From Rhodospirillaceae bacterium (GTDB taxonomy: Bacteria; Pseudomonadota; Alphaproteobacteria; GCA-2731375): DNA of 56,462 nt. Within the stretch, counting starts at the first letter, position 1. Each line of letters opens with the position of its first letter. Both the position numbers and the translations under genes were made by a program. The notes under the pieces were generated by a model. That model saw only the letters and a program-made list of their open reading frames with translations. It ran no database searches and was not told the origin of the DNA. Shown in pieces: positions 1 to 56,462 of this stretch. The stretch spans positions 1-56,462 of the forward strand of contig JABIRL010000162.1 of NCBI GenBank assembly GCA_018667855.1, read 5' to 3'.

Positions 1-306
1 AACGTGGACCAACTGTCCCACGCCATGCTGCGGACCCATTGGCTGGAAGATACGGATTTGGCCGACCCCGCAACCTTGGCCAGGCTGGCGGAAAGCGTTG
101 GCATGGCACCGCAACCCTTGTTGGATGCGGCCCTATCGGCGGAAATCCAGGCGATTTATCAGACCAATACGGATGAGGCTATTGAACGTTCCGTATTCGG
201 TTCGCCAACCTATTTCGTGGACGGCGATATGTTCTACGGCCAGGACCGTCTGGAAATGGTCGAGCGTGCCCTGCGCCAGCCCTATGCCCCGTCCCGCACC
301 GCCTGA
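1..306 (+). CDS. 2-hydroxychromene-2-carboxylate isomerase-like protein, C-terminal part (partial)
   Basis: The frame is open at the left edge, so only about the last 101 residues are present and the true start lies outside. The piece matches the C-terminal half of DsbA-fold isomerases of the HCCA isomerase/kappa-GST family. It has a helical segment followed by the thioredoxin-fold cis-proline loop (FGSPTYFVDGDMFYGQDRL) and a final helix. Family members act on ring-cleavage products in naphthalene-type catabolism using glutathione, but many homologues are generic DsbA-like oxidoreductases. The stop overlaps the next start (TGATG), so the next gene is probably translationally coupled. A dienelactone hydrolase follows, which fits an aromatic-catabolism setting. 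The substrate is not readable from the fragment. Confidence 0.8.
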   Translation, partial: NVDQLSHAMLRTHWLEDTDLADPATLARLAESVGMAPQPLLDAALSAEIQAIYQTNTDEAIERSVFGSPTYFVDGDMFYGQDRLEMVERALRQPYAPSRTA

Positions 307-1145
307 TGGCCGGCCGCCTGGGACGGGACCCGGTTTCAGCCATTTCCGAGGCCGAGGCGACGGGCGAGGCTGCGGCGATTTTCGCCGACATCCGCGCCAC
401 CATGGAAATCCCACTAATCACCTCGATCTGGCGTTCCCTCTACGATATCGAAGGCGGCCTGACCGCCGCCTGGCGGGCGGTGAAGCCGCTCTATCAGACA
501 GGCCAGCCGGCGGCGGCGTTGGCCCGGGTGATGGCACAGGCGGATTTGCCCGTGCCCCAACCCCTGGTGCCGGGACAATTGGCCTGCGTGGGTATCGGCC
601 CTGACGATCTGTCGGCGATCCGCGCCATCGTTGCTGCCTATAACCGCTCCAACGGCATGAACATGGTGGCTTTGACCGCGCTGGTGGTTCCGCCGGCCGG
701 CGCCCGACCCGAAGACCCGGTGCCGCCTGCACCGGTCTGGCCGGAACTGCGCCCGTTGTTGGCCCAGTCTGAAATTGAGCCTGACACCTGGGGCTTGCTG
801 AACCACATCAAGCATCTGGCCAGCCAAGGCACGCCCCGTGACAACGCCGTGCTCGCCACGCTGTGGCGTCATCTGGCCCATTGGCCGGGGCTGCTGGCCT
901 TGATCCAGACCGGCTTCGCGCCCCTGCGGCAAGATGGCACGATCATGCGGGCCTTTGGCCAGGTGCATGAACTGGCGCAAACCGAAGGTGCCCGCCTGGC
1001 GCAATTATGTCCCAATGAGGCCGCCATGCCCGATGATGCGCGGAAGATGATCGCCACATATGTTGGCAGCCCCGTCGCGGTAGCCCACATGGTCACCCTT
1101 GGCCATGCCCTGGCCCGCTGGCTGGAAACCGAAGCAAATAATTAG
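306..1145 (+). CDS. DehI-like (2-haloacid dehalogenase family) protein
   Basis: 279 residues, ATG overlapping the previous stop. The protein resembles the DehI family (halocarboxylic acid dehydrogenase/dehalogenase), cofactor-free all-helical enzymes built from two homologous halves. The internal duplication is visible. An N-terminal unit (about residues 10-60, with IPLITSIWRSLYDIEGGL) is echoed in the C-terminal half by a segment reading LATLWRHLAHWPGLLALIQ near residue 185. The middle carries the YNRSNGMNM stretch expected near the active site. True DehI uses water-mediated attack on halogenated propionates; many family members have unknown substrates. Coupling to an isomerase and a dienelactone hydrolase suggests small-acid or aromatic catabolism. 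Family call is fairly firm; the dehalogenase activity is unproven. Confidence 0.65.
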   Translation: MAGRLGRDPVSAISEAEATGEAAAIFADIRATMEIPLITSIWRSLYDIEGGLTAAWRAVKPLYQTGQPAAALARVMAQADLPVPQPLVPGQLACVGIGPDDLSAIRAIVAAYNRSNGMNMVALTALVVPPAGARPEDPVPPAPVWPELRPLLAQSEIEPDTWGLLNHIKHLASQGTPRDNAVLATLWRHLAHWPGLLALIQTGFAPLRQDGTIMRAFGQVHELAQTEGARLAQLCPNEAAMPDDARKMIATYVGSPVAVAHMVTLGHALARWLETEANN

Positions 1146-1157
1146 AAAGAGCGAAAC

Positions 1158-1877
1158 ATGCACACCATTCACACCGTGACCGTCCAAGACAGCGACATGG
1201 AAGTCTTCCTCTTTCAGCCGGAAGGGCCCGGCCCCCATCCGGGCATCATCCTGGCACAGCATATTCCGGTCGGCCATACGGGGGTCGAGAACGATGTCTT
1301 CACCCTGAAAACCGCCGCGCGCTACGCGGAAAACGGCTATGCCGTCGCCGTGCCGTTTATCTTTCACTGGTGGCCCAAGGAAGCGGGGATTGAGATCAAG
1401 CGGGAGGAATTCCGCGACGATTGGACGGCCCTGGATCTACGCGCCACCTTTGATCTGCTCGCCGACCAAGACAACGTGGATAGCGCCCGTATCGCCATCA
1501 TCGGCCATTGCTGGGGCGGGCGGGTATCCTGGTTGGGCGCCTGTCACCTGCCCGAACTGGCGGCCTGCGCCATGTTTTACGGCGGCCGGGTCAAACTGCC
1601 CCTGGGCCCGGACACACCGCCGGCAATTGATCTGGCCGGCGACATTCAATGTCCCGTCGCCGGCTTTTTCGGCAGTGAGGATCAAAATCCCTCACCCGAG
1701 GACGTCAATGACATGTCCGCCGCCCTGACAGAGGCCGGCGTGGACCACGAATTCCATAGCTACGACGGCGCCGGCCACGGCTTCCAGATGTTCGATAACC
1801 CGGACCGTTTTCATGCCGAAGCCAGCGAAGATGCCTGGGAAAAGGTCCTGGCCTTCATGGGAAAAAATTTGAGCTAA
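1158..1877 (+). CDS. dienelactone hydrolase family protein
   Basis: 239 residues, the usual length for the family. Alpha/beta-hydrolase fold with a Cys-Asp-His triad that can be read directly: nucleophile Cys118 in GHCWGG, Asp175 in GSEDQNPSP, His207 in GAGHGF. A cysteine nucleophile is typical of dienelactone hydrolases, which open 4-carboxymethylenebut-2-en-4-olide in chlorocatechol and related pathways. Many homologues are general cytosolic esterases. It lies 12 bp after the DehI-like gene, probably in the same operon. It ends 6 bp from the convergent minus-strand ligase gene, leaving no room for a separate terminator. Confidence 0.88.
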   Translation: MHTIHTVTVQDSDMEVFLFQPEGPGPHPGIILAQHIPVGHTGVENDVFTLKTAARYAENGYAVAVPFIFHWWPKEAGIEIKREEFRDDWTALDLRATFDLLADQDNVDSARIAIIGHCWGGRVSWLGACHLPELAACAMFYGGRVKLPLGPDTPPAIDLAGDIQCPVAGFFGSEDQNPSPEDVNDMSAALTEAGVDHEFHSYDGAGHGFQMFDNPDRFHAEASEDAWEKVLAFMGKNLS

Positions 1878-1883
1878 ACCGCA

Positions 1884-3311
1884 TCAAACTTTCGCCCGCT
1901 CGTCCGTCACGCGCTTGGCCTTGAACTCGGTCTTGGGCAGGGTGTCGGGGGCGACGATTTCGATATCGGCCCGGACTTCGATCTCGGCCCGGATGGCGCC
2001 GGCGACCTGATCCGTCAATTTCGAATCCGGGCCATGGTCTGGGTGTTCCACGACGATCTTCATCACGTCCATGCCGTCTTGGTCGCGGGAGGAGAGGATA
2101 ATCTGGAATTCATCGCCCAGACCGGGGATGCCGCGCACCGCATTTTCGATCTGGGTGGGGAAAAATTTGATGCCGCGCAGATTGATCAGATCATCGGCAC
2201 GGCCGGCGAAACAGCCCATGGCCCGGGCATGGTTGCGGCCGCAGGCGCATCTGTCGTGGTTCAGGATGGTGAAATCGCCAACAAGAAAACGCAGCTGCGG
2301 CGAACTTTCCGAAATCAGATTGGTGCAGACCGACAGGCCCCGTTCGCCTGTCGCCGTCGGCTGCAGGGTATCGGGATCGACGGTTTCCCAAACCTGAATA
2401 TCCTCCATCAAGTGCAGGAAATAGCCGTCATCGCCGCCCGTGGCCTCGCAGGTATAGCCGCCGGCCTGGGGCGCGGCCTCGGTACAGCCGTAGAATTCAA
2501 CCAGGCGGGCGCCCCACAAATCCTGCAGCTTCTCCCGCGTCGGCCCGATCGCCAGGGCCGGTTCGCCGCCGCAGAATAATTTCTTCACCGATGTCGCGGC
2601 GGGGTCGAGCCCGAGGTCCTGCATGGTGCGGCCCATATACAGGGCGTAGGACGGTGTGCAGCACAGCACCGTCGGTTGGAACCGCTCGATAATGCCGGCC
2701 CGCATGCGGCCATCCATGCCGCCGCCCGGTATCAGGCCGACACCCATCTTGGCCAGCCCCATCTGCACGCCCCAGGCGAAGACATGGGCACCATAGCCGG
2801 TCATCATGAAGACCGTGTCGGCGGGGGTGAAGCCCATGGCATGCATGGCCCGGGCATTGGACCAGGCCCAGTATTCCCGGTCGATCTGGGAATAGCGGAA
2901 AATGCGCGGCGTGCCCGTGGTGCCGGAGGTGGAGAACAGCATCCAGCCGCGTTGGCGCCAGATATCGTCCGCAAGGGTGGTGTAGTGGCCAAAGGGCGGG
3001 TTTGCCTCCACATCCTTGGTCATTTCCGATTTGTCCACCACCGGCCATTTCGCCAGGTCTTCCAGACTGGCGATATCGGTTGGCGCCAGACCCAGACGGT
3101 CAAAGCGGGCGCGGTAAAATTGGCTGTTCTCGTATAGAAACGGTGTCACCACCGCCAGTTTCTCATTCTGAATGGCCGTCAATTCATCCCGGCTGGCGCC
3201 ATCCAGGCGCGGTGACCACATCCCATCATCGGCGGCCTGGTCCGGGTCGTGCTTGAATTTCTCCAGGGTCGCCAGCCAATGGTTGCGGGTTTTTTCCGCC
3301 CTATCGGTCAT
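1884..3311 (-). CDS. phenylacetate-CoA ligase-like adenylate-forming enzyme
   Basis: 475 residues, ANL superfamily. The nucleotide-binding motif FSTSGTTGTPR lies at about 126-136, followed by YSQID and an acyl-binding region (MMTGYGAHVFAWG). Further on come EFYGCTEAAP and a C-terminal lid with NLRGIKFFPTQIE, as in PaaK. The reaction expected is ATP-dependent CoA thioesterification of an aryl or other carboxylic acid. The paa ring-epoxidation genes are absent here, so the substrate may not be phenylacetate. The start codon lies 2 bp after the purD stop, so the two are probably co-transcribed although functionally unrelated. The call to the PaaK-like family is secure; the substrate is open. Confidence 0.85.
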   Translation of the reverse strand: MTDRAEKTRNHWLATLEKFKHDPDQAADDGMWSPRLDGASRDELTAIQNEKLAVVTPFLYENSQFYRARFDRLGLAPTDIASLEDLAKWPVVDKSEMTKDVEANPPFGHYTTLADDIWRQRGWMLFSTSGTTGTPRIFRYSQIDREYWAWSNARAMHAMGFTPADTVFMMTGYGAHVFAWGVQMGLAKMGVGLIPGGGMDGRMRAGIIERFQPTVLCCTPSYALYMGRTMQDLGLDPAATSVKKLFCGGEPALAIGPTREKLQDLWGARLVEFYGCTEAAPQAGGYTCEATGGDDGYFLHLMEDIQVWETVDPDTLQPTATGERGLSVCTNLISESSPQLRFLVGDFTILNHDRCACGRNHARAMGCFAGRADDLINLRGIKFFPTQIENAVRGIPGLGDEFQIILSSRDQDGMDVMKIVVEHPDHGPDSKLTDQVAGAIRAEIEVRADIEIVAPDTLPKTEFKAKRVTDERAKV

Positions 3312-3313
3312 GC

Positions 3314-4600
3314 CTATTCCTCCGCCTCTTCACGCTCCACCGCGCGCCAGCCGATATCCCGGCGGCAAAAGCCATCCGGCCAATCGATGGCGTCCACGCC
3401 CTGGTAGGCCCGGGCCCGCGCCTCCCTGATATTCGAACCCTGGGCGGTAACACCCAAGACTCGGCCGCCATTGGCCAGCAAGCGGCCGTCTTCCGCCAGG
3501 ATCGTGCCGGCATGCAGCACGGAGACGCCGGCTACGGCCTCCGCCGCATCGACGCCCTTGATCCCGGTCCCCTTGGCGTAGTCGCCGGGATAGCCATTCG
3601 CCGCCATCACCACGGTGATCGCCGCCTGTTCGGACCAGGTCACTTCGTAACCTGCCAGTTGACCCTTGGCCGCCGCGATCAGGGCCGCCAGCGGGTCGCT
3701 TTGCCAGCGCGCCAGCAGAACCTGGCATTCGGGGTCGCCGAAGCGAACGTTGTATTCGATTAATTGCGGGCCCCGCTCAGTGATCATCAGGCCAGCGTAC
3801 AGCACGCCCTTGAAGGGCCGGCCGTCCTGTTCCATGGCCCGCATGGTGGGCAGGATGATCCGTTCCATGGTCTTCTGGCACATCTCGTCCGTCATCACCG
3901 GGGCCGGGGAATAGGCCCCCATGCCGCCCGTATTGGGGCCTTTGTCGCCATCGAAAACCGCCTTGTGATCCTGGGCCGTGGCCAGCGGCAGGGCGTTGCG
4001 GCCGTCACACAGGGCGAAAAAGCTGGCTTCCTCGCCGACCATGAACTGTTCCACCACGATCTCGTTGCCGGCATCGCCGAACTGGCCGCCCAGGACGTCC
4101 TCGGCCGCGGCCAGGGCTTGCTCCGTGGTTTCGCAGACGATGGCGCCCTTGCCCGCCGCCAGGCCATCCGCCTTGACCACGATGGGCGCGCCCCGGTCCT
4201 GGATATAGTCCCGCGCCGCTTCGATGTCGGTAAAGCGTTCATAGGCGGCGGTGGGAATGTTGTGTCGGCGGCAAAGCTCCTTGGTGAAGACTTTCGAACC
4301 TTCCAGGATTGCCGCCCGCGCGCTGGGACCAAAGGCCAGAATATCTTCCCGCTCCAGGCGGTCGACCAGACCGTCTACCAGCGGCACCTCGGGGCCGACG
4401 ACAACGAAATCCACTGCCTGGTCGCGGCAATAGGCGACGATGCCGTCGAAATCATCAACTCCGATCGGGACACATTCGGCCAGCCGGGCGATGCCGCCGT
4501 TACCGGGTGCGCAGCTTAACCGCGTCGCCAGCGGCGACCGCGCCACCCCCCAGCATAGCGCGTGTTCCCGCCCGCCCGAACCAATGACCAGAACATGCAT
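3314..4600 (-). CDS. purD: phosphoribosylamine-glycine ligase (GAR synthetase)
   Basis: 428 residues, standard length. It catalyses ATP + phosphoribosylamine + glycine to GAR in de novo purine synthesis. The N-terminal domain starts MHVLVIGSGGREHAL, as in all PurD. The ATP-grasp domain has VVKADGLAAGKG near residue 145, DHKAVFDGDKGPNTGGMGAY in the middle and EYNVRFGDPE near residue 290. A C-terminal domain follows. It is divergent from xseA across a 95 bp gap that must contain both promoters. The paaK-like gene follows 2 bp downstream. Nothing is missing. Confidence 0.98.
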   Translation of the reverse strand: MHVLVIGSGGREHALCWGVARSPLATRLSCAPGNGGIARLAECVPIGVDDFDGIVAYCRDQAVDFVVVGPEVPLVDGLVDRLEREDILAFGPSARAAILEGSKVFTKELCRRHNIPTAAYERFTDIEAARDYIQDRGAPIVVKADGLAAGKGAIVCETTEQALAAAEDVLGGQFGDAGNEIVVEQFMVGEEASFFALCDGRNALPLATAQDHKAVFDGDKGPNTGGMGAYSPAPVMTDEMCQKTMERIILPTMRAMEQDGRPFKGVLYAGLMITERGPQLIEYNVRFGDPECQVLLARWQSDPLAALIAAAKGQLAGYEVTWSEQAAITVVMAANGYPGDYAKGTGIKGVDAAEAVAGVSVLHAGTILAEDGRLLANGGRVLGVTAQGSNIREARARAYQGVDAIDWPDGFCRRDIGWRAVEREEAEE

Positions 4601-4695
4601 ACTACAAACGCCTCTTTGCTTTACTCAAACGCCGCCAAAATTCCACAGGTGTTGTATCATACGTCCGTGGACTGTTGATCAAGGTTTGTGCAGCA

Positions 4696-6147
4696 ATGAG
4701 CCAAAATGACACGAACGGGGGCGGCGGCGCGCCGAATTTACCGGAATACTCCGTCTCGGAAATCGCGGCGGCGGTCAAACGCACGGTGGAGGATAATTTC
4801 GGCTATGTCCGCATCCGGGGCGAGGTTTCCGGTTTTCTGGCTGCCCGTTCGGGGCATATGTATTTTTCCCTGAAAGACGACAAGGCGGTGATCGACAGCG
4901 TCGTGTGGCGCGGCACCGCCGGGAAACTGCGCTTTCAACCCGAAGATGGCTTGGAAGTGATCTGCACCGGCAAGCTGTCCACCTATGCCCCACGCTCGCG
5001 CTATCAACTGGTGGTCGAGGCGATGGAGCCGGCCGGCGTCGGCGCCTTGATGGCGCTGTTGGAGGAACGGCGACAGAAACTGGCCGCCGAAGGTTTGTTC
5101 GCCCCCGAACGCAAACAGGCCCTGCCCTATCTGCCCCGGGTGATCGGCGTTGTGACGTCGCCCACCGGGGCGGTGATTCGCGACATCCTGCACCGCCTGC
5201 GCGACCGCTTTCCCTCCCGCGTGCTGCTTTGGCCTGTTCTGGTGCAGGGCAAGGGATCGGCGGAACAGATCGCGGCGGCCATTCGGGGCTTCAATGCCAT
5301 GGAAGGTACCGCAGACATCCCCCGCCCGGATCTGTTGATCGTGGCCCGGGGCGGCGGCTCCATAGAGGATCTATGGGCTTTCAACGAAGAAGTGGTGGCG
5401 CGGGCCGCGGCGGAAAGTGAAATCCCCCTGATTTCCGCCGTTGGCCACGAAACCGACACCACGTTGATCGATTTCGTCTCCGACCGCCGGGCCCCGACGC
5501 CCACGGCGGCGGCAGAGATCGCCGTGCCCGTGCGCGCGGAATTGATCGCCAATGTGCAGGATCTGGATCGGCGCCTGGGCCTGGGCCTGCAACGGGGCTT
5601 GTCCGAGCGGCGGCGGGACCTGGACGGCTTGGCCCGTGGCCTGCGCGGCCCAAGGGAGCTGCTGGCCCTGGCCCGCCAACGCCTGGACGAGGGGGCGGAG
5701 CGCCTGCACCGGGCGCTGGCCACCTTTGGGGCCGAAAAACGCAACGGCTTGATCGCGGTGACGGCGCGGCTGCGCCCCGGCCTGGTGGCGGACCGGATCC
5801 AGAATGGGGCCCGAGGCCTGCAGGAATTCGACGGCCGCCTGCGACGCGTCGTGGAAAACCGTGTCAAGGAAAGCGGCCTGCGCCTGGCCAGCCAGGCAAA
5901 GTTGCTGGAAAGTCTTAGTTTCGAGCGGGTGTTGGACCGGGGTTATGCCATGATCCGCCAGGCGGACGGCCCGGTGGTAATGGCCGCAGCCGGAACGGGC
6001 CCTGGCGATGCCCTGGCGATAACCTTCCGTGATGGCGCAGTCGCGGTTACCGTGGACGGCGACGGCCCGACCCCGCGCCCCTCGGCCAAAACCAAACCAA
6101 AGTCTGCCGCGAAGACCAAGCCTGGAAATCAGGGATCTTTGTTTTGA
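4696..6147 (+). CDS. xseA: exodeoxyribonuclease VII large subunit
   Basis: 483 residues from the ATG at 4696 (MSQNDTN); a TTG seven codons upstream is less likely. XseA is the large subunit of the bidirectional ssDNA exonuclease VII. The N-terminal OB domain (about 15-110) contains RGEVSGF and GHMYFSLKDD. The catalytic region has GVVTSPTGAVIRDI, ARGGGSIEDLWAFNEE and GHETDTTLIDFVSDRRAPTP. A long helical region and a C-terminal YAMIRQADG segment follow, with a Lys/Pro tail. The small subunit xseB is not in the window. The stop overlaps the TTG start of the M23 gene. Confidence 0.97.
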   Translation: MSQNDTNGGGGAPNLPEYSVSEIAAAVKRTVEDNFGYVRIRGEVSGFLAARSGHMYFSLKDDKAVIDSVVWRGTAGKLRFQPEDGLEVICTGKLSTYAPRSRYQLVVEAMEPAGVGALMALLEERRQKLAAEGLFAPERKQALPYLPRVIGVVTSPTGAVIRDILHRLRDRFPSRVLLWPVLVQGKGSAEQIAAAIRGFNAMEGTADIPRPDLLIVARGGGSIEDLWAFNEEVVARAAAESEIPLISAVGHETDTTLIDFVSDRRAPTPTAAAEIAVPVRAELIANVQDLDRRLGLGLQRGLSERRRDLDGLARGLRGPRELLALARQRLDEGAERLHRALATFGAEKRNGLIAVTARLRPGLVADRIQNGARGLQEFDGRLRRVVENRVKESGLRLASQAKLLESLSFERVLDRGYAMIRQADGPVVMAAAGTGPGDALAITFRDGAVAVTVDGDGPTPRPSAKTKPKSAAKTKPGNQGSLF

Positions 6148-6962
6148 AACGCTTCTTTTGGCTGATCTGTGTGCTTTCGGCCTGGCCGCTTATGGCGACG
6201 GCAAAGGCGCCAATCCTAGCAGGTGACTTCGTGCAGGGCGGATTGGTCCAGGGCACGGCGGCGCCTGGGACAAGGGTGGAGTTCGCCGGGCGCAAGGTGC
6301 GGATCGGCAAAAACGGCCGCTTTATCATTGGCTTCGGCCGGGATTTTCCGGCTTCGGCGCCGCTTTACTGGATTGATGCGGGCGGCCAGCGTCACAGTCT
6401 GACCTTGGAGATCAAGGCCAGAACCTACAAGACCCAGCGCATCGACGGTCTGCCCCCGAAAATGGTCACGCCACCAAAAGCGGTGCTGAACCGTATTCGC
6501 CGGGAAAACCGGGGCATCGCCGCCGTGCGCCGCCTGGACAGCCCCACCCCCTGGCACGAAAGCGGCTTTGACTGGCCCTTGCAAGGCCGGATCAGCGGCG
6601 TTTATGGCAGCCAGCGTATTCTAAACGGCAAGCCGCGGCGGCCCCACTACGGCCTGGATATCGCCAACAAAACCGGGACGCCGATACATGCCTCCACCGA
6701 CGGCATGGTCGCCCTGGCGGCGAAGGATCTGTATTACACCGGCGGCACGGTGATGCTGGACCATGGCCATGGCCTGACCTCGGTCTATTCGCACCTGCAT
6801 TCGGTGGCGGTGAAACAGGGGCAGTTCATCCGCCAGGGTGAACAAATCGGCACCCTGGGCAAAACAGGCCGGGCCACGGGGCCACATCTTGATTGGCGCC
6901 TGAACTGGTTCAAACAACGCCTCGACCCGGCCTTGTTGCTGGGACCCATGGCAAAGCCGTAG
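6144..6962 (+). CDS. secreted M23 (LytM-type) peptidoglycan endopeptidase
   Basis: 272 residues from a TTG that overlaps the xseA stop (TTGA), which implies coupled translation. A signal peptide (KRFFWLICVLSAWPLMATA) directs it to the periplasm. The C-terminal M23 domain covers about 160-265. First metal motif is H168-Y-G-L-D172, then S-H217-L-H219. The usual last HxH motif reads GPH248-L-D250-W, so the second histidine, normally a zinc ligand, is aspartate. This HLD form is, to my knowledge, common in proteobacterial M23 proteins. The role is likely to be cross-link cleavage in peptidoglycan or activation of other hydrolases. Confidence 0.9.
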   Translation: MKRFFWLICVLSAWPLMATAKAPILAGDFVQGGLVQGTAAPGTRVEFAGRKVRIGKNGRFIIGFGRDFPASAPLYWIDAGGQRHSLTLEIKARTYKTQRIDGLPPKMVTPPKAVLNRIRRENRGIAAVRRLDSPTPWHESGFDWPLQGRISGVYGSQRILNGKPRRPHYGLDIANKTGTPIHASTDGMVALAAKDLYYTGGTVMLDHGHGLTSVYSHLHSVAVKQGQFIRQGEQIGTLGKTGRATGPHLDWRLNWFKQRLDPALLLGPMAKP

Positions 6963-6970
6963 ACTGCCAT

Positions 6971-7789
6971 ATGACCGAATTACAGGAACAACAAATTCAG
7001 CGCTACGCCCGGCACATCGTGTTGCAGGAAGTGGGCGGCGTGGGACAATCCGCGTTGTTGGATGCCAAGGTGCTGGTGGTGGGCGCGGGCGGTTTAGGCT
7101 CGCCCCTGCTGATGTATCTGGCCGCCGCCGGGGTGGGCACCATCGGGGTGGTTGACGACGATATCGTCTCGCTATCGAACCTGCAACGCCAGGTCGCCCA
7201 CGGCACCCCGGATATCGGCCGGCCGAAGGTGGAAAGCGCCAAGGACCGCGCGGCGGCCCTGAACCCGGATGTCAACCTGGTGCCCCATCAGATGCGCCTG
7301 AACCCGGACAACGTCATGGATCTGTTGGCGGATTACGACATCATCGCCGACGGCTCGGACAATTTTGACACGCGGTTTCTGCTCAACGATGCCTGCTTTC
7401 TGGCCAAGAAAACCCTGGTCTCGGCGGCCGTGCTGCGGTTTGACGGTCAGCTGTCCACCTACAAAGCCTATTTGGGACCGCCCAACCCCTGCTACCGCTG
7501 TATCTTTCCCGAACCACCGCCCCCCGATTCCATCCCGTCCTGTTCCCAAGGCGGCGTTTTGGGCGCCATGGCCGGGGTCATGGGCACCATGCAGGCAACG
7601 GAAGTGATCAAGGAAATCCTAGGCATCGGTGCCAGCCTGTCGGGCCGTCTGGTGATCCACGATGCCCTGGCGGGCGAATTCCGCACCGTGCGGGTCAAAC
7701 CCGACCCGAATTGCGCCCTGTGCGGCGACAATCCAAGTATTGTTGATCTAAGACAGGCGAGCCAGGGCTTCGCCGGAACGGAAACTTAA
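6971..7789 (+). CDS. moeB: MoeB/ThiF-type sulfur-carrier adenylyltransferase
   Basis: 272 residues from the ATG at 6971. An E1-like enzyme: Rossmann motif GAGGLGSPLLMYLAAAGVG near residues 37-55, then DDDIVSLSNLQRQ with the conserved arginine. Next comes ADGSDNFDTRFLLNDAC with the adenylate-binding Asp and Arg. Two CxxC zinc pairs follow, CYRC near 179 and CALC near 246. It adenylates the C-terminal Gly-Gly of MoaD or ThiS for molybdopterin or thiamine synthesis. There is no rhodanese domain. Nine bases separate it from the M23 gene. MoeB and ThiF cannot be told apart without the partner protein. The stop shares TTAA with the convergent dehydrogenase. Confidence 0.93.
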   Translation: MTELQEQQIQRYARHIVLQEVGGVGQSALLDAKVLVVGAGGLGSPLLMYLAAAGVGTIGVVDDDIVSLSNLQRQVAHGTPDIGRPKVESAKDRAAALNPDVNLVPHQMRLNPDNVMDLLADYDIIADGSDNFDTRFLLNDACFLAKKTLVSAAVLRFDGQLSTYKAYLGPPNPCYRCIFPEPPPPDSIPSCSQGGVLGAMAGVMGTMQATEVIKEILGIGASLSGRLVIHDALAGEFRTVRVKPDPNCALCGDNPSIVDLRQASQGFAGTET

Positions 7790-8781
7790 GCCGGCAACAG
7801 GTCTTCGTCGATGATGCGGTCGGGCGGATTGTGGCCGTCGACGAAGGTGCGGATATTGATCAGCACCTTTTCACCCATGTTGATGCGCCCCTCGATGGTG
7901 GCCGAGCCCATGTGCGGCAGCAACACCACATTGCTCATGTCCAGCAGCTTTTTGTTGACGCTGGGTTCGTGTTCGAACACGTCCAGGCCGGCGCCGGCGA
8001 TGCGGCCTTCCTGCAACAGGCGCACCATGGCGTCTTCGTCGATCACCTCGCCGCGCGCGGTGTTGACGATATAACATTGCGGCTGCAGCAACTGTAGGCG
8101 CCGGGCCGAGAGCAAATGATAAGTCGCCGGCGTATGGGGACAATTGACCGAGATGATATCCATGCGGGAGAGCATTTGATCCAGGCTTTCCCAATAGGTC
8201 GCCTCTAATTCCGCCTCCGTTTCCCCATCGACCCGGTGGCGGTTGTGATAATGGATGGACAGCCCAAAGGCGCGCGCCCGCCGCGCCACGGCGGTGCCGA
8301 TCCGGCCCATGCCGATAATACCCAGCCGTTTGCCCCAGATGCGATGGCCCAGCATCCAAGTCGGGCCCCAGCCATGCCAGTCGCCGGCACGGAGCACCCG
8401 CTCCCCCTCGGTCACGCGGCGGGGCACCGACAGCATCAGCGCCATGGTCATATCGGCCGTATCCTCGGTCAATACGCCGGGGGTGTTGGTCACTGTGATG
8501 CCCCGTTCGCGGGCCGCGTGATGGTCGATGTGATCCCAACCGGTGCCGAAAGAGGCGATCAATTTCAGGCGCTCGCCCGCATGAGCGATGACGTCGGCAT
8601 CAATCTTGTCTGTCACCGTTGGCACCAGGACATCGGCGAATTTCACCGCGTTGATCAGGTCCTCGTGGCTCATGGCATCGTCGGTGACGTTCAGACGGGT
8701 GTCGAACAGCTCCATCATCCGCGTTTCCGTCACGTCCGGCAATTTGCGGGTCACGATAACCAATGGTTTGTTTTGTGACAT
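7786..8781 (-). CDS. D-isomer-specific 2-hydroxyacid dehydrogenase (glyoxylate/hydroxypyruvate reductase type)
   Basis: 331 residues from the ATG at 8781; a start 7 codons upstream is also open. NAD(P)-binding motif GIIGMGRIG at about 154-162. The catalytic Arg lies in VNTARGEVID, Glu in FEHEP and His in LPHMGSAT, matching glyoxylate/hydroxypyruvate reductases of the GyaR/GRHPR branch. Expected reaction: NAD(P)H-dependent reduction of glyoxylate or hydroxypyruvate. It is convergent with moeB, sharing four bases at the stops, and divergent from the SH3 gene across about 150 bp. The exact substrate cannot be read from sequence. Confidence 0.92.
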   Translation of the reverse strand: MSQNKPLVIVTRKLPDVTETRMMELFDTRLNVTDDAMSHEDLINAVKFADVLVPTVTDKIDADVIAHAGERLKLIASFGTGWDHIDHHAARERGITVTNTPGVLTEDTADMTMALMLSVPRRVTEGERVLRAGDWHGWGPTWMLGHRIWGKRLGIIGMGRIGTAVARRARAFGLSIHYHNRHRVDGETEAELEATYWESLDQMLSRMDIISVNCPHTPATYHLLSARRLQLLQPQCYIVNTARGEVIDEDAMVRLLQEGRIAGAGLDVFEHEPSVNKKLLDMSNVVLLPHMGSATIEGRINMGEKVLINIRTFVDGHNPPDRIIDEDLLPA

Positions 8782-8933
8782 AAAACTATCCCGGCTCGGC
8801 ATGGTTGGTGCTGAAAATCAGATCGTCCTAACGTCTCTAGCAGACTGTACGCTCCGGGACAATTGGACAAGCCTAATGACCAGGCGCGAATGCCCGCTTG
8901 ACCGGGTTCATGCGCCTTGGGCATAAGTTGATC

Positions 8934-9464
8934 ATGAAGTGGATATCCTGCCTGTTCGCCCTGCTGGTGCTTTTCCCGCCGGCCATGACGCTCGCCGACG
9001 AAGCCGCCGGAATAGCCGTCAAAAAAGCCGCGAAGCCGAAGCATCCCGGCGCCTCCGGCCTGCCCACGCCGCGCTTCGTCTCCCTGGCCTCTAAAAAGGT
9101 AAACATGCGGGCCGGGCCCGGCGTACGCTATCCCATCGCCTGGGTTTATAAGCGCCAGGGCACCCCGTTCATGGTCATGGCCGAGCATGAATACTGGCGC
9201 AAGGTGCGCGATATCAACGGCACCGAAGGCTGGATGCACCGCAGCCTGCTCTCCGGCCGGCGCACGGCGGTGCTGCGGGCCGGGATTACGGAACTGCGCC
9301 GCGCGCCGGAAGCCACGGCTCCCATCATCATGCGCGCCGAAGCCGGCGTGATCGGCAAATTGCTCGTCTGCCAAAAATCCTGGTGCCAGATGGACCTGAA
9401 CGACACCAAAGCCTGGCTGCCGCGCACGGTGATTTTCGGCGTTTTACCGAACGAGCAGTTTTAG
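8934..9464 (+). CDS. secreted bacterial SH3-like domain protein
   Basis: 176 residues from the ATG at 8934, chosen because a signal peptide (KWISCLFALLVLFPPAMTLA) begins there. The mature part contains tandem bacterial SH3-like units. The first, about 45-100, has the classical KKVNMRAGPGVRYPIAWVY with WRKVRDINGTEGWMH. The second, with VLRAGITELRRAPEATAPI and KSWCQMDLNDTKAWL, is weaker. Such proteins are periplasmic and may bind peptidoglycan. The 3' end overlaps the convergent amidase gene by four bases (TTAG). Confidence 0.88.
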   Translation: MKWISCLFALLVLFPPAMTLADEAAGIAVKKAAKPKHPGASGLPTPRFVSLASKKVNMRAGPGVRYPIAWVYKRQGTPFMVMAEHEYWRKVRDINGTEGWMHRSLLSGRRTAVLRAGITELRRAPEATAPIIMRAEAGVIGKLLVCQKSWCQMDLNDTKAWLPRTVIFGVLPNEQF

Positions 9465-10756
9465 CTTCCCGCCAACTCCACCATCGTCGCGGCCAAGACC
9501 TGGACGCCTTGTTCGAAGTCGGCCATGGCCATTTTTTCGTCCGGATTGTGGCTGCCGTCGGCGTTGCGGACCAGCAGGACCGCGGCCGGGATGCCGGCGC
9601 GGGCGAAGATGGAGGCGTCGTGGCCGACCGTGGCGAATTCCTGGCAGGGGATGGCCCGGCGGTCGGCGTTGTCATGCAGTTTGGCCCGCAGGGCGAGATC
9701 GAGCGGGGTTGGCGATGATCCCACCGCATCGCCCAGCACGAAACGGACGTTGCGGCGGCGGGCGATGTCTTCCGTCAGGGCGGCGATGGCGTCCCGGGCG
9801 CGGTCCAGGGTGTGCTGTTCGGTGCTGCCGAAGTTGAGCGAGAAATGGCATTCTCCCGGCACCTTGGTCAGGGCGTGGTGGTCCGGGTCGGTGAACAGCT
9901 TGCCGACGGTAAAGACGGCGGAGGGATCATCGCTGTCCTCGATCTCGTGCCATAGGGCCTCCAGCCGCCCCAGCAATTCCGTCACGGCCAGAACCGTGTC
10001 CTGACGTAGGCGGCGCGGCGTGGCGGCGGAATGCTGATAGGCGCCGTGGCAAACCCCGTCACCATGGCGCAGATTGCCGCGTATGGCGGTGGCCACGGCC
10101 AGGGGGGCGTCCTGTTCCACCAACAGCGGGCCCTGTTCGATATGCAGTTCCAGGAAGGCCTTGGTATTGGTGGCCGTCACGATGGGATCGCCTTGCCAGA
10201 TCTCATCAACCCTCAGGCCCTGGTCGGCCATATGGTCGGCGATGGAATGTTTGCTATCCAGGCGTACCAAATTGTCAAACTCTGACCGTTCCATAGCGCC
10301 GACAGCCAGGCGGGCGCCCACGTAGGCGATGCCGTACCAGACGCTTTCCTCGCACCGGGTACCCATGGCCGTGAGGCGGCAGCCCGGCACGATGCCGGTC
10401 CGGCGGACGGCGGCCAGGGCGATGACGGCCGCGACCGCGCCGGCTAGGCCATCGAAATTACCGCCCCGGGCGACGGAATCCAGGTGCGATCCGGATAATA
10501 TAGCGGGCGCGGTGGGATCCGAACCTTCCAGGTCGGCGTAGGCATTGCCGATGGCATCCTGCCGGGTGGCCAGGCCTTCCGCGCGGGCGGCCATGAGTAG
10601 AATATCGGCGGCGGCCTGGTCCTGCTCGCTCCAGGCGGGGCGGGTTACGCCTTCGTCATCAAGGCTGGCGGTCCTGATATCGTCGAAGATTTCCGACGCC
10701 AGGGGCATCAGGTCCGTGACGGCGGTTCGCAGGGCATCGTCCGCCACTTTGGTCAT
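9461..10756 (-). CDS. Zn-dependent amidase, hydantoinase/carbamoylase family (M20)
   Basis: 431 residues. M20-fold metallohydrolase of the N-carbamoyl-L-amino-acid hydrolase/allantoate amidohydrolase group. Metal ligands sit in SGSHLDS, GGNFDGLAGA, GTRCEES, LELHIEQGP and GSHNPDE. A lid domain in the middle begins GDGVCHGAYQHSAATP, where close relatives have an AdHAGTTP segment. The family cleaves the C-N bond of carbamoyl or acyl amino acids and ureides. The start overlaps the end of the NeuC-like gene (ATGA), so it is translationally coupled as the last gene of the NeuB/NeuC operon. This is an unusual partner for nonulosonate enzymes. A second member of the family lies at 17370-18608. Confidence 0.9.
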   Translation of the reverse strand: MTKVADDALRTAVTDLMPLASEIFDDIRTASLDDEGVTRPAWSEQDQAAADILLMAARAEGLATRQDAIGNAYADLEGSDPTAPAILSGSHLDSVARGGNFDGLAGAVAAVIALAAVRRTGIVPGCRLTAMGTRCEESVWYGIAYVGARLAVGAMERSEFDNLVRLDSKHSIADHMADQGLRVDEIWQGDPIVTATNTKAFLELHIEQGPLLVEQDAPLAVATAIRGNLRHGDGVCHGAYQHSAATPRRLRQDTVLAVTELLGRLEALWHEIEDSDDPSAVFTVGKLFTDPDHHALTKVPGECHFSLNFGSTEQHTLDRARDAIAALTEDIARRRNVRFVLGDAVGSSPTPLDLALRAKLHDNADRRAIPCQEFATVGHDASIFARAGIPAAVLLVRNADGSHNPDEKMAMADFEQGVQVLAATMVELAGS

Positions 10757-11910
10757 TCGGAACCGTAGGTCAGGCGTTTTTGTACATTGATTTCGGTCGT
10801 GGCGAGAATGTCGGCGATTTTTCGCCCGGCGCTGCCGTCACCAAATAATTTCGATTGGTCAAAGGTGCCATGGGCGATCTGGGCCCGCGCCTTGGCCTCG
10901 ATATCGGCCCGGTCATAAGCGGCATGCACAACATTTGCGCCATGTTCGCGGTCGGACTGTCGGGTGCCCACATTGACCGTCGGCGTGCCCAGATAGGCCC
11001 CTTCGCGCAGGCCGGAAGACGAATTTCCGATCAGGCAGGCCGCGTTGGCGATCAGGCGGGCATAATCCTCGGGGCTGAAGTTGCGATAGAAATGCAGCTT
11101 ACCGTCGCCAACCCGTTCCCGGTGCAGGCGCAGCCCCTTGGAAACATCGTCCGAACCCGCATCCACATTGGGCCACAGCCAGGCGGTCTGCATATCCAGG
11201 GCCAGCACGGCGGCCAGGGTTTCCTGGATCTGTTGAAAGCCCTGACCGAACTCCGTGGTCACGGGATGCTGCAGCACCACCAGATAAGGCTGGTTGGTAT
11301 CCAGGGTGGCGCCGACGCCCTTGTTGCTTTCGAACAGATCGTCGGGCAGGGAGAGATCAAGATCGGCGATCAGATCAATGGCCGGGCAGCCGGTCATATG
11401 AACCCTGACGGGCTCCTCCCCCATGCGCAGCAGATAGTCCTTGGCCAGATCAGTGGCCGGGAAATGCAGATGTGCCAGTTTGCTGACCGCATGGCGGACG
11501 CTTTCATCGATGGAACCCGTCACCTCGCCGCCCTGGGTATGGGCCACGGGGATGTTCATATAGCTCGCCGCGATGGCAGTGGCGATGGTTTCAAAGCGGT
11601 CCGCTACCGTCAGCACCACATCCGGGGCCAGATTTTCGAACTGGGTGGATAGATCCATGATCGCCATCCCGGTAGATTTCGCCATGGTGGTGGGGTTCTC
11701 CCCCTCGACAATGGAATAGACCGTTGCGGAAGGCTCGAAGCCATCGGCCCGGATGATATCCACCGCATGGCCGAACCGGTACAGCAGCGCCGAGGCGCCG
11801 ACGATGGTCTGCAACTCCAAATCGGGATGCTCCTGGATCGCGCGCATGACCGATTTGATGCGGCCATAGTTGGCCCGGCTGTTGACCACGACGCAAATTT
11901 TACGGGGCAT
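10753..11910 (-). CDS. neuC: UDP-N-acetylglucosamine 2-epimerase, hydrolysing type (NeuC/LegG-like)
   Basis: 385 residues, typical of NeuC. GT-B fold with two Rossmann halves. Diagnostic stretches are NSRANYGRIKSVM at the N-terminus, DRFETIATAIAASY, PVAHTQGGEVTGSIDESVRH near 125-145, and GNSSSGLREGAYLGTPTVN with GTRQSDREHG near 310-335. Enzymes of this type convert UDP-GlcNAc or UDP-diacetamido-sugars to free ManNAc-type sugars plus UDP, feeding NeuB. It lies 25 bp after the NeuB-like gene in transcription order. Whether the substrate is UDP-GlcNAc, a GDP-sugar or a bacillosamine derivative cannot be told here. Confidence 0.9.
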   Translation of the reverse strand: MPRKICVVVNSRANYGRIKSVMRAIQEHPDLELQTIVGASALLYRFGHAVDIIRADGFEPSATVYSIVEGENPTTMAKSTGMAIMDLSTQFENLAPDVVLTVADRFETIATAIAASYMNIPVAHTQGGEVTGSIDESVRHAVSKLAHLHFPATDLAKDYLLRMGEEPVRVHMTGCPAIDLIADLDLSLPDDLFESNKGVGATLDTNQPYLVVLQHPVTTEFGQGFQQIQETLAAVLALDMQTAWLWPNVDAGSDDVSKGLRLHRERVGDGKLHFYRNFSPEDYARLIANAACLIGNSSSGLREGAYLGTPTVNVGTRQSDREHGANVVHAAYDRADIEAKARAQIAHGTFDQSKLFGDGSAGRKIADILATTEINVQKRLTYGSE

Positions 11911-11935
11911 TATCGCAGGTCCTTATTGCACGTCA

Positions 11936-12979
11936 TTATTTTACGTCATCAGGGCGCAGCAGCCGGTCGGGCTGTACATCGTCCGCCAAGGTACGACCAA
12001 TGTATTCGTCCATCCGGGTGGCGGAAATGCCCGTGCCCGGTTTCTTGGCGGTCAGCATGTCAGCCGCCAGCACCGTGCCCTTGGCCAGGGCGCGGGTGGG
12101 CGCCAGGCTTTTGGTGAACAGGCCGCGCATGGTTCCCAACTCGTCCGCCACCACATCCTTATCCACCGGGTGAGCATCCATGGTGGCGAAGGCGGCTCGG
12201 CCATCGGCGACCTGGCGAAACTCCTCGAACGTCAGGGAAGCCGGTACATCGGGGCCGAACAGGCGTTTGTCAAAAGTTACATGCACCTCGATCATATCGG
12301 CGCCCCGGGCCAGGGCGGCCAGGGCCGGGTAGGGGCTGCCGCTGTGATCGGACAGACCCGCCGGGCAATCATGCGCGGCGCGCAGTTTGTCGATCACGTT
12401 CAGGCCCACTTGATCCAGGGGCGTGGGATAGCGCGAGGTGCATTGGAACAAACCCAAATCCACGCCCAGGGCGCGGATACCGACGGCACTTTCGGCGATT
12501 TCGGCCCACCGGCTCATGCCGGTGGAGAGCAGTATGGGTTTGCCGGTCGCCGCCATGGCCGCCATCAGGTCTGTTGATTTGTATTCGCCGGAGCCGATTT
12601 TCCAGGCCGGGTGGCCCAGGCCATCAAGCAAGTCCACCGCCGCGACGGAAAAGGCGGAGGACAGAAAAATAAGGCCTTTTTCCTTGGCATGATCGGCCAG
12701 GCCCACCCATTGTTCGGGGCTGAATTCCATGCGGTGCCAATAGTCGTAGCGGGTGGCGTCCTGTTTCGAGAACTTGACGCGGAATTCCTCGTCCAGCGTG
12801 GATTCGGCGGCCGCAATATGGGTCTGAAACTTTATGGCATCCGCGCCCGCCTCGGCGGCGGCGTCGATAAAAGCATGCGCCGTGCCCAGGCTGCCGTCAT
12901 GGGCCTGGCCGACCTCGGCAATCAACAGCGCCGGCGCGCCATCGCCAACCACGCGGTCACCAATCTTGATGGTGCTCAT
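11936..12979 (-). CDS. neuB: N-acetylneuraminate/nonulosonate synthase (NeuB-like)
   Basis: 347 residues from the ATG at 12979, which overlaps the upstream TGA; an in-frame ATG 12 bp earlier is also possible. A TIM-barrel with IAEVGQAHDGSLGTAHAFID, AGADAIKFQTH, SSAFSVAAVDLL, KIGSGEYKS, FQCTSRYPTP and GLSDHSGSPYPALAAL. A C-terminal antifreeze-like SAF domain follows at about 285-347, with LAKGTVLAADMLTAKKPGTG. It condenses a 2-acetamido hexose with phosphoenolpyruvate to give a sialic, legionaminic or related nonulosonic acid. The NeuC partner follows directly. No CMP-sugar synthetase is present in the window. Confidence 0.93.
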   Translation of the reverse strand: MSTIKIGDRVVGDGAPALLIAEVGQAHDGSLGTAHAFIDAAAEAGADAIKFQTHIAAAESTLDEEFRVKFSKQDATRYDYWHRMEFSPEQWVGLADHAKEKGLIFLSSAFSVAAVDLLDGLGHPAWKIGSGEYKSTDLMAAMAATGKPILLSTGMSRWAEIAESAVGIRALGVDLGLFQCTSRYPTPLDQVGLNVIDKLRAAHDCPAGLSDHSGSPYPALAALARGADMIEVHVTFDKRLFGPDVPASLTFEEFRQVADGRAAFATMDAHPVDKDVVADELGTMRGLFTKSLAPTRALAKGTVLAADMLTAKKPGTGISATRMDEYIGRTLADDVQPDRLLRPDDVK

Positions 12980-14379
12980 GCGGTTCTCCATTCAGGCACA
13001 TCGCCCTCACCCAAATCCCAGAACAGCCCGGCCATGATCTGCAAGCCTTCGCGCAAGACCGGCTCCAGCGCGTGTTCGTTGGGCGCATGTTGCGAACAGG
13101 CGGCATAGGAATGGGGCACCCAGATGGTGGGCAGTCCCAGGGTTTCGGCAAACACGTCGTTGGGCAGGGAGCCGCCCAGGTTGGGCAGAATGGTCGGCTC
13201 TACCCCCGTGGTTTCACGCAACGAGGCCCGAGCCCATTGCACCCAGGGATGATCAGGCAGCAGACGGGAAGCCTTCATCATGAAGCCGTCGTTTTTCTGG
13301 CCGACGGCGACGTCATGATAGCCTTCCTTGTCCAGATGGGCGCGGATCGCCGGCAGAAATGTCTTCGGGTCCCGGTCCACGGTAAAGCGGATCTGGCACC
13401 AGGCGGTAGCATTGGGCGGGATGGCATTGGCGACCTGGTCGGGATTACCGACTTTCATGGCCAGAACCTCGAACGCGTTCCAGGCGAACACCCTCTCGGC
13501 CGGCGTCAATCCCGGATGGCCCCAGTCTACTTCCACCTCTGGCCCGCCATCTCCACCCCGAACCTGAACCGCGGCCAGCACATCGCGCACTGATTGGGGG
13601 ATTGCTTCGGGGCGCAATTCGGGCAGCAGAATTTCACCTTTGGGCCCGACCAGGGTGGCCAGGGCATTGGCCATTCGGGTGCCGGCATTGGAAATCAAGC
13701 CGCCCCAGTTGCCCGAATGATGGCCGCCGTCGCGCAGATCGACGGTCAATTCGAAATTCAGCGCGCCCCGGCTGCCCATGAACAGCGTTGGTTTATCGGG
13801 CGCCAGGCGCGGCCCGTCCGAGGCCAGCAGCAGATCCGCGCGCAGTTCTTCCCTATGCGCCTCGGCGAATTCAGCCAGCCCGACCGAGCCGACTTCCTCG
13901 GACATTTCCAACAGGATCTTACAATTGAAGCCAAGGCGTTCGCGCACCGCCAGGACGGCCGCCATGGCGGCGAGATTAACCGAATGCTGGCCCTTGTTAT
14001 CGGCGGTGCCCCGCCCGTACCAGCGTTCCCCGTCCTTGACCATGGTCCAGGGGTCGCGATCATCCCGCCAATCGCCTTCAAAGCCACGCACCACATCGCC
14101 GTGGCCGTAACTGAACAAAGTGGGCAGGTTGGGGTTTTCCAGCCGTTCCGCCAAAAGAAACGGCCCGCCGCGCGGATCGGGGTTAGGATGGATCGTCACC
14201 TGGAAGCCGAGCGCTTCCAACGTTGGGGTCATTTCCTCGGCCAGATAACGGTCCAGTTCAGGGCGCAGTTCGCGCACCTGGGCGCTGGAGGCGATGGCGA
14301 CCCGGCGGGCCAGATCGTCAAAGAATGCACCACTATCGAAATGTGCCGTGGCCTGGGCAATGGCGGCGTCGCGGGTCAT
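12976..14379 (-). CDS. M20 family metallopeptidase (dipeptidase-like)
   Basis: 467 residues. M20 exopeptidase architecture with catalytic and dimerisation (lid) domains. Metal-ligand motifs are SYGHGDVVRG near 100, RWYGRGTADNKGQ near 140, LEMSEEVGS near 172, LLASDGPR, and C-terminal CSQHAPNEH. The best family match is the carboxypeptidase/dipeptidase group (ArgE/DapE/CPG2/CNDP-like). Substrates are usually dipeptides or N-acyl amino acids. Its stop overlaps the NeuB-like start by ATGA. The inverted-repeat element lies directly upstream, between this gene and the NusG-like gene. A separate promoter upstream is possible, but none is clear. Confidence 0.88.
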   Translation of the reverse strand: MTRDAAIAQATAHFDSGAFFDDLARRVAIASSAQVRELRPELDRYLAEEMTPTLEALGFQVTIHPNPDPRGGPFLLAERLENPNLPTLFSYGHGDVVRGFEGDWRDDRDPWTMVKDGERWYGRGTADNKGQHSVNLAAMAAVLAVRERLGFNCKILLEMSEEVGSVGLAEFAEAHREELRADLLLASDGPRLAPDKPTLFMGSRGALNFELTVDLRDGGHHSGNWGGLISNAGTRMANALATLVGPKGEILLPELRPEAIPQSVRDVLAAVQVRGGDGGPEVEVDWGHPGLTPAERVFAWNAFEVLAMKVGNPDQVANAIPPNATAWCQIRFTVDRDPKTFLPAIRAHLDKEGYHDVAVGQKNDGFMMKASRLLPDHPWVQWARASLRETTGVEPTILPNLGGSLPNDVFAETLGLPTIWVPHSYAACSQHAPNEHALEPVLREGLQIMAGLFWDLGEGDVPEWRTA

Positions 14380-14422
14380 GATAATTCCGGTCCTGTTTCG
14401 GTCAATTTCCGTCCGACCGTGC

Positions 14423-14697
14423 TTATACCAAGGTGCAGTGATAAAGACTCATATAGATCGTCTCAGAGGCCCCTCGGGTAGGAGTGGAACCGCCGACGAC
14501 CGGTACCGTCAAGGTTTCAGGACGCCGCCGAGGGGCCTCTGAGACGACCGAATTCGGCGCTTTACGAAGGCTTTCGGCGGTGTCGCGCGCCGCTTGTGGT
14601 ACTGGCACCCCAAATATTGCGGCGCGACACGCTCCTACCCGAAAGCCTTCGTAAAGCGTCTATATGGGTCTTTATCACCGCAACTTGGTATTAACGC
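14423..14697. repeat. nested inverted-repeat (MITE-like) element
   Basis: The 321 bp gap between two co-oriented genes is almost filled by self-complementary DNA. Outer arms at 14423-14460 and 14657-14697 are imperfect inverted repeats of about 38 bp; both ends read TACCAAG inward. Flanking TTA triplets could be a target duplication. Inside are two hairpins. One has perfect 19 bp arms at 14459-14477 and 14528-14546. The other has perfect 19 bp arms at 14558-14576 and 14640-14658, enclosing a second, imperfect pair at 14580-14593 and 14619-14630. No reading frame of note is present. It resembles a non-autonomous mobile element; an RNA role in operon control is also possible. Confidence 0.85.
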
Positions 14698-14700
14698 GTC

Positions 14701-15216
14701 TTACAGCACCCGGGCAATAGAATTCGCCGGTACCTTGACCCTGACTTCGCGCCCCAGCAGATTGAGAAGGATCACCACGCGGTCGGCATCGCCCCGGCGT
14801 TCAAACAAACCGATATGATCGGCCATGGCGCCGCTATGCAGGCGAACCTGATCACCGGGCGTCAGGGCGTTGGGGTCCACCAGTTTCACATGGCCGGCAT
14901 CATCCTCCCGCATGCGGATGGCCTGGATCACGTCGTCGGACACCGTGGAGGGACGCTCGCCGAAACTGACCAGGCTGACCACGCCGGGCGCGCTGTTGAT
15001 GGAGCGCCGGCCCGGAACCGCCGGATCAATGGCGACGAACAGATAACGCGGGAACAACGGTGTGCTGACCCAATCGGTCTTGCGGGCGTGACGGCGTTGT
15101 TTTTGGTATTGCGGCAAATAGACCTCGAAACCCCGTTCCCACAGATTGCTGCGGGCCCATTTCTCCATGCGTGTCTGGGTATAGACCGCGTACCACTGTC
15201 TTATGGGGGCGGTCAT
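14701..15216 (-). CDS. specialised NusG paralogue (RfaH/LoaP-like transcription antiterminator)
   Basis: 171 residues. The N-terminal NGN domain (about 6-110) begins RQWYAVYTQTRMEKWARSNL and contains FPRYLFVAID and GVVSLVSFGERP. A C-terminal KOW domain follows, with LTPGDQVRLHSGAMADHIG. Length and sequence fit the specialised NusG paralogues that travel with one long polysaccharide or secondary-metabolite operon and help RNA polymerase read through it. It overlaps the preceding regulator gene (ATGA). The placement at the head of the NeuB/NeuC operon suggests that this operon is its target. The housekeeping nusG, normally beside rplK, is not here. Confidence 0.9.
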   Translation of the reverse strand: MTAPIRQWYAVYTQTRMEKWARSNLWERGFEVYLPQYQKQRRHARKTDWVSTPLFPRYLFVAIDPAVPGRRSINSAPGVVSLVSFGERPSTVSDDVIQAIRMREDDAGHVKLVDPNALTPGDQVRLHSGAMADHIGLFERRGDADRVVILLNLLGREVRVKVPANSIARVL

Positions 15217-15881
15217 GGGGCGGACTCCGGGGGGTTGCTCGGCACTGAAATTTTTAACAGCGCAGGCGCTATTATCGTCTCCGGATCAAATTGGCCAGAT
15301 AGTTTTTCAAAGGTGCCTTGCGGGTCCGCCAAATCACAGATCAAAACCAGGTCATGGGCCGGCAGGGACGCCGCATCGCGGACCAGATCGACATGGCGGA
15401 ACCGGTTCGCCGTGGCGCCTTCATCGGCCACGCCGACCACTTCGATATCATGTTGAAGCGCGCACAAAAGTGCGATTTCCGCCAGCTCCCCCGCGCCCAC
15501 AAGCGCGACCCGGCGGCGGCCCGTATCGGCGGCTTCGCCCAACAAATCATCACATTGATTGCGGGCCCGGCGATAGAAGTCAAAGGAGCGAAACAAATAG
15601 TTCGCGGTCAGCCGGGATTTCTCGCCAAAACCTTTGGGCGTTAGATAGTAAGCATAACGATTCGGCGGCGTCTTGCGTACCTTAACCAGACCCATGCGCA
15701 CGCAACGCTTCAAATAGGCGTTGGTTAACCCCAGCGCGATATTCAAACGTGCCGCCAAACCCCGTTGCGACAAGCTCTCTTCGCCATCCACCGCATGCAG
15801 CATTTCCATGGTGATGCGAGCCTCACCATCTATGCCATCGGTGGATATTTCGGTTTCGTCTACGGTCTGTTCGCTGCTCAT
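15213..15881 (-). CDS. EPS-associated MarR-type winged-helix regulator
   Basis: 222 residues from the ATG at 15881; a TTG four codons upstream also exists. The N-terminal winged helix (about 25-95) has SQRGLAARLNIALGLTNAYL, then KVRKTPPNRYAYYLTPKG and EKSRLTANYLFRSFDFYR. This matches the EPS-associated MarR family found at the head of exopolysaccharide clusters. The C-terminal part (about 110-205) looks like a small nucleotide-binding Rossmann-like module (VALVGAGELAEIAL...VVGVADE), which could sense a ligand. Two perfect palindromes lie 22-61 bp upstream of the start and are probable operators. It is the first gene of the operon and overlaps the NusG-like gene. Confidence 0.85.
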   Translation of the reverse strand: MSSEQTVDETEISTDGIDGEARITMEMLHAVDGEESLSQRGLAARLNIALGLTNAYLKRCVRMGLVKVRKTPPNRYAYYLTPKGFGEKSRLTANYLFRSFDFYRRARNQCDDLLGEAADTGRRRVALVGAGELAEIALLCALQHDIEVVGVADEGATANRFRHVDLVRDAASLPAHDLVLICDLADPQGTFEKLSGQFDPETIIAPALLKISVPSNPPESAP

Positions 15882-15902
15882 TCGGGGTCCCAACCGAATC
15901 GG

Positions 15903-15942
15903 TGTTCACAGGGTGAACAATATGGCGTTCATAACATGAACG
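15903..15942. promoter_or_regulatory. two tandem palindromic operator-like sites
   Basis: Two perfect 7+7 inverted repeats with 3-base spacers lie side by side: TGTTCAC-AGG-GTGAACA at 15903-15919 and CGTTCAT-AAC-ATGAACG at 15926-15942. Both share the core GTTCA-N5-TGAAC. Their centres are 23 bp apart, close to two helical turns. They lie just upstream of the winged-helix regulator start (15881) and in the 288 bp divergent gap shared with the M20 gene at 16170. Autoregulation by the MarR-type protein is the simplest inference. A weaker palindrome (CCATT-N6-AATGG) follows at 15948-15963. Confidence 0.7.
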
Positions 15943-16169
15943 TCAAGCCATTCATGTCAATGGAATCAAATAATTCACACAAACTGACGGTACGGTTCGG
16001 CCTGTAGCAGGGCGATGTCCATATCCTGAAATAACAGGCCATGGTTAATCGATACCGCCGCCGCCGCGCCGCCAACCATAACGGCTGTTCAAAGCAGTCC
16101 GAGCAATGTTAAATTTGCTATCTTCTCCCACACCCGAAGCCACGATCGAAAAATGACGAGGTTCGAATA

Positions 16170-17333
16170 ATGCCGACTGTTGCCGATATCGAAAAAATGA
16201 GGGATGAAATGACGGCGTGGCGGCGGGATCTGCATGCGCACCCCGAATTGGGCTTTGAAGAGAACCGCACGGCGGATTTTGTCGCGACGAAACTGGAGGA
16301 ATTCGGCCTCCAGGTCCATCGCGGTATCGGCAAGACCGGGGTTGTCGGGGTGCTGAAGGTGGGCAATGAAACCACGGCTGTCGGCTTGCGCGCCGATATG
16401 GACGCCTTGCCCATCAGGGAGCGGAACAGCTTCGATCACCGCTCCACCAACGACGGCGTCATGCATGCGTGCGGCCATGACGGCCATAGCGCGATGTTGC
16501 TGGCGGCCGCCAAATATCTGGCTGCGACGCAGAATTTCAAGGGCCAGGTGAATTTCATCTTTCAGCCGGCGGAAGAAGGCATCGGCGGCGCCCGCGCGAT
16601 GATCGCGGATGGTCTGTTCGAACAGTTTCCCTGCGATACCATTTACGCCATGCACAACGCGCCCGGCACGCCCATCGGGACGTTCGATGCCACCGCCGGC
16701 ACCCGCACCGCGGCAGGGGCCTTTTTCGATATTGTTATTCATGGCAAGGGCTCCCATGGCGCCCACCCCCACAAAGGTATTGATCCGGTGGCCATCGCGG
16801 GTGAATTGATCGGTGCCCTGCAAACCGTGGTCTCCCGCAATCTGCCTCCGACCGCGCCGGCGGTGCTTTCAATTACGCAAATGCATGCGGGCGACGCCTA
16901 TAACGTGATCCCGGAAACCGCCCGTCTATCCGGCACCGTCAGAACCTTTTCCATGGAGGTCATGGAACAGATCCAGCGCCGCATTGAGACATTGACGAAA
17001 GGTGTTGCAGAGGGACATGAGGCATCAGCGGAGGTGGATTTTCGGATCATCTTCCACCCCGTGGTCAACGCGTCAGAGCCCGCCGCACTGGCGGGCGAAG
17101 TTTGTGAGGAACTGGTGGGTTCCGATCAGGTGCTGCGGGAGGCGCCGGCGGGAACGGGTTCGGAGGATTTTTCCTTCATGGCGGAACAGGTTCCCGGCTG
17201 TTATCTGCGCCTTGGCAATGGTGTCGACAGCATCACGGTGCACAATCACGACTATGACTTCAACGACGAAGCGCTGGTTTACGGCGCCAGCTTTTTCTCC
17301 CGCATCGTGGAACGCAGCCTGCCCCTGGAATAA
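16170..17333 (+). CDS. M20 family amidohydrolase (hippurate/N-acyl-amino-acid hydrolase type)
   Basis: 387 residues. The M20D signature is clear: WRRDLHAHPELGFEENRTAD at the N-terminus, GLRADMDALPI near 75, MHACGHDGHSAMLL near 100, and FQPAEEGIGGARAMI near 133. A lid domain follows with KGSHGAHPHKGIDPV, and a C-terminal TGSEDFSFM. Relatives hydrolyse hippurate, N-acyl-aspartate or -glutamate, or indole-acetyl amino acids in the cytoplasm. It is the first gene of a plus-strand operon, divergent from the EPS regulator, and is followed 36 bp later by a carbamoylase-type amidase. This mirrors the pair of M20 enzymes in the opposite operon. Confidence 0.93.
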   Translation: MPTVADIEKMRDEMTAWRRDLHAHPELGFEENRTADFVATKLEEFGLQVHRGIGKTGVVGVLKVGNETTAVGLRADMDALPIRERNSFDHRSTNDGVMHACGHDGHSAMLLAAAKYLAATQNFKGQVNFIFQPAEEGIGGARAMIADGLFEQFPCDTIYAMHNAPGTPIGTFDATAGTRTAAGAFFDIVIHGKGSHGAHPHKGIDPVAIAGELIGALQTVVSRNLPPTAPAVLSITQMHAGDAYNVIPETARLSGTVRTFSMEVMEQIQRRIETLTKGVAEGHEASAEVDFRIIFHPVVNASEPAALAGEVCEELVGSDQVLREAPAGTGSEDFSFMAEQVPGCYLRLGNGVDSITVHNHDYDFNDEALVYGASFFSRIVERSLPLE

Positions 17334-17369
17334 TCGGCCCGGCAAAAGATAAATAGGAGAGGTCTGATC

Positions 17370-18608
17370 ATGGTTTCGATCAATGGCGAACGGCTGTTAG
17401 GTGACTTACGCGCGCTGCGCGCCATGGGCGCGACGGGCACCGGCGTCGTGCGTCCGGCATTTTCGGAAATGGATATGACGGCCCGGCGTTGGCTGGCGGA
17501 CCGGTATTCGGATGCCGGCCTGACGGCCCAGATCGATGGCGTTGGCAATGTGCTGGGGCGCTCCCAAAATCCCGGGCCGGCGTTGCTGGTGGGCTCCCAC
17601 TCGGATACCCAGCCGACCGGCGGCTGGCTGGATGGCGCCCTGGGCGTGATTTATGGCCTGGAAGTCGCGCGCGCCCTGGCCGAGGATCCGGCGACCCGAG
17701 ATCTGGCCGTGGATGCCATATCCTGGCAGGACGAGGAGAGCCGGTTCTACGGCTGCATGGGCAGCCGCTCCTTTTGCGGTGATTTCACAGCCGAGGCGGA
17801 AGCCGACCTGCACGACAAGGACGGTGTCGCCTTGGCGGACGCGCTGGCACAGGCCGGACTGTCGGACACGCCTCGACTGGCGGCCGGTGATCACGATTAC
17901 ATTGGCTTTCTTGAAGCCCATATCGAACAGGGCCCGCATCTGGAGCAGGACGGCCGGCGCATCGGTATCGTTCAATCCATCGTCGGCCTGGGCGGCATGG
18001 TTTTCATCTTTAGCGGCCAGCAAAATCATGCCGGCACCACCATGATGGCGGGCCGCAAGGATGCCGCCACGGCTTTGTATGCGCTGGCCAACGCCATAAA
18101 CGAGGAATTCCCCAAGGTCGCCGGCGACCGCTCGGTGTGGACCATGGGCCGCGCCGTGCTGACGCCGGGTGCGCCCTCCATCGTGCCCGGTCATGGCGAG
18201 CTGGAGCTGCAGTTTCGGGACGTGGACCCGGCCGTCCTGGATCGCTTCGAGGCAGTGGCCCACCGGCTGGTGGCCGAGATCAACAGCCGGGGTGGCGCGA
18301 CGGTCGAGGCCAAACCATCCCGGGTGCGTATCCCGCCGGCCCATATGGACCCGGGCTTCCAGGAACATCTTTCCCGCGCCGCGGAAACACATGCGCCGGG
18401 CAATTGGAACGCCATGCCATCCGGTGCCTTTCACGACGCCGGCGTAGTCTGCGGCGTGATGCCCTGCGCCATGCTGTTCATCCCCTCCATCGGCGGTATC
18501 AGCCACGACTTCGCCGAAGACAGCCACGACGACGACATCGTGCTGGGCTGCCAGGTGCTGGCCAGCGGCGCGGCATCAATTGTAATAGCCGCTGCGGGCC
18601 GGCAGTAG
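17370..18608 (+). CDS. Zn-dependent hydrolase, N-carbamoyl-L-amino-acid hydrolase/allantoate amidohydrolase family
   Basis: 412 residues, preceded by the ribosome site AGGAG at 17355-17359. Metal-binding motifs are VGSHSDTQPTGGWLDGALG near residues 75-95, SWQDEESRFYG near 120, EAHIEQGPHLE near 187, and C-terminal PSIGGISHDFAED. The lid has GQQNHAGTTMMAGRKDA, the typical AGTTPM-like segment with Met-Met in place of Pro-Met. The family cleaves carbamoyl amino acids, allantoate or ureidoglycine. No purine-ring or hydantoinase genes are near, so the substrate is unknown. It is paralogous to the gene at 9461-10756, though not closely similar. Confidence 0.92.
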   Translation: MVSINGERLLGDLRALRAMGATGTGVVRPAFSEMDMTARRWLADRYSDAGLTAQIDGVGNVLGRSQNPGPALLVGSHSDTQPTGGWLDGALGVIYGLEVARALAEDPATRDLAVDAISWQDEESRFYGCMGSRSFCGDFTAEAEADLHDKDGVALADALAQAGLSDTPRLAAGDHDYIGFLEAHIEQGPHLEQDGRRIGIVQSIVGLGGMVFIFSGQQNHAGTTMMAGRKDAATALYALANAINEEFPKVAGDRSVWTMGRAVLTPGAPSIVPGHGELELQFRDVDPAVLDRFEAVAHRLVAEINSRGGATVEAKPSRVRIPPAHMDPGFQEHLSRAAETHAPGNWNAMPSGAFHDAGVVCGVMPCAMLFIPSIGGISHDFAEDSHDDDIVLGCQVLASGAASIVIAAAGRQ

Positions 18609-18627
18609 ACAAAAGGGTTAGCGCGAA

Positions 18628-19773
18628 ATGGAAATCATGGCGGGGTTGTGGGCAGAGGCCGTGACGGTCTGGCAGACGGCGGTTCTTGGAGTCGGAGTCG
18701 GGCAGGTCCTGCTGGCCCTGGCGGTATTCATCGTCTTTCTTATTCTACGGCGGATTTTTACCCGTATCGTACTGGCGATTCTGGGCAATATTACCCGGCG
18801 TACGGTCACCCAGTTCGACGATGAATTGATTGCGGCCCTGGAACAACCCTTGCGCTTCGTCTTTATCATCGTCGGGATATATGCGGCGACACAAGTTGTA
18901 TCGTTTCCGGAACAAATAGATGTGCTTCTAACCCGGGTCGTGCGCTCGCTAATCGCCTTTGCTATTTTTTGGACCCTGTATCGTTTTGTCGCGCCACTGT
19001 CCTTTCTTATCGACAAGGCCTTCGGCGCCTTTGGCCGTTCCACCCTGGGTGACAGCCTGAAGGAATTCGTGGCCAAATTGGCGCGCTTTGTCATCGCGGT
19101 GGTGGGCGTCGTGGCCATATTGGAGGAATGGCAATTCAACGTGGGCGCGGTGCTGGGCGGCCTGGGGCTGGTGGGCATGGCGGTGGCCTTTGGGGCCCAG
19201 AACATGATCGCCAATCTGTTTGCCGGCGTGACCATTTTTCTGGACGGAATATTCGAGAAGGGCGACTGGATCAGGGGTGGCGGTGTCGAGGGTACGGTGG
19301 AGGAGATCGGGTTCCGCACCACCAAGATCCGCCGCTTCGACAAGGCCCTAACCACGATCCCCAATGATAAGCTGGCGGGCGATGCCGTGATCAATTTTTC
19401 CCGCATGACCAATCGGCGTATTTATTGGAAGATCGGTATCGAATACAGCGCCACCGAGGGTCAATTGCGGCAGATCGTCAACGGCATCAAGGCACACATC
19501 TATGACAACGATGATTTCGAGGTCGACGCGGGCAAAGTCACAACCTTGATCCACGTGGACAGCTTCAATGATTCTTCGATCGACATCATGCTCTATTGTT
19601 TTACCGCCACCACCAATTGGGGCGTTTGGATGCGCGTCAAGGAAGACCTGGCTTTCGCCATCAAGAACATCGTCGAAGGAGCCGGCAGCGGTTTCGCCTT
19701 CCCCTCCACCTCCATCTACGTGGAAACCCTGCCCTTCGGCACGCCGGAAGTCTTTCCTGCCGGCACCGATTAG
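18628..19773 (+). CDS. MscS family mechanosensitive ion channel
   Basis: 381 residues. The N-terminal third is hydrophobic, with several membrane helices at about 10-35, 75-92, 105-130 and 150-175. The MscS pore helix and beta domain follow: GLGLVGMAVAFGAQNMIANL near 170-192, DGIFEKGDWIRGGG, VEEIGFRTTKIRRFD and IPNDKLAGDAVINFSR. The alpha/beta vestibule domain forms the C-terminal part. It opens under membrane tension to release solutes after osmotic downshock. It follows the amidase gene by 19 bp, so probably shares its transcript. The end is 12 bp from the convergent aquaporin gene. Confidence 0.95.
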   Translation: MEIMAGLWAEAVTVWQTAVLGVGVGQVLLALAVFIVFLILRRIFTRIVLAILGNITRRTVTQFDDELIAALEQPLRFVFIIVGIYAATQVVSFPEQIDVLLTRVVRSLIAFAIFWTLYRFVAPLSFLIDKAFGAFGRSTLGDSLKEFVAKLARFVIAVVGVVAILEEWQFNVGAVLGGLGLVGMAVAFGAQNMIANLFAGVTIFLDGIFEKGDWIRGGGVEGTVEEIGFRTTKIRRFDKALTTIPNDKLAGDAVINFSRMTNRRIYWKIGIEYSATEGQLRQIVNGIKAHIYDNDDFEVDAGKVTTLIHVDSFNDSSIDIMLYCFTATTNWGVWMRVKEDLAFAIKNIVEGAGSGFAFPSTSIYVETLPFGTPEVFPAGTD

Positions 19774-19785
19774 TATCTTTTTGAT

Positions 19786-20451
19786 TTACGCCTCGTCCCG
19801 CAACAGCCAGGCGAAGATTACCGTCGCCGCCACGGCACCGATCAATTGCGCGGCGATAAAGGCCGGCGCGTCGCCCGGCGCGATGCCAGAGAAAGTATCG
19901 GTCAGGGTGCGGGCGATGGTGACCGCCGGGTTGGCGAACGAGGTCGAGGCGGTGAACCAGTAACCGGCGGTAATAAACAGCCCCACCGCATAGGGCACCG
20001 CATCGGGACGGAAGCGGACACAGCCCAATATGGTCGCCACCAGTCCAAACGTGGCGACGAATTCCGCGAACCATTGCCCCACTCCGGTGCGGGCATGGGT
20101 GGAAATCATCAAGACCGGTTCGGCGAACATGATGTGGGCCGCCATGGCACCACAGATCGCGGCGACAATTTGGACCGCCACATAGGCCAGGGCCGCGCCC
20201 GGCTTGATCTCCCGGCGCAGCAGGAACGCCAGCGTCACGGCCGGGTTGAAATGGGCCCCGGATATGGATCCGAATACCAGGATCAGCACCACGAGGATAG
20301 CGCCCGTGGCGATGGTGTTGCCCAACAGCGCGATGGCCGTGTTGCCGCCCGCCAGGCTCTCTCCCATGATGCCGGAGCCGACCACCGTGGCCAGCAAAAA
20401 CGCCGTGCCGATGAATTCCGCCGCCAAACGGCGTGAGAAACTGAACGTCAT
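19786..20451 (-). CDS. MIP family aquaporin/glycerol-type channel
   Basis: 221 residues with six hydrophobic helices. Two NPA boxes are intact: GAHFNPAVT (Asn69) and SFANPAVTIART (Asn174). The protein is in the AqpZ/AqpS-like size range. Some short members next to ars genes carry arsenite or methylarsenate, but no ars genes are seen here, so water or small neutral solutes are the default. Next to an MscS channel on the opposite strand it fits osmotic control. It lies 21 bp after the Nudix gene on the same strand, probably co-transcribed. Confidence 0.92.
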   Translation of the reverse strand: MTFSFSRRLAAEFIGTAFLLATVVGSGIMGESLAGGNTAIALLGNTIATGAILVVLILVFGSISGAHFNPAVTLAFLLRREIKPGAALAYVAVQIVAAICGAMAAHIMFAEPVLMISTHARTGVGQWFAEFVATFGLVATILGCVRFRPDAVPYAVGLFITAGYWFTASTSFANPAVTIARTLTDTFSGIAPGDAPAFIAAQLIGAVAATVIFAWLLRDEA

Positions 20452-20472
20452 GCCTAATTCCCAGAGACCCGC

Positions 20473-21282
20473 CTATTCAAGCACGGTGACCTTGGCGCCC
20501 TCGTCTTCAACCAGGAAATGGCTGCCGGGGTAGCCTGCCTCAGCCGGAATGCGCAGGGTCCGGCCCTTGGGGTGTTTTTCCGGCTCGGGCTGTACGGTGA
20601 CCACGGTGGTCGCGCGGCTGGCCGCCATGGCCGCGTCGACATTTTTGTACTGGGATAGTTTCAACAGGTTCATGCGAGTGGGGAAAACCACCGTACGCTT
20701 GCCCGATTCCGCATCCGCCACCGCCGCTTCCGGCCGCAGCCATTCAGAATCCGTGGATTCCGAACCATCATGCAACGCCACATGATCCACCGGCGCCCGG
20801 GCCACGAAAAATTGCGTATCGAAAACTTTTGGCACGATCCGCGGCGTGATCCAGTGGGCGTAGTTGACCATTTTATCCAGAGCCAGGATCAAACCTTCCG
20901 TGCGGCAGACATCCGCGATGGTGATCTTGCCCGCCGCCAGATCGGCCCGCCAACGGTCCTCTATACCTCTTAACCGCGCCGCGTCGATCAGGGCGTCGCC
21001 GTCCTTGTCGGTGGCCAGCAGGACGCCGCATTCCTCGAACGCCTCGCGGACCGCGGCCACGCGATGGGACAGAGCCGACTCGTCCAGACCTTCGGCGCCA
21101 CGGCAGAAGGGCCGCGCGTCGGAATCTTCGGGATCAACCTTGCCGCCGGGAAACACCAGGGCGCCGGAGAAAGAGTCGATTTCGTGGTGGCGCACCACCA
21201 TGAAAACTTCCAGTCCCTCGGCGCCATCGCGGATCAACAGCACGGTGGAGGCGGATATGGTTGGTTTTTCAGCTTCGCTCAC
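20473..21282 (-). CDS. NUDIX hydrolase of the NUDT19/RP2p (CoA diphosphatase-like) type
   Basis: 269 residues, longer than a minimal Nudix domain. The Nudix box is split. GALVFPGGKVDPEDSD near residues 40-55 is separated by about 20 residues from AVREAFEECGVLLA near 77-90. Such an insertion inside the box is known from NUDT19-like enzymes, which hydrolyse CoA or acyl-CoA. The rest carries AHWITPRIVPKVFDTQFFVA, also typical of that group. It is divergent from the D-lactate dehydrogenase across about 120 bp and precedes the aquaporin. The substrate is inferred from the family only. Confidence 0.88.
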   Translation of the reverse strand: MSEAEKPTISASTVLLIRDGAEGLEVFMVVRHHEIDSFSGALVFPGGKVDPEDSDARPFCRGAEGLDESALSHRVAAVREAFEECGVLLATDKDGDALIDAARLRGIEDRWRADLAAGKITIADVCRTEGLILALDKMVNYAHWITPRIVPKVFDTQFFVARAPVDHVALHDGSESTDSEWLRPEAAVADAESGKRTVVFPTRMNLLKLSQYKNVDAAMAASRATTVVTVQPEPEKHPKGRTLRIPAEAGYPGSHFLVEDEGAKVTVLE

Positions 21283-21405
21283 AGCTACTCACATTTCTTG
21301 CTTTGTTCAGGTTTGATGCGTTGTAGCACATTAATCAATATGGGGTGCTGGTATCAGGGTCGCGGTTATGTCATTTTGCCCGTCCAATCGAAAAGGATGT
21401 TCCTC

Positions 21406-22815
21406 ATGAGCCTTGCAGTTGACAATAACGGCGCCCAACCGCTTCCCGAATCCTTGATCGCGACACTGACGGAATTGCTGGGAGAGCGGTTCACGATGTC
21501 GAATTCAGTGCGGGAACATCACGGCAAGGGGGAGGCCTATCACACCGCTGCCCTGCCCGACGGGGTCGCCTATGGCAACAGCACCGACGAAGTGTCGGCC
21601 ATCGTCAAGGCCTGTGCGGCCCATGGCACGCCGGTCATCCCCTATGGCACCGGCACCGCGCTGGAAGGCCATACCCTGGCCTTGCGGGGCGGCATTTCCC
21701 TGGATGTCAGCGGCATGGATCAGGTCATTCGGGTCAGTCCGGAGGATATGGATTGCACGGTGCAGGCGGGCGTTACCCGCAATCAGTTGAACGAATATCT
21801 GCGCGACACGGGTTTGTTTTTTCCCGTCGACCCCGGCGCCGATGCCTCCCTAGGCGGCATGTCGGCCACCCGGGCCAGCGGCACGACGACAGTCCGGTAC
21901 GGCGCCATGCGCGAAAATGTCCTGGCCCTGACCGTGGTCCTGGCCGATGGCCGCGTTATCCAAACCGCGCGGCGGGCCCGCAAGTCATCGGCCGGCTATG
22001 ACCTGACCCGGTTGTTCGTCGGCTCCGAAGGCACATTGGGAGTTATCACCGAGGTTACCCTGCGCCTGTTTGGTATTCCGGAGGCGACACAGGCGGCGGT
22101 CTGCTCTTTTCCCGATCTGGAATCGGCGGTCAACACGGTGATCACCGTCGTGCAATGCGGCATTCCCATCGCGCGCTGTGAACTGCTGGACAAGACCGGC
22201 ATGAAGATGATCTGCGATTACGGCAAGCTGGACGACTACACCATCGGCGACACCTTGTTCATGGAATTTCACGGCAGCGAGGCGGGCGTGACGGAACAGG
22301 CGGCGCAGGTCCAGGCCATCGCGGCGGACTATGGCGCGGGCGATTTCAAATGGGCCTCCAAACCCGAGGACCGCACAAAATTGTGGGAGGCGCGCCATAA
22401 CGGCCACTATGCCATTCTGGCCACCGCCAAACCGGGCCAGAATGTCATGGCCACGGATGTCTGCGTCCCCGTCTCGCGCCTGGCCGAGTGTATCCTGGCC
22501 ACCAAGGAAGATCTGGAACAAAGCGGCCTGGTCTCGCCCTTCGTGGGCCATGCGGGCGACGGCAATTTCCATATGTCGATCATCGCCAACTATGACGACG
22601 AGGCGGAAAACAAACTGGCCCATGACATTCACGACCGTCTGGTCCATCGCGCCCAGGATATGGAAGGGACCTGCACCGGCGAACATGGCATTGGTTCGGG
22701 CAAGATCGATTACCTGGAAGAAGAACTCGGCGGTGCCGTGGACGTCATGCGCGCCGTGAAACGGGCCCTGGATCCCGACAACATCATGAATCCGGGCAAG
22801 ATACTGCGGCTTTAA
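21406..22815 (+). CDS. FAD-linked D-lactate dehydrogenase/glycolate oxidase (GlcD/LDHD type)
   Basis: 469 residues from the ATG at 21406; AAAAGG lies about 10 bp upstream. The long frame upstream of it has no family similarity. The PCMH-type FAD domain has IPYGTGTALEGH, FFPVDPGADASLGGMSAT, ASGTTTVRYGAMRENVL and VGSEGTLGVITEVTLRL. The C-terminal FAD-oxidase domain ends with VGHAGDGNFHMS and GTCTGEHGIGSGK. Pattern and length match cytochrome-linked D-lactate dehydrogenase (LDHD) better than GlcD of the three-subunit glycolate oxidase; no glcE or glcF follows. Expected role: oxidation of D-lactate or another D-2-hydroxyacid. The stop overlaps the convergent hydrolase stop (TTAA). Confidence 0.93.
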   Translation: MSLAVDNNGAQPLPESLIATLTELLGERFTMSNSVREHHGKGEAYHTAALPDGVAYGNSTDEVSAIVKACAAHGTPVIPYGTGTALEGHTLALRGGISLDVSGMDQVIRVSPEDMDCTVQAGVTRNQLNEYLRDTGLFFPVDPGADASLGGMSATRASGTTTVRYGAMRENVLALTVVLADGRVIQTARRARKSSAGYDLTRLFVGSEGTLGVITEVTLRLFGIPEATQAAVCSFPDLESAVNTVITVVQCGIPIARCELLDKTGMKMICDYGKLDDYTIGDTLFMEFHGSEAGVTEQAAQVQAIAADYGAGDFKWASKPEDRTKLWEARHNGHYAILATAKPGQNVMATDVCVPVSRLAECILATKEDLEQSGLVSPFVGHAGDGNFHMSIIANYDDEAENKLAHDIHDRLVHRAQDMEGTCTGEHGIGSGKIDYLEEELGGAVDVMRAVKRALDPDNIMNPGKILRL

Positions 22816-23600
22816 TCCATTCCATTTGCGGCGAGCCATTCACCGCAGGCCTGAGCAACATCCCGCCAGCCGTCTTCCAGCAGCAGCATGTGGCCCATGT
22901 CCGGGAATTCCAAGTAGGTCGCCTGGTCGCGGTATTTGTCCGCGACCTTTTGCACCGTGGCGGGTGAGATTACCCGGTCGCGGCCGCCGGCGATGGCCAG
23001 CAAGGGGCAATCCACGTTGACGGCGTTGACGTAGGAGGCACGGCCCAGGTCGAACATCCAGAACAGGCATTCATACAGGGCCCGGCCGGATTCGGGCACG
23101 AATTGGGCAAAGACCTCTTCCTGACGCGCCGGCGAAAGGCAATTCAAGGAGTTGGCCGCGGCGATTTCAAACACGGCGCTGATGGTCTGATCCCAGATCG
23201 GCCCGAGGGACATCAGGCCCATGGCGGCGGCAATCTCGTTCTCGGAGGACGGCAGCACGCCCCAGGGCGGCGCCGGGGTCAACAGGATCGCGGCGCGCGC
23301 CAAACCCCTGGCGGCCAGCAGTTGCGCCAGCAAACCGCCCATGGAATGGCCCAGCAAAACCGGAGGCCGGTCAAGATCTTCGATCATGGAGCAGAGGTCG
23401 GCCAGATAGTCGGCCAGCCCTGTTTGCGTCAGACGCGGATCGGGTGGTTGATCGGGGCCCTGGTCATGATAGCGCAGCCCGGGCGTCAGGACGGTCCAGC
23501 CGGCGGCCTCGAAATGATCGCGAAATTCATTGAATATCCAGGCCGTGGAGCAGGCGCCCGGCAGCATCACGATGGTTCCCATATGGGCTGACCCGTTCAT
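22812..23600 (-). CDS. alpha/beta hydrolase
   Basis: 262 residues from the ATG at 23600; the frame continues upstream but that part lies over rppH and is not protein-like. Alpha/beta fold with an early strand MGTIVMLPGACSTAWIF. The nucleophile elbow GHSMGGLLAQL is near residue 96. An acid is likely in GGRDRVISP, and the catalytic His lies in DMGHMLLLEDGW near 240. No more specific family was recognised; the mid-region lid suggests an esterase or thioesterase. It starts 8 bp after rppH, so it is probably the last gene of the long minus-strand block. Confidence 0.85.
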   Translation of the reverse strand: MNGSAHMGTIVMLPGACSTAWIFNEFRDHFEAAGWTVLTPGLRYHDQGPDQPPDPRLTQTGLADYLADLCSMIEDLDRPPVLLGHSMGGLLAQLLAARGLARAAILLTPAPPWGVLPSSENEIAAAMGLMSLGPIWDQTISAVFEIAAANSLNCLSPARQEEVFAQFVPESGRALYECLFWMFDLGRASYVNAVNVDCPLLAIAGGRDRVISPATVQKVADKYRDQATYLEFPDMGHMLLLEDGWRDVAQACGEWLAANGMD

Positions 23601-23608
23601 ACAAGGTG

Positions 23609-24079
23609 TTATACGAGGTGTTGAAAGGCGGCCACGACCTGGGCGTAGTTTTCCCGCTTGAAAGCCACCGCGACGTCGATCAGGCTCGCCATGGGGGTCC
23701 ATTTCCAGGCATCGAATTCCGGCTCCGCCGTGGCCAGATTGATATCGCTGTCGCCGCCCAGGAACCTCATGGCGAACCACTTTTGGGTTTGGCCGCGAAA
23801 TCGCCCCTGCCAGACCTTATCGGCCAGATCATGGGGCAGGTCATAGGGGATCCAATCCTCGGTCTCGCCGATAATTTCAGCCCTGTTGGTGCCGATCTCC
23901 TCCTCCAACTCGCGCAAGGCTGCCTGGCGCGGCGTCTCGTCCGCCTCGACGCCGCCCTGGGGCATCTGCCAGGCCTCGACGACCTGATCGATACGTTGTG
24001 CGACAAAAATCAAACCATCCGGGTTGATCAACATAATGCCGACGCAGGGCCGGTAGGGGCGTTCCAAAAAAGGTATCAA
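23609..24079 (-). CDS. rppH: RNA pyrophosphohydrolase
   Basis: 156 residues. N-terminal PYRPCVGIMLINPDGLIFVAQR and AWQMPQGGVE are diagnostic for RppH. A complete Nudix box covers 42-63 (G-x5-E, x7, R56-E57-L, E60-E61, G63). RppH removes pyrophosphate from 5'-triphosphate mRNA and starts RNase E-dependent decay. The start overlaps the previous gene by four bases. The position after the divergent polysaccharide deacetylase gene is, to my knowledge, a common alphaproteobacterial order. Confidence 0.96.
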   Translation of the reverse strand: MIPFLERPYRPCVGIMLINPDGLIFVAQRIDQVVEAWQMPQGGVEADETPRQAALRELEEEIGTNRAEIIGETEDWIPYDLPHDLADKVWQGRFRGQTQKWFAMRFLGGDSDINLATAEPEFDAWKWTPMASLIDVAVAFKRENYAQVVAAFQHLV

Positions 24080-25473
24080 GGTTTTGCCGGTCCTTTTCCT
24101 GCAAGGGCTGAAACGGGCACCAGATCAAAACCGCGATCGCCCATGGCGCGGGTCCATTGGGCCAGCCGCTCTATGGTCACGGGGTAGGGAAAACCGATGC
24201 CGATGGCGCCACCCGTAGCGGAGGCCAGGCGCTCCAACTCCAGCAACCGGGCATCGATCGCGGCGCGGGAGGCCGTGACATCAACAATCCGGTCCGAGGC
24301 CGCGACATCAAGGCCCAGCTTATCCGCCACATCAACGGCGACGGAGGCGGAAGATGCGCGGGCATCCAGGAACATCAGGCCGCGCCCGCGCATGGCCTCC
24401 AATATGGGTGCCAGATGAGACTCGGCCGAGGTGAAACGCCCGCCCATATAGTTGACCACGCCCACATAGCCGGTAAAGCGGCCCAGCAGCCAATCCAGTC
24501 GCTTAAGGTTGCGGTTGATGGTCAGGCTGGTCAACAGAGTATGGGGCCCGGGGTCGTTGGTGGGGTAATCCATGGGTTCCATCGGCACCTGCAACAGTAC
24601 CTCGTGCCCGGCGGCGCGGGCCTGGTTGACATAGTCCTGCAAATTTCGGCCGTACGGGGCGAAGGCCAGGGTCACACCGCCGGGCAATTGCTGCACGGCG
24701 GCCAAGGTGGTGGCTTGCGAAAGGCCAAGACTGCCCACCACCAGGGCAATGCGCGGCCGGCCGGTGGCCTTGTAGGGGCGGGCGTAAACCTGCAAGGGCG
24801 TGCGGCCGTCGGCGGCGACCACGGGCAGGTTGCCATCATCGGTGGATTTGACCAACGCGGGATCGGGCGCCGGGCGCAATCCGCCGGAACGGGTGAAGGT
24901 ACCGCGCGGGGTCTGCCGATTTGCTACCCGACGCGTTCTGGTATCATCCCCGGCACCCGGCGTGGGTGCCGCCGCCTTTGTCTTAGCGGTCTTATGACTG
25001 TCCGTCTTAGGCTGATCATTCCGCACCAGGGGTGTCGGACCGCGGGCGGGTTTTTTCTTGGCCGCATGATCTGTGGGCGATGGAACCTTCGATTTGGAAG
25101 CTTGACCGCTATCCGGGGCCGGTTTGGCGTGGCCCTGGTCCTGGTCCTGACCGTCGGCCTTTTCCCCATGGTCTTCCCCATGGCCACCATCATCCTTGGC
25201 AGGCTTCGCCGGTGTCGCGGCAGCGACCTGTTCGCCGCTGCCATCCTTGGTAAGATCGATGCTCATGACGGCGCGGGTCGTATCGGCCGTTTGTTGGCCA
25301 TGTTCGGCCGGCTCGTAACTATAGGTCAACCAGCCGCCCAGACCCGCACCACCGGCCAACAGCAGAAATACAACTACCGACAGCGCACCGGGCCGCCGCC
25401 GGGGGGTTTTCGCCGCCCGTTCCTTGGCCGGTTTTTCTTTCGCCGGTTTCTTGACCCTGGGTTTCCTGGCCAC
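24076..25473 (-). CDS. divergent polysaccharide deacetylase family protein (YibQ/DUF610)
   Basis: 465 residues. An N-terminal Lys/Arg/Pro-rich cytoplasmic segment (1-28) precedes one membrane anchor (about 29-52, SVVVFLLLAGGAGLGGWL). A long low-complexity linker of about 150 residues rich in Lys, Asp, Ala and Pro follows. The C-terminal NodB-like barrel (about 235-460) has RIALVVGSLGLSQATT, VLLQVPMEPMDYP, VVNYMGGRFTS and IGFPYPVTIERL. The family is linked to envelope maintenance beside ctpA and envC. The deacetylase activity is uncertain because the family diverges at metal sites. rppH overlaps the 3' end. Confidence 0.88.
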   Translation of the reverse strand: MARKPRVKKPAKEKPAKERAAKTPRRRPGALSVVVFLLLAGGAGLGGWLTYSYEPAEHGQQTADTTRAVMSIDLTKDGSGEQVAAATPAKPAKDDGGHGEDHGEKADGQDQDQGHAKPAPDSGQASKSKVPSPTDHAAKKKPARGPTPLVRNDQPKTDSHKTAKTKAAAPTPGAGDDTRTRRVANRQTPRGTFTRSGGLRPAPDPALVKSTDDGNLPVVAADGRTPLQVYARPYKATGRPRIALVVGSLGLSQATTLAAVQQLPGGVTLAFAPYGRNLQDYVNQARAAGHEVLLQVPMEPMDYPTNDPGPHTLLTSLTINRNLKRLDWLLGRFTGYVGVVNYMGGRFTSAESHLAPILEAMRGRGLMFLDARASSASVAVDVADKLGLDVAASDRIVDVTASRAAIDARLLELERLASATGGAIGIGFPYPVTIERLAQWTRAMGDRGFDLVPVSALAGKGPAKP

Positions 25474-25518
25474 GCTTTCTCTACCCCGCGCCGTCCCGCG
25501 CCATCCGGGACCGGCTAC

Positions 25519-26835
25519 CTACTTTTCGCTACGTTGTTGCAACAGGGCCATGCCGCGCAACAGATCAAGCGCATAGCTCAATTGAAAATCACGCGGCTTT
25601 TCGGTGTCATTCCCATTTTTCTGAACAGTCTTCGCCACGGCCTTCTTCTTTTCCGCCTTCAAATGCTTCGGCAAATCGGCTTCGCTGCGGCGGCGGCCGT
25701 TGTCCGCCTTTTCCACGCGCACCTGTTCAACCTCGACGTCCGGGTTGATGCCCTTGGCCTGAATTGAGGTGCCCGAAGGCGTGTAATAGCGCGCCGTGGT
25801 CAGCCGGATAGCGCCGTGGCCCTGCAGGGGAATGATGCTTTGTACCGAACCCTTGCCGAAAGATTTGGTGCCGATGATCAATGCCCGCTGGTGGTCTTGC
25901 AAAGCGCCGGCGACAATTTCCGAAGCAGAGGCGGAGCCGCCGTTGATCAGCACCGCCACCGGCAGGCCGTTCGCCAGGTCACCAACCTTGGCATTGTAGC
26001 GGCGGGTTTCTTCCGGGCGCCGGCCGCGGGTCGAGACGATCTCGCCCTTGTCCAGAAAGGCATCCGACACGGCAATGGCCTGATCCAGGGCACCGCCCGG
26101 ATTATTACGCAAATCCAGCACAACGCCCTGAAAGCGGTTGCCCAGTTCCGATTTGCGTTTGGCCATGGCGGATTCCAAGCCGCTGTTGGTCTGTTCAGTG
26201 AAGGACGTGATACGGACATAGACCATATCCCCTTCCACGCGGGAGCGAACCGATTGCACCCGGATCACATCGCGGATGATCGTTATCTCAAGGGGTTTTT
26301 CCAAGCCCTTACGGGCCACGGTCAGCAGGATTTCCGATTTTATGGGACCGCGCATTTTCTTCACCGCCTCGGCCAGTGTCATGCCCAGCACCGGGGTGCC
26401 ATCAAGATGGGTGATATAATCCCCCGCTTTCATACCGGCGCGGAAGGCCGGCGTGCCGTCGATCGGCGAAACCACCTTCACGACGCCGTTTTCCATGGTC
26501 ACTTCGATGCCGAGGCCGCCGAATTCTCCTTTGATCTGTTCCCGCATATTGCGGTACGCCTTGGGCGGCATGTAGGAGGAATGGGGATCAAGCGATCGCA
26601 GCATGCCGGTTATTGCGGCCTCGATCAGCTCGGGGTCATCGACCTCCTCCACATAGTCGGCGCGAATACGCTCCAACACATCGCCGAACAGGTTCAATTG
26701 GCGATAGATGCCATCGTCCTTGGCCTGAGCCGGCCCGATCACCGTCAATCCCGTGAGCGCCGCCCCGGTGAGCACCATAAAGAGGCCGACCGCACACATG
26801 ACGCCGAACCGAATTCCGAACAATTGCTTCATCAT
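25519..26835 (-). CDS. ctpA: carboxy-terminal processing protease (S41)
   Basis: 438 residues with an N-terminal membrane/signal segment (about 9-35). A PDZ domain follows (about 95-170, with FGGLGIEVTMENG and PAFRAGMKAGDYI). The S41 protease domain contains VLDLRNNPGGALDQAI, the nucleophile serine in NGGSASASEIVAGAL, and the general-base lysine in GTKSFGKGSVQ. The tail after about 385 is charged and low in complexity. It is a periplasmic enzyme that trims or degrades lipoproteins and peptidoglycan hydrolases. The start overlaps the envC stop (ATGA). Co-location with envC supports a shared role in cell-wall hydrolase control. Confidence 0.95.
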   Translation of the reverse strand: MMKQLFGIRFGVMCAVGLFMVLTGAALTGLTVIGPAQAKDDGIYRQLNLFGDVLERIRADYVEEVDDPELIEAAITGMLRSLDPHSSYMPPKAYRNMREQIKGEFGGLGIEVTMENGVVKVVSPIDGTPAFRAGMKAGDYITHLDGTPVLGMTLAEAVKKMRGPIKSEILLTVARKGLEKPLEITIIRDVIRVQSVRSRVEGDMVYVRITSFTEQTNSGLESAMAKRKSELGNRFQGVVLDLRNNPGGALDQAIAVSDAFLDKGEIVSTRGRRPEETRRYNAKVGDLANGLPVAVLINGGSASASEIVAGALQDHQRALIIGTKSFGKGSVQSIIPLQGHGAIRLTTARYYTPSGTSIQAKGINPDVEVEQVRVEKADNGRRRSEADLPKHLKAEKKKAVAKTVQKNGNDTEKPRDFQLSYALDLLRGMALLQQRSEK

Positions 26836-28223
26836 CCACTCGCCCTTTCAAGGCTGCTTGACCACCAGGGGTTTGGATTGATCGCCGTCCCCTTGCGCCG
26901 TAGTTCGATATAAAGAGACCGCCTGTCGTCCCCACCCATTACGCCCACCGGCTCGCCCGTCAACAGCGTTTGACCGACAACCGCCTGCAGCTTCGCCAAC
27001 CCCGCCAGCAGGGTATGGTATCCCTCGCCATGAGAAATGATCAAGATCAGGCCGTAATTTCGAAACGGACCGGCAAAAACCACCCGACCGTCATAGGGTG
27101 CGACAACCTGAGCACCCTGCCGGGTCTGCATTGTGATACCTTGGGCACGGGGGCCAAATCCAGTACTTTCGCCGTAACGGCCAACCCATGATCCCCGCGC
27201 CGGCAGCCGAAGACGGCCGCGCAGTTTGGAAATTCCCGTCTTCCCGGCGGCCATGGCCAGTTGCGTAGATTTCTTGCCGTCGCCGTTTTGCCCGTTTTTC
27301 GTTGTTTTGCGCGTCTCGGGTTGTTTTGGCATGGACAGGGCGCGGGCGATATCGGCGGCCAGCTTGCGCCGTCGCAACGCGGCTTGCCGGGTGGCTGGAT
27401 CCTGGATATTCGCGGCTGGGTCCCCGCCGTCCACCCCGGTGGGCCGCGGGTCTTCGATTGCTGTCGTATTCTGTTCCTCTGTTTCCAGACGACTCATCAG
27501 CCCCTGCAGATCGCGGGCCTTCGAAGCCAGCATTGCCAGGCGTTGGCCCTCCTGTTTCGCAGCCGTTTGCAATTCCTGCTCTGACGTGGCGCGTTCATCC
27601 AGTAGCGCGCCTAGCTCCTGACGCCGAGCAGACAGGCCGGCCACGGCGGAATTCCGCAATTTCTGTTCGGCCTGTAATTTGCGGCGCACATCATCGGCGG
27701 CCGCCAGTAATTCGCCCACCCGGGCTGCATTCCGGTGCAGGGCCGGTAGGGCGGCGGCCAGTAGACGCCCGCCACGGGCGGCATCCAGCATCGTGCCTGG
27801 AGCCGCCAACAGGGCAACGGCCGGCTGGCGCTCAACACGGGCCAGGGCGGTGATCGAGCGGGCCATACCCGCGCGCATTTTTTCCAGGTGCTGGCGCTGA
27901 TCCTTGTCTTGGCGCTGGAGCTGATCCAAACGGCGTTCGATATTGCTCAGCGCCGTTTCTTCGCCCTGGGCCAGATGGGCGGCGCGGGCGGCGCGAAGGC
28001 GCAGGCCGTCGATCTGATCGGCGACCGCACGGGCCCGATCCGTCAGCGCCCGCTGGCGCGCCTGACCCTTGCGGATGGATGCCGCCGTTTGCTCCATGTC
28101 ATTTCGGACAACGTCTTTTTGACCCATGCTTTTCTGCGTCGTATCGGCCATGACGGCGGGCATACCCATCAGGCCCGGCGACAGCAGGCAGAGCGCCAGC
28201 AGGAATGTCCGGGGCCTAGCCAT
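26832..28223 (-). CDS. envC: murein hydrolase activator EnvC (degenerate LytM domain)
   Basis: 463 residues from the ATG at 28223. It has a signal peptide, then a long coiled-coil region (about 35-250, heptads rich in Leu, Arg, Gln and Glu). The C-terminal LytM/M23 domain (about 350-460) contains RQGAQVVAPYDGRVVFAGPF and SHGEGYHTLLAGL. Where active M23 enzymes have the last HxH motif this one reads SLYIELRRKG, so it lacks metal ligands. That fits EnvC, which activates amidases at the division septum rather than cutting itself. It overlaps gpmI by 8 bp and ctpA by 4 bp. Confidence 0.93.
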   Translation of the reverse strand: MARPRTFLLALCLLSPGLMGMPAVMADTTQKSMGQKDVVRNDMEQTAASIRKGQARQRALTDRARAVADQIDGLRLRAARAAHLAQGEETALSNIERRLDQLQRQDKDQRQHLEKMRAGMARSITALARVERQPAVALLAAPGTMLDAARGGRLLAAALPALHRNAARVGELLAAADDVRRKLQAEQKLRNSAVAGLSARRQELGALLDERATSEQELQTAAKQEGQRLAMLASKARDLQGLMSRLETEEQNTTAIEDPRPTGVDGGDPAANIQDPATRQAALRRRKLAADIARALSMPKQPETRKTTKNGQNGDGKKSTQLAMAAGKTGISKLRGRLRLPARGSWVGRYGESTGFGPRAQGITMQTRQGAQVVAPYDGRVVFAGPFRNYGLILIISHGEGYHTLLAGLAKLQAVVGQTLLTGEPVGVMGGDDRRSLYIELRRKGTAINPNPWWSSSLERASG

Positions 28224-29796
28224 GCCGCGCACGTTTCGCGGCAGGCGCCAACAAGGAGTGGCCCGTCATCTCCGCCGGCGGCCGCAACCCCATCAACCCC
28301 AGGATGGTCGGCGCCAAATCGGCCAGACTGCCGTCCCGCATGTCCCGCCCGTCCCAATGTTCACCGGTTTCGATGCCCGGCGCGTTTACCACCAAGACCG
28401 GCACCGGCCCCGTGGTGTGCGCTGTATGGGCACCGTCGCCACCAGGTGTCCGCATCATTTCAATATTGCCGTGATCGGCGGTGACCACCATGCAGCCGTC
28501 TGTCGAATTCAAAGTATCGACCAGACGGCCCAAGCAACGATCAATCATCTCCACCGCCTTGATGGCGGCGGGCAACTTGCCGGTGTGGCCGACCATATCG
28601 GGATTGGCGTAGTTCGCCACGATCAGGTCGTATTGGCTTTCCTCGATTGCCCGGACTAGTTTATCCGTCACCTCGGTCGCTGACATCTCCGGTGCCAGAT
28701 CATAAGTCGCGACCTTCGGCGACGGCACCAGAATCCTGTCCTCGCCGGCAAAAACCGCCTCCTCGCCGCCGTTCAGAAAAAATGTGACATGGGCATATTT
28801 CTCGGTCTCGGCAATGCGCAGCTGCCGCAGGCCGGCATCCGCCACCACCTGGCCCAAAGTATTTTCCAAGCTTATGAGCGGAAACAAACTGTCGAAAAAA
28901 CGATCCAGGGCATTGGAATAGCTGACCATGCCGAGGCGATCAGCAAAGTTGGTCATGGCCTTGCGTTCAAAGCCGTCGAATTCCGGATCTACCAGTGCGG
29001 TCAGCAGCTCGCGGGCCCGGTCAGCCCGGAAGTTGGCCATCAAAAGACCATCGCCATCACGCATGCCGGCATACTCGCCGATCACCGTTGGCGGAATGAA
29101 TTCATCCTGAATGTCCTGAGCATAGGCGTCGTTGACCGCCACCATGGCATCCGCGGCCGCAACAGCGGAGCCGAAGGCAATGGCTTCATAGGCCCCGGCG
29201 ACGCGATCCCAGCGCTGATCCCGGTCCATGGCATAATAGCGGCCGCAAACAGTGGCGATACGCACATTTTCCAGGCCGGCGATAGCCGCCACCGCGGCCG
29301 CCATATACCTCGCGCCGCTGTCGGGCGGCGTATCGCGGCCATCCATGAAAAAATGCAGCCGCACCGGCACGCCCGCGGCGGAAACGATCCGCGCCAGCGC
29401 CAGCACGTGATCGGAATGGGAATGCACCCCGCCCGGCGACAGCAGGCCCATTAGTTGACAAGCCCCGCCGCTACCTTGCAGGCAGGCGATAAATTGTTCC
29501 AATCTGGGATTTGCCGCCAGACTGCCATCGGCCAGGGCGGCATCGATCCGCGGCAGATCCTGCATTACGATCCGCCCGGCGCCGATATTTTGATGGCCGA
29601 CCTCTGAATTTCCCATCTGGCCATCCGGCAGACCAACCGCCCGACCCGAGGTTTGCAACAGGGCATGGGGCCCTTGTTGCAACAAACGGTCATAGACCGG
29701 GGTTTTGGCCAAGGCGATACCGTTGTCGGCACGATCCTGTCGATGGCCCCAGCCATCCAGAATACAAAGTACCACCGGGCGACACTGGTTCTTCAC
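28216..29796 (-). CDS. gpmI: 2,3-bisphosphoglycerate-independent phosphoglycerate mutase
   Basis: 526 residues from the GTG at 29796, chosen because GAGG lies 6 bp upstream; a TTG four codons earlier lacks such a site. It interconverts 3- and 2-phosphoglycerate with two Mn ions. The alkaline-phosphatase fold starts VVLCILDGWGHRQ. The phosphoserine loop is QMGNSEVGHQNIGAGR near 60-75. MDGRDTPPDSG, FRADRARELL, NYANPDMVGHTG and VTADHGNIEMM are all present. The domain order is complete. The position between rlmH and envC is part of the conserved block. Confidence 0.97.
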   Translation of the reverse strand: MKNQCRPVVLCILDGWGHRQDRADNGIALAKTPVYDRLLQQGPHALLQTSGRAVGLPDGQMGNSEVGHQNIGAGRIVMQDLPRIDAALADGSLAANPRLEQFIACLQGSGGACQLMGLLSPGGVHSHSDHVLALARIVSAAGVPVRLHFFMDGRDTPPDSGARYMAAAVAAIAGLENVRIATVCGRYYAMDRDQRWDRVAGAYEAIAFGSAVAAADAMVAVNDAYAQDIQDEFIPPTVIGEYAGMRDGDGLLMANFRADRARELLTALVDPEFDGFERKAMTNFADRLGMVSYSNALDRFFDSLFPLISLENTLGQVVADAGLRQLRIAETEKYAHVTFFLNGGEEAVFAGEDRILVPSPKVATYDLAPEMSATEVTDKLVRAIEESQYDLIVANYANPDMVGHTGKLPAAIKAVEMIDRCLGRLVDTLNSTDGCMVVTADHGNIEMMRTPGGDGAHTAHTTGPVPVLVVNAPGIETGEHWDGRDMRDGSLADLAPTILGLMGLRPPAEMTGHSLLAPAAKRARHG

Positions 29797-29928
29797 TCGA
29801 AACCTCAAAATCTAGCGCAACCTGCGTTTATTTGAACGCAGACAAGTCGCGCTAACCCCTTGATCTAGTAGCTAGCCACTGATTCGACACCAATATGGCG
29901 CAGCCAAGCGGGAATGCAACCGCTATCA

Positions 29929-30387
29929 TCAGGCCCGATGATAGGGATGCCCGACCAGTATGGTATGGGCACGGTATAGCTGCTCCATCAACATTGCGCG
30001 AGCCAGCAAATGCGGCCATGTCATGGCCCCCAACGACAGGGTCATATGGGCATCTTTGACCAAATCCCGATGCAAGCCATTGGCACCACCGATGACAAAA
30101 GCCAACTCGGCGATGCCGTCATCCCGCCATCGGCCCAGACGTTTGGCAAAATCCTCGCTGGACAGTGCCTTGCCCTTGCCATCCAAGGCAATAATTGTGG
30201 CCCGGTCCGGCGTAGCGGCGCGCAACAGATCCGCTTCCGCCAAGGCCAGCTTTTCACCGGAAAGGTTCTTGCGCACTTCGACTTCCCGGATATCAACATC
30301 CCAAGGTAGCCGTTTTTGATAGGTCCGGCAGATCTCGGCGACCGGGTCATCCCGGACACGCGCCACGGCACAAATCGTGATACGCAT
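29929..30387 (-). CDS. rlmH: 23S rRNA (pseudouridine1915-N3)-methyltransferase
   Basis: 152 residues. SPOUT-class methyltransferase with the C-terminal trefoil knot: FVIGGANGLHRDL near 100-113, then MTWPHLLARAMLMEQLYRAH and the very end GHPYHRA. These are the family's signature. It methylates pseudouridine 1915 in helix 69 of 23S rRNA in the assembled ribosome. It follows rsfS across a 130 bp gap that holds a large perfect hairpin. About 130 bp without a gene separate it from gpmI downstream. Confidence 0.97.
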   Translation of the reverse strand: MRITICAVARVRDDPVAEICRTYQKRLPWDVDIREVEVRKNLSGEKLALAEADLLRAATPDRATIIALDGKGKALSSEDFAKRLGRWRDDGIAELAFVIGGANGLHRDLVKDAHMTLSLGAMTWPHLLARAMLMEQLYRAHTILVGHPYHRA

Positions 30388-30400
30388 GATCTAGTGTTTA

Positions 30401-30500
30401 ATCAATACTGGCCAAGCCGCCCGCTCCCCCTTCCCGACCACCCATCAATGGTACCCTGCGGGTGGTCTGGAAGGGGGAGCGGGCGGCTTGGCACATTGAT
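30401..30500. repeat. long near-perfect palindrome between rsfS and rlmH
   Basis: Perfect 24 bp inverted arms at 30411-30434 and 30469-30492 are extended inward by 8 paired bases (30436-30443 with 30460-30467) after one mismatch. They are extended outward by ATCAAT at 30401 with ATTGAT at 30495. The loop is 16 bases. No T-run follows on either strand, so it is not a standard intrinsic terminator. It sits in the only gap between the two genes and would fold into a very stable mRNA hairpin. It is probably a dispersed palindromic element. Confidence 0.85.
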
Positions 30501-30517
30501 GACCATAAAATGGGCTG

Positions 30518-30841
30518 CTAGAGGGCGGCGCGCTCGGGCTCCGCCATCTCGATCGACCACATTTTTTCCAGGTTATAGAACTCCCGGACTTCGGGGCGGA
30601 ACAGATGCACGATGATGTCGCCCAGGTCGATCAACACCCAGTCGCGCTTGTTCAGGCCCTCGACCTTACAGCGGCCCTGTCCCAGTTCCTTGACCCGGCG
30701 CAGCAAATGCTCCGCCATGGCGCCCACATGCCGGTCTGATCCGCCCGAGGCGATCACCAAATGATCCGCTATGCTGGATTTACCGTACAGGTCGATGACA
30801 ACCACATTTTCAGCCTTGTCGTCATCAAGGGAACTATTCAC
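30518..30841 (-). CDS. rsfS: ribosome silencing factor RsfS
   Basis: 107 residues from the GTG at 30841. Family motifs: LDDDKAENVVVIDLYGKSS at the N-terminus, HLVIASGGSDRHVGAMAEHL, then WVLIDLGDIIVHLFRPEVRE and FYNLEKMW at the C-terminus. RsfS binds uL14 on the 50S subunit and blocks subunit joining under starvation. Most homologues have about 10-20 more residues before LDDDKA, forming helix 1. The frame stays open upstream and encodes GEELLALVNSS, with AGGAG 9 bp before an ATA codon at 30892-30890. The real start may therefore be that ATA. Neighbour nadD is the usual partner. Confidence 0.93.
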   Translation of the reverse strand: MNSSLDDDKAENVVVIDLYGKSSIADHLVIASGGSDRHVGAMAEHLLRRVKELGQGRCKVEGLNKRDWVLIDLGDIIVHLFRPEVREFYNLEKMWSIEMAEPERAAL

Positions 30842-30982
30842 GAGTGCCAGCAGTTCTTCGCCTGTCGCTGGCTGTTGGCTTGCGCTTGCTATGGTGAATA
30901 GCTCCTAAGTTTTTTGCTGGTCTGCATATTGACCCTTCTGTCCACGGTTGATGTTTGATTATGGCAACATTTTGTCAAATTG

Positions 30983-31561
30983 TCATGCCTCTTTCGCCCT
31001 GATTTCCGTACTTGAGGCGGGATGCAGGCGGGAAAACAGAAAACACCAGGCCGGCGCGGGGCTCAGCGCCAGTTCCGCCGGTCTCGCTACCCGAAAAGGG
31101 GCGAAGCGGGCAGCGGCCGCCCCGGCTAGCGCGCGATGCCCGCCGCCAGCCCCATCGCCGGCACGGTTGAAGACGGCGATCGGCATGCCTTCGACAATCT
31201 CGCACCAACGATGCCAGCGCGGCAACTGCATTAGATTATCCGCCCCCATCAACCAAACGAAGGCATGTTCAGGACAGCGCCGGCGCAATGCGGCCAGGGT
31301 GTCCACGGTGAAACGGGTGTTCATGCGGCGTTCCAGATCGCTGACCCGGATGCGGGGATGACGGGCCATGGCCTTCGCCCCCGCCATGCGATCGCCGAAC
31401 GGCGCCATGCCGACAGTAGGTTTCAGCGGGTTTTGCGGCGAAACCAACCACCAGACTTGATCCAGCCGCAATTGTTTCAAGGCCAGAAGCGATATATGCC
31501 TGTGCCCTTCGTGGGCCGGGTTGAAAGAGCCCCCCAGCAGGCCGATCTTTAAACGCGCCAA
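30983..31561 (-). CDS. nadD: nicotinate-nucleotide adenylyltransferase
   Basis: 192 residues. Nucleotidyltransferase HIGH-type fold: GLLGGSFNPAHEGHRHIS at the N-terminus, WWLVSPQNPLKP, FVWLMGADNLMQLPRWHRW near 105-123, and a C-terminal SSTEIRAKEA (the SxxxIR adenylate site). It makes deamido-NAD from nicotinate mononucleotide and ATP. The Ala/Gly-rich stretch near 135-160 is less conserved. It begins 11 bp after proA and is followed by rsfS, the typical order. Confidence 0.96.
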   Translation of the reverse strand: MARLKIGLLGGSFNPAHEGHRHISLLALKQLRLDQVWWLVSPQNPLKPTVGMAPFGDRMAGAKAMARHPRIRVSDLERRMNTRFTVDTLAALRRRCPEHAFVWLMGADNLMQLPRWHRWCEIVEGMPIAVFNRAGDGAGGGHRALAGAAAARFAPFRVARPAELALSPAPAWCFLFSRLHPASSTEIRAKEA

Positions 31562-31572
31562 GACTTCTGCCC

Positions 31573-32877
31573 CTAGGGCCGCACCTGGCCTTGGCCATGT
31601 ACGACGTATTTGAAGGAAGTCAATTGTTCGACCCCGACCGGCCCGCGTGCGTGCAGACGGTTGGTGGAAATGCCGATCTCCGCCCCCATGCCGAATTCGC
31701 CGCCGTCGGCGAACTGCGTGGATGCATTATGCAGCAGGATGGCGCTGTCCACCTCGTTTAGGAAGCGTTCCGCCGCCGCCGTATCACTAGCCACGATGCA
31801 ATCGGTGTGGTGGGAGCCGTGCTCATCGATATGACCGATGGCGGCCGCCACGCCGTCGACCACCTTCACGGCGATGATGCTATCAAGATATTCCGTATCC
31901 CAGTCCGCCGCCGTCGCGGGCACCACACGATCATCAATATCCTGGGTTGTGCCATCGCCCCGGACTTCGCATCCCTGGTCCAAAAGGTCGGTAACCAAGG
32001 GACCCAGGTGGGACGCCACGCAGTGCCGATCCACCAGCAAGGTTTCCGAGGCGCCGCAAATACCCGTACGACGTAGCTTGGCATTCAGGGATATCTCCCG
32101 CGCCATGGCCAGATCGGCGGAGCCATCCACATAGACATGGCAGTTGCCGTCCAAATGGGCGATCACCGGTATCCGGCTTTCGTTCTGCACCCGTTCGATC
32201 AAGCCCTTACCGCCTCGGGGCACGATGATGTCGATATATTGCGGCATGGTCAGCATCATGCCCACGGCGGCCCGGTCCCGCGTGGGCAACAGCTGGATCG
32301 CGCCTTCGGGCAGATCGGCGGCGCGCAGACCCGCCGCCAGACAGCCATGTATGGCGCGGGAAGAATGGAAACTTTCCGATCCGCCGCGCAGAACAGCCGC
32401 ATTGCCCGACTTCAGACACAGGGCGCCCGCGTCCGCCGTAACGTTGGGCCGGGATTCATAGATGATACCAATAACGCCCAGGGGCACCCGCACCCTGGAG
32501 ATATGCAGGCCGTTGGGACGGTCCCATTCCGCCATGATGTCACCCACGGGATCCTTCAGCCCGGCGATATCCTCCAAACCCTTGGCCATGGCCTCCACCC
32601 GCTCGGGCGTCAGCAGCAGGCGGTCCAGCATGGCCTTGGTCAGATCGCGCTGTTGCGCCGCCGCCATGTCCGTGGCGTTGGCCTGCAGAATGGCGGCCTC
32701 GCCTTCCCGCATGGCGGAGGCGGCAGCCAGCAGCGCCTTGTTCTTGGTTTCGGTCGGTGTTTTGGCCAGCACGGTCGCCGCCGACCGCGCCCGCGCGCCC
32801 AGGTCCAGCATCTGCTGTTGCAGATCATCCGCCCTATTATCTGCGGTGTTTTCCGAAGTGGTTTCCGCCGTGCTCAT
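31573..32877 (-). CDS. proA: gamma-glutamyl phosphate reductase
   Basis: 434 residues from the ATG at 32877 (a GTG precedes it directly). Aldehyde-dehydrogenase fold, second step of proline synthesis (gamma-glutamyl phosphate to glutamate-5-semialdehyde, NADPH). Motifs: [48 protein letters not shown] and [15 protein letters not shown]. The catalytic cysteine lies in [12 protein letters not shown] near 275, and [13 protein letters not shown] is near the C-terminus. It follows proB by about 20 bp and starts the proA-nadD pair. Confidence 0.97.
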
Positions 32878-32896
32878 CACATGTGTCCCTATGTGT

Positions 32897-34012
32897 CTAA
32901 CCCAACACCAGATCGTCCCGGTGGATCATTTCTTCCCGGCCCAGATAGCCCAGGATAGCCTGAATCCGGTCGCTGCGGTGGCCTTTGATGCGTTGTGCAT
33001 CGGCCGTTGAATAGGCCGTCAGGCCGCGCCCCAGGGCGCTGCCGTCGGGTCCCCGTACGACAACGGCGTCGCCGCGCTGAAAATCCCCTTCCACTGCCGT
33101 GACCCCGGCCGGCAACAGACTGCGGCCCTGGCCCAAGGCCTTGACCGCGCCGGCATCAACGCTAAGAGATCCCCGCACATGCAGACTGGCCGCGATCCAG
33201 CGCTTGCGAGCGCTGGTCGGTGTCGCCGCGGTCGTGAACCAGGTACCCCGGCCGCCGTCCCGCAGGCGGGCGATCGGATGGGCGGCGGTGCCATCGGCGA
33301 TGACCATGGAACAACCCGCCTGTCCGGCAATACGGGCCGCCTGGATTTTCGTCACCATGCCGCCGCTGCCGTCATGGCTGCCCGTGGCCCCAGCCATGGC
33401 TTCGATTTCAGGCGTGATCTCGGCCACCTCGGCAATGAATTCCGCATTGTCATGCAGGCGCGGGTCGGCGCTATGGAGGCCGCCGATATCCGACAGCAAC
33501 ACCAGACAGTCGGCCCCGATCATGGCAGCGACACGGGCCGCGAGACGGTCGTTATCGCCAAAGCGAATTTCCTCTGTCGCCACCGTATCGTTTTCGTTCA
33601 CCACGGGGACCGAGCCGTGGGCCAGCAAGGCGGTCAGGGTATTGCGGGCATTCAAATAGCGCCGCCGGCGTTCGGTATCGTCGCCGGTCAACAGGATCTG
33701 CGCCACGGGCACGCCATGGCGGGCCAGGCTTTCCTGATAGGCATGGGCCAGGCGGATCTGCCCGGCCGCCGCCGCCGCCTGGCTGTCTTCCAGGCGCAGC
33801 ATGCGCGCACCAAGGCCAAGACTGCGCCGGCCCAAGGCAATCGCACCGGACGATACCAGCAGAATATCCTGTTTCCCCTGGCGGCAGCTGGCGACATCGT
33901 CCATTAACGCGTCCAGCCAGTCCCGGCGCAGATCGCCGCTCTGTTGATCGACCAGCAGGGACGAACCGATTTTTATCACCACCCGCTTTGCGTCGGTCAG
34001 GCGCTGGCTCAT
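32897..34012 (-). CDS. proB: glutamate 5-kinase
   Basis: 371 residues. N-terminal amino-acid kinase domain (about 8-255): [61 protein letters not shown], and [14 protein letters not shown]. The C-terminal PUA domain (about 275-365) contains [20 protein letters not shown]. It phosphorylates glutamate in the first step of proline synthesis and is normally inhibited by proline. The start overlaps the obgE stop (ATGA). Confidence 0.97.
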
Positions 34013-35058
34013 GGCCGCCAGCCGCCGGCTTCGGCCGCCGGTTCGTCGTTTTGCCCGTCAGGCTCCTCCTCGGGGAGATCCATGGTCTTCACCAGTTCCG
34101 CCAACAGTTCCGGCAGGCCCTTGCCGGCGATGCCGGAGATAACATGCACCTCCATACCGGCGGCGGCGGACAGTTCCGTCCGACGTTCGGCGATCAGTTC
34201 GTCGCTCAATGCATCGCATTTATTCAGGCAGACCAGTTCCAGTTTGTCAGGCAAGCCTTCGTCATAGGCCTGCAATTCACCGCGCACGGTGCGATAATCG
34301 ACGGCGACGTCCTCGGCCGTGCCGTCAACCAGATGGATTAGGGCGCGACAGCGTTCCACGTGGCCCAGAAACCGATCGCCCAGGCCGGCGCCTTCGTGGG
34401 CGCCTTCGATCAGGCCCGGAATATCGGCCAGGATAACCTCCCGCGCACCCGCCTGGGCTACTCCGAGGTTGGGGAACAGGGTGGTGAAGGGATAATCACC
34501 GATCTTGGGGCGGGCCCGGCTGACGGCGGTCAGAAACGTCGACTTGCCCGCGTTGGGCAAACCGATCAGGCCGGCATCGGCGATAAGTTTCAGGCGCAGC
34601 CACAGGGTCTGCTCCTCCGCCTCGCCGCCCGGGTCAAACTGCCGGGGCGCGCGGTTGGTGGAGGATTTGAAGGATTCATTGCCCCGTCCGCCACCGCCGC
34701 CCTGGGCCAGGACAATCTGTTCGCCCGGGCTGGTCAGGTCGGCCAGAATGGTTTCCCGGTCTTCGTCCAGGATCTGCGTACCCACCGGCACCTTGACGAT
34801 GACGTCATCGCCGCCCGCCCCGGTGCGCGAGGCGCCCATTCCGGGGCGGCCGTTCTTGGCCTTGATATGTTGTTGATAGCGGTAGTCGATCAGGGTGTTG
34901 AGGTTTTCCACGGCGACGGCGATCACGTCGCCGCCCTTGCCGCCGTTACCGCCGTTGGGACCGCCGTATTCGACAAATTTCTCGCGCCGGAAGCTGACAC
35001 AGCCGTGTCCGCCCTTGCCGCTTTTGATATAAATCTTGGCCTGATCGAGAAATTTCAT
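34009..35058 (-). CDS. obgE: GTPase Obg/CgtA
   Basis: 349 residues. The glycine-rich Obg domain (1-158) starts [19 protein letters not shown] and includes [15 protein letters not shown]. The G domain has [11 protein letters not shown] (P-loop), [10 protein letters not shown] (switch I), [16 protein letters not shown] (G3) and LNKCD (G4). A short acidic C-terminal tail follows. It is an essential GTPase in 50S assembly and stress control. Transcribed after rpmA across a 99 bp gap that contains an intrinsic-terminator-like hairpin, so part of its expression may depend on read-through or an own promoter. Confidence 0.98.
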
Positions 35059-35093
35059 GATGCATCATCGCGGGTTCTAGAATTCTTGCCGTA

Positions 35094-35131
35094 CGGAAAA
35101 TAAAAAACGGGGGATGGCCAACCATCCCCCG
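35094..35131 (-). terminator. intrinsic terminator-like hairpin after rpmA
   Basis: On the minus strand a 10 bp perfect GC-rich stem (35108-35117 with 35122-35131, loop of four) is followed directly by TTTTTTATTTT. This has all parts of a Rho-independent terminator. It lies 27 bp after the rpmA stop and ahead of obgE, so it should lower obgE-proBA transcription relative to the ribosomal protein genes. Confidence 0.85.
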
Positions 35132-35157
35132 CGTTTCAACTGCGCTTGCGGGCGCGC

Positions 35158-35415
35158 CTACTCCGGCGGCTGCACCGAAACGAAAGTCCGGCCACCGGCC
35201 CTGGTCTGGAACTTCACCTGACCCTCGATCAGGGCGAAAATCGTATGGTCCTTGCCCAGGCCGACATTGTCGCCCGGCTTCCACTTGGTGCCGCGCTGAC
35301 GCACTATGATGTTGCCTGGAATAACCGCCTGGCCGCCGAATTTTTTGATACCGAGGCGCCGGCCGGCTGTATCGCGACCGTTGCGTGAACTGCCGCCTGC
35401 TTTTTTATGGGCCAT
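35158..35415 (-). CDS. rpmA: 50S ribosomal protein L27
   Basis: 85 residues, standard length. Starts [16 protein letters not shown], with no cleavable Firmicute-type leader, then [20 protein letters not shown] and [15 protein letters not shown]27 reaches the peptidyl-transferase centre with its N-terminus. It lies 14 bp after rplU and is followed by a terminator-like hairpin. Confidence 0.98.
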
Positions 35416-35429
35416 CTTTAAAGTGCTCC

Positions 35430-35873
35430 TTAACTCTCGGTGTTTTCAGCAGCGGTATCTGTCGCGGTATCAGTTTCGGGCGCCGTATCGGCTGCCTTGT
35501 CTTCCGCTTCTTCCTTTTTTGGCGCCGCTTTCTTTTTTGGGGCCGCCTTTTTCGCCGCACCCGGGCCGGTAATGCCGGTGATTTGCACCACGCTTAATTC
35601 CTGCCGGTGACCGTTGCGACGGCGATAGTTTTTCCGCCGCTTTTTCTTGAAAACAATGATCTTTTTACCGCGGGCCTGTTCAACCAGGGTGCCGGTCACG
35701 GTCGCGCCATCAACCAGAGGAGCGCCGACGATGGTGTTGCCATCGGCATCCAGCATCAGCACATCATCGAACGCAACTTCGTCGCCGGCCTCGCCCGCGA
35801 TGCGTTCGATCCGGATCACATCGTCCGGTGCGACGCGGTACTGTTTACCGCCGGTCTTAATTACAGCGAACAT
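35430..35873 (-). CDS. rplU: 50S ribosomal protein L21 with C-terminal extension
   Basis: 147 residues. The first 100 or so are a normal bL21: [20 protein letters not shown], then [20 protein letters not shown]. After about residue 105 there is a tail of some 43 residues rich in Ala, Lys, Glu, Thr and Asp ([15 protein letters not shown] followed by an acidic end). Such tails are common in alphaproteobacterial L21 and are probably disordered. It heads the long block; a stem-loop lies in the leader 26 bp upstream of the start. Confidence 0.97.
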
Positions 35874-35898
35874 TCTTTTTGTCCATCTATTCGATCAT

Positions 35899-35928
35899 GT
35901 ATGCGCCGCGCCAGGCGCCTGCGCATAC
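35899..35928 (-). promoter_or_regulatory. stem-loop in the rplU leader
   Basis: Perfect 8 bp arms GTATGCGC (35899-35906) and GCGCATAC (35921-35928) enclose 14 GC-rich bases that are themselves self-complementary. It lies 26 bp before the rplU ATG, in the likely 5' untranslated leader. It could be a ribosomal-protein leader structure or simply an intergenic hairpin; no known L21-leader consensus is recognised. Confidence 0.4.
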
Positions 35929-36020
35929 GAAACAATTCAGGCGGCGCGGACGCCGCCCAGGTCGGCGCGGATATACGCCCCGGCCGGCCCTTTGTCAACG
36001 GCTGCAAACATTGGAAATCC

Positions 36021-36902
36021 CTATTTTGCCAAATGTTCGCGGACCATATTCAAAAACACATCCAGCCGGTCGTGATGGGCCCAATGACCGGCCCCCTCAA
36101 TTGCCGCGACCGTGGCGTTTCGGAAGGAGGAAATTCGGCCATCTTCTTCAGGGTCCGAGGCCCAGCTTTCGGTGCCGCGAATAAGCAGCGTGGGGCATAT
36201 GATGCGGGACCACAGGTGGCGGATTTCTTCCGGGCTCAAACCATAGGGGCGGAAGATGCGGACATAATTATCGAACTTCCAACTAAAACTGCCGTCCTCG
36301 TTCTGAGAAGCCCCATGCACGGTCAGATGCCTGGCTTGGGCTTCCGACAGATGTGGGTTTTCGTCCTGCATGCGGGCGAAGGCATCTTCCAGGGTGGCAT
36401 AACGCCGGGGCGTACGGCCGGACATCTTGCGCAATTCATCCGACCAATCGGACAGTTTTTCATTGATGCTTTTGCCGGCGTTTTTCGCCAGCATCGTGGG
36501 CGAGGCGCCCAAACCTTCGATCGCGGTGATGCTTTTGACCTTATCGGGATAAAGGCCGGCATATTGCAGGGAGATCATGCCGCCGAGGGAGTGGCTGACA
36601 ATGGTCACCGGGGCCATGTTTTTCTGGTCCACCAAATGGGCAATATCATAGACATATTCGGGCATGGTGTAGCTGCCGCCCATGCTCCACTGGCTGTCCC
36701 CATGGCCGCGCAGATCAGGCGCGATGATATGATATTCATCGCGGAAGGCCTCCGCCACCCAGTCCCAGTTGCGGCAATGGTCGCGACCGCCATGAACAAG
36801 CAACATGGGCGGGGCGCCTTCGCTGCCCCAATCCACGTAATGCAGGCGCAGGCGCTGGGAGAAATAGGTGTGGCTGGCGGGGCCGGAGTTAATTTTCGGC
36901 AA
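36021..36902 (-). CDS. alpha/beta hydrolase
   Basis: 293 residues. Classical alpha/beta-hydrolase: PPMLLVHGGRDHCRNWDWVA near 35-53 with the oxyanion HGG, APDLRGHGDS, the nucleophile elbow VSHSLGGMISLQYA near 100, and the terminal His in GAGHWAHHDRLD near 272. The lid region is helical and charged. Relatives include epoxide hydrolases and C-C bond hydrolases; the substrate cannot be told. It starts 16 bp after asd on the same strand and ends 147 bp from rplU. Confidence 0.88.
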   Translation of the reverse strand: MPKINSGPASHTYFSQRLRLHYVDWGSEGAPPMLLVHGGRDHCRNWDWVAEAFRDEYHIIAPDLRGHGDSQWSMGGSYTMPEYVYDIAHLVDQKNMAPVTIVSHSLGGMISLQYAGLYPDKVKSITAIEGLGASPTMLAKNAGKSINEKLSDWSDELRKMSGRTPRRYATLEDAFARMQDENPHLSEAQARHLTVHGASQNEDGSFSWKFDNYVRIFRPYGLSPEEIRHLWSRIICPTLLIRGTESWASDPEEDGRISSFRNATVAAIEGAGHWAHHDRLDVFLNMVREHLAK

Positions 36903-36918
36903 TGTTCGCTCCTTTTCC

Positions 36919-37941
36919 CTAGGCGGCCTTTTTCAAATGGCGGGCAACAAGGGTTTCGGCGATCTGCACGGCGTTCAGGGCCGCGCCCTTGCGCAGATTG
37001 TCCGATACCACCCAAATGTTCAGGCCATTCTCTACCGTCGGGTCGACCCGGATGCGGGAGATAAAGGTGGCATACTCGCCAACGCATTCCACGGGCGTGA
37101 CGTAGCCGCCCGCCTCTCGCTTATCCACCACCATGCAGCCCGGCGCCTCGCGCAGAATATCCCGTGCCTCGTCGTCATCGATGGGGTGTTCGAATTCGAT
37201 ATTGACCGCCTCGGCATGGCCCACAAACGTCGGCACCCGCACGCAACTGGCGGTCAGTTTAATCGCCGGATCCAGTATTTTCTTGGTCTCGGCGGTCATC
37301 TTCCATTCTTCCTTGGTCTCGCCGTCATCCATGAAATCATCAATATGCGGTATGACGTTGAAGGCGATCTGCTTGGGAAATTCCCGAGGACTGGGCTGAT
37401 CGTTGACGTAAATACCCTTGGTCTGGATGAATAATTCATCCATCGCTTCCCGCCCGGCACCGGAGGCCGATTGATAAGTGGCAACGACCACGCGCTTGAT
37501 CTTGGCGTGGTCATGCAGCGGCTTGAGCGCCACCACCAGCTGCGCCGTGGAGCAATTCGGATTGGCGACGATATTACGTTTGCTGAAACCGACCAAATCC
37601 CCCGGATTGACCTCCGGCACCACCAGGGGTACGTCCGGATCCATGCGGAAGGCCGAGGAATTGTCGATCACCACGCAACCGGCCTGGGCCGCCCCGGGAC
37701 CAAATTTTCGGGAGATGTCACCGCCGGCCGAGAACAGCGCGATATCGACGGTCGAGAAATCGAATGTATCCAGAGCTTTGACCTTTAGGGTTTTCTCGCC
37801 AAAGGCCGCGTCCCTGCCGACAGAACGGGTCGAAGCCAGCGCCACGACTTCTTCGGCGGGAAACTCCCGTTCATCCAGAATATTCAACATCTCCCGGCCC
37901 ACGTTACCCGTGGCGCCGACGACCGCGACCTTGATACCCAT
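36919..37941 (-). CDS. asd: aspartate-semialdehyde dehydrogenase
   Basis: 340 residues from the ATG at 37941, which has AAGGA 9 bp upstream; an ATG three codons earlier sits directly on that site. NADP-binding VAVVGATGNVGREML, then FSAGGDISRKFGP and VIDNSSAFR. The active-site cysteine is in NPNCSTAQLV near 130, YQSASGAGREAMDEL follows, and CVRVPTFVGHAEAVNIEF is near 240. It makes aspartate semialdehyde for Lys, Thr, Met and diaminopimelate. The leader carries three 11 bp tandem repeats. Confidence 0.97.
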   Translation of the reverse strand: MGIKVAVVGATGNVGREMLNILDEREFPAEEVVALASTRSVGRDAAFGEKTLKVKALDTFDFSTVDIALFSAGGDISRKFGPGAAQAGCVVIDNSSAFRMDPDVPLVVPEVNPGDLVGFSKRNIVANPNCSTAQLVVALKPLHDHAKIKRVVVATYQSASGAGREAMDELFIQTKGIYVNDQPSPREFPKQIAFNVIPHIDDFMDDGETKEEWKMTAETKKILDPAIKLTASCVRVPTFVGHAEAVNIEFEHPIDDDEARDILREAPGCMVVDKREAGGYVTPVECVGEYATFISRIRVDPTVENGLNIWVVSDNLRKGAALNAVQIAETLVARHLKKAA

Positions 37942-37956
37942 ATCACGCATTCCTTA

Positions 37957-37989
37957 TTTCACCGGGGTTTCACCGGGGTCTCACCGGGT
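37957..37989. repeat. three tandem 11 bp repeats in the asd leader
   Basis: Units TTTCACCGGGG (37957-37967), TTTCACCGGGG (37968-37978) and TCTCACCGGGT (37979-37989) lie head to tail, 16 bp upstream of the asd start on the opposite strand. Two are identical and the third has two changes. The length is close to one helical turn, so stacked protein binding is possible, as is simple slippage. Confidence 0.8.
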
Positions 37990-38064
37990 GTCCTAAAGGG
38001 TCCCCAAAAAGGGGCGCATCAATAACGCTTAACAATGGTTATCGGCAAGCGGTTAATCAAGTGG

Positions 38065-38964
38065 CTAGTCAAGTGGTGATTGGCCCGCTTCCGATAGCAG
38101 CCAGTCACGAAAGGCCCGCACCTTGGGGTGTGTTACGGCGCGGGCGGGATAGACCAGGTAATAGGCGTACTCCGCCGGCAGCGCCAATTCGAAGGGCCTG
38201 ATTAGGCGGCCGTCATCCAGAAAGTCCCGGACCAGGGCACTGCGCGCCAGGGCGACACCCTGGCCGTCGGCGGCGGCATGAATAACCAGGGCCGAAAGGT
38301 TATAGCCCGGCCCACGGTCGGGATCGACGCCCCGCACATCCGCCGCCAGCAGCCACAGACGCCAGGTTTCCCGCATATCGTCGTGCAATAAAGTGTGGTG
38401 GCGCAGGTCATCCGGTTGGCGCAGGGGATGCGGTCCGCGCAAAAGATCGGGGCTGCAGACGGGAAAGACGTCCTCCGTCATCAGGGGCACAACCTCGAGA
38501 CCCGGCCAATGGCCGTTGCCGTAGCGGATCGCCAGGTCCACGTCGTCACGGGCAAAATCGACGATCTCGTCGCTGGCCGCCACGCGCACATCAATCTCGG
38601 CGTGCTGGGCGCGAAAACGGCCCAGGCGCGGTACCAGCCAGGCGGCGGCGAAAGAGGCCAGGGTGGCGACGGTCAGCACGCCACTGTCCTGGCGCCGGGT
38701 CAGGCGGTCCGTGGCATCAGCCAGAATATCCAGTCCCTCCCGCACTGCAGCATGGTAGCTCTGACCATTCTCGGTCAACACGATGGCTCGGCCCCGGCGC
38801 CGGAACAGTGCCAAACCCAGCCATTCCTCCAGGCCTTTCACCTGATGGCTGATGGCGGCCTGTGTGACATGCAGCTCCTGGCCCGCGCGGGTAAAGCTCA
38901 ACTGCCTGGCGGCTGCCTCGAAGGCGCGCAAGGCATTCAGCGGAGGAAGCCGGCGGTCAGCCAT
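38065..38964 (-). CDS. LysR family regulator, GcvA-like
   Basis: 299 residues. The N-terminal helix-turn-helix (about 6-65) reads LPPLNALRAFEAAARQLSFT, then ELHVTQAAISHQVKGLEEWL, closely like GcvA-type regulators. The effector domain (about 92-295) has VATLASFAAAWLVPRLGRF and VDLAIRYGNGHWPGLEV. GcvA controls glycine cleavage genes in enterobacteria; many paralogues control other targets, including metallo-beta-lactamase genes. The start has GAGG 6 bp upstream. It is divergent from the DUF1127 gene; the target is not evident. Confidence 0.92.
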   Translation of the reverse strand: MADRRLPPLNALRAFEAAARQLSFTRAGQELHVTQAAISHQVKGLEEWLGLALFRRRGRAIVLTENGQSYHAAVREGLDILADATDRLTRRQDSGVLTVATLASFAAAWLVPRLGRFRAQHAEIDVRVAASDEIVDFARDDVDLAIRYGNGHWPGLEVVPLMTEDVFPVCSPDLLRGPHPLRQPDDLRHHTLLHDDMRETWRLWLLAADVRGVDPDRGPGYNLSALVIHAAADGQGVALARSALVRDFLDDGRLIRPFELALPAEYAYYLVYPARAVTHPKVRAFRDWLLSEAGQSPLD

Positions 38965-39090
38965 TAAGACCTCGTTAAATCATTAGTATTTCTTATGATA
39001 TATATGAAAAACACTCGTTTGTCGTTGTAAATTTTAGTCGTTATATACTCACCTATACAGACATACGAACGCGATAAAAGGAGCGTTGAC

Positions 39091-39294
39091 ATGATCAGAA
39101 CCATACCCGTTTCAATTAGAGAATTTGATCTAAGCAAGATTCTTGTGAACGCCGCGCGAACGCTCTATCGCTGGCAGGTTCGGGCCGAACAACGTCACCG
39201 TCTCGGCGAGTTGGACCAACATGCCTTGTGCGACATTGGAATTACCCGTGACCAGGCCAGGTCCGAGGCCCGCAAGCCATTCTGGTGGCGCTAG
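39091..39294 (+). CDS. DUF1127 small protein
   Basis: 67 residues with AAAGGAG upstream. The C-terminal half holds the DUF1127 (YjiS-like) motif: LYRWQVRAEQRHRLGELDQH, then LCDIGITRDQARSEARKPFW. It is Arg-rich and cytosolic. Members in related bacteria affect phosphate and carbon metabolism or bind RNA. The ATG-proximal half is less conserved. It stands alone, divergent from the LysR gene and upstream of the phasin promoter. Confidence 0.88.
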   Translation: MIRTIPVSIREFDLSKILVNAARTLYRWQVRAEQRHRLGELDQHALCDIGITRDQARSEARKPFWWR

Positions 39295-39379
39295 CGACCG
39301 ACCCCCGGACTTGACGTCCTGCAACTTGCGGCGGGTGGATCATGGGATCCGTCCGCCGTTTTCTTTTGACATTTTTTCG

Positions 39380-39465
39380 GCAGTGCAAAATAATTTGCTG
39401 CACTGCACAATTTTTTTCTTGACATCCGTGCCAGGTTTCCTATTTTAACGTTATGTTGCACTGCA
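39380..39465 (+). promoter_or_regulatory. phasin promoter with three TGCACTGCA-type operator sites
   Basis: A strong sigma70-type promoter is readable: TTGACA at 39419-39424, 16 bp spacer, TATTTT at 39441-39446. Three copies of one motif surround it. They are TGCACTGC on the minus strand at 39380-39387, TGCACTGCA at 39399-39407 just before the -35, and TGCACTGCA at 39457-39465 just after the -10. Such TGC/GCA-rich sites upstream of phasin genes are the known type of target for the PHA-responsive repressor PhaR. The phasin start is 77 bp downstream. PhaR itself is not in the window. Confidence 0.75.
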
Positions 39466-39541
39466 GCATAAAGATTTTCGCCGGGTTTTTCCCAGGCATC
39501 GAACGGACACACGACAGAAACTTTTACAGAGAGATTTGATC

Positions 39542-40045
39542 ATGACCGCCAAGACCACCAAGCAAGACAAATCTGCCAATAGCGCCGAGACCATTATTTC
39601 CGCTGGTCAAGAAACGCTTCGTAACTTCACCCAAGCCGGCACCGAGGGTTATGAAAAAGCCTTCGCCGATTTGCGCGGCAAGGCCGAAGGCATGGCCCAG
39701 GGCTATGACGATCTGGCCGCCAGCGGCAAGGAAGGCATTGAAGCCTGGAGCGCGGCATCCACCGCCTATGGCAAGGGCATGGAGGCCATCGGCAGCGAAA
39801 TGATGGGCTTCGCCAAGCAGATGCTGGACAGCAATGTCGCGGCGACCAAGGCCATTCTGGGCGCCAAGTCGCTGAACGAGGTCATGGACCTGAATTCGGA
39901 ATACGCGCGCGGTAGCTTCGACGGCCTGATGGCCCAGGGCACCAAGGTTGGTGAACTGGCGACCAAAGTGGCCCAGGAAGCGGCCGAGCCGATCAACGCC
40001 CAATTCACCGCCTCGGTGGAGAAATGGCGTAACAACGCGGCGTAA
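39542..40045 (+). CDS. phasin family protein (PHA granule-associated)
   Basis: 167 residues from the ATG at 39542, with AGAGAG upstream. All-helical and amphipathic, without signal peptide; the Phasin_2-type pattern is visible (EKAFADLRGKAEGMAQGYDD, KGMEAIGSEMMGFAKQMLDS, LDLNSEYARGSFDGLM-like segment near 120). Phasins coat polyhydroxyalkanoate granules and control their number and size. No PHA synthase or phaR gene is adjacent. The promoter and flanking operator sites upstream support control by PHA state. A clear terminator follows. Confidence 0.92.
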   Translation: MTAKTTKQDKSANSAETIISAGQETLRNFTQAGTEGYEKAFADLRGKAEGMAQGYDDLAASGKEGIEAWSAASTAYGKGMEAIGSEMMGFAKQMLDSNVAATKAILGAKSLNEVMDLNSEYARGSFDGLMAQGTKVGELATKVAQEAAEPINAQFTASVEKWRNNAA

Positions 40046-40090
40046 TAGCCGTTTGGCTGCCCGTCCTTAGGGACTGGGCACCTAAGAGAA

Positions 40091-40124
40091 GGGTCCGGGT
40101 CCTCCCCCCGGACCCTTTTTCTTT
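40091..40124 (+). terminator. intrinsic terminator after the phasin gene
   Basis: Perfect 9 bp GC-rich stem (GGGTCCGGG at 40091-40099, CCCGGACCC at 40107-40115), loop of seven, followed by TTTTTCTTT. It lies 45 bp after the phasin stop. A second, weaker hairpin (TGCCCGTCC with GGACTGGGCA) lies just upstream, at about 40058-40080. Confidence 0.93.
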
Positions 40125-40163
40125 GTCCGCAATCCTGATATCCCGATATCGTAGCAGCACCAG

Positions 40164-41378
40164 ATGACAAATGATGGCCAGCCAATGTCCGATAACTATT
40201 TTCTGCAACAGCCCGCACCGGAGAATATCGAGGCGCGAAAGGCGGAATTGGGTGCATGGTTCGAAATCGACCTTAACGACATCGCCTTCAATCTGAAGGC
40301 CATTCGCGACCGGGTCGGCCCGCATGTGGAGATCATGCCCGTGGTCAAGAACGATGCCTATGGCCATGGCCTGCGCCCGATCGTGGCGGCGCTGGCGGCG
40401 GACGGCGTCAACTGGTTCATGGTTGCGCGCACAGCCGAGGCCCTGGCGATCCGGGAATCCGGTATTACCAGCGGTATCGTTAATATGGATGCGCTGTATA
40501 CGGATGGGCAATACCAGCGCATCGTCGAACAGGATATCAGCCAGGTCATCTACACCCCAGCGGCGGCCGAAAAACTGACCGTGGCCGCGCGGGCCATCGG
40601 TCGGAAGGCTGGCGTTTTCATCAAGATCGATACCGGATTGCGCCGTGTGGGTGTCCCCGCTGCGGAGGCGGTATCCTTTATTGAGACGATTGCGGCGTCG
40701 GCGCATTTGGAGATCAGGGGCATATTTTCGACCTTTATGCTGCATCCCGAACGGGATGCCGGCGTTCTTGCCCGCTTTCGAGCCATCACGGATGAGTTGG
40801 CGGAAAAGGGCATAGATCCGGGCTATTGCAGTCTTGCCTCCAGCCATGGGATTTTTCATTCCCCCGAGGCGTGGCTGGGGATGGTACGACCCGCCCTATC
40901 GTTGTTTGGCATTTACAATGGTGACGAGGACCGGACAGCTGGGTTGGCGCTGCGACAGGCGCTTTGCTTCAAGGCCCGCATTGAACATCTGAAATGGATC
41001 GAAGCAGGCGATTCCGTGACTTATTTCGGTCGCTTTACAGCCACCGAACGGATGCGGGTCGGGACCCTGCATGTTGGATTTTATGACGCTGTGCCGCGCG
41101 AGCATTCCAATACCGGCCAAATTCTGGTCGATAATGTCCTGCGGCCCTGTATCGGATCGGTCTCGCTCAATCACTACCTATTCGATGCAACCGGACTGAA
41201 TGTTCGCGAAGGCGATGTGGTGGAGGTTTATAGCCGCGCGGCCGGGAATAATATCGCCGACGCTTCCGAAACAGCCGGTTGGATGACCTATAGCCTGTTG
41301 AATCACCTCAACCCGTTTGTTCCGCGGATTTACTATCGAGGGAAAACGCCGGTAGCAATCCTGGAGCGCTCTGTCTGA
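40164..41378 (+). CDS. alanine racemase-like PLP-fold protein lacking the catalytic tyrosine
   Basis: 404 residues; an internal ATG at 40185 is an alternative start. The fold-type III barrel is clear. The PLP lysine is Lys62 in PVVKNDAYGHG, then KIDTGLRRVGV, and MVRPALSLFG supplies the Arg near the pyridine nitrogen. In the C-terminal domain the racemase motif GYADG is replaced by G-F306-Y307-D-A, so the second catalytic base (Tyr265 of Geobacillus Alr) is Phe. The conserved SMD segment is SLN (Asn336). PLP binding should remain but classical alanine racemisation is doubtful. It may have a decarboxylase, lyase or other racemase activity. Confidence 0.85.
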   Translation: MTNDGQPMSDNYFLQQPAPENIEARKAELGAWFEIDLNDIAFNLKAIRDRVGPHVEIMPVVKNDAYGHGLRPIVAALAADGVNWFMVARTAEALAIRESGITSGIVNMDALYTDGQYQRIVEQDISQVIYTPAAAEKLTVAARAIGRKAGVFIKIDTGLRRVGVPAAEAVSFIETIAASAHLEIRGIFSTFMLHPERDAGVLARFRAITDELAEKGIDPGYCSLASSHGIFHSPEAWLGMVRPALSLFGIYNGDEDRTAGLALRQALCFKARIEHLKWIEAGDSVTYFGRFTATERMRVGTLHVGFYDAVPREHSNTGQILVDNVLRPCIGSVSLNHYLFDATGLNVREGDVVEVYSRAAGNNIADASETAGWMTYSLLNHLNPFVPRIYYRGKTPVAILERSV

Positions 41379-41537
41379 GGGTCAGGCCCGCAAATTAGCC
41401 TTTTCCACTTTTTAAAGACCTGTAATCTATTCTCGTAACGATCTGCCTCTTCCAATATGATGGAAAGGGCCGATATGATAGAACTGTGGGCCGGTCCATA
41501 TTGGATTGCGGCACATTCGGTGGGGTACCTGGTGAGC

Positions 41538-41903
41538 ATGATTGTTCCAATGGGCGGCATAAGGGCCATCAGTGGTCCGGACGATGACGACGGCGCCAAT
41601 GATGGCGACGGCGGCACCGGTGTTGCCACCAAGACCAAGCCGAAAACCAAAAAGCCGTCCATGTACCGTGTCTTGTTGCTGAACGACGATTACACGCCCA
41701 TGGAATTCGTGGTTCATGTGCTGGAACGGTATTTCAATAAGGACAGCCAGGAAGCAACACAGATCATGCTGCACGTGCACCAAAAAGGCATCGGTGTTTG
41801 CGGCGTATTTCCGTTTGAAATCGCGGAAACCAAAGTTATGCAGGTCACCGATCTGGCCCGCAAGAACCAGCATCCTCTACAATGCACCATGGAAAAGGTT
41901 TAA
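41538..41903 (+). CDS. clpS: ATP-dependent Clp protease adaptor ClpS
   Basis: 121 residues from the ATG at 41538; the ATG at 41550 is equally possible and earlier ones are not family-like. The N-terminal tail is acidic ([14 protein letters not shown]) and flexible. The core is classical: [20 protein letters not shown], then [24 protein letters not shown] and the final [19 protein letters not shown]. ClpS binds N-degron substrates and hands them to ClpA. clpA follows 44 bp downstream. Confidence 0.96.
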
Positions 41904-41947
41904 GCTCCGGAAAAGGTCTGGGGCCAAAAGTCTAAGGATATTATCTA

Positions 41948-44338
41948 GTGGCATCATTTGCGGCAGAACTGGAACAAACCCTGCATCGGGCGCTGCGCGG
42001 CGCCAACGAGCGGCGGCATGAATTCGCCACCCTGGAACATCTGTTATTGGCCCTGTGCGATGACAACGATGCCCGTTCGGTGTTGCGTGCCTGCAATGTG
42101 GAAATTGATCAACTGCGCGAGCAATTGACCCACTATTTGGAAGACGACCTTGCCTCGCTCACGGTCGAGGAGGAGGAGGAGGCGAAACCCACCGCCGGTT
42201 TCCAACGGGTGATCCAGCGCGCCGTTTATCATGTGCAGTCGTCCGGGCGGGATGAGGTTACGGGCGCCAACGTCCTGGTGGCGATCTTTGCCGAGCGGGA
42301 AAGCCATGCGGTCTATTTCCTGCAGGAACAGGATATGACCCGGCTGGATGCGGTCAGCTACATCTCTCACGGGGTCGCCAAGACGCCGGGCATGGGCACC
42401 GAACGCACCGTGCATGGCACGGAGGAGGCGGAAGAAGAGGAAAGCCCCGTAAAGGCCGGTGACGAGGCCCTGGCCGCCTATTGCATTGATCTGAACGAAA
42501 AAGCCCGCGGCGGCCGCATCGACCCCGTTATCGGGCGCGAGGAAGAGCTGGAGCGGACAATCCAGATCCTGTGCCGCCGGCAGAAAAACAATCCCCTGTT
42601 GGTCGGCGATCCCGGCGTGGGCAAGACCGCCATCGCCGAAGGCCTAGCCCGGCGCGTGGTCCTGGGTGAAGTGCCCGAAGTTCTGCGCGACACCACGATC
42701 TTTTCCCTGGATATGGGCGCTCTGTTGGCGGGTACGCGTTATAGGGGCGATTTCGAGGAACGCCTGAAAGCGGTCATCACCGAGTTGGAAAACCACGACG
42801 ACGCCATTCTGTTTATCGATGAGATCCATACCGTGATCGGCGCCGGCGCCACCTCCGGCGGGGCCATGGATGCCTCCAACATGTTGAAGCCGGCCCTGGC
42901 CAGCGGCACCATCCGTTGCATGGGCTCCACCACCTACAAGGAATATCGCGGCTATATCGAGAAGGACCGCGCCCTGCTGCGCCGGTTCCAGAAGATCGAT
43001 GTCAACGAGCCCACCGTGGACGACGCGGTGAAGATCCTGAAGGGTCTGAAGCCTTATTTCGAGGACTACCACCATATTCGCTATACCGGCGAGGCCATCA
43101 AGGCGGCGGTGGAGCTGTCGGCGAAATACATCAACGACCGCAAACTGCCGGACAAGGCCATTGATGTCATAGACGAGGTCGGCGCGGCGCAGATGCTGCT
43201 GCCCGAGCACCGGCGCAAGAAAACCATCTCTGTCAAGGATGTGGAGAATGTGGTCGCCAAGATCGCGCGCATTCCGCCGAAAACAGTGTCCAAGGACGAC
43301 CGGGCCAGCCTGGCCAATTTGGACGGCGAGCTGAAACAGGTCGTATTCGGCCAGGATCAGGCCATCGACGCCCTGGCGACGGCGTTAAAGATGTCCCGGG
43401 CCGGCTTGCGGGAACCTGAAAAACCCATCGGCAGCTATCTCTTTTCCGGCCCCACCGGCGTCGGCAAGACCGAGGTCGCGCGGCAGCTGGCGAATATCAT
43501 GGGCATGGAAATGGTCCGCTTCGATATGTCTGAATATATGGAGCGGCACACGGTCAGCCGGTTGATCGGCGCACCGCCCGGATATGTGGGCTTCGATCAG
43601 GGCGGCATGCTGACCGATGCCATCGACCAGAACCCCCATGCGGTGTTGCTGCTGGACGAAATCGAAAAGGCCCATCCCGATCTGTTCAATATCCTGCTGC
43701 AGATCATGGACTACGGAAAATTGACCGACCACAACGGCAAACACATCGATTTCCGCAACGTGGTGCTGATCATGACCACCAACGCCGGGGCCTCGGAAAT
43801 GTCCAAAATGGCCATCGGTTTTGGCCGCGAGAACAAGGTCGGCGCGGACCAAGAGGCGATCGACCGTCTGTTCACCCCGGAATTCCGCAATCGCCTGGAC
43901 GCCACCATCAGCTTCTCGGCCCTGCCGCCGGAAGTGATTTCCAAGGTGGTGGACAAGTTCATCGGTGAATTGAGCGACCAACTGGCCGATCGCAAGGTCG
44001 CCATCACCTTGAGCGATGAAGCCCGTAAATGGCTGGCGGACAAGGGCTATGACCAACTCTATGGCGCGCGACCGCTGGGCCGGATCATTCAGGAAAAGGT
44101 CAAGAAACCCCTGGCCGATGAATTGCTATTCGGCAAACTGGCCAAGGGCGGCCAGGTGGCGATCGGCGTGGCCGAGGGCAAGTTGACGTTCGAATTCCTG
44201 GCCAGGGAAAAGGCGACCAAAAGCGGCAAACCCAAGGGCGGCGATGCGGGCGGCAGCGCGGGTGACGGTGACGGTGACGGCGGTCCCGCTGATCCGGAAA
44301 ACCCAAGCGGTGACAAGATTCCGGAATTGGTCACCTAG
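41948..44338 (+). CDS. clpA: ATP-dependent Clp protease ATP-binding subunit ClpA
   Basis: 796 residues from a GTG. An N-terminal Clp repeat domain (1-145) binds ClpS. D1 ATPase: GDPGVGKTAIAEGLARRV, LFIDEIHTVIGAG. D2 ATPase: FSGPTGVGKTEVARQLA, MERHTVSRLIGAPPGYVGFD, LLLDEIEKAHPD. The C-terminal sensor-2 region contains YGARPLGRIIQ. A Gly/Asp-rich tail of about 40 residues follows. It unfolds substrates for ClpP, which is not in the window. The stop lies at the edge of a nested inverted repeat. Confidence 0.97.
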   Translation: MASFAAELEQTLHRALRGANERRHEFATLEHLLLALCDDNDARSVLRACNVEIDQLREQLTHYLEDDLASLTVEEEEEAKPTAGFQRVIQRAVYHVQSSGRDEVTGANVLVAIFAERESHAVYFLQEQDMTRLDAVSYISHGVAKTPGMGTERTVHGTEEAEEEESPVKAGDEALAAYCIDLNEKARGGRIDPVIGREEELERTIQILCRRQKNNPLLVGDPGVGKTAIAEGLARRVVLGEVPEVLRDTTIFSLDMGALLAGTRYRGDFEERLKAVITELENHDDAILFIDEIHTVIGAGATSGGAMDASNMLKPALASGTIRCMGSTTYKEYRGYIEKDRALLRRFQKIDVNEPTVDDAVKILKGLKPYFEDYHHIRYTGEAIKAAVELSAKYINDRKLPDKAIDVIDEVGAAQMLLPEHRRKKTISVKDVENVVAKIARIPPKTVSKDDRASLANLDGELKQVVFGQDQAIDALATALKMSRAGLREPEKPIGSYLFSGPTGVGKTEVARQLANIMGMEMVRFDMSEYMERHTVSRLIGAPPGYVGFDQGGMLTDAIDQNPHAVLLLDEIEKAHPDLFNILLQIMDYGKLTDHNGKHIDFRNVVLIMTTNAGASEMSKMAIGFGRENKVGADQEAIDRLFTPEFRNRLDATISFSALPPEVISKVVDKFIGELSDQLADRKVAITLSDEARKWLADKGYDQLYGARPLGRIIQEKVKKPLADELLFGKLAKGGQVAIGVAEGKLTFEFLAREKATKSGKPKGGDAGGSAGDGDGDGGPADPENPSGDKIPELVT

Positions 44339-44458
44339 TGGTGCGAACCAAACAGAAGAGTCCTTCTGTTTGGTGTCTTGCGCACCACGATTCTTTAGAG
44401 TCTAGTGGACTTTCGATCTTCACGGATGGGTCGCATCCGTTAGAATTGGACCACTAGG
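44335..44458. repeat. nested inverted repeat/terminator region after clpA
   Basis: The outermost arms CCTAGTGG (44335-44342) and CCACTAGG (44451-44458) are perfectly complementary. Inside, GTGGTGCG (44338-44345) pairs with CGCACCAC (44381-44388) and a perfect 12 bp stem (44347-44358 with 44363-44374) follows. A second hairpin has ACGGATG (44422-44428) with CATCCGT (44434-44440). The clpA stop lies in the left end and part of the next gene's AGGAGG lies in the right end. It may end clpA transcription or be a small palindromic element. Confidence 0.75.
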
Positions 44459-44466
44459 AGGCAATC

Positions 44467-44796
44467 ATGGCGGATGCCCCACAATATTTGTTGATCGTCA
44501 GCGCCGAGATCGCAAGGGAGGTCGAGGACGCCTGGAACAAATGGTATGACGAGGAGCATCTGCCCGAAGCCCTCGCCTGTCCCGGGGTCCTGGCCGGCAA
44601 TCGTTATGTCTCGGTTAGCGACGCCAGCCTGACCAGGGACGGCGGTAAATCCACTTCATCAGCCAGGGCCTATGTGGCAGTTTATGAACTGTGCGGACCG
44701 GAAGCCCTGGAGACGCCGGAATTCATCGAAATGCGGGGCTGGTATCAGTTCACCGACAAGATCACGGCCCGCACCCAGGTATATAAAAAGCTCTAA
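44467..44796 (+). CDS. small dimeric alpha/beta-barrel (EthD-like) protein
   Basis: 109 residues with a perfect AGGAGG 5 bp before the ATG. The pattern YLLIVSAEIAREVEDAWNKW, then YDEEHLPEALACPGVLAGNR, and a C-terminal strand fits the ferredoxin-like dimeric alpha/beta-barrel (EthD/DUF4286-type) fold. These proteins include small enzymes and unknowns in catabolic clusters. There is no diagnostic residue set. Its end overlaps the convergent PhyH gene by four bases (CTAA). Confidence 0.6.
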   Translation: MADAPQYLLIVSAEIAREVEDAWNKWYDEEHLPEALACPGVLAGNRYVSVSDASLTRDGGKSTSSARAYVAVYELCGPEALETPEFIEMRGWYQFTDKITARTQVYKKL

Positions 44797-45689
44797 TCTC
44801 CGGTGCCGGCCGACTTCTGGCCGATCACCGTGAAGAACGATGCGGATTTGGGCTGTTGCGGCAATTCCACCTGCAAGGGGATCATGCGCGCCGTCGTACT
44901 GGCCTGACCGCGCACGATGGTGCCTTCCAAAGCGGACGGCATGGGATTGCGGGCAATGGGGATCGCGTCCGCCGCGCTGTAAACACAGATATAAATGGCC
45001 CGGCGGCGGTCGGCGGATTGGGTTGTCTCGCTGCCATGCTGCAAGCGGGTGTGCATCAAACAAACCGCGCCGGCCTTGCCCTCGATCGGAACCTGACGGG
45101 CCAGATAGTCCTGTTCCAGCACCGGGTTCACCTTGCCGGTAAAAACCCCGTTCTCGAACAGGCTGTCGATGGTGCCCCGATGGGTACCCGGAACAACCAT
45201 CAGGCAGCCGTTCCCTTCGTCCACATCATCCAGCAGCAGCAGGGCGGTGATGACGTCATCGTTGGTGTGGGGCGTGTAGGGAAAATCCTGATGGTAGCGC
45301 ACCACCATCGTGCTGCCGGGCAGCTTCGAATTGATCTTGCAATGGTGGTATTTCACGTTCGGGCCGATCAGGTCGGCGACCATATCAACCATGGGCGCAT
45401 CGGTCATCACGGCATGAAAATCGTCCGAAACCTCGGCCGGATTGTTGATCCGCCGCAGGGCGGGGCGTTCGGTGGAATGGTTTTCCTCCAGATCAAAGCG
45501 CGGCCTGCCATCCACCGTAGGCGGGCCATAGGGCTCCGTTTGACCGCGGCTCTCTTCCGCCCAGTCGTCCATTTGCCGGCGCAGGCGGGCCAGGGTTTCG
45601 CCATTCACGGCGCCATCGACCACCAGATAGCCGTCGCGCCAGAACTTCTCCTGCTGTGCCGCTGTTAGGATCTCGTCCGTCGTGCTCAT
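44793..45689 (-). CDS. phytanoyl-CoA dioxygenase (PhyH) family protein
   Basis: 298 residues. Fe(II)/2-oxoglutarate-dependent double-stranded beta-helix: RYHQDFPYTPH supplies the HxD iron ligands near 130, CLMHTRLQHGSETT the distal His near 210, and ADRRRAIYICVYS the Arg that binds 2-oxoglutarate. The N-terminal segment QQEKFWRDGYLVVDGAVNGE is typical. PhyH-like proteins hydroxylate diverse small molecules; the substrate is unknown. It is divergent from the SDR gene across 84 bp. Confidence 0.9.
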   Translation of the reverse strand: MSTTDEILTAAQQEKFWRDGYLVVDGAVNGETLARLRRQMDDWAEESRGQTEPYGPPTVDGRPRFDLEENHSTERPALRRINNPAEVSDDFHAVMTDAPMVDMVADLIGPNVKYHHCKINSKLPGSTMVVRYHQDFPYTPHTNDDVITALLLLDDVDEGNGCLMVVPGTHRGTIDSLFENGVFTGKVNPVLEQDYLARQVPIEGKAGAVCLMHTRLQHGSETTQSADRRRAIYICVYSAADAIPIARNPMPSALEGTIVRGQASTTARMIPLQVELPQQPKSASFFTVIGQKSAGTGD

Positions 45690-45773
45690 GGTTGGCCGCC
45701 TTTTAGGTTACACTCCACGGTGGATGCAGTAATACCAAGCAGACGCCACCTGTATCAATCGGGAAGACGACGC

Positions 45774-46568
45774 ATGCAATTGCAGGACAAAGTCGCGATC
45801 ATCACCGGCGCCGGCCAGACCGCGCCCGACGGCATGGGCAACGGCCGGGCCACGGCGCTGACTTTTGCCCGCCACGGCGCCAAACTGATGCTGGCCAACC
45901 GCTCCGCGCCCTCGCTGGAGGAAACCGCCCGCCAGGTCCGGGCCGAGGGGTTTTCGGTGGAAACCAAGCTGACCGATATCACCGACGAGGAGGACTGCCG
46001 CAAGCTGATGGCCGCCGCAATGGATGCTTTTGGCCGGGTGGATATCCTGCACAACAATGTGGGTGCCGGTATTGTCGATCATGACACGGTACAGATCGAC
46101 CTGGCCGATTGGCAGGACATGCTGAACCGCAATCTGACGGGCGCCATGCTGTTGTCCAAACACGTGCTGGGGATCATGCGGGATCAGCGGTCGGGCTGTA
46201 TCCTGCATACCAGCTCCATCGCCGCAGTCGCCATGTATCCCCTCATCGCCTACAAGGTGGCCAAGGCTGCGTTGAATGAATTCTGCCGCTGGCTGGCGTA
46301 CGAAAATGGCCCCCACGGCATCCGCTGCAATGTCCTTATGCTGGGTCTGATGGATACGCCCACGGCCATGGAGCTGTACCATCAATCCAGCGGCGATCCG
46401 AAAGAGCTGATCCGCCAACAGCGGAACGAATTGCCCCCCCTGGCCCGCATGGGCAGCCCCTGGGATGCCGCCAACACAGCCCTGTTCCTGGCATCCGATG
46501 CGGGCAGCTATATCACCGGCGCGACCCTGCCCATAGACGGCGGCCTGGCGACGAAGGTGGGATTATGA
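45774..46568 (+). CDS. short-chain dehydrogenase/reductase (SDR)
   Basis: 264 residues from the ATG at 45774 (GGGAAGA upstream). The cofactor motif TGAGQTAPDGMGNGRA has an insertion compared with TGxxxGxG. Other motifs are NNVGAGI near 94, Ser147/Ser148, Tyr160 and Lys164 (YxxxK). The C-terminus ATLPIDGGLATKVG is the usual end. Classical oxidoreductase of FabG type; the substrate is unknown. The stop overlaps the slyX start (ATGA), so the two are coupled. Confidence 0.93.
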   Translation: MQLQDKVAIITGAGQTAPDGMGNGRATALTFARHGAKLMLANRSAPSLEETARQVRAEGFSVETKLTDITDEEDCRKLMAAAMDAFGRVDILHNNVGAGIVDHDTVQIDLADWQDMLNRNLTGAMLLSKHVLGIMRDQRSGCILHTSSIAAVAMYPLIAYKVAKAALNEFCRWLAYENGPHGIRCNVLMLGLMDTPTAMELYHQSSGDPKELIRQQRNELPPLARMGSPWDAANTALFLASDAGSYITGATLPIDGGLATKVGL

Positions 46569-46792
46569 GCGACACTGGAGCGAACGATCCGGCCGACCGC
46601 CTGATGGCGCTGGAAAGCCACATCGCCCACCAGGACGGCACCATCGAGGATCTGAACGAAATGGTGCAGGCGCAATGGACCGAAATCGAATCCCTCCGCC
46701 GTGACCTCTCCGAACTCCGCGCCCGATTGGCTCGCCTCGAAGGCGATATGGAACCCACCCAACCCGACGACCAACCGCCACCGCATTATTGA
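46565..46792 (+). CDS. slyX: SlyX family protein
   Basis: 75 residues. A short coiled coil: RLMALESHIAHQDGTIEDLN, then EMVQAQWTEIESLRRDLSEL, and a proline-rich end with DDQPPPHY, which is the SlyX hallmark. Its function is unknown; in enterobacteria it lies beside fkpA/slyD. It starts inside the SDR stop. Confidence 0.92.
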   Translation: MSDTGANDPADRLMALESHIAHQDGTIEDLNEMVQAQWTEIESLRRDLSELRARLARLEGDMEPTQPDDQPPPHY

Positions 46793-47253
46793 ATGGCGGC
46801 ACACGGTAGCGGAGTTGATTGAGTGACAGACCGATCTACCTCACGACTCCGGAACAGCGCCCCGGCAAGCCGATCCCGATCGATATGGATATCTAGCTGT
46901 GACGGAGAGACGGAAAATGACGGATTTCATACGAGAAAATCATCCAAACATCCTAAAGGAAGTTTTCTAGAAGTCGGTCTTTGTCCGTCACAATTGACGA
47001 CTCAAAGGCAAGGAAAGAGGTTGCGGGCGAGTGCGAAACCAAAAACTACGGCTCGTCGAAAGTTGCGGGTCCTTCGAGAGGTCTCAGAACCAATACGGTG
47101 CGGCAGCGTGTTGGATACTGAAAATTTGGGATTATTGGAAGGGCCGCGAATGTGGTGGTTGTTGTTGAACCATGCCTGGCTGTTGATACCGATCAGGCCG
47201 CGAAGGAGAACCAACGGACGAATTCGGACGGCTTGCGGACGATGTTCGCCCGG
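46793..47253. other. 461 bp gap with two micro-frames
   Basis: No gene of normal size is supported. On the plus strand a 25-codon frame (46819-46896, TTG start, GGAG 4 bp upstream) encodes SDRPIYLTTPEQRPGKPI and more. A 17-codon frame (46917-46970, ATG, GGAG 9 bp upstream) encodes MTDFIRENHPNILKEVF. Both have plausible ribosome sites and may be remnants of lost genes or true small proteins. The remainder has lower GC than its neighbours and shows nothing I recognise. Confidence 0.4.
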
Positions 47254-48573
47254 TCAACGTTCACCGGGGCCTGAGGCAGCGGTCTTGTCGATCTCGCGGT
47301 TGACGACAAAGCGAAGGATCGGGTCGGGCGGTAAAATAGCCGCCTTGGGCAATGAGAGCATGACCTCCAGGAGTTCGCTGTCGACACCGCAGATATGCTC
47401 GGCCAGCAGCTTGCCGCCGATCGCGCCCTTGGTCATGGGCGCGGCGTCGGCAGACATCAGCGCCCAAAGCCCGGCGCCTATTGCTCCGAATACGGTTCCC
47501 TCGTTGCGGGTGAAGCCGAGGATGCCGCCCCAAGTGCCGACGAACTCAACATCTGCCAGGCCGGGCCAGCGGCGCGTTATGCTCTGGCGGTGGTTGTCGG
47601 CGACCTCGGCCATTAGCTCAGGTGGGAAGCGTTTACTTCGTGCATAGTGGAGCGTGTTTCGCATCAAAATACGCCCATCAAGGGTCAGGCGCACTGTGCT
47701 GCCGTTGGCATTGGCCGGCAAGAGACCGAACTCACCCTCGGAACCGACTTGCCCCATTTCGGTATCAGTAAGCGGCCGGGTTAGGCTGGCGAAGCTCGCG
47801 AGCGGGACGATCCGGTGCTTGAGGAAGCCCAGTTCCTCAGCGAAGACGTGATTGGCGAGGATCACCTGTTTGGCCTCGATCGTCCCTTCGGGACAGACCA
47901 ACCGGAAGCCGCCACGCGTGACGAGCTCTATCACCGGACTTTCCTCGTACAGGGTCACATTGATCGGCAGCGTCGATGCGAGGCCGCGCATCATTGCCGC
48001 CGGCTGTACCAGGGCAGAGCCTTCAGCGCGTACGCCGCGAAGATAAAAGCGGGTGCCGGTGATCTCCTCCAGGCCATCATTGTCAACCTGGCGCCACGGT
48101 ACGCCAAGCTTGTCGAACCCCTCGGCGACGCCCTTCAGCGCACCCTCGGACGAAGTCTCGGCCGCGACGTAGATGCGCCCCCAATCGCTCCAGTCGCACT
48201 GGATCTGATGTTGCTGGACGAGCTCGCGGAGATAGTTGGTACCAGCAGTAAAAAGTCGGTCGTTCTTGCTCGCCGCCTCAAAATGCTTCATGCCGCCGTG
48301 GCTATGATGGTCGAGCATGAAGCCCGCATTGCGGCCTGAAGTGCCGTAGCCAACCCGTGTCGCCTCGACCAATACAACCGTGTCGTCGGGTCGAAGCTCG
48401 GCGAGCCGGCGCGCCACCGCGCAGCCGCACGTACCGGCGCCGATCACCGCGAAGTCCGCCTTGACCGTGCCTTCGACCCTGCGTGCGGGCGGCGGCGGGG
48501 GGAGGGTCTCATACCAACCGTTCCTGGGACCGTCGTCTGGGAGCTTCCGGGCTCTTCTGGATCTCGAGAACAT
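47254..48573 (-). CDS. FAD-dependent oxidoreductase (DAO/PuuB family amine oxidase-like)
   Basis: 439 residues from the ATG at 48573, which has GGAG 9 bp upstream; the frame extends 25 codons further. The order NGWYETLPPPPPAR, then the dinucleotide motif VIGAGTCGCAVARRLAEL, GYGTSGRNAGFM and C-terminal WGGILGFTRNEG with GAGLWALMSADA fits gamma-glutamylputrescine oxidase and related D-amino-acid-oxidase-fold enzymes. Expected reaction: oxidative deamination of an amine or amino acid. Codon choice is less GC-biased than in the first 46 kb. No polyamine genes are adjacent. Confidence 0.9.
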   Translation of the reverse strand: MFSRSRRARKLPDDGPRNGWYETLPPPPPARRVEGTVKADFAVIGAGTCGCAVARRLAELRPDDTVVLVEATRVGYGTSGRNAGFMLDHHSHGGMKHFEAASKNDRLFTAGTNYLRELVQQHQIQCDWSDWGRIYVAAETSSEGALKGVAEGFDKLGVPWRQVDNDGLEEITGTRFYLRGVRAEGSALVQPAAMMRGLASTLPINVTLYEESPVIELVTRGGFRLVCPEGTIEAKQVILANHVFAEELGFLKHRIVPLASFASLTRPLTDTEMGQVGSEGEFGLLPANANGSTVRLTLDGRILMRNTLHYARSKRFPPELMAEVADNHRQSITRRWPGLADVEFVGTWGGILGFTRNEGTVFGAIGAGLWALMSADAAPMTKGAIGGKLLAEHICGVDSELLEVMLSLPKAAILPPDPILRFVVNREIDKTAASGPGER

Positions 48574-48907
48574 ATCGCGCGTCTCCATATCTGGAGCTCG
48601 ACTATAGCGCAGTGATGGTTGCGCGTAGTGGGAGTTTGCGGCCGCCATTCAATACGACGCTCCCTTGCTGCCTAAGGAGGCGCCACCTAGATTGCCCTGA
48701 AAGTCCGGTATAGGGTTCTCCGTGACGGATTTGTCTGTCGGCAGGCAAGAGGTCAGATTGGCTCAATTGGCCTTGGCGAACCGCTTATGGACTCTCTGGC
48801 TACCCGGACCTTCCAGCGATGCTCGATGCTGGGGGTGAAGCAGAAATGGCCCCCCGACCGCCTTATGCTTGAAGAGTGCCAAAAACGGTCATCCGGCGTT
48901 CCCAATC
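48574..48907. other. 334 bp gap with a dispersed repeat (copy A1)
   Basis: Holds the promoter region of the oxidoreductase and, at 48811-48859, a segment about 80% identical to one at 53735-53783 and partly to 51507-51535. The shared core reads GTGAAGCAGAAATGG. No reading frame is convincing. Confidence 0.5.
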
Positions 48908-49588
48908 CTATCGTAGCTCATGAGCCTTTTTTCCGCCCGAGCCCTTGAGCAACTGAATAATCTCGGCGTTATCGGCGTTGCCGGCGTAATCCAGGGCGGC
49001 GGCACGGTTGAAGTCGATTTCGTTCACCTTCGCCCCGTTCGCCAAGAGTATTTTCACGGCATCAACGTTGCCTGCCTTCACCGACAGGATCAGCGGGGTC
49101 TGGAGATAGGTGTCCTTCCTGTCTACATCCGCCCCTTTGGCCGCTAGCAACCCAATGACTTTCGCATGACCGGCGATTGCCGCAACCAAAAGAGGCGTTT
49201 CATTGTGGTTGCCCGTTGGGTCATAGGCAGCACCCTTTTCGATCAGGTACGCAACAAGCTTAGCATGTCCGCCAGAGGCGGCCGCATGCAAGGCGGTTTG
49301 CCCCCCAAAACCTCTCCTTTTTCCGCGCGTCGAGAGGTATGGCATCTTCTTATTCACATCCATGCCCGCCGCCAGGAATAGTTTGACCGTCTCGATTTCG
49401 CCTTTGGCCGCCGCGCCCCGAACGAAATCTTCGACTGTGAATTCTAAGCCACGGCCGGTAAGTTTCTCGCGCGGGCTCTCGGCGAACGCAGCCATGGCAA
49501 CGATCATGAGGGCAGCGACAAGAACCACGACCGGTAGAGATCGAAGATCCGGCCCAGAGACCCCAATCGTTTTGATCACGCTATTCAT
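48908..49588 (-). CDS. secreted ankyrin-repeat protein
   Basis: 226 residues from the ATG at 49588, which has GGAGGAG 5 bp upstream; the longer frame above it is not protein-like. A signal peptide or membrane segment spans about 18-37 (LPVVVLVAALMIVAMAAFA). Four to five ankyrin repeats follow: TALHAAASGGHAKLVAYLIE, TPLLVAAIAGHAKVIGLLAA, TPLILSVKAGNVDAVKILLA and a final partial unit. Such proteins mediate protein contacts in the periplasm. It is divergent from the CadC-like regulator across about 250 bp. Confidence 0.92.
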   Translation of the reverse strand: MNSVIKTIGVSGPDLRSLPVVVLVAALMIVAMAAFAESPREKLTGRGLEFTVEDFVRGAAAKGEIETVKLFLAAGMDVNKKMPYLSTRGKRRGFGGQTALHAAASGGHAKLVAYLIEKGAAYDPTGNHNETPLLVAAIAGHAKVIGLLAAKGADVDRKDTYLQTPLILSVKAGNVDAVKILLANGAKVNEIDFNRAAALDYAGNADNAEIIQLLKGSGGKKAHELR

Positions 49589-49836
49589 GGTGCTCCTCCA
49601 TGGATTGTCAGTTCCAGCTTGACGAAGGATAGCTCCGAAAGAAATCGGCTGCTTGAGGGATCTTGGGGTTTTCGCTTGGCGAATTCTTGAGGACGGTTTG
49701 AGGGAGGACACTCTTGAGGCAGCTTTAACGAACGCGACTTTAACCCTATGATGGCTTGGAGATAGCCGCATTTCGGATTTCGCAACGTGGCATTTTCCGG
49801 CAACCAGAGCGGCGCACGAAGCATGGATGGGGCGCA

Positions 49837-51408
49837 ATGACCTATTTGTTCGGAGATTGCGAATTGGACCCGGACCGCCATGAATTGCAAAAGCAGGGGC
49901 GGGCCGTCGCTGTCGAACCGAAAGCATTGGATGTGCTGCTTTACCTGGTCGAACACCGGGACCGCCTGATCGGCAGGGAGGAGTTCAACCGGCAAATCTG
50001 GGGCGGTCGGCATGTGTCCGACTGGGCCTTGAGCACCTGCATCAAGAACGCACGCCAGGCCATCGGCGACAACGGCAGGCGGCAGGATCATATCCGCACG
50101 GTGCCGCGGCGGGGCTTTCGCTTCGTCGGCAGCGTCGAGGTCCGCGGCCAAGGACGAGTCGCCGCCGCGCCCGACACCGACTCGATCGTGTCCGGTCTGA
50201 CCGATCCCTCGCTTGCCGGCAGGCCCTCGATCGCCGTGCTGCCGTTCGAGAATATGTCCGGCAACCCGGAACAGGAGTATTTTTCCGACGGCATGACCGA
50301 GGATATTATCACCGCGTTGTCGCGCCTGCGCTGGCTGTTCGTGGTCGCGCGGAACTCCACCTTCACCTACAAGGGCACGGCCGTCGACGTGAAACGGGTC
50401 GGGCGGGAGATGGGCGTGCGATACGTGTTGGAAGGCAGCGTACGCAACGCCGGCAGCCGGGTCCGTATCTCCGCGCAGTTAATCGAGGCGGAAACCGGCA
50501 ACCACATCTGGGCGGAACGCTTTGACCGGGAACTAGTTGACATCTTCCATCTGCAGGACGAATTGACCGAGGCGATCAGCGCCGGCGTCGACGCGGAACT
50601 GGCGGGGAGCGAACGGAAATTTGCTCACACCAAGACAACTGACCTGAGCGCCTGGGATCTCTATCAACGCGGGATGTGGCACTATTACAAATATACAAAG
50701 GACGGTTTCGCTGAGGCACGCGGGCTCTACGAACGCGCTATCGACAAGGCGCCCGAATTTTCCCGCCCGTTCGGCGCCCGTGCAGTCACCGCGTATTCTC
50801 AGGCCATGCATGGCTACGTCGAAGATCCTGTGGCCGTTCTCGAACTAGGCCTGAGAGACGCCGAACAAGCGGTCGCGTTGGACGACCGGGACAGCTTCAA
50901 TCAATACGCACTCGGCCAGGTCTCGATCGTCTTGGGCGAGCGCAAACAGGCCATCTCGTCGATGCTGGCGGCTATCGACTTGAACCCGAATTTTGCCCTC
51001 GCCTATCACGGCTTGGCAATTGCACATCATTGGTTCGGCGAACCGGCATTGACGCTTCCTTTGGAGGACCACGCAATTCGTCTCAGCCCGCACGATCCAA
51101 CGCTATTTTCGTTCTACCTAATCCGAGGCGGAGCCAAAGCCGCCCTGGGCGAACATGAACAGGCGCTTGTCGATGCAGAAAAATCGGTTCGGCAGCCACA
51201 CGCCAACTTCTGGCCGCATCTGCTGCTGGTTTCCGCCAACAGCGCCCTGGGCAGATACGAGGAGGCACGCCGCGCGTTCGAAGGGGCGAAAAAGTTGCAG
51301 CCCGATCTGACCGTTCGCAAGATAGCATCCATGCTGCACCATTTTCACCCGCCCCTGCTCGAGATTTATCTGAACAACCTTAGGGCGGCGGGCATATCGG
51401 AAGAGTGA
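49837..51408 (+). CDS. winged-helix regulator with TolB-like and TPR domains (CadC-like)
   Basis: 523 residues from the ATG at 49837. An OmpR-type winged helix (1-100) has YLFGDCELDPDRHEL, PKALDVLLYLVEHRDRLIGR and DHIRTVPRRGFRFVG. A TolB-N-like module (about 130-265) has PSIAVLPFENMSGNPEQEYF, SDGMTEDIITALSRL and YVLEGSVRNAGSRVRI. C-terminal TPR-like helices cover about 280-510. I see no membrane segment, unlike CadC itself. Proteins of this build are often next to adenylate-cyclase-like or secreted genes; the target here may be the divergent ankyrin gene. Confidence 0.9.
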   Translation: MTYLFGDCELDPDRHELQKQGRAVAVEPKALDVLLYLVEHRDRLIGREEFNRQIWGGRHVSDWALSTCIKNARQAIGDNGRRQDHIRTVPRRGFRFVGSVEVRGQGRVAAAPDTDSIVSGLTDPSLAGRPSIAVLPFENMSGNPEQEYFSDGMTEDIITALSRLRWLFVVARNSTFTYKGTAVDVKRVGREMGVRYVLEGSVRNAGSRVRISAQLIEAETGNHIWAERFDRELVDIFHLQDELTEAISAGVDAELAGSERKFAHTKTTDLSAWDLYQRGMWHYYKYTKDGFAEARGLYERAIDKAPEFSRPFGARAVTAYSQAMHGYVEDPVAVLELGLRDAEQAVALDDRDSFNQYALGQVSIVLGERKQAISSMLAAIDLNPNFALAYHGLAIAHHWFGEPALTLPLEDHAIRLSPHDPTLFSFYLIRGGAKAALGEHEQALVDAEKSVRQPHANFWPHLLLVSANSALGRYEEARRAFEGAKKLQPDLTVRKIASMLHHFHPPLLEIYLNNLRAAGISEE

Positions 51409-51759
51409 GCGCCCAAAACTCAGCTCCGAAGTAGGAGCAGCCATTCGAAAAGGCTGCCGCCACTTCCGCTACGGGTCAAACTGCGACATAAAATTTTTCG
51501 CATATGATGCTCGAAGCTGGATGATAAGCGGAAATCATCTCAGCGCTGACAACCTTCCGGATTGTGCCAATAGCGCCCTGTTAGGGTTTCCCAATACATA
51601 GCGGTTAGATGCCAGCGAGCGGGAGCCGTCCGCAGAATCAGGAGCGGTCATGCAAATCCGGCCGCCCTCGAAAGGCGGGTGTGTCGGAATAGAGCTCAAT
51701 AGATCGGGCCGGGTCGGACCGCTGCCCTTAGTGCACCTTGGCCGTGTCGCCGGGGCCGT
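51409..51759. other. 351 bp gap with dispersed repeats (A2 and B1)
   Basis: No gene seen. Starts with a short hairpin (GCAGCC with GGCTGC near 51438-51458). At 51507-51535 a segment resembles repeat A of 48811 and 53735. At 51525-51568 lies repeat B, 37 of 44 bases identical to 55922-55965. The rest, up to the monooxygenase stop, shows nothing recognisable. Confidence 0.55.
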
Positions 51760-53439
51760 TTAACCAGCGTTCGGACTTGACCCCGATAGAGGTTGCTCGG
51801 TGGGCGGTGGGACGGCATTCGAAAGCTGTACACCTTCATAACCCGATGCCGCTACATCGTTGATGGTGGCGACATACTTCGGTGTACCGCCATTGTAGAC
51901 GAAATACCTGATCTTGCCCTCTTCGTGCCCGGGGACGTTGGAATTATACCCGGTGAACCAGGATTTTGCTTTTCGCATGAGCATGGTCGAATACATCTTG
52001 GTTACATGCGCGGTCCAGCGTTCCTCTGCCGCCGTGGTCGCTTCCACGCGGTTGTAGCCGTTGGCCCGAATATATTCGAGGAAGTCCGTGCACCAATTAA
52101 CGCCATTCTCGATGCCGCGGGGATAATTGGTTGAGGCGGAGCCGCTTTGCGGACCGCTGGGCATCAACAAATTTGGAAATCCACTGACGAACATGCCCAA
52201 ATAAGTCGACGGACCATCATGCCACTTATCTCCCAATTTCTCGCCACCGACACCCTGGATGTCGATGTGGTCATATGCGCCGGTAATGGCATCGAAGCCG
52301 GTGGCATATATTATGATGTCGAATTCATACGCATCCGCCGTAGTTCGCAGTCCATTCGCGGTGATCTGTTCGATCGGTGCCTCGTTGATGTCAACGAGGT
52401 GCACGTTGTTCCGGTTGTAGGCCTCAAGATAATTTGTTTCGAGCGGAACCCGCTGCACGCCGAAGCCGTGATCTTTAGGTATAAGTTTTTCCGCCGTAAC
52501 CGGATCCTTCACCCGCTGACGTATCCGCCCGGCGATATATTCGGAAATTTCCGCATTGGCATCATCGTCCGTGAAGATCTCGCGGAAGTTCGCCAACCAA
52601 ATACCAAACCCTGGTTCATCATAAAGCTTGTCATACAGTGCCCAGCGTTCCTCGCGGGAGGTTGCATTGAAACCACGCCGGTCGGGTTCATGCTCAAACC
52701 CACCGGGCGAGCGGTTGCAGGCGGCAAAGATCTCTTCGTAACGGGACCGTATGCCGGCCATTTCTTCTTGGGAGATATCTCGGTTATTGAGGGGCGCACA
52801 CCAGTTGGGCCGGCGCTGAAACACCGTCAGGTCACCAACCTTGTCCGCGATTGCGCCGATCACCTGGATCGCTGTTGCCCCGGTACCAATGATGCCAACC
52901 TTTTTATCTGTCAGATCAAGCGCTTCATGGGGCCAATCAAATGTGTGGAATGACCTCCCCCTAAATTCGTCCATGCCGGGAATCCTTGGCAAGGTTGGGA
53001 TCGACAGCAGACCCAGGGTCGTGATCAAAAAACCGCAGGTCAGTTCGCGCCCGTCGTTGATACGCAGCCGCCAAAGATTTTCATCTTCGTCATAATGCGC
53101 CGCCTCGACTCGGCTATTGAATTGCATATATTGCCGCAGATCGAATTTCTCGGCGACGAAATTCAAATAGCGTAAATTCTCTGGCTGACTCGAAAACGCC
53201 TCCTTCCAATGCCATTCCTCAAGCACTTCCTTGGAAAAGGTATAACCATAAGTGTAGCTCTCGGAATCGAACCGGGCACCGGGATAGCGGTTGTTGTACC
53301 AAGTACCGCCAAGGTCACTGTCGGCCTCCAGCACGGTGGCATGCACGCCCAGGTCGGCAAGGCGCTTGATCTGGTAGATCCCGGCCACGCCCGCGCCGAT
53401 GACGATGGCTTCATAGTGCGATAAATTTGCGCAGGACAT
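51760..53439 (-). CDS. flavin-containing monooxygenase, Baeyer-Villiger type
   Basis: 559 residues. First Rossmann motif GAGVAGIYQIKRL at 15-27, DSDLGGTWYNNRYPGARFD near 41-58. The Baeyer-Villiger fingerprint FxGxxxHxxxWP is intact at 159-170 (Phe159, Gly161, His165, Trp169, Pro170). The second GxGxxG (GIIGTGATAIQVIGAI) is near 184. The C-terminal MPSGPQSGSASTNYPRGIE is typical of cyclohexanone/steroid monooxygenase relatives. It inserts oxygen beside a ketone using NADPH and O2. It stands alone; the substrate is unknown. Confidence 0.94.
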   Translation of the reverse strand: MSCANLSHYEAIVIGAGVAGIYQIKRLADLGVHATVLEADSDLGGTWYNNRYPGARFDSESYTYGYTFSKEVLEEWHWKEAFSSQPENLRYLNFVAEKFDLRQYMQFNSRVEAAHYDEDENLWRLRINDGRELTCGFLITTLGLLSIPTLPRIPGMDEFRGRSFHTFDWPHEALDLTDKKVGIIGTGATAIQVIGAIADKVGDLTVFQRRPNWCAPLNNRDISQEEMAGIRSRYEEIFAACNRSPGGFEHEPDRRGFNATSREERWALYDKLYDEPGFGIWLANFREIFTDDDANAEISEYIAGRIRQRVKDPVTAEKLIPKDHGFGVQRVPLETNYLEAYNRNNVHLVDINEAPIEQITANGLRTTADAYEFDIIIYATGFDAITGAYDHIDIQGVGGEKLGDKWHDGPSTYLGMFVSGFPNLLMPSGPQSGSASTNYPRGIENGVNWCTDFLEYIRANGYNRVEATTAAEERWTAHVTKMYSTMLMRKAKSWFTGYNSNVPGHEEGKIRYFVYNGGTPKYVATINDVAASGYEGVQLSNAVPPPTEQPLSGSSPNAG

Positions 53440-53852
53440 TGGCGGCTCCGACTCGGATGTTTGTTTGCTTTGGGAACTCGGCGATTTGATGGCGTGGCCC
53501 TGATAAAGGGGCTATGCGAGCTATGATATTGGGTTAATCATCCGCGAACAACCTACGACGTCACGATATATACCTGAACGCCGTCAACAATGCTCTGGCG
53601 ACCAAGGCTATGATTATAGGGGTTCAGGCATCGGCTCGGAATAGAGCGATGTGAATGATATTGGTCGGCGCAGCTTTGGATCCATGGCCACGCGAAGGAT
53701 GCTAGAAATGGTCAGTGTCTATGGTCCCGAAATTTTCCGACAATGCTTGAAGCTGGAGGTGAAGCAGAAATGGCTCCCGCGATGCGGGCCGTTGACAAAC
53801 TTCATCAACAGTGCGGCAATCCAAACCTCGGCCTAATGAGAGGGTCCCAAAG
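53440..53852. other. 413 bp gap with dispersed repeat (A3)
   Basis: At 53735-53783 there is a diverged copy of the repeat seen at 48811. A 61-codon plus-strand frame (53651-53836) runs over it, but the repeat and codon use make it an unlikely gene. The upstream part should hold the promoter of the monooxygenase, the downstream part the ribosome site of the next gene (GAGAGGG). Confidence 0.5.
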
Positions 53853-54770
53853 ATGAAGATCGCAGTCATGGGAACCGGCGCCATGGGCGGCTATCTCGGA
53901 GCCCGATTGGCGACGGGCGGAGCCGATGTCAGCTTCATTGCCCGGGGGGCGCATCTGAAGGCCATCCGTGAGCATGGACTGAAGGTGACGAGCCCGGCGG
54001 GCGACATGTTGATCAACCCGGCCAAAGCCACCGATGATCCGGCTGATATCGGCTCTGTCAATATGGTGCTGTTAGCTGTCAAAATGTACGACTTGGAGAC
54101 CGCTGCCGACTTCATCCGGCCGATGGTTGGCGCTAATACCGGCGTCGTCACATTGCAGAATGGGGTCGATGCACCGGGTGTCATCGCCGGCCTATTCGGC
54201 ACCGAGCGCACCATTGGTGGCGTCTGCGTGATCAACGGCGAGATCGCGGCGCCGGGCGTGATCCAGCACAATGCCTTAAATGCCGTAATTGTCGGGGAAC
54301 TCAGCGGCAGAGAGAGTGAACGGTTAGCAAAATTCGCGGCAATGGCGACCTTGGGTGGCGTTGAGACTCGGGTCAGCGCCGACATCCGCCTCGACCTCTG
54401 GCGCAAGATGATGTTGCTGGCACCACTTGGCGCGATCAGCGCCATGATCCGGCTGCCGCACGCACGCTATCACCAGTTTCCGGAAAGCTGGCGGTTGGTC
54501 GATATGGGTGTGCGCGAAGTGGTTGCCGTTGGCAACGCACACGGTATCCCGCTTGGCGAAATCGATGTTGAGAACACAATGACGCTTGCCAACGGAATGC
54601 AACCGACCTGGAAAGCCTCGATCACTGTCGATCTTGAGCAGGGCAAGCGCCTCGAAGTCGATGGGCTCGTCGGCGCTGTCTGTCGTTACGGTGAGGAGGC
54701 CGGTGTGGATACGCCCTTCCATCGAGTCGCACTCGGCGTCCTCAGGCCCCACGCAAGTGGCGGCACCTAA
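53853..54770 (+). CDS. ketopantoate reductase family protein (PanE/ApbA)
   Basis: 305 residues from the ATG at 53853. NADP-binding MKIAVMGTGAMGGYLGARLA, then LQNGVDAPGVIAGLFG and VCVINGEIAAPGVI in the N-terminal half. The C-terminal helical domain has LDLWRKMMLLAPLGAISAM, with the expected catalytic lysine, and PTWKASITVDLEQGKRLEVD. Ketopantoate reductase makes pantoate for CoA, but many paralogues reduce other 2-oxoacids. panB and panC are not near, so a paralogue is more likely. Confidence 0.9.
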   Translation: MKIAVMGTGAMGGYLGARLATGGADVSFIARGAHLKAIREHGLKVTSPAGDMLINPAKATDDPADIGSVNMVLLAVKMYDLETAADFIRPMVGANTGVVTLQNGVDAPGVIAGLFGTERTIGGVCVINGEIAAPGVIQHNALNAVIVGELSGRESERLAKFAAMATLGGVETRVSADIRLDLWRKMMLLAPLGAISAMIRLPHARYHQFPESWRLVDMGVREVVAVGNAHGIPLGEIDVENTMTLANGMQPTWKASITVDLEQGKRLEVDGLVGAVCRYGEEAGVDTPFHRVALGVLRPHASGGT

Positions 54771-54945
54771 CGCCAACGGCTGACGCACCGACACATAGCG
54801 ACCGTCATCGATCTGCCGCCACTCGCGTGCGCTTCGAAGGATCGCTGAGAGTTATCGGATTGCGGCCACCGTTATCCATGTTAAATCTACGGTCCAGAAA
54901 GCCATAACGCGGGATGCAGGCACCATCCCAGGAGACCAATACATC

Positions 54946-55890
54946 ATGGAAGAGCGGCAATTAGGGGCCTCTTCGCTTATGGTCGCCCCGATCGCATTTG
55001 GCGGCAACGTCTTTGGGTGGACCGCCAATGAAGCGATGTCTTTCAAAATTCTCGACGCTTTTGTGGGAGCAGGATTCAACTTCATCGATACCGCCGATGT
55101 GTATTCACGCTGGAACGACGGCAATGAAGGCGGCGAATCGGAAACCATCATCGGCAACTGGCTGGCCAGCCGGGGTGGCCGCGACAAGGTCGTTATTGCG
55201 ACAAAATTCGGCCTGGAAATGGGGCCGGACAAGGTTGGATTGTCGCCCAAATACATGGCTGAGGCGGTGGAGGCGTCATTACGGCGACTGAAGACCGACT
55301 ACATCGATTTATATCAATCCCACAGGGATGACCCGGACACGCCGGTGGAGGCGACCCTGGAAGCCTATTCGCGACTGATAGAGCAGGGCAAGGTGCGCGA
55401 AATTGGCGCGTCCAACTTCACCGCGGAGCGTCTCGGAGAGGCGTTGGATTTAAGTGAAAGGGGATTACCGCGCTATCAAAGCCTGCAGCCGATCTACAGT
55501 CTGGTTGAACGAGATACCCTTGAAGGTGCGCTAGAGGATCTGTGTCTGGCGGAAAATGTCGGTGTTATCGGGTACTATTCTCTGGCCAGCGGCTTTCTGA
55601 CCGGAAAATATCGCTCTGAAGCCGATATGGAAGGGCAGACACGTGGCCCCCGGGTCGGAAAATACCTCAATGACAGAGGCCTTGGCGTCATCGCGGCGCT
55701 GGACGAGATCGCGGACAAACACGGCGCCAAGCCGGGACAGGTGGCGATGGCGTGGTTGATAGCCCGCCCCAGCGTGTGCGCACCCATCGCCAGCGCCACG
55801 AATTTGGACCAACTGAACGAATTGTTGAAATCCGTTGATGTGGCGCTCGACGCTGACGATATCGCCAGATTAGACGCCGCCAGCGCCTGA
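54946..55890 (+). CDS. aldo/keto reductase
   Basis: 314 residues, ribosome site CAGGAG 13 bp upstream. Aldo/keto reductase barrel: FNFIDTADVYSRWNDGNEGG with catalytic Asp and Tyr near 47-51. The catalytic Lys lies in VVIATKFGLEMGPD, the His in DLYQSHRDDPDTPVEA, and cofactor contacts in IGASNFTAERLGE and YSLASGFLTGKYR. Closest to the YghZ/IolS-like NADPH-dependent group. Substrate unknown. It lies 175 bp after the PanE-like gene. Confidence 0.95.
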   Translation: MEERQLGASSLMVAPIAFGGNVFGWTANEAMSFKILDAFVGAGFNFIDTADVYSRWNDGNEGGESETIIGNWLASRGGRDKVVIATKFGLEMGPDKVGLSPKYMAEAVEASLRRLKTDYIDLYQSHRDDPDTPVEATLEAYSRLIEQGKVREIGASNFTAERLGEALDLSERGLPRYQSLQPIYSLVERDTLEGALEDLCLAENVGVIGYYSLASGFLTGKYRSEADMEGQTRGPRVGKYLNDRGLGVIAALDEIADKHGAKPGQVAMAWLIARPSVCAPIASATNLDQLNELLKSVDVALDADDIARLDAASA

Positions 55891-56148
55891 ATTCTGCAGT
55901 ATAAAGCTTTAGGCTAAGGGTTAAGCGGACATCGGCTCAACGCTGACTTCCTTCCGGAATGTGCCATTCTGGCCGGTCGGCAATTTAATAGGCAATGCTC
56001 GGACGTCATTCCGGTCATCTGAGCTTGAATATTTGACATAAGTCATTGTTGATGCGGCGCCTTTTGGGCATGATTGCCGTGATGTTTAATACCCACTTCT
56101 ATTTAGGAAGCGGGGAGCCTTTTTGAAACTTCTGGTTTGGAGGGCTCG
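55891..56148. other. gap with dispersed repeat B2
   Basis: 258 bp. 55922-55965 is 84% identical to 51525-51568 and contains AAGCGGACATCGG, a type of short intergenic repeat often found in alphaproteobacteria. A minus-strand frame at 56103-56312 (69 codons, VDTPHGEAAAHADAPFEPSI) runs opposite to the following one; I do not recognise it and do not call it a gene. Confidence 0.5.
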
Positions 56149-56322
56149 ATGACACGGGCATTCCAACGTTTGGAAATCGAAGGTTCGAACGGCGCATCCG
56201 CATGCGCCGCCGCCTCGCCGTGCGGCGTGTCGACATTGCCGCCCGAGAAAGCCTCGTCACGCCCCGGCCCACCATATCGAGACTCAGGAAGAATAAAGGC
56301 CACGGAAAGCATTCTGGCGGCA

Positions 56323-56462
56323 ATGCGGACATTTTTGTTTGCCGCTCTGGTAAATTCGGTTCCCGGCTGCGCCGTACTTCAGGCAACCGAGTTGGGCGAT
56401 CCGAAACGGGGCCGGGCTCTGTTTCGAGTTTGCACCGCCTGCCACACCTTGGTATCCGGCCA
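56323..56462 (+). CDS. cytochrome c family protein, N-terminal part (partial)
   Basis: The frame is open to the right edge. From the ATG at 56323 a signal-peptide-like start (MRTFLFAALVNSVPGCAV) is followed by LGDPKRGRALFRVCTACHTL. This includes the heme-binding CxxCH (C-T-A-C-H), so the product is a periplasmic c-type cytochrome or subunit. The same frame is open back to an ATG at 56149 with GGAGG 5 bp upstream. That 58-codon extension (ATG, TRAFQRLEIEGSNGASA and more) looks like repeat-derived sequence, not a cytochrome. Confidence 0.75.
   Translation, partial: MRTFLFAALVNSVPGCAVLQATELGDPKRGRALFRVCTACHTLVSG

Follow-up and report, generated by a model that had tools for sequence, protein, structure and literature searches.

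A nonulosonate operon of a Rhodospirillaceae genus that is probably split between two loci

In the window (the whole stretch of 56,462 nucleotides that was analysed, on contig C39 of its genome), genes for a NeuB-type synthase and a NeuC-type epimerase stand between two genes for amide hydrolases, and this arrangement raises the question of whether the hydrolases act on the sugar. The original prediction was that they may, with the sugar acid, or an aminoacyl or carbamoyl derivative of it, being processed to a small molecule or a modified surface sugar. We compared the locus across 15 genomes of the family, all of them fragmented drafts, of which 11 are from the window's genus (g1), with g2 and g3 as sister genera; at the order level the sample is the same 15.

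The window operon and its genes

We found six open reading frames on the minus strand, in the order EPS-type MarR regulator, RfaH-like NusG paralogue, M20 metallohydrolase, NeuB, NeuC and M20-type carbamoylase, and the family matches confirm the genes and the order that had been predicted. The NeuB-type nonulosonate synthase (11936..12991) has a SAF domain and is over the cut-offs of both PF03102 (211 bits) and PF08666; with TIGR03569 it reaches 285 bits, which is below the equivalog cut-off of 400, and its structure matches (PDB 4ipj and 1xuu) are SiaC/N-acetylneuraminate synthase. The NeuC-type hydrolysing UDP-GlcNAc 2-epimerase (10753..11910) scores 370 bits with TIGR03568 (cut-off 236) and matches the structures PDB 4zht and 5xvs. 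The NeuB/SAF and TIGR03568 matches bear out the expectation of a nonulosonate-type pathway. The M20 metallohydrolase (12976..14379) belongs to the PRK07079 subfamily (711 bits, cut-off 330) and has Beta-Ala-His and cytosolic non-specific dipeptidases among its relatives (PDB 3dlj and 2zof). At the end of the operon there is an M20C-type amidase of the hydantoinase/carbamoylase family (9461..10756; TIGR01879, 206 bits, cut-off 204), whose structure matches (PDB 4pxe, 3n5f and 1z2l) are named ureido/carbamoyl hydrolases. Its metal-site motifs HLD, GG-FDG, EE, HIEQGP and SHN are kept in all ten genus rows; 18 of the 19 matched NCBIfam models are under their own cut-offs, and no substrate-specific model passed.

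The MarR/NusG and NeuC/carbamoylase junctions are 4-bp overlaps, and NeuB and NeuC are separated by 25 bp. M20 and NeuB overlap by 16 bp with the first ATG of NeuB as start and by 4 bp with the ATG at 12979, and the three 4-bp overlaps and one 25-bp gap reported earlier are right if this second start is taken. NusG and M20 are 321 bp apart, which had not been reported, and most of this gap is a 281-bp foldback (MITE-like) repeat (14418..14698, given without a strand) with inverted repeats and a fold z of -13.2. Matches to it are present in 11 of the 15 family genomes including its own, with up to 33 in one genome (inverted self-matches included); in its own genome they are its own copy and the two arms of that copy only. 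At the same position, locus L006 has only a short remnant-like stretch, as read by eye. The repeat is probably an insertion that lies outside the pathway.

Conservation of the operon and a second locus

M20 lies directly upstream of NeuB in all ten NeuB-bearing genomes among the 15 examined, across three genera, and the carbamoylase lies 3' of NeuC in all eight NeuB-bearing genomes of the window's genus, so the gene order is not due to chance; the contiguous order is kept in 8 of the 11 genomes of that genus. In g3 (L011/L100), there is a single cluster, with regulator, NusG, ABC exporter, M20, NeuB and NeuC as its first half and 2-hydroxyacid dehydrogenase, TPP enzyme, Gfo/Idh oxidoreductase, CMP-synthetase, sulfotransferase and deacetylase as its second. 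In g2 (L076, L091), we found the same one-cluster arrangement, over two contigs taken as neighbours, and three loci outside the family (L013, L017 and L025) have it without M20. The MarR-like regulator heads the cluster in g2, g3 and these three outside loci, and the CMP-synthetase is within the cluster in g2 and g3.

When the window's own genome was searched in six frames with PF02348 (CMP-synthetase), three matches were obtained, none of them on contig C39, so we rejected a NeuA within or beside the window operon. One match is on contig C208 beside DH2-TPP-GFO, and this second locus, with dehydrogenase, TPP, Gfo/Idh, CMP-synthetase, sulfotransferase and deacetylase genes, is homologous to the second half of the g3 cluster and has the same order. 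DH2-TPP-GFO is present in all eight NeuB-bearing genomes of the window's genus, with a CMP-synthetase directly adjoining in six, a sulfotransferase nearby in four and the deacetylase in its conserved place in two (some contigs end there). In G003, NeuA is approximately 12 kb from the TPP gene and in opposite orientation; in G007, a CMP-synthetase of the second-locus type was not found. The second-locus CMP-synthetase is below the curated equivalog cut-off. About 114 kb separate the two loci in G004, and about 91 kb in G001. We rejected a single chromosomal position of the second locus, shared by all species, at which clean excision could be tested: its flanks vary among species, except in G004/G001 and, upstream only, in G000/G008. 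The window has a 2-hydroxyacid dehydrogenase gene of its own (7786-8802), which we rejected as a pathway enzyme since it is a different, glyoxylate-reductase-like gene that is also kept at 89-91% in the three NeuB-less species of the genus; the pathway's own dehydrogenase, DH2, is on C208.

Across the 15 family genomes, the TPP gene and NeuB are present in the same ten and absent from the same five. The three NeuB-less species of the window's genus (G002, G005 and G006), in which the second locus was scored as absent by the TPP gene, form one clade, and their joint lack of NeuB and TPP therefore counts as one lineage and not as three tests. The NeuB, TPP and Gfo/Idh trees agree on g2,(g3,g1), whereas the NeuA tree disagrees and does not group the family.

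The two hydrolases and the competing readings

In contrast to the TPP gene, the hydrolases do not follow NeuB. M20 is present in all 15 family genomes, with or without NeuB, and the carbamoylase in 10 of the 11 genomes of the window's genus, including NeuB-less species. The expectation that the hydrolases are missing wherever NeuB is missing fails, since M20 and the carbamoylase are still adjacent in G002 and G005 and M20 is kept alone in G006. Elsewhere, M20 has acyl-CoA dehydrogenase/CoA-transferase genes (G013) or aminotransferases (G014) as neighbours. We rejected an ancestral M20-carbamoylase pair with later insertion of NeuB and NeuC: g2 and g3 show M20-NeuB adjacency, so loss of the two sugar genes in the G002/G005/G006 clade is simpler. 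Because the TPP gene of the second locus tracks NeuB and the hydrolases do not, we favour a split nonulosonate operon, and we consider it likely from the comparison of sequences that the window holds the first half, that the second half is elsewhere and that neither hydrolase acts on the sugar. Both M20 and the carbamoylase are probably bystanders in the operon, outside the sugar pathway.

We consider it improbable that M20, the carbamoylase or both are pathway enzymes that take off or trim an N-acyl or carbamoyl group on the nonulosonate or on the ManNAc-type sugar and so allow re-acylation. The constant position of M20 before NeuB, by overlap or near-contact in all ten NeuB-bearing genomes and within the full g3 glycan cluster, could mean real coupling; the carbamoylase is 3' of NeuC in the eight NeuB-bearing genomes of its genus, and at L072, outside the family, a gene of a different M20 amidohydrolase subfamily (48% to the window gene 16170-17333) lies approximately 3.7 kb from NeuB. 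However, besides the presence of both hydrolases in NeuB-less species, neither was found near NeuB at any of 71 loci outside the family (up to 10 kb on each side), M20 of G003 has an in-frame TGA while the NeuB and NeuC rows of the same genome are stop-free, the dN/dS of the carbamoylase is 0.17 as compared to medians of 0.096 for NeuB and 0.084 for NeuC, and the closest solved relatives are dipeptidases or ureido/carbamoyl hydrolases by name. The small-molecule pathway of the original prediction, in which NeuB, NeuC and the two hydrolases alone give an aminoacyl or carbamoyl sugar acid, fits the contiguous order in the genus; it is extremely unlikely given that the hydrolases occur without NeuB and are missing at the outside loci, and that another locus carries the second half of a nonulosonate pathway, with a TPP gene that matches NeuB in all 15 genomes. 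The prediction had allowed that the coupling would be accidental if a full neuA/glycosyltransferase cluster elsewhere accounted for the enzymes, and we do not retain it because a CMP-synthetase and further cluster genes are present at C208.

A separate cluster, NeuB2-NeuC2-DH3-NeuA, is present on contig C318 of the same genome, and the window NeuB and NeuC might be a decaying remnant, with nonulosonate made only from C318. As this reading would have it, NeuB is missing from three species of the genus and the window locus no longer has the exporter, but NeuB and NeuC are free of internal stops in all rows read (8 and 9, respectively) and are under strong purifying selection (median dN/dS of NeuB, NeuC, TPP and DH2, 0.08-0.13), and NeuB and TPP presence agree throughout the family; we regard decay as very improbable.

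Under the split operon that we prefer, an ancestral single cluster would have had the g3 gene content, from regulator, RfaH-like NusG, ABC exporter, M20, NeuB and NeuC to dehydrogenase, TPP, Gfo/Idh, CMP-synthetase, sulfotransferase and deacetylase. This cluster would have come apart in the window's genus, with NeuB and NeuC remaining behind the regulator, NusG and M20; the exporter is missing at the window position. Judging from the families, NeuC would convert UDP-GlcNAc to a ManNAc-type sugar, NeuB would condense this with PEP, and the second locus would modify the product and CMP-activate it so that it can be transferred onto a surface polymer. M20 and the carbamoylase would be amino-acid/peptide-type amide hydrolases that are operon members by position, with the sugar not their substrate. 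A more specific proposal, which we hold only tentatively and consider rather unlikely, is an undescribed, branched, CMP-activated nonulosonic acid, for which Gfo/Idh would oxidise a hydroxyl of the sugar to the ketone, the acetolactate-synthase-like TPP enzyme would use a 2-oxo acid to add a carbon branch, the 2-hydroxyacid dehydrogenase would supply or finish a hydroxyacid and the CMP-synthetase would activate the result; in this family, M20 might also trim an N-acyl group of it.

Transcription control and relation to known systems

The MarR-like winged-helix regulator (15213..15893, minus strand like the other five; 226 aa from TTG, or starting at the ATG at 15881) matches PF13412 (29.6 bits) and, under the cut-off of 88, TIGR04176 (MarR_EPS-like, 54.8 bits). 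The NusG paralogue (14701..15216) is nearer to RfaH than to NusG, with 130 bits for the RfaH model TIGR01955, slightly under its equivalog cut-off of 144.5, and with RfaH (65.0 bits) as the best solved structure as compared to 29.6 bits for the best NusG, in agreement with the prediction of a specialised NusG at the head of the operon. By homology, it is plausible that it acts as the operon's own antiterminator. Some RfaH/NusG-SP antiterminators are resident in polysaccharide operons (PMC7593976), and the window paralogue likewise stands close to the start of a polysaccharide-type operon. In contrast to those operons, this one is now short, with four structural genes (one in G006), and our search of leaders found no recruitment element: no 8- or 9-mer is common to at least three of eight second-locus leaders and at least three of 14 NusG-side leaders, and we rejected a shared NusG leader element before M20 and before the second locus.

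The system shares NeuB synthase, hydrolysing NeuC and CMP-synthetase with neuB-neuC-neuA clusters of the neuraminic/legionaminic type, but it occupies two loci with the CMP-synthetase at the second, its NeuB and CMP-synthetase are below equivalog cut-offs, and it has a 2-hydroxyacid dehydrogenase, a TPP enzyme and a Gfo/Idh protein as extra partners. These three are not known to be part of the textbook nonulosonate pathway. The two hydrolases exceed their family cut-offs (PRK07079 and TIGR01879) and keep their motifs as relatives do, but sit inside a nonulosonate operon. In Shewanella oneidensis, flagellin modification, which likely contains nonulosonic acid, needs the sfmABCDE operon (PMC3765264), in which, likewise, a NeuB-domain protein comes before a TPP-binding enzyme and a reductase; by the described gene content, on which we liken the two, its five genes are without NeuC, 2-hydroxyacid dehydrogenase, Gfo/Idh and CMP-synthetase, and its target is flagellin. 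In the literature searched, we found no description of a joint sialic acid synthase/UDP-N-acetylglucosamine 2-epimerase and N-carbamoyl/M20 gene cluster, nor of the product of a NeuB-NeuC-2-hydroxyacid dehydrogenase-TPP-Gfo/Idh-CMP-synthetase cluster, for which the one paper matched is, judging by its title and abstract, a Fusobacterium virulence survey. Within that literature, the wider cluster type appears to be uncharacterised.

This cluster type is seen in several proteobacterial groups. Taken together, these data suggest a route by which a strange-looking operon may arise: the split of a surface-sugar cluster would leave NeuB and NeuC without their activating enzyme, and unrelated neighbour genes would stay when the sugar genes go. 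The comparison also names the partner genes for joint expression.

The operon and its surroundings

On the minus strand, from 15893 to 9461, we found six consecutive genes: an EPS-type MarR-like regulator, an RfaH-like NusG, an M20 hydrolase, NeuB, NeuC and an M20C-type carbamoylase. This is the order that the original prediction had given, and the observation is confirmed; the gene overlaps that it reported also hold, provided that NeuB starts at 12979. NusG and M20 are separated by 321 bp, a feature absent from that description; most of this gap is a 281-bp foldback repeat (14418–14698; RNA fold z-score –13.2) of a MITE-like family. The repeat has matches in 11/15 family genomes, numerous per genome in some; in the own genome we found the window copy and its two arms only, and no second copy. 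Divergent from the operon, at 16170–18608 on the plus strand, are two further M20-type amide hydrolases (a TIGR01891 amidohydrolase and a second hydantoinase/carbamoylase-family protein); counting this pair, whose presence varies among relatives, about 9 kb of the window holds four M20-superfamily genes.

A nonulosonate cluster probably split between two places

The own genome is a 5.3 Mb draft in 371 contigs, with the window on contig C39. Our family sample, which is also the whole of the order in the genome collection, comprised 15 genomes. The window's genus (g1) supplies 11 of them, the own genome among these, and genera g2, g3, g4 and g5 one each. In g3, we found one cluster with the order regulator, NusG, ABC exporter, M20, NeuB, NeuC, 2-hydroxyacid dehydrogenase (DH2), TPP enzyme, Gfo/Idh, CMP-synthetase, sulfotransferase and polysaccharide deacetylase. 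In g2, the genes from the regulator through the CMP-synthetase are on two contigs, which we take as neighbours because each ends within NeuB; there is no ABC gene ahead of M20, and one follows the CMP-synthetase. In g1, the genes from DH2 onward are found at a second locus, which in the own genome is on contig C208 (locus L101), with identities to g3 of 72% (DH2), 68% (TPP), 67% (sulfotransferase) and 62% (deacetylase). In G004, where one contig holds both loci, about 114 kb separates them; in G001 the distance is about 91 kb.

DH2, TPP and Gfo/Idh are together in all eight NeuB-bearing g1 genomes; the CMP-synthetase is directly beside them in six, lies about 12 kb off in G003 and was not found in G007. 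The sulfotransferase is near this locus in 4/8 and the deacetylase in its conserved place in 2/8, some contigs ending there. The TPP gene is present in 10/15 family genomes, exactly the 10 that have NeuB (8/11 g1, plus g2 and g3). Since the three g1 species lacking both form one clade (97/97 in the M20 tree, 100/99 in the seven-row tree of the neighbouring dehydrogenase), a single lineage most simply lost two distant loci and retained M20 next door.

We compared trees of NeuB, NeuC, TPP, Gfo/Idh and NeuA (DH2 was left out), with rows for seven g1 genomes, g2, g3 and outside loci; the TPP tree was recognised by its order and row number. The order g2,(g3,g1) was found for NeuB (family clade 84/92, g3+g1 95/90), TPP (96/98, 100/98) and Gfo/Idh (93/99, 97/95). 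For NeuC, g3 and g1 are grouped (96/96) and the placement of g2 is unresolved (family clade 72/30). No family clade appears in the NeuA tree, where six g1 rows are together (100/99) and G003, g2 and g3 stand apart. The agreement of NeuB, TPP and Gfo/Idh suggests that the two halves mostly share one history, though in some species the CMP-synthetase may have been replaced. Within g1, the median dN/dS over genome pairs was 0.096 for NeuB (21 pairs), 0.084 for NeuC, 0.082 for M20, 0.099 for DH2 and 0.134 for TPP (28 pairs each), 0.145 for NusG (36 pairs) and 0.170 for the carbamoylase (45 pairs); NeuB and NeuC are maintained, with no decay.

The operon's NusG is nearer RfaH than NusG. What follows it is a long cluster in g3 and at loci L013, L017 and L025; in g1 the structural genes behind it number four, and in G006 there is one. 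No 8- or 9-mer was common to at least 3/8 second-locus and at least 3/14 NusG-side leaders. After the deacetylase on L101 are a B12-binding radical SAM protein (2222–4303, minus strand) and a protein without Pfam match (4306–5265). By tblastx among five genomes (G000, the own genome, and G001, G004, G008 and G010), a stretch about 0.5–1 kb upstream of DH2 in one species resembles one about 5 kb downstream in others, which suggests a duplicated or mobile piece; its ORF at L101 13306–13989 has no Pfam match. Contig C318 of the own genome carries a further nonulosonate cluster (L096: NeuB2, NeuC2, 2-hydroxyacid dehydrogenase, CMP-synthetase), about 35% identical to the window NeuB/NeuC.

The two hydrolases as neighbours of NeuB

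M20 is present in 15/15 family genomes. At E ≤ 1e-60 the carbamoylase is present in 11/15, namely in 10 of the 11 g1 genomes, with identities of at least 74%, and in g4, with 39%. All eight NeuB-bearing g1 genomes have the order M20, NeuB, NeuC, carbamoylase, spread over two contigs in G007. In G002 and G005, M20 adjoins the carbamoylase without NeuB/NeuC, and G006 has the regulator, NusG and M20 only. The genes around M20 in g4 encode acyl-CoA dehydrogenase, MFS and CoA-transferase proteins, and those on either side of it in g5 are two class-IV aminotransferases. M20 is in contact or near-contact with NeuB in 10/10 genomes across three genera, as a role in the nonulosonate pathway would lead one to expect; because it occurs in every family genome, is kept without NeuB and has other neighbours in g4 and g5, we regard it as independent of the nonulosonate genes, and such a role as unlikely.

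Of the 80 NeuB loci taken from the genome collection, the best 80 of 271 relatives, 9 are in the family and 71 outside. Around each we covered at most 10 kb either way, many contigs ending sooner, and counted matches from 60 bits. Near the outside NeuB genes were NeuC (66/71), CMP-synthetase of the query types (59/71), 2-hydroxyacid dehydrogenase (37/71), ABC exporter (30/71), Gfo/Idh and deacetylase (13/71 each), TPP (10/71), MarR (5/71), and NusG and sulfotransferase (4/71 each); M20 and the carbamoylase were near none of the 71. Thus, in this sample, having M20 next to NeuB is particular to the family, and having the carbamoylase there is particular to the genus. Three loci of other Alphaproteobacteria (L013, L017, L025) have eleven genes in the g3 order without M20: regulator, NusG, ABC, NeuB, NeuC, 2-hydroxyacid dehydrogenase, TPP, Gfo/Idh, CMP-synthetase, sulfotransferase and deacetylase. 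At L072, an M20 amidohydrolase from a different subfamily is a few kb from NeuB.

Among solved structures, those similar to M20 are Beta-Ala-His and cytosolic non-specific dipeptidases, and those similar to the carbamoylase are ureidoglycolate and N-carbamoyl-amino-acid hydrolases. Both retain motifs that we take to form their metal sites, and so are probably active, on amino-acid-type substrates. In G003, the M20 gene has one late in-frame TGA, from decay or assembly error; NeuB and NeuC are open there.

Proposed chemistry

What the genomes show directly is which genes are present, their order, their joint occurrence and the selection on them. From their families, NeuC would convert UDP-GlcNAc to a ManNAc-type sugar, NeuB would condense this with PEP, and the CMP-synthetase would activate the product; the second locus may modify the sugar. 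The closest solved relatives of NeuC are 4zht, a bifunctional GNE-type epimerase, and 5xvs, a diacetylbacillosamine epimerase. Those of NeuB are 4ipj and 1xuu, SiaC/N-acetylneuraminate synthase, which we take to be from N. meningitidis. Compared with solved NeuB/SiaC, the window NeuB (11936–12991) has GQAHDGS for GINHEGS and CTSRYPTP for CTNIYPTP, possibly indicating a different substrate, given the roles that we assume for these motifs. At the second locus, DH2 matches phosphoglycerate dehydrogenases, Gfo/Idh weakly matches sugar and inositol dehydrogenases, and the TPP enzyme is nearest acetolactate synthases; TPP enzymes of this sort (YerE) are known to add carbon branches to ketosugars. 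A precedent for NeuB next to a TPP enzyme is the flagellin operon sfmABCDE of Shewanella, where a nonulosonic acid is a likely component of the glycan (PMC3765264).

Taken together, the combination once read as a possible joint pathway of NeuB/NeuC and two amide hydrolases is best accounted for by a nonulosonate cluster that has been split, together with neighbouring genes. What interest it holds comes mainly from the wider cluster type, which appears uncharacterised in the literature searched.
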